Source: Bolinopsis microptera
Taxonomy: Eukaryota > Ctenophora > Tentaculata > Lobata > Bolinopsidae
Direction of reading: 5' to 3'
Assembly (NCBI RefSeq): GCF_026151205.1
Contig: NC_087072.1
Coordinates: forward strand, 20,860,103-20,924,102
Length of the DNA stretch: 64,000 bases
Shown here: positions 1 through 64,000 of the stretch, in pieces
Numbering within the stretch: the stretch's first letter is position 1
How the letters are laid out: each line of letters starts with the position of its first letter
The notes under the pieces: generated by a model
The model's input: only the letters and a program-made list of their open reading frames with translations
What the model was told of the DNA's origin: nothing
Databases searched by the model: none
Program-made: the position numbers and the translations under genes

Positions 1-157
1 AACTTTCAAGTTAACTTTAAATCCTTATAACATGATTGTATGGGTTATTTTATGGGTGTACCGAAGAAAAACAGTAAAAAACCAACAGAAGTTTTTTCAC
101 GATATTTATAACTAAACGTTCATTAATAAAATCTCGGCTTCAACGAGACAGACATTT

Positions 158-3100
158 TCAAAATCTGGTATCTCGATAGACCGCTTCCCTTATTCGTGTG
201 TATTCCGCTTTAACCCCACTTAACTGAAGTTCCTGAAACGGGTAAATATCTTAGCAAAAACGTTGCCTAACTATTACATGTTCATAGCCAGTCATTATTA
301 CGTGTTCATAGCCAGTCATCGGAGTAAGATATATATACGCATATATTTATCCGTGGATAAACGATAACAGTTAATATGAGAGGGGAAGTAGGATGCTTTT
401 AAAAACACTTACTGCTATCAGCTGAGGGAGAGCAGCAACGAGGTATTCAGACGCCAACTCCGAATTAATTTTAATACCAGTAAAAACGTTGGACAAAATA
501 TCAGCGTCAGTGAAACTCTCTATATCCTTGTCAGAAAGCATGATTCCACACTCCTGAATGATAAATAATACCTGATAATTAATAAGAGAGGGGAAAATAA
601 ATAAAAATTGGGCCCAGATAATGGGTTTTCTGTCTGCTAATTTGTATAGCTATGATTGGGTTGTTTTTGTTTGCTAATTTATCTGATTGCGTTAGCCAAC
701 ACTGTTGACGGTTTTTAGTAAAGAATAATTCATTGGATCTAATCAAACTAACCTCTCCGCCGTACTCTTCTGGGCACGAATACACATGCTCAGAGATTGT
801 TCCTGATGGAAGTTCCACGTTGCGCTGCTTTCTTCCCCTGAACAGATTTATTAGATTATTAGATATGCACTTAAAGAAGCCTCATGTAGCCTCCAGGCTC
901 GAAAAACCCCGAAAAACCCCGACACACCCCGAAAAACCCCGACAAACCCCGACAAACCCCGACACACCCCGACAAACCCTGACAAACCCCGACAAACCCC
1001 GACGTGTCGAGATCTGTCGTATCATGTCGGGCCAATCGGCTACACGAGGCCTTTAAAGACATCCTATATGTTGTTTCTATTCTTGAATGTTTTCAGTAAT
1101 TTCGTATTGCAGTTTACTATAAATTTATAATCCTACCTCATATTGTTATGGTTCTCCCTGAATTCGTCGAGATAACGTTCGACAACAGGTATGAACACAC
1201 CAGCAATTAAATCCCTGTCATACTCGCAACTTGAATCATACAGACCGTCTTGATCAATCTCTCTAAGTACGTGACGAAAACCATCACAAACCTTTTCGCG
1301 GACCTGTCAGCATTTTTTACTTGGAAAATGGGGACAAACTATGGTATAAGTAAGGAAACGGACTTTGCTTTGCCTATGTTTGTTTCTTGTCGACAAATAA
1401 TTGTTTTGAAAACGGTTGTGACCTAAGAAGTGAGCAAGATCTAACCAGATTTAGCAAACATTTCACTCCAACTATTGCCTACCTGCCTCCACAATCGTTC
1501 TATTTTGTTGGCAGTAGAAGGACCAAGTATCGTTGTAATCTCCTTGTCAACATTTTTCAGTTGCAATAGAGTTTTCTGAAAAACAAGAGTGAAAACAAGC
1601 AGAATCCTGCGGTCTAACACCATAGCTTTAAGGTACGTATTGAAATTTAATATGGAAACAGCATTTGTAGCAGACATGGCACAGGGACAGTAGGCAGTAG
1701 AATATATAAAAAACGCCTTGGAAAATTAACTCACGTGTACAGCTGCAGCATGGACGGTCTCAGTTCCTTTGTCAAATCGAAGCATTTGCGGTAAAACTCT
1801 AGATTCCAGCAGATGGTCAAACAAAATACGTCCAATAACTTCACTGTCTCTATTAGACCGCCCAATGTACAAGAAGATGATTTTCCTACAGTAAGTATCA
1901 AGGGCCCTGTGAAAAATTAAAAAGAATTAATAACGCTAGCATATCGCCCGACCTAAGAACCAACTTTATAAATATAATGAAATCTTATCATGATGATCAG
2001 CAATGTTTAAATTATGAATTACTTTAATTTTAAGCATCCCTCCCCATCACCTCTTAATAAAATACACTGCTAAAAATACATTGTTTAACTGTTTCATACT
2101 CAACAGCTATAAATTCACCCTTCTCCCAAAAGCCTTCCTCCGAGCTTTTCTCCCTGTTACATGATAGATAAGATTTGTTTGATTTGTTCAAGCTCCCCGT
2201 CAAGATTGAAGGGCCTTAATTTTGCTCACATCATTTCTACAGTCTAAAACTTATATCATAGTTTGGTTATATTCTGTGTTTAAGCCCCTTGCCAAAATTA
2301 AAAGATCGGTACCACGCTATAGTCTATACACTCTACAGGGGCAGAACACCAAATAGGTGCTACAGTATAGTGATATAACTGATTGGCTGATAAGGGGGAA
2401 ATCTTATCCAATGCTGTGCTCCCATACTGTCACATGATGCACTCAATCTCATCACGTAGTGTGTGCGCTCATGTCACGTGACAATATTCAGTCAGGTGCA
2501 CCGTGCACACACTCAATCATGGTTATACAACATACACATGATATGCGCCCAGAAATGCCCAGCAGGGTTATCTTTCTAGCTGATGTTGACAGTGGGATTA
2601 CCCGTTTAATCCCGCCCCTTATGAGCCATCCCGCCCCTTTCAAAACATCATGAAGGAATTTATAAGTTGTGGGATGGTATAAAAACAATTAGAGCTCAGC
2701 AATGGCATGTTTTCACACAAACAAGAAATGTAACATACCCATATATTTTGAGGTCGAATTGGCAGTTGGCATCCCCACTTAACTTGTCATGGCCATCCAG
2801 ACTCCATAAGTAGTTTGGCCCCTTGCTGAAGAAGGTCTTCTTAGGCCTCTTATTCTTGAACTTTGGAGTGCGCATAACAACACCTTGTGGATCAACTAAC
2901 CTTATGTATTCATAACATCATCTCTCGATACGAAGAGGCCTTGAGACCTGCAACAAGGAACAGTGAATATACTGAATATTGATAAATAAGGTGTATATAT
3001 ACACATATATGCATTATACCGTTCCTTAACATCGTGATGCCATTGTTTTAATACTACTTCAAGGCGCCTCAATTATTATAAAAATGTTTACTCCTTTTTT

Positions 3101-3982
3101 CATTGACGTGTTTAAATATTTTAACTTGTTACATTAACACTACAAATTTGCCCTTTTTAGTGTACCTTAGTTTTTCAGTCACATCCCGGTATCCTAATTG
3201 GCCCGAACTTTCGTTAACAACATTCTGTACCGCCGTCAGCAAAGTATGATCATCAACATCATTGTGTCGTTTAATGTTCCAGTGATTCAGCATTCTGCAA
3301 AGCACTTATTAGTGAAACTTTTAGTTTTACTGAAAATGTTTTGTTTTACTCAATCAATCCATGTGTATTGTGTACACATATGCACAACAGATTTTTGTTT
3401 TTAATATGTGGTCATTTGGTAAAGTATAAGTTTCGGTGTTAATCTTTAGTTCAAATACCAGTGAGGTAGATCGTAGAGGGCTGAGGGAGTGGAAGGTTTT
3501 TCGTCAGAAATATGAAAATTCAAAACCCATTCGATATGTTCATAGTAACTTGACTAGACTTAAACGCACTTGTGTGCTCATGAGTGTAATGAAGGAGGGT
3601 CCAATAAGGGTTAAATACACGGCGCAATTCTGCAACGTTTTACGTTGACATAGCAAAACTGAACTGCACATTGAATGAGGGTCCAATAGGGGCGCGAGCA
3701 ATTTTGCTATGTAAATATAACAAAATTGCGCCCCGCATTAGACCCTCGTTCATTGCATCTATGAGCACACATGCAGTAATGAACAGTAAACACGATTTCC
3801 ATTAATTTACAATGTTCATTGTCTGCATTATACCTTTTTACAGTGCGTTCTGAATAAGCCCTGTAGTTGGGGAACTTCTTTGGCAGGAGTGAAGTAATCT
3901 CGCTGCAAGTATAGTTGGATGCTCTTGAAGCCTCCAAAAAGTGTCTCAGATCTTCGTCTTCCATCCATGCTGGACCATCCAT
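158..3982 (-). CDS. DDE integrase-core protein, left copy (9 exons, frameshift in exon 3)
   Basis: Mirror copy of the gene at 9123-12716. Exons on the minus strand: 3834-3982, 3166-3294, 2739-2947, 1735-1906, 1483-1575, 1137-1303, 753-837, 413-553 and 158-232 (stop). All introns are GT-AG and the phases agree. The catalytic positions are kept: Asp in SLDGHDKL, Asp in LRFDKGTE, Glu in NKIERLWR. Exon 3 carries the same one-base deletion as the right copy, after ...RDDVMN. Exon 8 has one extra codon (PQLIA against PQIA), an in-frame indel. Exon 7 has Ser for Pro. The intron between exons 6 and 7 holds the MITE-like insert. The family match (integrase-core proteins with an N-terminal helical region, seen in many animals) is from memory. 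The copy may be a pseudogene because of the frameshift. Confidence 0.8.
871..1057. mobile_element. MITE-like insertion present only in left arm
   Basis: The right arm has an uninterrupted site (its GCACCTAAAGACC region), while the left arm has about 187 extra bases here. The ends are imperfect terminal inverted repeats of about 20 bp: TTAAAGAAGCCTCATGTAGCC at the left, matched by the reverse complement of GGCTACACGAGGCCTTTAAA at the right. TTAAAG is found at both edges as a possible target duplication. The interior is mostly a decamer array. It lies in the intron between exons 6 and 7 of the left integrase gene. Confidence 0.65.
899..1004. repeat. Decamer minisatellite CCCCGACAAA / CCCCGAAAAA
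   Basis: About ten tandem 10-bp units of the form CCCCGAMAMA fill the inside of the MITE-like insert. The reading frames over it (871-1062 minus, 733-1056 plus) are products of this repeat and not genes. Confidence 0.9.
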
Positions 3983-4704
3983 GACATATACCTATATTTT
4001 ATGTTCTCATGTTGTGAAATTATTCATGGGACAAAGCAATATCACAAATTACTTTGCAATAATGTCCTAGTTGCACACAATATTTTGATGATATTCAACT
4101 TCATTATTTGTTATTTGGTAATGCAGAAGGTATTTTAACAGTATTAATACCCTACTATATAATGAAGATCATCAAAAGGCACTGAAAGAAAAATTTTTAT
4201 TTTTTTGAAAGAAAAATTTTTATTTACCACAAAACAATCAAAACATAATGTTATATTCATAAATAAAATCAAATTTCAATTTCAACCACATATACAGTAC
4301 GCCGCGCACACAGCCACTATTTTGGTGGGCGTTCTTATAGTTCTACTGTTCCATATCTTCCAAAGATGGATACTAGGCTCAGGTTACTTGGCTCAGATTT
4401 CGTGTCTTCTGATGCTTTGAGAGGGCCTGACATGGTTCAGATCTCGAGCCTTGGGTCGGATCTCGATGTTTGAGGATCGTATCCTTTTCGGCACGCTTTG
4501 TAAACACATAAGCTTGTTAGATCAGATCTTGCGAAAGGCACCTGAGACCTTGTCATCTATTAGTACGCTTGTTATACAGATCGGATCAATACATAAGAAA
4601 GAGAGATGGTGGTCGCAGAATCTAATTATGATTGTCTACAGCAAGTACATCCGCTGACAAAGAGGAGCTCAACTACTTCTGGAGTCTGGACACAGACGGT
4701 GTCC

Positions 4705-5715
4705 TTTTTTTTTTATTTGAAAATTCAACTAATCATTATATATATAAATCAAGCGTTACATTTCAGCCATGCAAAATTACAATGACATATTTTGATTACT
4801 AAATGATAAATGGTACTGCAATATAAGTTGCTTAATGTTTGGCCGGATGACAACTAACGAGAAAAATAAACTTGATTATATAATAATTAATTCGGCTGAA
4901 CCAACACATAGCAAGAGCCACATTAACGTTGGGGCCGTCTACCAAATTTGAATGACAAACATTAACAAGAAATCAAACATATCATAAATAATTATAAGGA
5001 TTTTGTTCATTACAATTCCGTCACAACTGATAAAGAAAAAAGAAAAGGACAAGCAGATAGGAAATTGGACGGACAGAATTGTAACCAACAAAAACAAATT
5101 TCTGAGACTCATAAGACTGATGAGCTAATCTGGCCAGACTGTATCGGCAGCCCAGAGGTACTTGATCAGTTTGGCCTTAAAAGTAGAAATCCGCTCTGAC
5201 TGCCGGATACATACTGGTAGACTATTCCATTTCAGCATAGATCTATGAAAAAAGCTATTTCGGAAGGCATCCGAGCAGGGCACAGTGGTACTCATGTAAG
5301 TTGAAGTATCCGACATATCAATTATTTGAGCATTGTGCCTAGTGTATCGGGTGCCCTCTGGACGGCATAGGACTATATATGTAGGGAGCGAAACTGGAAT
5401 TATGCTATTCACTATTTTATAGAAGGTCATAAGATCGTTATAAATAAACTTCTGTTTAACAGGGAGAATATTTAGTTTCTTTTGCTCAGTAGCAAGTTTA
5501 TCGTCATTATAACTGGAGTAAGGTTCACCATTGATCCATTTAATAGCCCTCTTTTGGAGAAAGGATCGAGATACCCTACTACCTCTACCTGGAGATGCCA
5601 GAGGTACAGAATCAAGAAATGTCCTGCTCATGTAATCCTTGACCATGGAGATCAGTCCTTGGCCAGCGGTGCCAAACCTCATTCCCACGACCCTGACAAC
5701 TTAAAGTTAAACTAG
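4705..5715 (-). mobile_element. 3' end of a non-LTR retrotransposon (reverse transcriptase C-terminal tail)
   Basis: The minus-strand frame 5688-5125 encodes a tail typical of LINE ORF2 proteins: RNSFFHRSMLKWNSLP followed by FKAKLIKYLW, a motif common just after the reverse transcriptase domain. The element ends on the minus strand in a short A run (4705-4714 on plus is T10), as expected for a target-primed insertion. The 5' side is truncated near 5715. The right arm keeps only the 5' part (about 8231-8390) and has lost the rest. The right-arm reading frame at 8305-8499 is a chimera across that deletion. Confidence 0.75.
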
Positions 5716-5748
5716 AGCGGTATTTGGAAACCTGTTTATCTTTTAGTT

Positions 5749-5985
5749 ATTTCTAACTGACGATTTAAAAAAAAAAAAAAAAAAAAGAAAAAAAGGGGGG
5801 ACCCCCAACCCATGTAGCTGAGACACCTCACAGCAAGTAGACCAAAGTGGCTCTTGCTTGTGAAAGGTGCGTCAACTACCCGCCGAAGCGGTGGGTTGGG
5901 AGTCCCCCCTGGGATCATTTTGTCCGTAAAATTATATACAACATAAAATAGTACAGTAAAATATCAAAATTTCTAACTGACGATT
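5749..5985. mobile_element. 203-bp insert flanked by 17-bp direct repeats (left arm)
   Basis: ATTTCTAACTGACGATT stands at 5749-5765 and again at 5969-5985, as a target-site duplication would. Between them lies an A run of about 20 bases, then a block bounded by near-inverted copies of GGGGGACCCCCAACCCA (about 5797 and about 5890-5910). The A run is next to the left repeat on the plus strand, the unexpected side for a poly-A tail if the insert reads left to right. The same insert is mirrored in the right arm. Confidence 0.6.
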
Positions 5986-6465
5986 GGGTTCAGTTGTCCT
6001 TTCAAAGTTAATTAGGTAAACTGATTGGGTATTTAATTATTTTCCCAAGCTACCCTGTCTAGGAAAAGTCCAAATTGGGTTCAGTTGTCCGGTAGCCTTT
6101 GAGGAGCTATAAAATAATGACATAATACATCTTACAATATCATACATTTAAAACACCATGAGGAGAAGTTAAACATAACTTTCGAGATACAAATCGAAAA
6201 GTTCAAACATCCAGACAAGATATTACTTACTATTAAGTATATGTTCTCCCAAAAAGTCTTAACGGCCCTCTAACACCATGCTAGTAGCCAGCTGTTACGG
6301 TAATAGCCCAGCCCTCTTACACCCCTCTAATAGCCATAACACCACCAGTAGTTATCAGGTATAATCCACGATTCTGCCTTCACTGATTATCAACCAGTGT
6401 CCAAAATTATTTAATAAAGGATATTAACATCACACCATTTATCCCCAATCGACGAAGATCATATT

Positions 6466-6510
6466 CCAAATGTCTTCAAAAACTACAGACCAGTGTCAAA
6501 CCTTGAGAAA
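6466..6510 (+). mobile_element. Reverse transcriptase fragment (left arm)
   Basis: A short plus-strand frame reads FKNYRPVSNLEK. NYRPVSNL is the hallmark start of the palm region in LINE reverse transcriptases. The frame is broken just after, and the continuation (LIERK...) is in another frame, so this is a decayed fragment. It lies in opposite orientation to the LINE tail at 4705-5715. Confidence 0.55.
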
Positions 6511-6953
6511 ATTGATTGAAAGAAAAGGCTACAGGAGCAATGAGCATGTAATGATAATCTCAATTTTCCAGACTCTACTTCTGGACAATATGCTTACAAA
6601 AGAGATCATAAATGGGTACTCCACATCAAAGAGAATACATGAAAACATAATTAGTAATCAAATTACACATCAAAAAGATAACTAAATAGGGTGAAAAGGA
6701 GTTTCGAAATGCAACAATAATACTGAAAAACAACCTAGGTATTTTTGTGAAAATATGACAGTATCTGCTTTAGCGCTCGATTTTCATACCACGGTGTAAA
6801 TTTTCGAAAATATGCGCGGCGCGCCTAAAATTTTGGTTCTATTAAAAAAAAATTTTTTGGTCAAAATTATATTTAATATATTGAAATTAGTTGTTATTAC
6901 AGATATATGTTAAAATATTTCCAAAATATAGAATGTAAGTACCCAAAATAAAA

Positions 6954-6992
6954 TGCGCGCAAAAAAGTCAAAATTTTAACACTTTTTTGGAT
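6954..6992. other. Palindrome centre
   Basis: The 39 bases between the arms are themselves an imperfect inverted repeat. A run AAAAAAGT and its partner ACTTTTTT flank a core AAAATTTT centred near 6973.5. The two arms therefore meet with almost no unpaired spacer, and single-stranded DNA here would fold into a very long hairpin. Confidence 0.85.
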
Positions 6993-7435
6993 TTTTATTT
7001 TGGGTACTTATATTCTATATTTTGGAAATATTTTAACATATATCTGTAATAACAACTAATTTCAATATATTAAATATAATTTTGACCAAAAAATTTATTT
7101 TTAATAGAACCAAAATTTTAGGCGCGCCGCGCATATTTTCGAAAATTTACACCGTGGTATGAAAATCGAGCGCTAAAGCAGATACTGTCATATTTTCACA
7201 AAAATACCTAGGTTGTTTTTTAGTATTATTGTTGCATTTCGAAACTCCTTTTCACCCTATTTAGTTATCTTTTTGATGTGTAATTTGATTACTTATTATG
7301 TTTTCATGTATTCTCTTTGATGTGGAGTACCCATTTATGATCTCTTTTGTAAGCATATTGTCCAGAAGTAGAGTCTGGAAAATTGAGATTATCATTACAT
7401 GCTCATTGCTCCTGTAGCCTTTTCTTTCAATCAAT

Positions 7436-7480
7436 TTTCTCAAGGTTTTACACTGGTCTGTAGTTTTTGAAGACATTTGG
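7436..7480 (-). mobile_element. Reverse transcriptase fragment (right arm)
   Basis: Mirror copy of 6466-6510 encoding the same NYRPVSNL-type motif with one or two base changes. The overlapping 71-residue frame at 7261-7476 is mostly out of frame with it. Confidence 0.5.
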
Positions 7481-7960
7481 AATATGATCTTCGTCGATTG
7501 GGGATAAATGGTGTGATGTTAATATCCTTTATTAAATAATTTTGGACACTGGTTGATAATCAGTGAAGGCAGAATCGTGGATTATACCTGATAACTACTG
7601 GTGGTGTTATGGCTATTAGAGGGGTGTAAGAGGGCTGGGCTATTACCGTAACAGCTGGCTACTAGCATGGTGTTAGAGGGCCGTTAAGACTTTTTGGGAG
7701 CACATATACTTAATAGTAAGTAATATCTTGTCTGGATGTTTGAACTTTTCGATTTGTATCTCGAAAGTTATGTTTAACTTCTCCTCATGGTGTTTTAAAT
7801 GTATGATATTGTAAGATGTATTATGTCATTATTTTATAGCTCCTCAAAGGCTACCGGACAACTGAACCCAATTTGGACTTTTCCTAGACAGGGTAGCTTG
7901 GGAAAATAATTAAATACCCAATCAGTTTACCTAATTAACTTTGAAAGGACAACTGAACCC

Positions 7961-8197
7961 AATCGTCAGTTAGAAATTTTGATATTTTACTGTACTATTT
8001 TATGTTGTATATAATTTTACGGACAAAATGATCCCAGGGGGGACTCCCAACCCACCGCTTCGGCGGGTAGTTGACGCACCTTTCACAAGCAAGAGCCACT
8101 TTGGTCTACTTGCTGTGAGGTGTCTCAGCTACATGGGTTGGGGGTCCCCCCTTTTTTTCTTTTTTTTTTTTTTTTTTTTTAAATCGTCAGTTAGAAA
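7961..8197. mobile_element. Mirror copy of the 203-bp insert (right arm)
   Basis: Reverse complement of 5749-5985, with the same 17-bp direct repeats and the same long T run (about 8152-8180). Its presence in both arms shows that the insertion preceded the inverted duplication. Confidence 0.6.
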
Positions 8198-8230
8198 TAA
8201 CTAAAAGATAAACAGGTTTCCAAATACCGC

Positions 8231-8390
8231 TCTAGTTTAACTTTAAGTTGTCAGGGTCGTGGGAATGAGGTTTGGCACCGCTGGCCAAGGACTGATCTCC
8301 ATGGTCAAGGATTACATGAGCAGGACATTTCTTGATTCTGTACCTCTGGCATCTCCAGGTAGAGGTAGTAGGGTATCTCGATCCTTTCTC
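8231..8390 (+). mobile_element. Right-arm remnant of the same retrotransposon
   Basis: This mirrors left-arm 5557-5715. Homology breaks at about 8390, and ten bases (8391-8400, CGGGTGTTGA) with no counterpart precede the resumed homology at GGACACCGTCTG. This looks like a deletion of 851 bp with a filler, leaving a fragment with no functional frame. Confidence 0.7.
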
Positions 8391-9122
8391 CGGGTGTTGA
8401 GGACACCGTCTGTGTCCAGACTCCAGAAGTAGTTGAGCTCCTCTTTGTCAGCGGATGTACTTGCTGAAGACAATCATAATTAGATTCTGCGACCACCATC
8501 TCTCTTTCTTATGTATTGATCCGATCTGTATAACAAGCGTACTAATAGATGACAAGGTCTCAGGTGCCTTTCGCAAGATCTGATCTAACAAGCTTATGTG
8601 TTTACAAAGCGTGCCGAAAAGGATACGATCCTCAAACATCGAGATCCGACCCAAGGCTCGAGATCTGAACCATGTCAGGCCCTCTCAAAGCATCAGAAGA
8701 CACGAAATCTGAGCCAAGTAACCTGAGCCTAGTATCCATCTTTGGAAGATATGGAACAGTAGAACTATAAGAACGCCCACCAAAATAGTGGCTGTGTGCG
8801 CGGCGTACTGTATATGTGGTTGAAATTGAAATTTGATTTTATTTATGAATATAACATTATGTTTTGATTGTTTTGTGGTAAATAAAAATTTTTCTTTCAA
8901 AAAAATAAAAATTTTTCTTTCAGTGCCTTTTGATGATCTTCATTATATAGTAGGGTATTAATACTGTTAAAATACCTTCTGCATTACCAAATAACAAATA
9001 ATGAAGTTGAATATCATCAAAATATTGTGTGCAACTAGGACATTATTGCAAAGTAATTTGTGATATTGCTTTGTCCCATGAATAATTTCACAACATGAGA
9101 ACATAAAATATAGGTATATGTC

Positions 9123-12100
9123 ATGGATGGTCCAGCATGGATGGGAGACGAAGATCTGAGACACTTTTTGGAGGCTTCAAGAGCATCCAACTATACTTGC
9201 AGCGAGATTACTTCACTCCTGCCAAAGAAGTTCCCCAACTACAGGGCTTATTCAGAACGCACTGTAAAAAGGTATAATGCAGACAATGAACATTGTAAAT
9301 TAATGGAAATCGTGTTTACTGTTCATTACTGCATGTGTGCTCATAGATGCAATGAACGAGGGTCTAATGCGGGGCGCAATTTTGTTATATTTACATAGCA
9401 AAATTGCTCGCGCCCCTATTGGACCCTCATTCAATGTGCAGTTCAGTTTTGCTATGTCAACGTAAAACGTTGCAGAATTGCGCCGTGTATTTAACCCTTA
9501 TTGGACCCTCCTTCATTACACTCATGAGCACACAAGTGCGTTTAAGTCTAGTCAAGTTACTATGAACATATCGAATGGGTTTTGAATTTTCATATTTCTG
9601 ACGAAAAACCTTCCACTCCCTCAGCCCTCTACGATCTACCTCACTGGTATTTGAACTAAAGATTAACACCGAAACTTATACTTTACCAAATGACCACATA
9701 TTAAAAACAAAAATCTGTTGTGCATATGTGTACACAATACACATGGATTGATTGAGTAAAACAAAACATTTTCAGTAAAACTAAAAGTTTCACTAATAAG
9801 TGCTTTGCAGAATGCTGAATCACTGGAACATTAAACGACACAATGATGTTGATGATCATACTTTGCTGACGGCGGTACAGAATGTTGTTAACGAAAGTTC
9901 GGGCCAATTAGGATACCGGGATGTGACTGAAAAACTAAGGTACACTAAAAAGGGCAAATTTGTAGTGTTAATGTAACAAGTTAAAATATTTAAACACGTC
10001 AATGAAAAAAGGAGTAAACATTTTTATAATAATTGAGGCGCCTTGAAGTAGTATTAAAACAATGGCATCACGATGTTAAGGAACGGTATAATGCATATAT
10101 GTGTATATATACACCTTATTTATCAATATTCAGTATATTCACTGTTCCTTGTTGCAGGTCTCAAGGCCTCTTCGTATCGAGAGATGATGTTATGAATACA
10201 TAAGGTTAGTTGATCCACAAGGTGTTGTTATGCGCACTCCAAAGTTCAAGAATAAGAGGCCTAAGAAGACCTTCTTCAGCAAGGGGCCAAACTACTTATG
10301 GAGTCTGGATGGCCATGACAAGTTAAGTGGGGATGCCAACTGCCAATTCGACCTCAAAATATATGGGTATGTTACATTTCTTGTTTGTGTGAAAACATGC
10401 CATTGCTGAGCTCTAATTGTTTTTATACCATCCCACAACTTATAAATTCCTTCATGATGTTTTGAAAGGGGCGGGATGGCTCATAAGGGGCGGGATTAAA
10501 CGGGTAATCCCACTGTCAACATCAGCTAGAAAGATAACCCTGCTGGGCATTTCTGGGCGCATATCATGTGTATGTTGTATAACCATGATTGAGTGTGTGC
10601 ACGGTGCACCTGACTGAATATTGTCACGTGACATGAGCGCACACACTACGTGATGAGATTGAGTGCATCATGTGACAGTATGGGAGCACAGCATTGGATA
10701 AGATTTCCCCCTTATCAGCCAATCAGTTATATCACTATACTGTAGCACCTATTTGGTGTTCTGCCCCTGTAGAGTGTATAGACTATAGCGTGGTACCGAT
10801 CTTTTAATTTTGGCAAGGGGCTTAAACACAGAATATAACCAAACTATGATATAAGTTTTAGACTGTAGAAATGATGTGAGCAAAATTAAGGCCCTTCAAT
10901 CTTGACGGGGAGCTTGAACAAATCAAACAAATCTTATCTATCATGTAACAGGGAGAAAAGCTCGGAGGAAGGCTTTTGGGAGAAGGGTGAATTTATAGCT
11001 GTTGAGTATGAAACAGTTAAACAATGTATTTTTAGCAGTGTATTTTATTAAGAGGTGATGGGGAGGGATGCTTAAAATTAAAGTAATTCATAATTTAAAC
11101 ATTGCTGATCATCATGATAAGATTTCATTATATTTATAAAGTTGGTTCTTAGGTCGGGCGATATGCTAGCGTTATTAATTCTTTTTAATTTTTCACAGGG
11201 CCCTTGATACTTACTGTAGGAAAATCATCTTCTTGTACATTGGGCGGTCTAATAGAGACAGTGAAGTTATTGGACGTATTTTGTTTGACCATCTGCTGGA
11301 ATCTAGAGTTTTACCGCAAATGCTTCGATTTGACAAAGGAACTGAGACCGTCCATGCTGCAGCTGTACACGTGAGTTAATTTTCCAAGGCGTTTTTTATA
11401 TATTCTACTGCCTACTGTCCCTGTGCCATGTCTGCTACAAATGCTGTTTCCATATTAAATTTCAATACGTACCTTAAAGCTATGGTGTTAGACCGCAGGA
11501 TTCTGTTTGTTTTCACTCTTGTTTTTCAGAAAACTCTTTTGCAACTGAAAAATGTTGACAAGGAGATTACAACGATACTTGGTCCTTCTACTGCCAACAA
11601 AATAGAACGATTGTGGAGGCAGGTAGGCAATAGTTGGAGTGAAATGTTTGCTTAATCTGGTTAGATATTGCTCACTTCAATAAACAATTATTTTTCAACA
11701 AAAAACAAACATAGGAAAAGCAAAGTCCGTTTCCTTACTTATACCATAGTTTGTCCCGATTTTCCAAGTAAAAAATGCTGACAGGTCCGCGAAAAGGTTT
11801 GTGATGGTTTTCGTCACGTACTTAGAGAGATTGATCAAGACGGTCTGTATGATTCAAGTTGCCAGTATGACAGGGATTTAATTGCTGGTGTGTTCATACC
11901 TGTTGTCGAACGTTATCTCGACGAATTCAGGGAGAACCATAACAATATGAGGTAGGATTATAAATTTTAAATGTAAAGTGCAATACGAAATTACTGAATA
12001 CATTCAAGAATAGAAACAACATAGGTCTTTAGGTGCATATATAATTATCTAATAAATCTGTTCAGGGGAAGAAAGCAGCGCAATGTGGAACTTCCATCAG

Positions 12101-12716
12101 GAACAATCCCTGAGCATGTGTATTCGTGCCCAGAAGAGTACGGCGGAGAGGTAAGTTCGATTAGATCAAATGAATTATTCTTTACTAAATACCGTCAACA
12201 GTATTGGCTAACGCAATCAGATAAATTAGCAAACAAAAACAACCCAATTATAGCTATACAAATTAGAAGACTGAAAACCCATTATCTGGGCCCAATTTTT
12301 ATCAGGCATTATTTATCATTCAGGAGTGTGGAATCATGCTTTCTGAAAAGGATATAGAGAGTTTCACTGACGCTGATATTTTGTCCAACGTTTTTACTGG
12401 TATTAAAATTAATTCGGAGTTGGTGTCTGAATACCTCGTTGCTGCTCTCCCTCAGATAGCAGTAAGTGTTTTTAAAAGCATCCTACTTTCCCTCTCATAT
12501 TAACTGTTATCGTTTATCCACGGATAAATATATGCGTATATATATCTTACTCCGATGACTGGCTATGAACACGTAATAATGACTGGCTATGAACATGTAA
12601 TAGTTAGGCAACGTTTTTGCTAAGATATTTACCCGTTTCAGGAACTTCAGTTAAGTGGGGTTAAAGCGGAATACACACGAATAAGGGAAGCGGTCTATCG
12701 AGATACCAGATTTTGA
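9123..12716 (+). CDS. DDE integrase-core protein, right copy (9 exons, frameshift in exon 3)
   Basis: Exons: 9123-9271 (ATG), 9811-9939, 10158-10366, 11199-11370, 11530-11622, 11785-11951, 12066-12150, 12324-12461 and 12642-12716 (TGA). Every junction is GT-AG and the phases chain correctly to about 404 residues. The one break is in exon 3, where one base is missing between ...SRDDVMN and IRLVDPQGV. The N-terminal exons give a helical DNA-binding-like region (motifs ERTVKR and GQLGYRDVTEKLR). Exon 3 then gives GPNYLWSLDGHDKL, exon 4 LRFDKGTET and exon 5 NKIERLWR, which together supply an Asp/Asp/Glu triad. This is the layout of the rve-like integrase-core family that animals carry as transposon-derived genes. 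The role is probably DNA strand transfer, or a domesticated derivative. The frameshift is seen in both copies, so it is either old or a shared sequence error. Confidence 0.85.
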
Positions 12717-12877
12717 AAATGTCTGTCTCGTTGAAGCCGAGATTTTATTAATGAACGTTTAGTTATAAATATCGTGAAAAAACTTCAGTTGGTTTTTTAC
12801 TGTTTTTCTTCGGTACACCCATAAAATAACCCATTAATACAATCATATTATAAGGATTTAAAGTTAACTTGAAAGTT

Positions 12878-14300
12878 TGAATGTTACACTCCGTAAATTA
12901 TAAAGTTGGTATGATTCTTCTCTAAGGATTACAATACGCAGTAAGTTATTATGATAAAATGTTTGTTTCACTGCTAACATCATCCTACTACAATGTTTTG
13001 TTAAATTATAACATATACTTGGTTGTTTTATATATGGGTCTGATTATTAAATTATTGACTTTGATGACATTTTTGTTTCACTGCTAACATCATCCTACAA
13101 AATATAAAAAGCCCAAGTAATCTCCCAACTTTGAACACAAATTTATATAGAGATTTGTCCGGCCAATGGGGCCGGGCAAGATGCTGAACTCAATCTCAGA
13201 ACCTAATGTCTGCAGTCGTTTTCAAGCACGCTTAAATCACACGTCAAATACAGGAGTTTATCGGTATGCCATATATATTTCACCGGAGGACAATAATAGG
13301 TGGATAATAATAACTGGATCAGACTACACGTGAGGGAACAATAAGCACGCGTTAGCGCGATCGCCATTTGGTACAATTGTAGACATCTGCGCGCGCGCGC
13401 AACGTACGTTCTTTGTGGCGCGCAGTGAGGACTGCTGATGGCACATTTCGGCCATATGGACCGATTTCATTTTTGTTTTGAATTTTTTTGGTTTTCTTTA
13501 AATTTTTTTTTGTTTTTTTTTGTTTTGGTTTTTTATTGTTTTAAATTGTTTTTTTTTTGGTTTTTTTTTTTGTTTTTTTTAGTTTAGTTTTTTTTTGTTT
13601 TTTTAAAATTTATTTTTGGTTTATTTTTTTAAAGTTTGGTTATTTTTTGGTTTTTTTTGGTTTTCTAAATTTATTTTGAAATAATTTACAATGACCCACC
13701 TCGGCCACCATAGTCACCGGTTCTATCTCTTGGTGATTTCAACATTTTTTAATTATTTAAATCGACTGCCAGTATATGAGTATAAGGTTATATAAGACTT
13801 ATTTTTGAATTCTTATCACACACGTATTGAAACAAACTTGTATCAAACCATAATGTAATTATCATACAGCACGGCTAGCGTATCATGAGAACAAGAATTA
13901 ACGACAAATCATAAGAGGGACTCTCACCAGCGTCAGATTCAGAAAAAAAGTTTTAAAAGAAGTTAAAGAAACTCTTATTTCAAGGTACCTAAACTTAGAA
14001 AGTTAGAAGTTAGAACTGAAGAAGGGTTTCAACCAGAGAAGCACCACGCTAGATACAGTCCTCACTGCGCAAAATATCAAGTTTTAAATGGATGTGGGCG
14101 TAGGTAACTCCGTGTGACGTAAAACAACCACCTTCAATTAGACCTGATTCGGAATCCTCCATCACTCCTGCCAGCAGCCGTTGCTATTTGTCTGCAGTAC
14201 CTGCTGTAAAAGTGGAGCTGCTTTGTATTTACCAAGGGGGCCTCTGGGGGATCTGCTTTATAAGCTGTACATTGCATTGTAGGTTTGTACGACGCGACGT
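12878..14300. other. Gene-free stretch with low-complexity T/G tract
   Basis: No supported gene. A 27-bp direct repeat (TTTGTTTCACTGCTAACATC and following bases) occurs at about 12962 and 13071. A (GC)n run stands at about 13390-13402. From about 13480 to 13680 the plus strand is almost entirely T with G, a low-complexity tract. Confidence 0.8.
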
Positions 14301-14302
14301 AC

Positions 14303-14590
14303 GTGCAGCATCTACTTTATTAGGTGCAGTATGTGTTGTGTATTACAGGTGCAGCATCTTCTTTATTAGGTGCAGTATATGTTGTGTATTACAGGTGCAG
14401 CATCTTCTTTATTAGGTGCAGTATATGTTGTGTATTACAGTTGCATCATCTTCTTTATTAGGTGCAGTATATGTTGTGTATTACAGGTGCAGCATCTTCT
14501 TTATTAGGTGCAGTATATGTTGTGTATTACAGTTGCATCATCTTCTTTATTAGGTGCAGTATATATGATGTGACCTACACATTACAGGTG
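14303..14590. repeat. 46-bp minisatellite, about 6 copies
   Basis: Units start near 14303, 14349, 14395, 14441, 14487 and 14533. Each contains GTGCAGCATCTTCTTTATTA followed by a block beginning GGTGCAGTATATGTTG. The unit itself holds two related half-units beginning GGTGCAG. The reading frame 14188-14415 is a by-product. Confidence 0.9.
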
Positions 14591-14959
14591 TAGTATCTTC
14601 GTGAAAATTCCTTGGTTTATGTGACTGAGGTCTGAGACACAATTTTGTTGCCGTTCAAAAAGCGTTACTTCAAATGCTCAATTTCCATTATCTAGTGGTC
14701 TATTGCTGAAAACAATCCCACTTCATCGAATTATTCAGATAATTCACATGATAACCAAATACAAAATTTCACGATAACATTTAAGAGACGTAAATTCAAG
14801 TATTAATATTAACGAAAGATACGTATTGGAAAAATTCAGTAGTTTCAGATATATACGTATAGTAAAGGGTCGTTAGTTAACTATAGACACGTATTGAAAA
14901 GTATCAGTAGTTCGCGTTATTAACGTATGAACTCGAGAGAGAGAGGTCAGGGCACTTAC

Positions 14960-15036
14960 CAAGTATAACATAATCGAAGATGGTATCACAGTACTGGTGC
15001 TCCACCACCCGCTGTAGTTTCCAATACATGTTGCTG
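14960..15036 (-). CDS. Putative orphan coding exon
   Basis: On the minus strand an acceptor (CTCTCTAG) precedes an open stretch that includes NMYWKLQRVVEHQYC and DTIFDYVILG, and a canonical donor GTAAGT follows. I do not recognise the protein. It could be a downstream exon of the minus-strand RUN gene at 20.5-24.4 kb, or part of another gene. A retrotransposon sits immediately upstream of its acceptor. Confidence 0.4.
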
Positions 15037-15043
15037 CTAGAGA

Positions 15044-15997
15044 GACACCATCACAAATATTATAAAATTATTCAAACAATATACACATAATATAGCAATG
15101 ACCCTATATAAAATCAACCCTTAAAGAATTCCAAAAAATTCCCTTAACAATCAAAAATTACCCTTGGCCTTGTGGCTCCAAGTTAAGATCTAGACTGTTT
15201 ATATCAACAATGTTTTTTCTTGCACCCCTGTCTCCACGGAGAGAAATCACTGTTGTTCTAAGGATTTCAAAGCGAAGGCGCTTTCTGATGTATCCTACAG
15301 CGTCTGAGTACCTCTGGCCAGTGTGGTACTCCATCTTACTGGCCAGCTTCTTGACCAGTCTCTCAGCTTCACCACCCATTCCACCAGAAGTCGAGAACAC
15401 TAAAGGTGTGAAGCTTCCTTTCTCCACTTCAAGAACCCTTGCATTGTAACATCGCTTTTTCTCATTTTCATGGGAAAGGTACATTGCTGGTATCGATTTG
15501 CTTGCATTGGAGGGGGCTGGGGCATGAAATACCCTTACATCAAAAAATGCCCTCTCTGAAGTATTCCAAATCGATCTTGCAGAAATGTCCAGCCTGGCTT
15601 GGTCTCCTAGGACTGTTCCCCTTGGTAATTCTAGACCATCAACTGGTAGAAGAACTGGCTCCGTCTGCACATCCTTGCATTTCACAGTTCTCATTAGTTC
15701 TGCAAAGGTGTCTCTCAGCGAGTTGTGCCGCAGTGACACATATCCACCAAGTTTGCAGATGAGCGCATGGTTTGCTGAGTATTTCTGGCCACACGTACAT
15801 GTCTTAGGGCAGTCCTTTAAGTTCAGGTTGTATCTGAGAGCTATTGCATCTGAGAACTGTTGTTTATTCATCAGATATCCATACTCTTTTAAAGGTAGTG
15901 CTGTTAGCCAAGCACTTGCCCCTTTCTCAGCCGCTAGTTGGAACATCAACTTTGCCAGTGGTGTTGACTCGAGCTCCTGGCGACACCATCACAAATA
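15044..15997 (-). mobile_element. 5'-truncated retrotransposon with 16-bp target-site duplication
   Basis: GACACCATCACAAATA stands at 15044-15059 and 15982-15997, flanking an insert of about 920 bp. The insert is the 3' end of a reverse transcriptase element read on the minus strand, truncated at its 5' end as is usual for target-primed retrotransposition. The same family occurs, longer but noisily sequenced, in each unit of the array at 41.5-44.9 and 54.8-58.3 kb. This copy is the clean reference for the 3' end. Confidence 0.85.
15158..15981 (-). CDS. Retrotransposon ORF, C-terminal zinc/nuclease-like domain
   Basis: An open frame without its own start runs from the truncation point to a stop at 15158. 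It contains a Cys/His cluster (CTCGQKYSANHALIC), then RHNSLRD, ARLDI, FFDVRVF and HENEKKR, and later FTPLVFSTSGGMGGEA. Similar C-terminal regions follow YADD reverse transcriptases in elements common in cnidarians and sponges (from memory). The order Cys/His cluster, R-L-D, D-V-R, K resembles the PD-(D/E)XK restriction-like endonuclease of R2/NeSL-type elements. The nuclease assignment is inference. The reverse transcriptase domain is missing from this copy. Confidence 0.75.
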
Positions 15998-18900
15998 CTA
16001 TACACAAAGAACTAATATATATATACAATATATATAATACTCTATCAGTTCTGATGTATCTTACAGGATGCCCCGGGGAGGGGAGTAAAATTCATTAATA
16101 TGGAATGAATTGGTTCCTGCGCTGGGTTGTGATGTCAAACTACTCGGTGTGTAGCACAAACTTAATCAAGGGAAGCAAGCTGTTGGAGGTTCAGTATAAG
16201 GTATAATGACACAGTAAACTAATATTTGTTGTCCAGCCAAAGTATTTTGTGTGGTTGCGAGCCAACCCAACCCTGCTCAACAATTAAATACAATACAGCA
16301 CGACGAGAGAAATGGGAATGACCACTTCCATTTTAAAAGTCTGGTTTTAACTTTTAACAACAAAAATACGAAAACAAGTTACTGAAAACCGGTACATGGT
16401 GAACACATGCAACTCAAAGGAATAACTTGCAATCAGTTTTCCTTCTAGACAATTATAATGACAAACATGTGAAATTATTTTACATTAATATGCAACGAAA
16501 GTTATAAATTATGCCTGAAGAATATTATGTTTAATGTAAAATGTGTATGATTAAATAAATGCATCCTGCAGTAAGCTACTGCTAATAGCTTAGATGATAA
16601 GGGGATGACAAAGAATGCGTTATTAAATTATTTTAAATTACATACGTCATAACCATGAAAGTCCTTATCTAGCGGTAATATGGTGAACTGCTAGTTCCTA
16701 GAGCGTAATATGACGGAAGCCAAACCTTACTTACATGATATAATTGTATGGTGGAAAACGAAATTGTTCATCCTGTTGGCGAAAATAAAGAACAAATTTG
16801 GCCATCTTTGGATAGAAACAGGCTAATGAATGTTAGGAGAAATAAATAAAGGATGGCCAATAAGAAAAATGGTTGCAGCTCAGCTGACATAACTCTAGTT
16901 AGCACCCACATCTGGAATGCTGCCAAGGTAAACAATATCCAAACATGCAATTATCAGTTATATACAACAGCAAGGTAAATATCAGTGTTAATGAAGAAGT
17001 GTCTTCCAGTCGGTGGTGCAGATACAATGTACCTGATACACCGATTATAGGCTTTAAATTAACTCATGAAGATTCCTATCAGAGACAATGTTTGGGGTTA
17101 AGTTTCCTTCTTTCGACCTTATCAAATCATCCCCTGGGAGCTTAGAAGCGTGCCATTAACGACGGGTCTGATAAAATTCCGTTCAATTACAGGAGTTGCA
17201 AATTGCAGAAATCTGGTTTTCGTTAAAAATATGTCACTGATGACTTCAATGCTGTACTATAAAAGCAGCTCGGAAAGTTAATTGAAAACGGCAACACCTT
17301 CTAAAATAGATTATAAAATTTCGCCTGTTTACGAAATTAAAATCTAACTATAAATTACAAAGGAGCACAGAGCAGAACTATTAAAAGCGATTTAAGAGTG
17401 CAGCGCTTCTGACATTACAGTCTAACTGGAATCTGATTTTCTGAGAAAGTGATGACTGCTGGACACTAAGAATCAGGGAATCTAACTGATATCTTACACA
17501 GACGAAACTCACTGTTGTGGTATGCACGATTAGACCAAAATTCATAGAAAGTGGAAAGTGGGATCGAATATGTAACTGTGAAGTGCCTTATAGTTATAAA
17601 CTTATTCGCCTCTCCAAAAAAATCCAAAGTAACAGTGAAGTGGGATATTTGAAACTGCATGTCTGCAAGACTCAGTCCCTCCTTAAGAGTGTAAAATAAC
17701 GTGTAGGAACGCCCACATACTAACAAATTTAATTTCAAACGTTACTGGTACAGATAAAGAATATGCACGTGACACAGCGAGTGGTGAAGAATGGGGGCAC
17801 CGGACAAGCACAAGCAGGCACGTACCATCACGTACGTCGTACAGGCAAGAAAACTGAGAAACCACGTCTAACGAATCATAGTATACAAGGCCAGGGAAAC
17901 ACAGACAACAGTTGTATTATGTCAACACTGAAGTAACGCACAATACAATAGATTATCACGCATCAATGTACAATTGATTCAATACTACTGATTCAATAGC
18001 GAGGGTGATGGAGCGGGGTGTTTGTAATTAAGTGTGTATAGTTCCTAATAATTACCAGTTTAGCACCCAATTAGAGGGTGGACTTATTGGGTACACGTTC
18101 CACTTTACTTCCTTTTTTGGCCTAATTGATACCCATTTCTCAGGAATCATTAAATCCTGGGCGGAGTATTGAGGTTGTTGGTAATAGTGTTTTTATGGTC
18201 AGTGTTTTGCTTGACGCATTGTATATTAGATAGATAGGAAGTTCACTCAAGACTGCCTCGCTTCAGACGGATCGTGTGTCGAATCTCAGGTCTCCTTTTT
18301 TAGTTATTCACTTAATTACTACAACATCAAGTTAATGGAGACAGCTTACTAATTATGAGTTGAGACAATGTGATCTTAAGGCATTTCCGTAAATTTAAGG
18401 CTGCTTAAGTACTTGTCCCAGCTATTGAATAATAAATGACCACTGACCAGTTATCTGCAGTTGAGCAGTTGGGAAGGCCACCAATAGAAAAGGATCCCGC
18501 GTTCTACAAGTGAAACTCATGCCAACGACAGTGACAAATTGAATGTACCAGGTACGTAAGAATGGGGAGGTATGTCACCCAGCCTCAGGTATGTCACCCA
18601 GCTTCAGGTATGTCACCCAGCCTCTAGGTATGTCACACTACATTCCAACCTGATGGTAGAATGAAAAGAACCTCCTCACTTACATGTCACGTATATTCCC
18701 ACTCACCAAGTCGTGGATCTGAGTACCAATTACTCTGCGGACAGTAAACCACACTCGTGTTGCTGGTACACAAAGCGAGGATAGCACGAGGGAGAGTGCT
18801 ATTAATCAACCCTATCACCAGTACAAATCATCAGTGTATAGCTGGGAGGGCCACGTTGAGGATATCACCTGATATCACGTGATCTGTACGCTGTATGTAC

Positions 18901-20457
18901 TATAGCTATACTAGTTAGAATGCTCACCCAGCACCACAGCTTGGGGTTACTATGGTATTATGAAGATTAATGTAGCGACGTGTTTGTGGCACATTCTAGC
19001 TGTGATATTGAGGAATTGGCTGATATTTAGGAAAAGTTGTAATGTGAAAGAACATACCAATAACAACTAGATGACCTGCAGGAGCTTCATAAAAAACAAC
19101 TTTTCGAAATGAAAAGTAAGAGATCTAATGGGTAGCGACTCAACTGAGATATTTCCCAAGTAGCAGATTCAACAGAATACAGACAGCAGTTCCGCAGTTC
19201 GGTCAGGTGGCTGGAGGTGTTGACTCAACGTATCAGTAGTTGTATAAGCTGGCCATGAGTAGGTCATCATCATGTGGCTTGCTAATAATACCAACAAAAA
19301 ACAGAAAGTGCTGCTTTTGATTATGATCTGCTCTGTGTGATACTGATACGATTAGAAAGCAAATATACTTCAAGGTGTACAGGTGAAATCATCTGAGTAC
19401 GGCGCCCTAGACAAACATCATGTGAACATGGACCATAACTATCTTGAGTCACAAGATGAATGCAGTAAGATAAGAAAATTACGTAAAAATTACGTTCAAC
19501 GTCTGTTGAGTTTTTTAATACTTAAAAGAATTTAAGGGAAATTAAAATCTAAGAACACAAGTAAGTCTTCCTGAAATGTTATTAATGAACTGAAATGAAC
19601 ATGTTGCAAATCTAAACTAATGTCAAACAGTGAACAGTGTGCGTGGGGCCTAAATCTGTAGCATGAACTTTAAACCGTCCAGGTAACGAGGTTATAATTC
19701 GGAGATATATTGAGAGGCTGCCAAAAATATTCAGTTCTAGCCCCAGGTTCAGGGTTTGTTACCGATACAGACAGTTATCAGAGTGCAAGAATTAGGCGTG
19801 TTCCTGACCCCTATTCAAAGATGCTGGGGCTGGGAGGAACATGATAACTTGCAATTTAGCGCTGATACGCAGGGCTACTATAATAAAGCACACGTCTCTG
19901 AGATCACTTCACCCTTCATTTAGTTCTATTAGCGTTTAATACCCTCACAAAAACAACTGTCCATTAATTCAGAAAGTTTAAACCATGTTTTATCGCAGTA
20001 AGCCAGTTCGGGGGGCATTTCTAGGTATGAGTGGCATGACTTGGTGGTTCGATTAGATTACAGATAATTTGATTACTTAATGCAGCATGTCTTGGCTTCC
20101 ATCAGGCTAATATATACCGCAGAACTGCAGATTATACAAGTTGCAACAATTTAGTCTGCTGGACTAATTGTGTAATTACAGTTCAGGCTTCTAATTAAGA
20201 GCATGTATTAGGATCTCAGAGGAAATTCTAGGGAGCAGCAATTTTTCTCCAATCTGCGAGAAAACAAAAAACCTCTAACCAAAATACGAGTAGTTTTCAA
20301 TTAAAATAGAATCTATCAGTGTGGATACTAGTCACTGGTTCACTGGGAATAAAGTGCCCAAATGTTAACTGTAAATGGGGGATATCAAATGGGTTCATGT
20401 TAAGTGTTGACCGGTAAAGAAAAATTTGCCTAGTACAGGAACTAAAAACAAGCTTAC
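15998..20457. other. Long stretch without recognised genes
   Basis: No frame here shows recognisable domains with matching splice sites. The sequence is AT-rich and ordinary. The only clear repeat is a short array at 18569-18640. The minus-strand RUN gene must have further 3' exons somewhere to the left of 20452, possibly within this stretch, but I could not identify them. Confidence 0.6.
18569..18640. repeat. 19-20-bp tandem repeat, 4 copies
   Basis: Four near-identical copies of AGGTATGTCACCCAGCCTC stand in a row. Confidence 0.85.
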
Positions 20458-23400
20458 CACAATGAGATGAAGATTCGTTCTCGGATTCCTCTTCTCTTTT
20501 GATCGGAGAAGAAGCAGTGAGATTTTCAGGAAACAAAGTTTCTCCACCAACCTCCTCAACTTCCGTAGATGGCTCCTCGACCGGCTCCGGAGTCTCGTCC
20601 CCCTCACGTAGGATCAATTCTTCGAACTCATCATCATCACCTTGATCTTCCTCTGGTTCCAACGACTCTTGCTGGGTAGGCTGAGGAGATTCCTCCTGCA
20701 TTTCTACACTTGGTGAGCTAAGGGTAGGAGAACTTGACGAAGTTATGAGGTCTGTTCCAAAGGGTTCAGACACCGGTGAGAGCAACCTGGAATCAGATGG
20801 TGAGTCATTCAGGAGTTTCTCTTGCCTGTTTAGCGAATATTCAGACATAATACCGTCCAGCAGAAGAGGTACAGAGTTGACAATACCAGCTGATTCTATT
20901 AAAGTGTTCTTCACTGAGATAGGGTTCCCTGATTTACTAATGGGAATATCTGCACTGATATGATCAGTTATCTCATCAGCAATTGGGCACTTTTCGGGAG
21001 ACGACAGAAAGGACTCTGGGCTTGTCCGGCGGACTTTAAGAGTTAGCTGCTGCTCTTCACTGGATTCTAACGTTGGTTGAAGAGGACTTTCAGTCTGATC
21101 ATCAACACTGTCAGTAACGTTAATACTAATGGTCTCAATCTTTAGATCAGATGTGCCATCAATTTCAACATCCATCAGGTTATCTGCTTCTTCTAGTTTC
21201 AATTCAAGAGGTTCTCCAAAAGATTCATCATCACTTTCGCTCTCATCTGTTGATGCAATCTCGATCAATGGCTCGGGTGTCAATGGCTCGGGTGTCACAT
21301 CAACTGGGCTACTCGCGAACTTCTCGACAGGTTTAATTGCCGTTTCTTGAGATTTAGCCTCTAGAGTTGACTCCAAAGACGTTTGAGTGGAAATAGAATC
21401 ACTGATGATGTCAGCTGGATCATTAACGGTCTCTGCAGATCTTTCGATAAGACTCGAGGTTGGCAACTCCAACGCTGTTGGAGCAATGTCGAAATCGAAC
21501 GAATCACAGTTGAATATCACTTTACAGGAGGTTTCCGTTATTACAGTTACCAATTCCGCCATCTTTGTCACTAAATCGCCGTTGCTAAACACAGCATTGC
21601 TTTCATAATACTTCCTGAAATTTTAGTCCCAGCGTTAAAATTACTTTCAAATATCCGAATGAAGAAATTGAAAATTTCAGGCGTTCGATTTATTTTTTAA
21701 CTAGATTAAATTTTAGGTAATAAAAATAGTTTAATAAGGTTATATTAACCTAGTGATGCTTTGATCAGTTAGAAGCTGAATGTAGCTTTGCAATGTTGAC
21801 TCGTTAATCGTAACTCTGATCCACGCACGAATTCTACCCATATCAGTTTTAACAGACTTCAGCAGCATAATGTCTTCTATGATGTGCTGTGGGGACACTT
21901 CTTTTAGTAGGTCCCAGATGTCTTGAGATTCCTTTTTCCACTTAAACGCCCTGTAAACGATACAATTAAAGTGTATTGCAGAGGATAAAATTTGAATTCA
22001 CCTCAAATGACATTTCGGCTGAGTATGGCATGTGCAGTAATAAAGTACAAGTCATGGGCTATTATAGGATCCCTAGGCTAGGTTTAAAAAATGAACCTTG
22101 TTTTGACTCCGAAGAAAAGGAGCATCTCGATCCTCCGGCAGAATTCGACTTGTAACACCGAATTCTCGAGGTCATTTTGCAGCTGAAAAAAGAGGTTGTT
22201 AGTATACATTTTACAGAACAAATGTTAGGGGTCAATCGGAATGCCAAGAAATACATTGACACGCCTTACACTGCAAAGCGGGTTTCATCTGATAGATAGG
22301 TACGAGTGTGTACGAGGTGTCCATCTTTGTGTAAACCTTAAACACAGTTGAGGGCTGTACACTAAACTAGATGGGAGTGAGAAGTGTTTATCAATTGTAG
22401 CTAAGTCTGGATAGAACTACCATTTTTACACTGAGTGCTAAAAAAGCCACTCTTTCGCATTCTTTTGAGCAGTCCAACTAAGTCCCGAACTTGATAGCCT
22501 CGTAAATCGTAATGCTTACATAATTGACTGATTTCGTCAACTTAGTGAGGAGAAATTGTAAATCATTCAGTCCTGACCAGGTGACAGGTACAACTTCTAA
22601 GCTCGATCCCAGCACTAGAAGGACCCCATTAGACTTCAGCCCATTGACACATTGACGGCAGTGGCGTAACTTTGCCTGTTGGCGCCCCCCCCCCCCCCCC
22701 CCCGCTCAGTGACGAAAAGCGCCCCCATAAAATTTGTTGTGTCTCTAAAAAAAAAGAAGAAAAAAAAGAAAAAAGGTCGGGTACTTTTTTTCTCGCCCCT
22801 TACAGCTTTTTGCGCCCCCCCTGAAGCAAAAAAGGGTACCCCAAATATTTTTTCGCGTCGACCGAACGCTAAATTGGACAGGGAAATACACAAACAAGGC
22901 GTTTTTTCAGTGAAAGGGCCTAAAATTCAGGAAAATTGCGCCCCCCTTATACGGCGCCCCCCCCCCCCCCCAATGCTCAAGCTTTGAGAAAATGTATCTG
23001 AAAATTCTAAAATCTTCGCAGCACATCCCACATGAAAATAAACAACATTATCAAGAAATGCTGACTGGCGCAGAGGGGATTGATCTGCAAGAGGGTCCGG
23101 TCTATGGAAGTTTATTGTTCTTAAAGTTAGTAGCTGTTAGTATTTCAGGAATTCATACTTTCATAATACCATTGTCTGTCCAATGTTCATTAACTGGCGT
23201 CGAGTACGTTTTAATCACGAATATTTGTGTAAGAATGTAAGAATGTTGTCCCTCAAGTCGTTTATGATCTACAACACGAACAAGTGCAAGTAGAAAAATA
23301 TCGGTAGCCAGTAAATCTACAGTTTTCTAATTTTCACACATGGTCCGCTCATGGTCAACAGAGTATTGATGGAGCTCCTCAAACAAAGGTGGACAACAAA

Positions 23401-24376
23401 TTGTTTTTTTTGAAGCTTTGCCAGCACATGGGGCAGATCCAGCGACTGCAGCTCTGCTTCACCAAACTACACGAGCGATGGACTGTTCAGTTGGGAGCGT
23501 CTTATTCATTTATATTAAAGAATCTTTGTCAAGATACGATCATGAAACCTGCTCATGTGTCTCAAAAATCGATGAAAAACCCTAGTAATAGTGGGTGCAG
23601 TTTATATTGGACAACAGCTAACCCAGAGCGATCACGGAATTGAAATCTTTTGAGTAGATTAACACAGAATGACTTAAGCAAATAATTCAGAAAACAGCAG
23701 GAATACGGGTTTTAAAAAAATATGTACACTTTTTGTTCCCCCGCGAGGGCAGTGGCCCGGTAATTGGTATAAAGATGTTCTACTGTAATGATGACTTATC
23801 CGTCAGCCAGTGACTTAACGAAGGGCCCCGCTGACTCCGCTGAGCGCCATCTTAGGGAGCGCCAAATCATCGTTTGAATGTGGGACAATTTTGTAAAACT
23901 GAACTGAGGTACTAGCAAAACTGCGCGTTTTGGGAGATGAGATACTAAAGGTGGTTCTGTATGCTTCTATACAATGTTGCCATACTTTTACAGGCGGAGC
24001 ATAGAGAGTTAATTTAAGTTTTATCCTGCTTTTACACATTTGCCTAGCTGAGAGTCTAGCTGCCGCTAGCTAGTGATCTAGCTGAATGAGCTGAGCTAGC
24101 TAGATAATATATTGTAACGCGCGCATCACGCGCGTTCTGGGCGCAATGAAATGTGCAAAACATAATGAAGCGTCTTACAGATTAGTATCATCAGTAATCC
24201 AAATGTGACCGCCCCACGCCAAAGATATCACTAATTCACTACGTCAGTATCATAAAGGTAATATGAGGCATGTTTAACTACAATGTAGAAACAGCAACCA
24301 ATGCTTACATTATTAACTGATTTCTTCAACTTGGTGAGGAGAAATTGTTTATAATCATCTTGTAAATCGTTCAGTC
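20458..24376 (-). CDS. RUN-domain protein (PLEKHM/FYCO1-like), partial
   Basis: Exons on the minus strand: 24309-24376, 22097-22182, 21750-21950 and 20458-21614, all phase-consistent. The one unusual donor is CAAG|GTTCAT at 22097. The first exons give a short helical stretch (LNDLQDDYKQFLLTKLKKS). The RUN domain follows: VEFCRRIEMLLFFGVK, then IWDLLKEVSPQH, KTDMGRIRAWIRVTINE and RKYYESNAVFSNGDLV. The last exon encodes about 330 residues of acidic Ser/Thr/Glu-rich sequence, containing DDDEFEELIL, a good match to an LC3-interacting motif. RUN proteins of this kind bind small GTPases and link vesicles to motors or autophagosomes. A donor (GTAAGC) at 20457-20452 shows that more exons follow downstream. 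The start codon was not found. Confidence 0.75.
22505..22575 (-). pseudogene. Decayed duplicate of RUN-gene exon 24309-24376
   Basis: The segment repeats the exon at 24309-24376 with its flanks (GCTTAC side and acceptor side) but has lost 14 bases in the middle, which breaks the frame. It lies inside the next intron of the same gene. Confidence 0.7.
22656..22985. repeat. Poly-C/G-rich repeat block
   Basis: Begins near CAGTGGCGTAACTTTGCC, a motif often seen at repeat-element ends. It contains a C run of about 18 at 22686-22703, a purine-rich A/G tract at 22747-22773, and another C run at about 22957-22970 after GGCG. Reading frames over it are not genes. A related CAGTGACTTAAC start is seen near 23806. 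Unclassified. Confidence 0.5.
22986..24300. other. Intron/intergenic sequence without clear genes
   Basis: A plus-strand frame at 23389-23643 has no start or domain I recognise and may be a decayed element. At 24040-24120 there is a cluster of CTAGCTAG-like words, and at 24119-24136 a GC-rich inverted repeat (GCGCGC-ATCA-CGCGCG). Confidence 0.5.
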
Positions 24377-24844
24377 CTGAAAATATGATAACTTCAAATG
24401 TGTGGGAGACGGGAGTATTCTAACAAAGTAACAAAGGTGTGATATTTTAAGATCAAACAACCTGCAATACCCAAGAAAGTAAATGTCATTAAATTTACAT
24501 ATTCATATGTACTCGCCTGTTGAATGTTTCCTCATTAAGTATTGAACTTGACCATATTCGTGCCTCAGCCTTTCATTCTATTGAATTCAACACAGTTTAA
24601 AGTGACATTCAGTTAGTAACAGTAATTTAACTATTTAGTTTACTGAAGGAATATAATAACTGGGTCAGTTAGATAGGAGTCATGAGTGTCAACAAATCTA
24701 ACATTTAAAAAATTAGATTTACAAAAGGACTGTAATTGTAAGTTATTGGAGGAAATATTAATGTTGAACAACTTGAAATCATAAAATTAAAAGAAACGTT
24801 ATTTGCACGGATATTTTTCCCTGGTTAACTCTCTGAATCCCATC

Positions 24845-26410
24845 TCAGGTATAACGGAACAGAAGGACTGTTAGAGCTCCGTTACAAGCTGACCTCTCCA
24901 AGAAGTGCATGTTGAGTCTTGCAAAGGCTACAAGTTCACCTTCATCTTCAGGAAGAGAACATGCGATGCACCGACTATACCAGGAAATCAAAATACAGGT
25001 TTAAGTATATTTCCCGGCAGTTCTTTACATGAACGATGCTTAGGAGTGACTAAGAAGTTTTAATGTGTTCAAGATAATGTTGATACAATTTTATCTGAGA
25101 TGTGTAACTAGCCAAGTTCAGCTCATGACCTACATTAAAACTTCCCAAGTTTTATGTAACCAAGTCGCACTTGATTTCATTCAATACGCATATTTATAGA
25201 TATAATATATAATTTATATATACAATTTATATACCCATCTATTGACAAAGCTTACTTCAATTACATAGTACTTACCTACTCGCAGTATCCTCTGCGCTTA
25301 TCTCGGCTATCATCAAGATTTTGCTGTCAGCTTCAAGACGAACCCCACTTGTATTACCTATCACACCACCCTCCCTCGAGACACTGATAGGATATGTTTG
25401 AGCTTCTGCTGTAAAATGCTGCATTCCACCTTCACCACTCATTATCCACAGAAGCTTGAATGTCGCTTCATCTGAATCTTCAAATTTTCAGTGCAGTTTG
25501 GTTTTATTAATTAATTAACGATTTCTATTTTTTTTTTAAAACGTTTCTTTCGTTCAAATCTGAAAATCTTCAAAAGATTAAAACCAGTTACCAGACATTG
25601 ATGCAACACTGTAAGATACGTGGTATGAAAACCATAATTGATAAAATTGTCTTTTCCTTTGAATTTACGCTAATACTGTGCTAAAATACTGACATCCTAA
25701 AAGACGTAAAATATTTTAAAAAAACCCCATTAAATCAAGATAAGAATATAAACAGTTGAAACGCAACTGGCCAAAATGACCATACAGCATATTCATTCAA
25801 CTTGAAAAAGACGTTATTTGTACGTATTTTCTTACCTTCATACCTCCCACCTCCGCCCTTTCAAGACGTTATGGTGCATTTGCTCGCGTGAGATTTGCAG
25901 AAATCTCCCGTTTAGACGTTCACTACTTTGAATGTTTGTGACCGATAAAGTTTTCCGCGACAAGTTTCAAGGTGAGATAAAAGGGTTAAGCACGCCTTTC
26001 CCGCCGTCTAGCACAGAGGTGGTGAGAACAAGTTGTGTGTCCCATCACAGTGCAAAGTGTTTTATACGTACATCATTTAGGGCATCTTCACTAGCTTCGA
26101 AACGTCACTATCCCTGCATTCCTTCCTTTAACCATCTTTTTATAAAGATCCCTTTTTTCTTTCTGGATTGCATCTGGAGATTATGGACAGTGTCAAGGTA
26201 TACTTTAAAATGTAGTGTTTGTTGAGTTGCGCTCATACGAGAAAGAGTAACATCAATCAAATTTCAAATTGTGGGGGGGGGGGGTGACAAAAATAGATCA
26301 CTGTGGATTTTTAAATTTAATCTAGAATCAAATAAACCCATTTTTTACTCACAAACTTGTCCTAGAATCCAAAGCAGACTGTAGGCTACCAGCTTTCTGT
26401 TACCATCATA
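24845..26410 (-). pseudogene. Fucolectin-like (F5/8-type lectin) pseudogene
   Basis: Four pieces on the minus strand match the order of the gene at 33632-34545. First, 26353-26410 resembles its signal-peptide exon (RKLVAYSLLWILGQ against AKLLIAYVLVWIQGQ) but the ATG is out of frame. Second, about 25850-26130 aligns with the domain-core exon (KVVNV-stop-TGDFC against TVVNVHTGAYC) and has in-frame stops. Third, 25276 to about 25486 matches the C-terminal half of the lectin domain (FTAEAQTYPISV ... ILMIAEI). Fourth, 24845-24974 is phase-compatible and ends in a stop (LLFRYT). The stop codons and frameshift indicate a pseudogene. The upper edge of the third piece is uncertain. Confidence 0.6.
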
Positions 26411-26478
26411 CTAGAAGTAGAAACAAATACAGATATTAAAAACTAATTTAATGTTTTTTCTGACATTATACATTCCAG

Positions 26479-36183
<9,705 letters not shown>

Positions 36184-36529
36184 AGAAATTTATGATGAGG
36201 ATTCAATGTTCGAGTAGTATAGAGTTTGTAGGTTTATACCGGCCAAGAGGCGCGCCGAGTTGAAACAAATATTTATGAGTTATCACCCGTAATATATTAG
36301 TAAAAAAAGTTTTTACATAATATATCTAATTTTCATGAGTTTATTATCGGATGTGTAAGTTGACTAGGTTTATTATGATATTATTATTTTTTGCAATATG
36401 GCAATATAATCTAAATTTTGTTTTACTTAAAGTTTGTTTACTACAATTTTGTTTTATTTAAAATGTTGTATTACTTATTTTTAATACTGAGATTATCGAC
36501 GCACACACGTGAATTCTTTTCGTTCAAAT

Positions 36530-36745
36530 TTGCATTGCATGCAAATCGCAGGTGCACCTAAGATTTCTCAATGGTATTTTATCGAACCATATTTCAAAAG
36601 GCTTGTGGTCTGATTGACATGTGAAGGTCCTCCCATCCCACACACGTACCTGGTGGAAATCTTGCTCAATCAACGACCTGAGCTTGTCAATTCCTTTTCC
36701 AATTTGCGTGCACACCATTTTTTTTTCACTATTATGCTCATGCTC
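36530..36745 (-). other. Conserved but unidentified segment at the start of each unit
   Basis: This stretch recurs at about 49826-50045 and 63228-63460 and is among the best preserved parts of the unit. Minus-strand frames share pieces such as MSIIVKKKWCA and RVWDWEDLHMSN, but no copy is open throughout. I do not recognise a domain, so it may be non-coding. Confidence 0.3.
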
Positions 36746-38997
36746 CGACAGGCATAACAGATGGCACTCCTTGGTTTTGAGCGGTTATATGATGTAGTTA
36801 CTTACCTCTTGTTAATTGGAGAATACACTCTAATGGGTCATGACAATGTGACGATCAGTTATATTTCTCAGCTCATTATAGGAATATCCGAAGAAGACGT
36901 TTTAAAAACGACATTTCACAGTGAGACAATGGTGGTAAAATTATCAAGAAACATTTAAAAATCACACCTTTTTCGTTAATTAATTTTATTGCGCTGAACA
37001 TTTCAGTTCTTAAAAATTTTACCATTTGTAAATTAATTATCAAACACAAGTCCTAACTAGAACAACACTCACACTCAATAACTTCAAACATCCCTAAAGA
37101 ATGGTAATGAACTGAAACTACTCCAAGTACCGTTGAGCGCTAACCTCTATCAGTTTTGGACTCATCTCTACCACCGACCTCGGCTATTTTAGGAAAACTG
37201 GAAAGTGTCTCATAGCCATAAAGAAGAAATCAATAAAGCTGGACATAATATCTCTGGTAATCATATGAAACCTAGCGTGGCCTGGAAATGGGATGTGGAT
37301 TGTACGTGCTGACAAACTTATCAACATTATAGCGGACGATATGTCCTTGGAGAGCAAAACTGTTTCATATCAGTTTTTTGTGTAAAACATCTTCCCTTTT
37401 CGGTGAGTATTTTTTCCCCTCTGTTCTCTTAATGTAGCAAAGCAACTTGCCTCGCTTTTCCGTTCCTAGCAAGAATAACGAAGTACAAGACAAGGCTTAC
37501 TTGGCATTCATGGTTTATTGGCTAGCAGCGCTGCCCAATTGGATACGTATCATGTATCAGGATGAATTCTATTTCAGTCCCGAAATATTGCGATGCACAA
37601 TAAGTTTTTTTTTTTTTTTAGTTCAAAGAAGAGTGGAGCATCTGATGCGTATTCGTACCTCTATTTTTTTACATTGTCATCCAGGATTTATAATTCAGGG
37701 TTGTACTATTGGACTGCTTATCTATACATTTCCGTAAAGCGAGAAAACTGAAACCTGGAACACTAGCGACCAATCATGGTGTATCAGTCCCGTGTTTTTG
37801 AATCTCTTCTTCTGCGGTTGGTAATGAAATACATTCTTGCGAGTCAAAGGAATTCTATGAACATTTCACAAGATTATCAATCTATCTTACCGTCCTAATC
37901 TTGTCAACAAATCCAATAGGGTACCTAATCACAAAAGAAGTTTCGGCAAATTCGTGAGGAAAATCACTATCGTTACAATTTTGTTCAGGGATTTGAATCA
38001 AGCTGCTACTGAACCAACCACGTAAAGTTCACAAGCGCATCGAATAAAATAATATTGTATGATCTTAGCGGAACGAGCTTGTGAACGTATACAATATTAT
38101 ATTATATTTCTGACATTAATCAAGCTGAATACTTTTATTGAACTTCTGCGTTATAGTTTCTTACCTAAATAACTATCATCAGAATATCAAGGATAAACTT
38201 TTCGCAAATGGAACCATGGTCGGGACTCTTGTTCTGTGCAGTTCTTGAATAATTTGGAAATTATGACAAATGATAATCAAAAATTCTAATTACTGAAGGT
38301 TTCACATATTTCGTTATAATGTATTATTGTTGACAGTTCCCTTTAATAAACTTCGAGCTCCGATCCTTCGAACGACTAAACTAAGACCCTAATCTGAAAC
38401 CCCAAAACGAGATAATAACTACCATACCCACAAAATCTATAAATCTTTAAAAAGATGTCTTCGTGAGTTTACTGTAGATCTACCTGATCATAAGAAGCAC
38501 TGAGAGAACACTGCGACATGTCACCATCATCTGGTTATTAAGAAAGCCTATAAAAACGCTCACAACCTCTCCTGCTCCTTCATCAAACCTGTTCTTAATA
38601 AATTCTACCTGGTCAGAAGGATTTGTATGTAACAGCTCGGAGTATGGCTGATTCAAATAACGTATTCATAATGGTCCGAATGAACATAATAGAACATAAG
38701 CTCTGCCCAGAATAAATTGAATATTCATGATAATTCTTCACTGTATGAGGCGAAGGTGGGTCAATGCTGAAACCCAAATTATGTGTAAACTCCGTTTAAA
38801 AACCAATTTGGCTTAATTCTTTGTGTTATGAAAGTTTCTTTCTTCAATTCCAAATTGCAAGAATTGATTACACATAATTTAATGTTACATCAACATTTTT
38901 AACGGCCCTCCTCCTTTATCCTCTGATAAGATTTAACTAAATTTAATTGTAAGTATACATCACACTAATTATGTCAAGTCAGAGTTTTACTCACAAT

Positions 38998-39150
38998 CGG
39001 AGTATCTCGCATGAAGGTGTAGAAAACTTGGGTGTTGACTCGCCACATAACACCTCCGGTAAGAACGACTCCTTTTAGTGGAGGTTCCCCGTCTTCTGAA
39101 TGGCTCTTTCTGTTTTCCTCAACAACCCTCTTGATCTTTAGTACCTTTTT
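38998..39150 (-). other. Possible exon in array unit (unidentified)
   Basis: The minus strand reads GGVMWRVNTQVFYTFMRD and ends at a GTGAGT donor. Unit 2 (about 52260-52400) repeats the central words GGVMWRVNTH, with frame breaks elsewhere. No known family comes to mind. Confidence 0.3.
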
Positions 39151-39898
39151 TTATTATTTAAATAATTAATTATAAGAAGTATCTTAAACAGTTCCAATCG
39201 AAGTAAATCTAAGAAGCTACATTTTGAGAAGTTTCATGGAAGAGTCAGCCATCATGAAATAAAATCATGTCCAAATGGCTCATATCAAAAGATAATAAGT
39301 AAAAAGTTGAACTCAAACAGAGGGCATTGTAACTCGAAATGATAAACTGAACAGACACAAATTGTCATGTACTACAACTTAAATACTTCAAAAATACCAT
39401 CAAAAATACTGTCCACAGTTTCCATATTGACAGTATGTTATCTTAACAGATGTTTGCAGCCTGATCAGACAGAATATCAAGTGAGGAGTCATTAAAAGAA
39501 GAACCTAGGTTGTAATAGTGCTCCATCCAGAACTACTTCAGCCAAGTCACCGTGTTTTTTGTTTCACAATGTTGACAAACATTGGGTTAAAATGTTAGAC
39601 TAGTGACTGAAGTAATTCGACAGTTGATCGAACAGCTAGTTTTTTCTCGGGATTCCATCTCTTCAAACCTAGCACAGAAGTAGATCATAAATGGGGATTA
39701 ATATACATAGCTCAACCAGGTTGTAAAAAAATTTAAAGAATTGAAAATATTAAATTATAAGGGCTTTGTTAACTGCTCATAATCTAGGATACAAGAATAC
39801 TTATACTACATTACCTGACAAATCAGTGATTTATAAAGACACAAGACATTGGTTAGCCTGTGCGTTTGTCCAAATCCCAGTGCGTTCAATGATTTCTT

Positions 39899-40114
39899 TC
39901 ATACCAATTTGACTGTTTTTAAGATGGATGAAACTGTTTGGCACATATGGGCAAAAAAATCATCCACTAAAGATACTACCCGTTGATGAACTCCAGTTGT
40001 CTCATTGCTTCCTAAAAGTAAATAAATGTAATTTACCAAAATTGAATATATTCCATTCATAGTTGAACTAGCATCTAGCATGGAATAAATGTGATAATTC
40101 AGTCTTCTTTTCAC
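39899..40114 (-). other. Possible exon in array unit (unidentified)
   Basis: The frame includes MLDASSTMNG and LVNYIYLLLG. The unit 2 counterpart at 53158-53361 keeps MLDASSTLNE and LVNYIFLLLGEAMTKW. The same frame in both noisy copies supports real coding, but the function is unknown. Confidence 0.35.
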
Positions 40115-40954
40115 ATCAGCTTCACCACCTGATCAACTCAGTCACCTCACTATTTGTACTTCACACCTCTTCAACAGTTCATTTTTTAGCTAATTCGCAG
40201 ATTTTATAATCGGTCTGTATACTAATTGTTTTAAATGACCCACATCCGCAGGATGTGATAAGAGGTCAAATAAGAGGTCAATATTTCCTGACTACTACCT
40301 CTCTGCAATTACCTACTCGCAACAGACACATCTCCACCATCGTCAACTTTGCAAACCACACTAAATGGTTAATAGTGCCAGAGAGTCTGACCAGACTGGT
40401 GTAACATAGCACTACTTACACGTCGTCTAGTTCGCCTCTCTCACCACACCCAAGCCCCACTGAAGCGTTTCATCTATGACACACCCCACAACACTTCCAT
40501 CATCATTGACTAAACATATCTGATTCCACCGGCATCCTCCCATAAGACTGCCATACCCCAGAAGGTAGCAAAGCAACCACATGCTAACCTCTCGTGGGCC
40601 AACCCAGGCCCAGCCTATCTTTAAATTTTTTTAAATCCGAAGGTTGGATGAACCTTGGTGAAGTGAAATAAGACGTCATTTCCATACTTTAACCCCTCCT
40701 ATGACCCGAAAAACTATTTTCAACAAGATTTAGTCTGTCTAACATACTTTACATAACAAACTTACACAATATTAAGTATAAAATATTCTTTTTGAACTGC
40801 AACAAAGTTTATTCAACCTCAAACGTTTCTTCTGTGAAACGATTATTATACTTAAACATCTTTTATCCACTGTCTTAGTGACCCCGTGCCTTACATCTCT
40901 TCAATAGGCCGATCACCAATCGAGGATGATTTAACACATGACGATTTCAGGAGT

Positions 40955-41080
40955 GGAAGCCATGGGAAGAGAAACAGCCGCCACCTGAAATTCTGAACGA
41001 GGACTGGACACTGACAAGGATCTGAGCTGATTATTGAACCAGTCAAACAAAAAGTTTTCTGAGCTTTTTTAAGAAATGTG
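40955..41080 (+). other. Possible plus-strand exon in array unit (unidentified)
   Basis: Read together with the clearer unit 2 copy (about 54285-54412), the plus strand has an open stretch with EIPERGTWTRTGSELI and KKFRELFKK, followed by a GTGAGT donor. The unit 1 copy is frame-broken by indels. No family recognised. Confidence 0.35.
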
Positions 41081-41481
41081 AGTCAAAACCCCTCTCAGAG
41101 CAAGTAATGAGATGGAAATGTTCGGTCATATTATACGTAGTGTTGACAATACACCCCAATGTATCACTTGTTTGTGCTTTATCTATGAATGAAAAATTAA
41201 AGGGGGCGTATGCCGGTATAAAGTTGTCCCGGCGAATAAGCAATAACCTTAAATTATTGATGATGACCTTAAAGTCGTAATTTGGTTAGAATACTTTAGA
41301 AGAATTGAATGATAAAAGAATATTGCCCACGTGGTATACAATTTTGGAGGAACCTTATTTGATTGTTTGCCACAGTTAACGGTGTGAAGATGATTTATAC
41401 CATGGTAAATTCGTATACATACTCAAGTTCGACACCCTACTCTAGTTCGACACGTATCTGTAGATCAACAAACCCTAAGGT

Positions 41482-44400
41482 TTTTTTTTTAAAAATAAAA
41501 TATTCAAACAATATACACTAATATAGCAATGACCCTATATAAAAATCAACCCTTTAAGAATTCAAAAAATTCCCATAACAATCAAAAATTTTACCCTTGT
41601 CTTGTGGCTCAATTAAGATCTAGAACTGTTAATAACTACAAAGTATTTTCTCGCACCTCTGACTCACGGAGAGACATCACTGGTTGTTCTGAGGATTTCA
41701 AAGCGAGAGGCGCTTTCTTATGTATCCTACAGCGTCTTGAAGAACCTCTGGCCATGTGGTACGCCATCTTACTGGGGCCAGCTTCTTTGACCAGTCACGT
41801 CAGCTTCACCACCCATTCCACCAGAAGTCGAAACACTAAAGGTGTGAAGCTTCCTTTCTCCACCACTTCAAGAACCCTTGCATTGTAACAAATCGCATTT
41901 TCTCATTTTTCATGGAACAGTACTTTGCTGGTATCGGTTTGCTTGCATTGGAGGTGGCTGGGGCATGAAATACCTTACATCAAAAAAATGCCCTCATTCT
42001 GAAGCATTCCAAATCGACCTTGCAGAAATGTCCCGCCGGCTTGGTCTCCTAGGACTGTTCCCTTTGGTAACGTAGACCATCACTGGAAGAAAACTGGCTC
42101 ATTCTGCACATCCTTGCATTTCACAGTTCATCATTAGTTCTGCAAAGTTCTCTCAGCTAGTTTGTGCCGCATGACACATATCCACCAAGTTTGCATATGA
42201 GCGCAATTGTGGGGCATGGTTTGCTGATATTTCTGTACCACACTACATGTTTTAGGAGGGCAGTCCTATAAGTCCAGGTTGTATCTGAGAGCTATGCATC
42301 TGAGTAACTGTGTTTAATCATCAGATACCATACCTTTTAAAGGTAGTGCTGTTAACCAAGCACTTGCGCCCTTTCTCAGACGCTAGTTGGAACATCAACT
42401 TTGCCATGGTGTTGACTCGAGCTCCTGGCGTATTTCTCTGCTTGTTTTTGTCGATTAAAATAGATTTCCGTTCTGTCCGTTATCTTCATTTTCACTCCTT
42501 TACATGACTCCATTCCTCTGTGTAGGTTGTCTAGTCTGCTTGAGAAATAGCTTCTTTAAGGGTTTTTTGTGCTCTACAGAGAAATGTACTCTCGGTCTGC
42601 CATTTCCATCATAACTGGTATACCCAATCCTCCATATCTTGTGGTAGAGCCAATATGTTCCTTAGTTCATCAGTGCAGCTAAAACAGCCTGTTACTGATA
42701 GCTGGGATAAACCATCACGTGTTTAACTTGGTTTCTAGAGGAGTGAGCCTATCTGCCAACTCCTGGGTAGTTCCCGCACACACATCAGTTCCATCTTTTA
42801 CTAAGGGGCCCAAACATGTATGCACGTGATGCTATTTGAGGTTACTCTTGATGCTGATAATCATTTAAACTGTTTAAGATCACAACACCATTCTTGAACT
42901 TTTTCCTCAATGAAAAGCCTCGTTTCCTGGTCTGTTCCGATGAAGGCTCTGCCAGATATCGTCGAACAATGCTTGTCACATTGACATCTGGGAATATGGT
43001 TCTTTGCGCCTTCTCTCGTGCTCAGGCTTGACAATCACCCATGTTTTAGAAGATTTTAGGGTTTCATCCAAAGAGTGGTCTTTAATACAGAGGTTTAGTC
43101 CCACCACCTCCTTATTTCCCTCCAGTTTTTCCCCAGCAGCAGAGTCATCAGCATACCAGATTTAGTCACCTTTCTCTCAATGTTTCCTGCATCAATCAAT
43201 GTATTTTACCCAGAGGCATAAATAAATCCCATGGCAGGCTGGATCACCATTGTGTGGTTCCCTTCTCACTAAAAAGATTGCTCATCTCCTCGCTACAATA
43301 GAACATCTAGCATGCATTCCTGTAGGTGTTCATAAAGTCAGTAGCAACATCTGGACAAACGATGTTCATGTTTGTTGAGAGCAGCCTCTCGGTTCAGCAA
43401 GTTTGAATGCATCTCTGCATCCACTAAAGATGATCGCTTCAGTTTCAGGTCTTCAAGCAGTCCCTTGCAGCAATGGACTGCTGCTTCCACTCCTCCCTGA
43501 AGACCAGCACAAACTTTGAAAAGGAGCAGTGGCTCCAACCAGATCTTTCTGTAGAGGGTCATTATGTTTTCGCCCCTATTAATCCTTCTAAGACTTCACC
43601 TATGCCTACTGGCCGTGACTCCAGGCATTTTTATCCGGGGGACAAGTCGACATGCTTCATTTGAGGTCAACAGCGTGATCCAAATTCCGGACACATAGTT
43701 TCCTTGCTATCCCTGCTATGGCATTACATATATCCTCACACTCTTACCAAACTGTTTAGAACACATGTCTTCATCTACATGCTCCGCATCCCATCCCTGA
43801 AGGCCCTGCAGCCCCTGTACCTCTTTGCTCTTGTCTTACGATTCCCACGTCAATACTGTCGAATATAACCGGCTCTACCCTCCTCACTGGTCCACTCGCA
43901 GACACTTCCCTTGGATGCAGGTGATGTTCTTGGGATGCTCTCCTTTCATGCACTTTTAATCACATCTTGAGTAGTTTCAAGAATCCCGGTGGCATTTTCA
44001 CCAATCCACCCATTGCTGCACTGACTTTTCCTTTCATCATGAATCGAGTGAAGACTCTCCTCAAACATGGCCATGTTTATTTTTCCCCCTTATCCCATCT
44101 CCTCTGAATCTCCTGTCCTTCTCGCAGCAGCTCTTCTAGCTTACCTGCCTGCCACAAAGCAAGTCTTCTCTTCAAAACTTCAGTGGTTCCTTTGATTTGA
44201 CCTCTTGGAGGTTTCTGCATACAGAGTGATGCATAATCATCAAAAGGGGTTGTCACTGATTCCATAGCACTGCCTGATGTGAAATTGTCGGCCACTTTAG
44301 TCATTTCAGTCGATGAACTGCTTTCCCTGCAGCCCTGAGGGAAGCAAAAATATGTTTCTTCTCCATTAACTATAACACCATATGATTTCCTCACATTTTT

Positions 44401-44900
44401 GTCAGACTTCCCAACAATTGCATGTTCCTAATTTAATCCGAGATGGATCACTTACATTGATCATTATCTGAAACCGCACCCCCCTTTTCCCCCCTTTCCA
44501 TTTTCTCCTTTTGCCTCTTCTACCACAGTATCACTCGTACTTTGATTGTTGTTTTTTAGCATCTGTACACAGATATTCATCTTGGCTTTCATCAGTATCC
44601 TTGATTCTGTTTACTGAATCTTCAAGCAGAAGTCCTATGAAGCCAATGAGTGACAACTTTTCGCACAAGCAATCCATCGTCATACTCAGTCACTTTAAGA
44701 ATCGCATATTGGACAATCCTCGGTAAGTGGTCCTCAAATCCTTGATTGCTTTGAGAGACATTTTATTGTTTCTTCTTCTGGTCTGTACATTGATCTAGAA
44801 TTAGCAAGCTTACTAGAATCGGTATTTTTTTGTCTCAACTGAATTTAGAATCTGTTTCATCATTACCAACCCAAAAAACGGGACCACCACTGTTTTCCGA
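41482..44900 (-). mobile_element. Long copy of the YADD reverse transcriptase retrotransposon, unit 1
   Basis: On the minus strand the element ends with an A run (T run at about 41482-41491). The C-terminal zinc/nuclease-like region is at about 41560-42420, matching the clean copy at 15158-15981. The reverse transcriptase palm is present, with WYADDSAAG at about 43132-43158 and LFKVCAGLQGGVEAAVH near 43470-43530. The N-terminal region includes RLALWQAGKLEELLREGQ near 44100-44170. Many small indels break the frame. Since neighbouring copies break at other points, these are at least partly sequence errors. The 5' end is estimated, not seen. Confidence 0.75.
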
Positions 44901-47900
44901 GTCGATTACCAACAGGAGCTGTAGCTTACCGCTGAAGTCCCTACTGGATTGCGGGTCTCACTTACAGTAGTGTATCCGAATTTGGGATCTATGGAGTAAT
45001 CTCGACACCAAGGGTTTATTACAGAATAATTCGTCTAACTCTATTGATTTTATTTATATCACAGTTGAATGTTGCAGATATAACAAAATAAACAAATTAT
45101 GTGTAAAAAGTTAAATCAAATATTGATGTAAATTAAGTTGGAAACCACACATACAATCTCTTAACATAAAACTAAGCAGTGCTTGGGACGTATCTACGTA
45201 TTAAGAATGCCTTACTGCCAGAATCATATATAAACAAATTTACATTCTCCTTTGAATCTCAATCTCGGTTTTTGCTATTTCTGTGTTGGGAGGTAATTCC
45301 TAATATCCCCAGTTCAGAATAAAACCACAATATATTACTCAGAAGAAATATAAGAATCTATTCGGAGACCCATAAAAGGTATGTAGACAAATTCAAACAT
45401 GGGCTAGAGTTAAACCGTTCGGCTCCCAACGTTTGGTTGCGATTTTTATGTTTAATGGTCATAACCAAACACCTCTATTTTAAAAAATAACTTACTAGCT
45501 GTAGAGAACCCTATATAGACTACGTGCCTAATGGAATTTTTTAAGATAATTAAGACGAGATACCAATTTTCAATGTTCCTCTGTTTCACCCATAGCTCAT
45601 AGGAAAGACAATATGTTTTAATCACGACCTTCACCAACTAAACAATTCATCTATAAATCAATTGTGGCTGTGGAATGAGTTTTGTAAAATTGCTCATTTA
45701 ATTTTAATACCTCTTGTTCTTCTGTTAAAATAAATTACAAAAAAAAGTCATTGATGAATGCCCAAAACAGGTATGGTGCTTTATGGAATGACAAAAATGT
45801 TCACTAATTCTAAGTTAAAACACAATATAATCCAGGTATCGGCAGCGCTGCCCGCCAAACGACATTATCCCATGCATATACTTCTTTATTTTCAGCAGCT
45901 AGTATGTTAGCGCGCATAACAATCGCGGCTAGCATTTTAACCTCATTCTAGTTTCACTGATTTCACATACACAATACACAATATGTCCAATTTGATTCTA
46001 ATTGTGCTCCTAATCTGATTAATTCCTAATGACAGTGATTGCTCCCTATTAACCAACCGACCAACATTTTCGGTCGAACCCTAAAATATAATACCAAATT
46101 TAAACACCAACATTAATGCGTGTATAGGCCTCCAAATCTTCTCCTCTGCTCTCGGACATTGTTCTTTGAATAAACTGTAAACTGTTTTGTATACTTAACA
46201 TATAGTGATGTGTTAACTTTGAGATAATCAAGTAAAATTATTATATTTTTTTGCACCAAAGTTCACCTAACCTTAACCGTCTCTCACTGACACCATCGCC
46301 GCAACCATTTTAAAGTAAAATTTATTAAACGATCTGACACAGTGCATGCTGGCGGTCAACGTTCCCCGTAGATAGTGAGCTCACGGAGGGGGTAATCAGC
46401 ACGTGTTAATGAAAAAGTCGTGTCTTCCACAATCCCATCTGTTGGGTCACACGTTATTGGAACTGATATCGTCTATCGTGTAAATAAATTCTAGAATCAG
46501 TATTGCAAAGTAACTTTGGTTGGACAGTGTAGGCAAATATGAAAATAACACATCTTCTTTAACTTTATCATCCCGTCCACCCAATGGACATATTAATTAA
46601 CGGCTGGTGGTGTTGTCACGTTTGTCTACCAAACGTTTCGCGTTGCGAATGCCGGCCCATCGAGGAAAATCTTTTACTTTGTATTTTAACCATTATAAAG
46701 TATGATTAGTCGGATATAGTAATGAGTTTCAAACAGTCGGCCGAAACGAAAAAGCAAAACATTTGATTTTTGTTTCGGGCGACTGAATTTTGATTGTCCG
46801 TCAAATGATTTGTGTCGAGTAGTGTTGAATACTCATATTAAACATGATTAATTGATTTAATTTTAGGAATTGGTAATAACTATCCTTTGACCAAGTTTAA
46901 TAGTTTAATGAGAGCACCCCAGCAGCTGGGCCGCGCGGCGGCTTTGAATGTAGCGGCCTACAAGCTTGAAGCTAGGCAGCTGCAGAAAGGCCCGCGCGCG
47001 TTCACAGTCAGCGTACCGGCTTTCGTTTTGAATTTTACAAAAACAAAGGCTACTTTTAATGATTATTAATGGAATTATCGGTATATTATTTATTATTCAA
47101 TAAGTATGATTCTTCTGTGGAAAATAAAATTGTATTTTTACTTAAATGTATTTACTTAAATCCATTTGGCTAGTTTTAGTTATTTTAAGGATCAACTCTG
47201 TCCGAACTAACGTGCTCTAGACATCAAGTATGACACGTAACCAAAGTTTGAAAAAAGAACTTCAACTGTCAAACTGGAGTTTTGAAATCTCCGATCTCAA
47301 GCAGCGATCCTTAACAAGCGAGAAATCTATCGTTTGGTTTGTTTTTCCCGGGATTGTCTCGTGGTTGTTCAATAAGGTGTGAATGTAATTGTGAAGATAG
47401 GTAAATAATAAAAATTAAATTAGCATTTTACAAATGGTACACAGAACCTGGTCCAAATCTAATTGCCACCGCATTGTTGCGAGAAGCATTTTGGCTGGCG
47501 TCGAAGCACCCAGTTAGAGTGCATCGCGCAACAACAAGTATAAAAATTTTTGAAAGTAAAGATTTTATAGTTTTTCTTATGCTGCTGATTACGATCACGT
47601 CAACGAGGAAGGATTAATATTAACAATCAAATTAGTCTACCAACCTCTAATGATACTTTACCACCCTCGCGGTAACATTAACCTAACTTTTAACGTGTAT
47701 TATATTATATACTGCTTTTGGACACGAAGGGAAACAACATAACATAAGGCGCGTTAAAATTATTTATTATATAGAAGTGGTTGAAAGTATTAAAATATAA
47801 TCATGTCATTTTTCTAACAGTATACAGGTAATTTCAGCATTGTACTTGTCTAGCTATTGTCTTAATAATAAGGATAGGACACATTTCCGAAAATGAATAA

Positions 47901-49452
47901 CCAAATTCCAATAGATACAAAATTAAATCTACAAAATCACATCACAACAAAAATTGTATCACTTTTGACACCCACGTCGTTTCACTGTAGTAGAGTTTCT
48001 ATCGATACAGGGGGAAATCGCGCATTCGAGTGCGGCGGGTCATACAACGTTATGAAATAAGCTCTTACAGGCTTGTATATAGGAAGTTTACCAACCTACC
48101 AGGACGAGCGCGATTGGACACGTCCGACGTCAATAGTTGGAACATGATAATTTTGACGAGTATCACCCGTTAATTAGTAAAAAAATTTTTTAGTAAAACA
48201 ATTTAAATTTTGGTATTTATTAATAACAATCAAAACATATCAATATCAAAAAAGAGATCCGCTCGGTTGGTTGACTGCCTCAGTATGTGTGAATAATTTA
48301 AGCTTGAGAGGTGCCCAGCGCATTACAGAACATATGCGCGAATCACATGATCACGAGGGACACTTTTAGCGCCAATGTAATGTAAACTTTCTAGAAATCG
48401 TACATCACTACGAGTTACTCATGCTTTTAATTTATAGAGTGCGGATTGTCATGTATTTCATTCATTCATACTTATTCGGTTTAGAGAATCTGTATATTTA
48501 AGAGCTCACTATTTCGTTTGAACTAAGAAACAAACGTAAAAAAGGAACAATATATACCGACGACAATACCAAGGACCCGAGTGCGCATTGACTTTTCCGG
48601 ATCCGTTTTTTACCCGAATGGCTTATCCTCCAGTTACTCATGCTGCATGAATAGTCTGATAATAGTTTGTTTTTATCTCTATGCAAGCATTCTGTAAAGT
48701 TGATTGACGTATTTATAATAGAAGATCCAGCCAACCTCCGCATTACACTCTTTTGTATGCCAGGTTCGTTTATAAAATCTAATCATATAATAAGAATTAT
48801 CCCAATATTCTAAGATGAACTGTATATCTAGCCTCAACGTTATTAAAATCCTAATGGATGAATTAATCAAGTAATGTTTCCCTTCCAACACTACTAAACA
48901 ACAAACAAAATTCTTGCTCACCAGTGTGACGCGAATTCGTAGGGGCATGCGTTGTCAGATAACTCCACCCCCGACGACAGCGTCGAGAAATTTATCAAAT
49001 ATGATGCATTTGCGCCATACTGACACATTTTATATTTATATTTTATTACAAAGCAAATGGTTCCCTTTTGCCAGCCTTATATTAGTCCAAGTACTGCCCG
49101 TTCTGGCTCATGCAGAACATGCGCCAACTAAAATTGTGTGTTATATGCCAACATGGAATTTAATTGTATCACGTCGTAACCCCTATCAATGCACGAATTG
49201 TTTTTGTGGCGAAGTCACAAATAACGAAGGCTCGCTGGCACCGGCCGAACTCGTGCGCGCAGGGCTACAAAATGCAACAAAGATTATGGGACTATAGATT
49301 TATGAAAATTTAAACCTTCAAATTCAATCCATTAATGAAATATTTTTAAAATAACTTTCGCCTCCTGCTTAAGAAATTTATTTTATTTTTGATAAGTATA
49401 GGCTCGGCGCTGACATATAATTAAGTGCTAGCACGCCGCGCTTATTATGATA
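44901..49452. other. Rest of array unit 1, nothing recognised
   Basis: AT-rich with scattered GC-rich islands (46.32-46.42, 46.92-47.00 kb). Frames at 46887-47069 and 48914-49297 are not preserved in unit 2. A block at about 48170-48200 (GAGTATCACCCGTTAATTAG) repeats a word found at the unit start, hinting at an older internal duplication. Confidence 0.5.
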
Positions 49453-52400
49453 GAAATTTATGATTGAGTAATCAATGTTCGAGTAATAGAGTTTGTAGGT
49501 TTATAACCTGCCAGATGCGCGCCCCGATCGAGTTGAAACAAATATTTTTTAATGAGTATCACCCGATAATATATAGTAAAAAAGTATTTTTACATAATAT
49601 ATCTAATTTTCATGAGTTTCTTAGCGATGTTTTAAGTTTGACTAGGTTATTATGATATTAAATATTTTGGTTGCAATATGGCAATATAATCTTAAATTAT
49701 TTTTACTTGAAAAGTTTGTTTTTACTTACAATTATTGTATTAAATTAAAATGTTGTGTTTTACATATTTAATACTGAATTTATCGAGCGACGCACACACG
49801 TGAATTCTTTTCGTTCATTGCATTTCATGCAAATCGCAGGTGCACCTAAGATTTCTCAGATGGTTTTTATCAGACCATAATTTCAAAGCTTGTGTCTGTT
49901 TGACATGTGAAGGTCCTCCCAGTCCCCACACACGTACCATGGTGGAATCTTGCTCAAGCAAAAACGACATGAGCTTGTCAATCCTTTTCATTTGCAGTGC
50001 ACACCATTTTTTTTTCACTATTATGCTCATGGCTCCGACATGCATAACATATGGGCACTCTGGTTTTTGAGCGATATGATGTAGTGACTTACAATGCTTG
50101 TTAATTGAGAATACACTCTATGGGTACATGACAATTGACGATCAGTTATTTTCTTCAGCTCAATTAGGAAGTAGTCCGAAGAAGCGTTTACACGACATTT
50201 CACAGTGAGACAATGGTGGTAAAATTATCAAGAAACATTCAAAAATCACACTTTTTTTCGTTAATTAATTATTGCGCTGAAAACTTTTCAGGTCTAAATT
50301 TACAGTTGTAAATATAAATTAGCACACACAAGTCTAAACTAGACCAACAGCTCACACTTCAATAACTTCAAAACAATCCCCTAAAGAAAGGTAATGACTG
50401 AAACAACTCCAAGTACCGTTGAGCGCTACCTTCTATCAGTATTGTACCATCTCTACCACCACCTCGCTATTTAGGAAATCGGATAGTTTCTCATAGCCAT
50501 AAAGAAGAAATCATAAAGCGGACAGAAATAACACTTGGTAATCATAGGGAAACCTAGCAGTCAAGGCTGATATGGGATGTGGATTGTACGGTGCTAGACA
50601 AACTTATCAACATATAGACGGGAAACGATATGTCTTGGTGATCAAAACTGTTTCATATCAGTATTTTTTTGTAACAATCTTCTTTTCGTGAGTAATTTTT
50701 CCCTCTGTTTCACTTAATGTTAGCAAAGCAACTTGCCTCGCTTTTCCGTTTCCTACAAGAATGACGAATTAACTAGACAAGCTACTTCATAGTCATGGTT
50801 TTATTTGGCTAGCAGCGCTGCCCCATACTTGGATACGTTGTATCATGTATCAGGAGTTAATTCTATTCAGTCCCGAAATATATGCGATGCACATGTTTTC
50901 AAAGAAGAGTGGAGCATCTTGATGCGTATTCGTACCTCTATTTTGTTTACATTGTCCATGCACCAGGAATTTATAAATTCTGGGGTTGTACGATTGGTCT
51001 AGCTTATGTATACATTTCGTAAAGCGAGGAAAACTGAAACCTGAACACTAAGCGACCATCTTGGTGTATCAGTCGTGTGTTTTGATCTCTCTTCCGCCGG
51101 TTGGAATGAAATACATTCTTGCGAGTCAGCAATCAAATGACATTTTCACAAGATTTTCAAGCTATCTTACAGTCCTAAACCTTGCAACAAATCCAAAAGT
51201 GACCTAATCACCAATAAGAAGTTTTCGGCAATTTCGTGAGGAAATCACTATCGTTAACAACAAGTTTGTTCAGGGGATTTGAATCAAGCTGCTTACTGAA
51301 CCAACCACGTAAAGTTCACAAGCGCATCGAATAAAATAAAATTGGGTATGATTATTTAGAGAACGAGTCTTGTGAAACGTATAACATATTATATTATATC
51401 TGACATTAATCAAGCTGAATACTTTATGAACATCTGCGTTTTATTTTCTTACCTAAAAACATCAGTCAGAATATCAAGAATAACTTTTCTGCAATGGAAC
51501 AATGGTCGGACTCTTGTTCCTCATGCGTGAAGAATCTGAAATATGACAATTGATAATCAAAAATCTAATTTACAGATCACATATTACGTTATAATGTAGT
51601 AATGTTGTACAGTTTCCCTTTAAGTTAACTTCGAGCACCGACCTTCAGAACACCTAACCTAAGACCCTAATCTGAAACCCCAAAAAGATAATAACTACCA
51701 TACCCCACAAAATCTATAATCAATTTAAAAAAATGTCTCGTGAGTTACTGTAGATCACCTTGATCTAGAAAGCACTCGAGGAACACTGCGACATGTCCAC
51801 CATCTATCTGGTTTATTAATAAGCAGTATAACGCACACAACCTCTCCTGCTCCTTCATCAAACATGTTCTTTATAAATTCTACCTGGGCAGAAGGATTTG
51901 TATGTACACTCGTGTATGCTGATTCAAATAACTATTCATAAGGGTCCGTATGATCATAATAGAACAAAACTCTTGCCCAAATAAATTTGAAATATTCATG
52001 ATAATTCTTCAACTGTATTAGGCGAAGGTGGGTCAAATTGTGAAAACCCCCAATTATGTGGTAAACGTGGCCCGATACAATTTGGCTAATTCTTGTGTTA
52101 TGAAATTGTTTCTTCATAATTCCAAATTGCAAGAATTGATTACACAAATTTTATGTTACATCCACATTTTTACGGGCCACACTTTATCCTCTGATAAGAT
52201 CTTACTAATTAATTGAATTATACACCACTACTAATTATGTCAATCTGAGTTTTACTCACACTCTGAGTTATCATCGCATGAAAAGGTTAGAAAGCATGGG
52301 TGTTGACTCGCCACATAACACCTCCTGAAGAAACGACTCTTTTTTAGTTGAGTTCCCCGTCTTCTGATGGCTCTTCTTGATTTCTCAACATACCCTCTTG

Positions 52401-55400
52401 ATCTTAGTACTGTTTTATATAGTAAATAATTAATAATAAGAAAGTTATCATAAACAGTTCCAATCGAAGTAATCTAAGAAGCCTACATTTTGAGAATGTC
52501 ATGGAAGAGTCATCCAACATGAAATAAAATCTGTGTCCAAATGGTGCTCATATCAAAAGATATATGAAGTAAAAGTTGAACTCCAAACAGAGGCATTGTA
52601 ACTCCGAATTATAAACTGAACAGACACAAATTGTCATGTACTACAAACTCAATACTACAAAAATACCTCAAAAAACTGTCCAAAGTTTCCATATTGACAG
52701 TTATGTTATCTTTAACAGTATTATTGCAGCCTGATCAGACAAATATAATCAAGAGGGAGTCTTTTAAAAAGAAGAACCTTGGTGTAATAGCTCCTCCAGT
52801 ACTGACTTCAGTCCATGTCACCGTGTATGTTGTGTTCACATGTTATGACAAACATGGGGTTAAACATGGTAGACTAATGTGACTGAAGTATGTCCGACAG
52901 TGTAATCGAACAGCTCGTTTTTTTTCTCTCCAATCTCGTCAAACCTAGCACAGAATGAGATCTATTAAGGGAATTAAGAACATAAGCCAAACAGTTGTGT
53001 AAAAAAATTTAAAAATTGAGAAATATTAAATTATGAATGGCTTGGTTTACTGCTCAAAACTAGGATACAAAATACTTATACTACATACCTGACAAATCTG
53101 TGTTTTATTAAGACAACAAAAGACATTGGTTATCTGGCGATTGTCAATCCAGTGCGTTCAAATGATTTCTTTCATACCAATTTTGACTGTTTTTAAAGGA
53201 TTTGATACTGTATTGGCACAAATGTGGCCAAATAAATCATCCACTAAAGATAACTTACCATTTGATGAACTCCATTTTGTCATTGCTTCCCCTAAAAGTA
53301 AAAAAATGTAATTGACCAAAATTGGAATAATTTCATTCAAAGTTGAACTAGCATCGAGCATGGAATGAAAAGGAATATTCCAGGTCTTCCATTCTTCACA
53401 TCAGCTTCACCACGCTGATCACTCAGTCACCTCACAATTATGTTACTTCATCACCCTTCACCTACATTATTTAGCTAATCGCAGATTTATAATCGTCGGT
53501 ATACTAAGTTGTTTATGACCACATCCGAAGGATGGGTTGGGGGGGGGGGGGGGAAAAAAAAAAAAATTAAAAGGAATGTTCCCAAAATAAGAGGTCAATA
53601 TTTCCTGGACAACTACCTCTCTGTCATGACATACTCGACAACCGACACATCTCCACCATCGTCAACTTTGCAAACCACACTAAATGGTTAATAGTGCCCA
53701 GAGAGCTGGACCAGAACTGGTTGTAACATAGCAACTACTTACACGTCGTCTTAGTCGCCTCTCTCTTCACACCGCCACCACTGAGCGTTCATCTATGGAC
53801 TACACCCCAGCAACACTTACCACATCATTTACTAAACAATCTGATTCCACCGGCATCCTCCCATAAGACTGCTGCCATACCCCATGAGTAGGCAAAAGCA
53901 TCCGACATGCAACCTCTCCGTGGGCCAACCAGGCCCAGCATAATCTTAAATTTTTTTAAATCCGAAGGTTGATGAACCTTGGGAAGTGAATTAGAGACGT
54001 CATATCCATACCTTATAACCCGCTCCTATGACCCCGAAAAACTATTTTCCAAACAAGATTAGTCTGTCCTAGACATACTGTATCATAACAAACTTACCAC
54101 AAATAAGTATAATATTCTTTTGAACTGCCACTCAAGTTTTCTTCAACCTCAACGTTTCTTCAGTGAAACGATTAATACATATACATCTTTATCCACTGTC
54201 TTAAGTGACCACAGTGCCTTAAATCTCTTTCATAGCCGATCACCAATCGAGAATGATTAACACATGACTATTTTCAGGAAGTGGAGCCATGGAAGAGGAA
54301 AACAGCCGGCCATCTGAAATTCCTGAACGAGGGACTTGGACACGGACAGGATCTGAGCTGATTAGTGAAACCAGGGCAAACAAAAAGTTTCGTGAGCTTT
54401 TTAAGAAATTGTGAGTTCAAACCCCCTCTCAGAGCAAGAAGATTAGATGGAGAATGTTCGGGTCATATTTTACGTAGTGGTTGACAAAACACCGGCCAAT
54501 GTATCTCTTTCTTTGCTGTATCTAAGAATGAAAAATTAAAAGGGCTATGCAGTATAAGATGTCCCGGCAAAGCAAACCTTAAATCTTGATGGTTGACCTT
54601 AAAGATCGTAATTTGTTATGATAACATTGAGAAAATTGAATGAAAAAAAGGATATTGCCACTGTTTACAATTTTGGAGGAACCTTTGTAGTTGGTTGCAC
54701 AGTTAACTGGTGTGAAGATGATTTAACCCATGTAAATTCGGTATACATACTCAAGTTCGACACCTACTCTAGTCGACACGTACTGTATATCAACAAACCC
54801 TAAGGTTTTTTTTTAAAAAAAACAAAATATTCCCAAACAATATACACATAATTTAGCAAATGACACTATAGTAAATCAAACCCATTAAGAATTTCAAAAA
54901 ATTCCTTAACAATCAAAAAATTTTTTACCCTTGGACTTGTGGCACCAAGATAAGATCTAGACGTTTATATCTAAATGTTTTTTCTCGCACCTCTGTCCTC
55001 CACGGAAGAAAAAGGAAAAACATTTTTTCCCACTTGTGGGTATGTTCTAGGATTTCAAAGCGAAGTGCGCTTTCTTATGTATCCTACAAGCGTCTGAGTA
55101 CCCTCTTGCCATGTGGTACTTCGCATCTTACTGGCCAGCTTCTTGACCAGTCTCCAGGCTTCAACCACCCATATCACCAGAATTCGAGAACACAAGGTGT
55201 GAAGGCTTCCTTTTCTCCACTCCCCCCCCCCCCCCCCCCCCCCCCCAATTCAAGAACCCTTGCAAAGTTGTAACATATCGCTTTCTCTCATTTTCATGGA
55301 CAGTTACATTGCTTGTATCGGTATTTGCTTGCATTGGAGGGGGCTGGGCATGAAATACCCTTACATACCAAAAAAATGCCCTCTCTGAAGCATTCCAAAT

Positions 55401-58400
55401 CGAATCTTGCCAGAGAATGTCCCGCTGGCTTGGGTCTCCTAGACTGATTCCCGTTTGGTAATTAGACCATCAACTGAAGAAGAACTGGCCCAGCTGCCAT
55501 CCTTGCATTTCACAGTTCCTCATTATTTCTGCAAGGTTCTCTCAGCGATTTGTGCCGCAGTGACACATATCCACCAAGTTTGGCAGATGATCGCATGGTT
55601 GCTGAGTATTTCTGGCCACACGCGTACATGTTTTAGGGCAGTCCCCGTTAAGTTTCAGGTTGTAATCGAGAAGCTATTTGCATCTGAGAACTGTTGTTAT
55701 TCATCATATAACCATACTCTTTTAAAGGTAGTTGGCTTGTTACCAAGCACTTGCCCCTTCTCAGCCGCTAGTTTGGAACAGTCAACTTTGCCAGTGGTGT
55801 TACTCGAGCTCCGGCGTATTTCTGCTTGTTTTGTCGAATAAAATAGATTTCGTTCTGTCGTTATCTCAGTTTTCCACTCCTTTAATATGTCCTCCAGCCC
55901 TGGTATTGTCTAACTGCTTTGAGAATAGCTTTCTATAAGGGGTTTTGTGGCTCTACTGAGAAAATTGTACTCTCGTCAGCCATTTCCAACAAACTGGTAT
56001 ACCCCCAATCCTGCCATATTCTTGGTGGTTAAGAGCCAATATGTTCCTTAGTTTCACAGTGCAGCTAAACAGCCTGTTAATGATAGCTTGTGAATCTACT
56101 CATCACGTGTTTTACTTTTCTACTAGAGGAGTGAGCCTATCTGCAACTCCTGGGGGAGTTCTGCACACATAGTTCCATCTTTTACTAAGCCCATACATGA
56201 ATGCACTGTAATGCATTTGAGGTTCTCTTGATGCTATATCACTAACTGTTTAAGATCAACAACGACCATTCTTGAACTTTTTCCTCAATGAAAGCCTCTT
56301 TTCCTTGGTCTGTTCCGATGAAGCTGCCCAGATATCGTCGACCAATGCTGTCACATTGACATCTGGAATAGGTTCTTGCCTTCTCTTCGTGCTCAGGCTT
56401 GACTATCACCCCTGTTTAGAAGATTTAGGGTTGTATCCAAAGAGTGGTCCTTAATACAGAGTTATCCCACCACTTCCTTATTTCCTACCAGTTTTCCCCC
56501 CGCAGCAGAGTCGATCAGGCATACCAGATCTGAGTCACCTTTCTCCATGTTTCCTGCATCAATCAATGGTTATATGTACACAGAGGCATAAAATCCCATG
56601 GCAGGTGAATCACCTTGTGTGGTCCCTTCTTCACTAAAAAGATGGCTCATCTCCTCCTACAATGAACAGTCAGCAGGCATTCTGTAGGTGTTTCCATAAT
56701 GAAAGTAGCAACTTCTGGACAAACGATGTTTCATGTTGTTGAGAGCACCGCTCGTCTGCAAGTTGAATGCAGTCTCTGCATCACTAAGATGATATCTTCA
56801 TTTTCAGGGTATTCAAACAGTCCTGCAGCAGGGACTGCTGCTTCCCACTCCTCCCTAAGACGCAGCACAAATTGAATAGGAAGCAGTGGTGCTCCAACCA
56901 TATCTTTCAGTAGGAGGGTCATTACTGTATTTCCCTATTATCCTTCTAAAGCACTTCACCCTATGCCTACTGCCTGACTCCAGGCTTTTTTGATCCAGGG
57001 GGACAAGTCACATGCTGTCAATGAAGGCAACAGCGTTAGGATCCAATTCCGGACAACATAGTTTTTCCTTGCTAGCCCTGCTATGGCATTACATAGAGTC
57101 CACACCCTTCATACCAAAACTGTTTAGAACACAGTAGTCACTTCCATGCATCCGCATCCATCCCTGAAGTCCCTGCAGCACCCTGTACTCTCTTTGCTGC
57201 TTTGTCTTATCGATTCCCCTTCAACGTCGAATATAACGGCCTAGACCCTCCTCACTGTTCCACGTCAGACACTGACCCTTTGATGCAGGAGATGCCTTGG
57301 TATGCTCTCTTTCAGCCTTTTATCACATCTGGAGTAGTTCAAGAATCCCGGTGGCATTTTCTACCAATCCACACACCGCATTGCTGCACTGACTTTTCTT
57401 TCATCATGAGTCGAGTGAGACCCTCTCAACATGCCATGTTTATTTTTCCCCTTTCCCAATCTCCAGCATAATCTCCTAGGGTCCTCTCCTGCAGATGCTC
57501 TTCTAGCTTACCTCCTGCCACAAATCAAGTCTTCTCTTCAACAATTCAGTGTGTTCCATGCTTTGACCTCTTTGAGGTTCTTCTGCAACAGCAGTGTATG
57601 GCAATTATCAAAATGGTGATGGTCACTGATTCCATAGCAACTGCCTGATGTGAAATTGTCGGCCACTTTATGTCATTTCTTCGATGAATAGCTTTTCCTG
57701 CTTGCCCCTGAGGGAAGCAAAAATATGTTTCTTCTCCATTTAAACTATAACACAAATATATTTTCCTCACATTTGTCAAGAACTTCCCAACTATTCCATG
57801 GACCTAATTTTTTAATCGAGATGGATTCACTTACATTATCATGATCCTGGGAAACAGCACGTCTTTGCCTCTTCTACCACAGTATCAGCGTCCTTTGATT
57901 GTTGTTTTTAGGCATCTTGTACATAGATATTCCATCATGTTGCTTTCACTCATTTTCTTGTAATCTGTTTTACAGATGTCTTCAAGAAAGTCCCTATGAT
58001 GCCATGAGTGACAACTATCGCACAGCAAGCCATCGTCCATACTCAGTCACTTTAAATATCGCATAATTTGGACAAGTCTCGTTAAGTGTCCCTCAAATCC
58101 TTGATTGATTGGAGACAGTTTTATTTGTTTCTTCTGGGTCTTTACATTGATCTAATTAGCAACTACTAGAATCGGTTTTTTGTTCTCAACTGATTAGGAC
58201 TGTTTTCATCATTTCCAACCCAAAAACGGGGACCACACTGTTTTTCCCGGTCGATTACAACTAGGAGCTGTAGCTACCGCTGACAGTCCCAGACTGGATG
58301 CGGGTCTCCTTAACATAGTGGATCCGAATTGGGATCTGATGGAGTAATCTCGACAACCAGAGGGTTTTTACAGAATATTCGTCTAACTCTATTGGATTAA

Positions 58401-61400
58401 TTATATATCACATTTTGAATGTGGCAATATAACAAAATTAACAAATTTTGTTTAAAAAAGTTTTAAATCAATAGTTTGATGATTAACATTAAGTTGGAAA
58501 CACACATACAATCGCCTTAACAAAAACTAAGCAGTGCCTTGTGGAACGTATCTACGTATTAAGAAATGCTTACCAGATTCACTATATAAACAAATTTACC
58601 ATTCTCTCTTGAAACTCATCTCGGTTTTGCTATTTCTGTGTGGGGAGGTATTCCTAATATCCAGTTAAAACCACTATTTATTACTCATAAGAAATGTATA
58701 AGAATTCTATCGGAGACCAAAAAAGGTATGAAGACAAATTCAAAACATTGCTATAGTTGACCGTTCGGCTCCAACGTTGGGTGCGATTTTTATGTTAAGG
58801 AGTCTACCAAACCTCTAGGAAAAACATAAATTACCTAGGCTGTAGAGAACCTATATAGACTAACGTTGCCTAATGGAAATATTTTTAAGATAATTAGACA
58901 AGAGTAACAATTTCAAAGTTCTCTTTTCACCATATCTCATAGTAAAGACACTATGTTAATCACACCTTCTAGTTCTCCAACAAAACAAATCATCTATAAA
59001 TCGATTGTGGCTGTGGAATGGGATTTATGTAATATTGGCTCATTTAATTTTAATTCCGTCTTTTTCTTCTGTTAAGAATAAATTACAAATCATTGTAATT
59101 ATTGCCCAAAACATGAATGGTGCTGAAAGGAATGACAAAATTTCACTGAATTCTAAGTATAAACACACTATAATCCAGTATCGGCAGCGCTGCCCCCCCC
59201 CCCCCCCCCTTCCGCCCCCCCCCCCCCCCCCCCCCCACCCACCCCCCCGCCAAAAACGACATTATCATGCATATACTTCTTTATTTTCAGCAGCGAGTAT
59301 GTTAGCGCGCATAACAATGCCCGCTAGCATTTTTACACGCCATTCTAGGGTTCACTGATTTCACAATACACAATACACAATATGTCCAATTGATTCTAAT
59401 TGTTTCTCCTAATCAGATTATTCTAAATGACATTGACTGCTCCCCTATTACCAAGCCGACCAACATTTCGGTCGAACCCTAGAAATACAAATACCAAATT
59501 TAAACCCACCTATGCGTGTATATTCCTCCAAATCACTCTCTGCTCTCGACTTTGTCTTTTGAATAGAACTGTAAACTGTTTGTATAAATTAACAAATATT
59601 GAATTTAAACTTTGAGATAAACGAGTATAGTAATATATTTTTGCACCAATGTTCACCTAACTTAAACGTCTCTCAACTGACACCATGCGCCGTCAACCAA
59701 TTTTAAAGTAAAATTATATTAACGATCTGACTAAGGTGCAGACTGGCGGACAACGTTCCCCTTATAGTAGCTCAACGGAGGGTGTAATCAGGGCACTGTT
59801 AAAGAAAAATTGTACGTGTCCTCCACAATCCTTCTGTTGGGTTCCACGTTATTGGAACTGAGATCCGCTACGTGTAACGTAGATTTCTAGAAGCAGTATA
59901 TGCAAAGTAACTTGGTGACAGGTGAATAGGCAAAATGAAAATTACACATCTTTGCTTTACTTTAACGCGTCACCAATGTACTATTAATTACACGGTCTGT
60001 GGTGGTGTCTCGTCTGTCGTGACTCATAAACGTTTCGGCGGTTGCGAATGCCGGGCCCATCGCGGAAAATCTTTTTTACTTTGTATTTTAACCATTATAA
60101 CGTATGATTAGTCTCGATTATAGTACTGAGTCAAACAGTCACCCGAAACGAAAAAGCAAACATTATGATTTTTGTTTCGGCGACTGAATTGTTGATGGGC
60201 CCGGGCAAATATTTGTTGTCGAGTAGTGTTGAATACTCATATTAACATGATTATTGATTTAATTTAGGAATTGTATATAACTATCTTTGAACCAAGTTAA
60301 TTGTTAATGGAGAAATGCACCCAGCACTTTGTGCGCGCGCGCGCTTTGGATTTTAGCGCTACAAGCATGGAAGCTATGCAGCTGCAGAAAAGGCGTCCGG
60401 ATGGCGCGCGTTCACAGTTCAGCGTACGGCTTTACGTTTTTGATTTTACAAATGACAAAAAAAGCAACTTTTACTGATTAATTAAATGGAATTATCGGAA
60501 TATTTATTATTCAAAATGTATTGATTCTTTCGTGGGAAAATAAAAAAATGTATTTATTAAATTGTATTTTACTTAAATCCATTTGGGCTATTTTTAGTTA
60601 TTTTAAGGTTCATCTCTGTCCAAACTAAAGTGCTTCTTGACTCAAGTATGACACGTACCAATAGTTTGACAAAAGAACTTCACTGTCAAACTGATTTTTT
60701 GAAATCTCCGATCTCAAGCAGCGATTCCTTAACAAGCTTGAAATCTATTTCGTTTTTTGTTTGTTTTCCCGCTTGTCTCGTGTTGTTCAATTATGAGTGA
60801 ATGTAATTGTGAAGATAGTAAAGAATAAAAATTAAATTAGCATTTACAAATACACAGAACGTCCCAAATCTAATTGCCACCATCCAATGTTGCGAACATT
60901 ATTGGCTGCGCGAAGGAAAAACAGCCCAGTTAGTAGTGCATCCGCGCAACAACAATAAAAACATTTTGAAAGTAAGATTTTATACTTTTCTGCTGATGAC
61001 GATTCACGTCATCGAGGAAGATTAATATAAACAGTGCAAATTTAGTCTACAAACTTCTAATGTGACTTACCACCCTCGCGTAACTATTGACCCTTAACTT
61101 TTAAGCGTGTATTAATATTATAATAATGCTTTTGGACACGAAGGGGAACACATGAACATAAGTCTCCGTTAAATTATTATTATATAGTAGTGTGAAAGTA
61201 TTAAAATCATATCAATGTCATTTTTCTAACAATTATACAGGTAAATTTCAGCAATTGTACTTTGTCTACTATTGTCTTATATAATAAGGAAATACAACAT
61301 TCGAAAAATGAATAAACAATTCAATAGATACAAAAATTAAAATCTACAAATTCACATCACAACAAAATTGTATCACGTTTGACACCCACGGTCGTTCACT

Positions 61401-62872
61401 GTAATTAGAGTCTACGATACAGGGGAATCGCGCATTCGAGTGCGTCGGGTCATACAACGTATGACAATAAAGCTCTTACAGCTTTGTATATTGTAAGTTT
61501 ACAACCTACAGGACGAGCGCCGAGCTGGGGGGGACTCGTCGAACGGACCAGTATATGGAATCAATATTTTACGAGTATCACCCGTTAATTAGTAATACAA
61601 ATTTAGTAAAACAAATTTAAATTTTGGTTGTATTTATTAAATAACAACAAAACATATCATAAGTCAATAAAATAAGAGCCGCGCGTTGGTTACTGCCTCA
61701 GTATGGTGAATACTTTAAAAGCTTGAAAGGTGCCCCTGCGCAATTACATAACATTATGCGGGCGATCACATGATCAACGAGGACCGGTGAGCGCAATTTA
61801 AATTTAAACTTTTCTAGAACTTCGTAACATCACTACAGTTACTCATGCTGTTTGATATAGGAGTGCGATTGTCATGTATTTCATTCATTCATAACTTAAT
61901 CGTTTTAAAGCTGTAATATTTAGGAGCTCACTATGTTTTTTGAACTATGAAAGCAGAACTGTAAAAATATTGGACAATATACCGACGACAATACCCAAGA
62001 CCCGAGTTGCCGCATTGACTTTCGTCCGGATCCGTTTTTTACGAGGCGTAATCACCAGTTACTCAGCTTCATGTATATCTGATAATATTTTGTTTGATCT
62101 CTACAACATTCTTGTAAGTTGGAGTGTCCGTAATTATTATAGAAACCAGCCACCTCCGCATTACATATCTTTTGTATGCCAGGTCTTTTATAAAATCTTA
62201 ATCATATAATAAGAATAGAACCCAATAGTCTAAGATGAAACGGTATATCTTTTAGCTCATCGTTATTAAAATACTAATGTAATGAATTAATCAAGTAATG
62301 TTCCCTTCCAACACAAATAAACAACAAACAAATGCTTTGCTCCACCGCAGTGGTGACGGCAATCGTAGGGCTATGCAGTTGGTTCAGATAACTCTCACCA
62401 CGACGACAGCGTCGAGAAATTATCAAATGAGCATTGCGCATACTGACACATTTTATATTTTAAATATTTTACAAGCAACTGGTTCCCTTTTGCCAGCCGT
62501 TTTTAGTCCATGTACGTCCGTTTCTGGTCTCATGCAGACCATGCGCAAACTAAAATTTTGTTTATATGCCAACATGATTATTTGAATCCGTCGTACACCC
62601 CTATCATGTGCACGAATTGGGTTTTGTGCGAAAGTCACAAATAACGAAGCCGCGCACTCGTGCGCGGCAGGGCTACAAAATGAAACAAAGATTTGGACTA
62701 GTAGAAGATTAATGAAATATAAAAACCTCAGAATTCAATCCAGTTTAATAAATATTTTTAAAATAACTTCACATCTGCTAAGAAATTTTATTTTAATTTT
62801 GAATAAGTTTAGGCTCGCGCTGACATTATAATAAGTGACAGAGCACGCCGCGCCAGATATGATAGAAATTAT
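49453..62872. repeat. Tandem array unit 2 (~13.4 kb)
   Basis: Head-to-tail repeat of unit 1 in the same orientation with the same gene order (for example the retrotransposon at about 54.8-58.3 kb). It carries copy-specific homopolymer runs missing in unit 1: G and A runs near 53537-53567, C run 55220-55246 and C runs 59193-59250. The number of indels against unit 1 is high. Confidence 0.9.
54801..58300 (-). mobile_element. Long copy of the YADD reverse transcriptase retrotransposon, unit 2
   Basis: Tandem counterpart of 41482-44900. The C-terminal region is at about 54900-55810, interrupted by a C run at 55220-55246. The reverse transcriptase region is around 56500-56900 and the N-terminal region is near 57500-57780. 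Frame breaks are even more frequent than in unit 1. Confidence 0.7.
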
Positions 62873-64000
62873 GATTGAGATCATATGTCGAGTAGTAAAT
62901 GAGTTTGTAGGTTTATAACCTGCCAAGATGCGGCGCGCCGAGTTGAAAAAAATATTTTATGAAGGTATCACCCGTTAATATATAGTAAAAAAGTATTTTA
63001 CATAATATATCTAATTTTCATGAGTTTATTATCGGATGTTTAAGTTTGACTAGGTTTATATGATAGTTATTATATTTTGCAAAATTGCAATATATCTAAT
63101 TATTGTTTTACTTAAAAAGTTTTGGTATTTACTTACAATTTTGTTTTTATTTAAAATTTTTTCACTTATTTAATACTGAATTTATCGACGCACACACTTG
63201 AAAACTTTTCGTTCAATTGCATTGTCATGCAAATCGCAGGTGCCCCTAAGATTTCTCAGATGGTTTTTTTATCGAACCATATTTTCAAAAGGCTTGTAGG
63301 TCTGTTTGACATGTGAAGGTCCTCCCAGTCCCACACACGACCCAAGGTGGAATCTTTGTCAATCAACGACCTGAGCCTCGTCAATCCTATTTTCAATTTG
63401 CCAGGTGCACACCATTTTTTTTTCACTATAATGCTCATGCTTGCTCCCGACAGGCATAAAGATGGGGCACGTCTTGTTTTTGAGCGATATGATGTATTTA
63501 AATACATGCTTGTTAAATTGGAGAATACACTCTAATGTGTACATGACAATGTGAAGATCAGTTATTATTTCTTCAGCTCAATAGGAATAGTCCGAAGAAA
63601 GCGTTTTAAAACGACATTTCACAGTGAGACAATGGTGGTAAAATATCAAGAAACATTTAAAATCACACCTTGTTTCGTTAATTAATTATTGCGCTGAAAC
63701 TTTTCAGGTCTAAAATTTACCAGTTGTAAAACTAATAACAAACACAAGTCTAACTAGAACAACAGCTCACACTTCAAAACTTCCAAAACATCCCTAAAGA
63801 AAGTAATGACTGAAGACTACTCCAAGTACCGTTGAGACGCTACCTTCTAGCAGTTTGGACCATCTCTACCACCACCATCGCTATTTTAGAAATCTTGTAG
63901 TTCTCAAATGCCATAAAGCAGAAATCAATAAAAGCTGGACAGAATATCACTTGGTAATCATAGGAAACCTAGCAGTGGCTGATAATTGGATGTGATTGTA
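62873..64000. repeat. Tandem array unit 3 (start only)
   Basis: Repeats the first 1.1 kb of units 1 and 2 and runs off the window edge, so the array has at least three units. Confidence 0.9.

Follow-up and report, generated by a model that had tools for sequence, protein, structure and literature searches.

A palindromic transposon of the IS3EU/GingerRoot type in Bolinopsis microptera, probably formed from an ordinary element and mobilised afterward

How did a long palindrome with a transposase gene in each arm come to stand in the genome of Bolinopsis microptera, and is it a real unit? The question is raised by the window analysed here, a stretch of 64,000 nt (GCF_026151205.1, NC_087072.1:20,860,103-20,924,102, forward strand). 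Its palindrome, copy C1, is 14,550 bp long (genome C1:20859265-20873814) and covers window positions 1..13712, with the first 838 bases left of the window; these limits follow from outer ends common to C1 and two further copies, C4 and C5, together with a matching duplication in the flanks. By self-BLAST and arm alignment, the in-window part of the left arm extends over 1..6973 (minus strand) and the right arm over 6974..13712 (plus strand). Around the centre, the arms are 99.07% identical over 3,641 bp and 98.94% over 2,842 bp, and nearer the outer ends identity is 97.8% in a stretch of 582 bp and 95.3% in one of 277 bp (self-BLAST); in total, 81 differences were counted in 6,731 aligned bases. 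A sequence-only reading had described a near-perfect palindrome with almost no spacer, which self-BLAST bears out, and had confined it to 1-12877 (12.9 kb), which is too short. Comparison of ends places the right outer end, GGCCACCATA, at 13703..13712, followed by the right 7-bp target-site duplication GTCACCG at 13713..13719; the left copy of the duplication lies outside the window. Both flanks have these 7 bp and otherwise consist of different DNA.

Each arm contains one DDE transposase gene of nine exons and 405 aa. The gene model was built by hand on a reference arm, the right arm of C5 (C5_R), where all eight introns follow GT-AG, and was then mapped onto both C1 arms. The left-arm gene lies at 158..3982 on the minus strand (exons 3982-3834, 3294-3166, 2947-2739, 1906-1735, 1575-1483, 1303-1137, 837-753, 553-413 and 232-158) and the right-arm gene at 9123..12716 on the plus strand (exons 9123-9271, 9811-9939, 10158-10366, 11199-11370, 11530-11622, 11785-11951, 12066-12150, 12324-12461 and 12642-12716). 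Thus, the earlier description of two outward-facing nine-exon genes was correct in orientation and exon number; the genes are not complete, as a one-base deletion in exon 3 breaks both, near 2905 in the left and near 10200 in the right arm. Open transposase frames exist outside the C1 copy. Residues 135-312 match PF24764 (E 2.1e-23), and the acidic residues D144, D208 and E246 lie in transposase motifs, which were picked by eye. A match to HTH_21 reached just 18 bits, under its cut-off, and a structure-database search with the transposase returned no match at E up to 1. The codon ratio of C10, a further copy, versus C5_R says little, being based on 4 synonymous and 6 other changes; a comparison of exons with introns is the firmer test.

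Three palindromic copies were found, C1, C4 and C5, on three contigs and palindromic from end to end. The inverted arms form most of the element in all three, which places them in the foldback structural class. TATGG..CCATA ends occur in these copies as well as in C10 and C11, and target-site duplications measure 6 bp in C4, C5 and C11 and 7 bp in C1 and C10, each palindrome having its own. The fourth large copy, C10, is not palindromic, so that the palindromic form accounts for three of the four large copies found. In C10, the inverted ends measure about 1.2 kb and enclose a single transposase and a frame matching alpha-kinase (PF02816, 2e-22), with a 7-bp duplication in the flanks; since its second end was found, C10 is not a single-arm fragment. 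No alpha-kinase frame was detected by tblastn in C1, C4 or C5; these copies lack the kinase half and have the transposase half a second time, as its mirror image. An alpha-kinase match also lies within 13 kb at 4/5 other rva_4 loci, in three of these four on the same strand.

Judged by their sequence, the palindromes are probably DNA transposons of the IS3EU/GingerRoot type: the DDE transposase has an IS3-like integrase core, the ends are TA..TA, and the duplications are mostly 6 bp. Polinton/Maverick elements, which carry DNA polymerase and capsid genes beside the integrase, make 6-bp duplications too, as do C4, C5 and C11; this assignment was dropped in favour of IS3EU, which both the ends and the transposase fit. 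Ginger1/Ginger2 elements generate duplications of 4 (4-5) bp (PMC10045372) and were rejected on account of the 6-7 bp found here. IS3EU/GingerRoot elements are described with TA..TA ends, TAYGG..CCRTA in fungal members, and usually 6-bp duplications (PMC10045372, PMC12730594). The TATGG..CCATA ends fit the fungal form, 6-bp duplications occur in three of five copies, the integrase core is IS3/IS481-like, and C10 has an alpha-kinase companion. Such a companion, in opposite orientation as in C10, is reported for TET-bearing fungal members and is not universal (PMC10045372, PMC12730594). The palindromes differ from this pattern in having two transposase genes and no kinase, and C1 and C10 in having 7-bp duplications.

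The origin of the palindromes can be approached through their centre. In C1, the centre point falls at about 6973 within an asymmetric hairpin at 6954..6992, the presumed original fold-back junction, whose letters are identical in C5. In both copies, the mirror arm CCCAAAATAAAA joins ATCCAAAAAAGTG; the centre of C4 is symmetric, unlike theirs. The palindrome centre breaks into a dispersed repeat which is unbroken in C10 and in all 22 other loci tested, and 20 of these 22 repeat loci read TAAAAATCCAAAAAAGTG at the junction position. A short hairpin and an apparent microhomology of 5 bp mark the junction, which is what one expects of fold-back priming. C10 reads GGTCC here, not TAAAAATCC, and the microhomology therefore rests on the repeat loci and not on C10. 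The hairpin is short, and its fold is not stronger than chance: 55 of 200 shuffled sequences gave an equal or better one (z -0.58).

Changes within the arms record what happened later. A 220-bp retroposon ending in poly-T and flanked by a 17-bp duplication lies in the left arm of C1 at 5766..5985, with an exact empty site in C4_L, C4_R, C5_L, C5_R and C10_R, and arm alignment shows the same retroposon in the right arm at 7961..8181. The left arm alone has, at 4706..5555, a poly-A-ended insert of about 0.85 kb which by eye looks LINE-derived; as it is absent from the six other aligned arms, a deletion in the right arm was ruled out as the source of this difference, and the earlier claim that the arms differ by real indels holds. 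Both the 220-bp retroposon and the exon-3 deletion were seen only in C1, and there in both arms, which implies copying from arm to arm. Similarly, a 519-bp insert specific to C4 is present in both C4 arms, and 26 derived substitutions in C1, 4 in C4 and 1 in C5 are private to the copy concerned and present in both its arms. At two sites, C4_L, C4_R and C5_L have in common a derived base missing from C5_R; thus, the arms already differed before C4 and C5 separated. In the tree, the C1 arms group together (100), as do the C4 arms (96), and those of C5 do not pair with each other; in a tree of the middle segment (994 columns), the C1 arms are not grouped and the C1_R branch measures 2.3%. We infer that arm-to-arm gene conversion keeps the arms of each copy partly alike, and it would spread inserts and harmful changes equally.

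We consider it probable that an ordinary DNA transposon of the IS3EU/GingerRoot type turned palindromic and then moved. An element like C10, with inverted ends of about 1.2 kb, the alpha-kinase on one side and the transposase on the other, would have broken close to the middle, next to a short imperfect inverted repeat within the dispersed repeat it carried. In the half with the transposase, the 3′ end may have folded back via a 9-bp stem and started synthesis at the microhomology TAAAA. Palindromic duplications have been described to form in this way, by fold-back priming next to short inverted repeats (PMC7999016). Copying outward along this half would double the transposase gene, make the outer ends identical and lose the kinase half. 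As the palindrome is bounded on either side by a normal transposon end, the transposase could move it, and three copies with different duplications of 6-7 bp would remain.

That C1, C4 and C5 were instead ordinary elements which each folded back separately at the same hairpin, their arms alike because the palindromes are young, appears unlikely. The target-site duplications by themselves fit either course, the centre of C4 is unlike that of C1 and C5, and the changes common to both arms in C1 and C4 would then need no gene conversion. However, this course needs two or three separate origins, C1 and C5 have the identical asymmetric junction although C5 is elsewhere closest to C4, and at the two sites mentioned the C5 arms differ in a manner shared with C4.

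Another course starts from two ordinary elements in head-to-head insertion; a deletion between them and subsequent movement of the composite by its outer ends would likewise yield two transposase genes and two equal outer ends, and bacterial composite transposons do arise from paired elements (PMC9587614). Yet in elements of about 18 kb, the two breaks would need to lie at the same hairpin to within a few tens of bases, which makes this course very improbable. A composite of two complete elements should have an inner end in each half; the end search, with all 11 candidates scored, recovered the outer pair in C1, C4 and C5 and no inner end. A plain segmental inverted duplication is ruled out, as the palindrome ends are transposon ends. 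An assembly artefact or a join of two haplotypes, the latter raised by the sequence-only reading, is hardly credible: long palindromes are difficult to sequence (PMC4057610), but at three loci one duplication stands on two different flanks, and the arms carry different inserts. The other possibility named there, a real inverted duplication with two transposase genes in one foldback, is supported by the same transposon ends recurring on three contigs with their own duplications, and a simple fold-back read, dismissed there, is rejected here too.

Very long inverted arms are also known from Foldback-type transposons such as Galileo, Tm1 and Tetris, which belong to P or Mutator-like groups. In Galileo, part of the transposase frame was recruited into the ends, and inserts are transferred from end to end (PMC4168063, PMC3169594, PMC4079207). 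For these elements, it has been suggested that foldback structure comes with elongated ends and the loss of transposase; each arm of our palindromes, by contrast, holds the transposase gene over its whole length. Fold-back-primed duplications resemble the course proposed here in being copied from a folded 3′ end next to a short inverted repeat, with a stem of 9 bp here versus 42-229 bp in the experiments cited by PMC7999016. Y-chromosome palindromes resemble it in arm-to-arm conversion (PMC3723533); unlike both, the unit here is dispersed and limited by transposon ends. KolobokP and bacterial composite transposons likewise have an unusual multi-part architecture limited by duplications, though KolobokP is described with long direct repeats having their own short inverted ends and one internal transposase (PMC9587614). 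In the open-access literature, we found no report of a palindromic transposon, and a text search gave no match for alpha-kinase, DNA transposon and integrase together.

Foldback transposons have long been known, and the origin of their long inverted arms is mostly inferred. In this genome, the non-palindromic form, the palindromes and the join of half to half coexist, with the junction legible to the base, so that one can now test whether foldback transposons arise by fold-back priming. The palindromes are a case in which an entire transposase gene was doubled, not lost, and in which an insert and also a disabling deletion seem to have been spread by copying between the arms. They also allow the need for the companion alpha-kinase to be asked. 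Tentatively, they may represent a two-headed transposon lineage: a single fold-back event would have given rise to a palindrome which now prevails among the large copies found here, moves with two identical ends, does not need the kinase half in cis, has arms that template each other, and brings a second transposase gene with each insertion.

A self-comparison of the window confirmed the palindrome that the sequence-only reading had placed at 1..12877, but its true start lies 838 bases to the left of the window. The full unit on the window's contig (C1) occupies genome C1:20859265-20873814 (14,550 bp), both of its outer ends read inward as TATGGTGGCCGAGG, and it is bracketed by GTCACCG on either side; alignment of its arms over 6,731 bases shows 81 differences. 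The element is dispersed: both a 2-kb arm piece and an 80-base end match several contigs. The arm piece has at least seven matches in the 264.65-Mb genome, representing inverted pairs in C1 and two further contigs, C4 and C5, plus one match in C10, which holds a large non-palindromic copy. The end has at least eleven (11 of 11 candidates scored), namely paired ends in C1, C4, C5, C10 and C11 plus a solo end in C6; repeat counts in these searches are lower bounds. Target-site duplications flank the C1 copy (7 bp) as well as those in C4 (15,809 bp; duplication 6 bp), C5 (18,592 bp; 6 bp), C10 (18,150 bp; 7 bp) and C11 (3,091 bp; 6 bp). Arm-specific inserts excepted, the C1, C4 and C5 copies are palindromic from end to end. 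The left C5 arm alone contains a 3.9-kb insertion at about C5:1342792-1346732, consisting mainly of degenerate tandem repeats. The C11 copy is a short relative whose ends match over approximately 1.1 kb (90.3%), and no transposase match was found in it.

Elsewhere in the window, self-comparison detected a direct duplication at 36184-64000 (period approx. 13.3 kb, approx. 84–85% identity; third copy from near 62864) and tandem repeat arrays at 14303-14564 (period approx. 46 bp), 29927-30494, 32290-33013 (approx. 55 bp) and 33310-33522 (6 bp). A dispersed stretch at 15062-15988, related to others at 41495-42430 and 54824-55816, carries a 276-codon open frame that, judged by eye, resembles the end of a retrotransposon protein.

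Both foldback-type transposons and IS3EU have been described before. The open-access passages and listings surveyed contained no palindromic transposon whose two arms each hold an entire transposase gene, which argues only weakly that none has been published. IS3EU families are described as always ending in TA..TA, and their duplications usually measure 6 bp (PMC10045372). In rust fungi, TET-bearing IS3EU elements end in TAYGG..CCRTA, and TET-bearing IS3EU families encode a transposase and, in the opposite orientation, an alpha-kinase (PMC12730594). C10 fits this description, as it has the same ends and its transposase lies on the plus strand and its alpha-kinase frame (PF02816, E 2.1e-22) on the minus strand. 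No alpha-kinase match was found in the C1, C4 and C5 stretches. Five other rva_4 loci are listed, and the four of them above cut-off each have an alpha-kinase match no more than 13 kb away on their contig, but in three of these cases the strand is the same. Two of the loci, on C7 and C195, score equally and may represent a single duplicated locus. Six further fragments, 82–96% identical to the C10 frame (C8:1589527, C8:1604207, C7:6199231, C7:6299705, C12:9167003, C152:10444), are perhaps remnants of other kinase-bearing relatives.

The transposase gene of the right C5 arm, our reference model, has nine exons with 1,218 coding bases (405 residues) and GT-AG borders at all eight introns. Its protein matches the integrase core PF24764 (E 2.1e-23), and weak matches to PF00665 and HTH_21 each fall under their own cut-off. 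The frame is open in three of the six palindrome arms. In C1, the same single base of exon 3 is deleted in both arms; in one C4 arm the splice donor of exon 6 is gone, and exon 1 of the C10 gene lacks ten bases. In one open arm, residue 141 is changed from tryptophan to arginine, three positions ahead of the presumed first catalytic aspartate. Between C10 and the right C5 arm, 10 of 1,208 exon bases but 60 of 2,332 intron bases differ (Fisher p 2.9e-4), so past constraint on the gene is probable. The codon changes in this comparison (4 synonymous, 6 not) are too few to add anything.

The palindrome centre sits within a dispersed repeat, copies of which start at a sharp common edge (L035-L056, e.g., C13:13447279). 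This repeat runs uninterrupted across the turn-back point in C10 and in all 22 repeat loci tested (L035-L056; 40 of 644 candidates were scored), which indicates that the non-palindromic arrangement is the older state. The sequence at the turn is TAAAAATCCAAAAAAGTG in 20 of the 22 loci and GGTCCAAAAAAGTG in C10. On the opposite strand of the C1 and C5 junction, the mirror arm CCCAAAATAAAA directly abuts ATCCAAAAAAGTG. Provided that the element bore the common repeat sequence at that time, the joined sequences have TAAAA in common; the asymmetry of the junction is a short remnant of old sequence past the stem. A 3′ end folded back on a 9-bp stem, with a mismatched shoulder and a priming site of 5 bp, would produce the junction exactly as seen. 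Palindromic duplication by fold-back priming next to short inverted repeats has been described (PMC7999016). However, the predicted stem is no stronger than its base composition would give by chance (z −0.58; 55 of 200 shuffled sequences folded equally well or better), and stems in the fold-back experiments cited in that paper are far longer.

Fold-back could have happened once, followed by movement as a palindrome, or repeatedly at one hot spot. The target-site duplications fit both alike and do not discriminate. The asymmetric junction is identical in C1 and C5, although C5 is elsewhere closest to C4. Furthermore, at two sites a derived base is common to both C4 arms and the left C5 arm while the right C5 arm retains the C10 state, so the arms were already unlike before C4 and C5 separated. 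Together, these two observations favor a single event with subsequent movement as a palindrome, and repeated fold-back appears improbable. The shoulders of the C4 centre are symmetric, which under a single event would reflect later conversion.

Across 6,092 usable alignment columns, the arms show 109 variable sites, which were polarized with C10. Changes present in both arms of one copy and private to it number 26 in C1, four in C4 and one in C5, and six are common to all four C4 and C5 arms. The right C1 arm alone accounts for 30 sites, the left C1 arm for 18 and one single C4 or C5 arm for 13; the remaining 11, including the two sites shared by three arms, show other patterns or have no usable C10 base. 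Both C1 arms carry a 220-bp retroposon flanked by a 17-bp duplication, for which the five other aligned arms have the exact empty site, and a 519-bp insert occurs in both C4 arms only. Arms group by copy in C1 (100) and C4 (96), and not in C5. Against simple conversion, the C1 arms are ungrouped in the middle segment (994 columns), with a right-arm branch of 2.3%. Most private substitutions of that arm are concentrated in columns 5961-7177, as if this block derived from another, more diverged copy. The insert of approximately 0.85 kb in the left C1 arm was not copied to the other arm. Nevertheless, given one origin, the copy-specific changes in both arms and the grouping of arms would imply gene conversion between arms, a process reported in a palindrome of the human Y chromosome (PMC3723533) and suggested for insert transfer between the ends of Galileo (PMC4168063).
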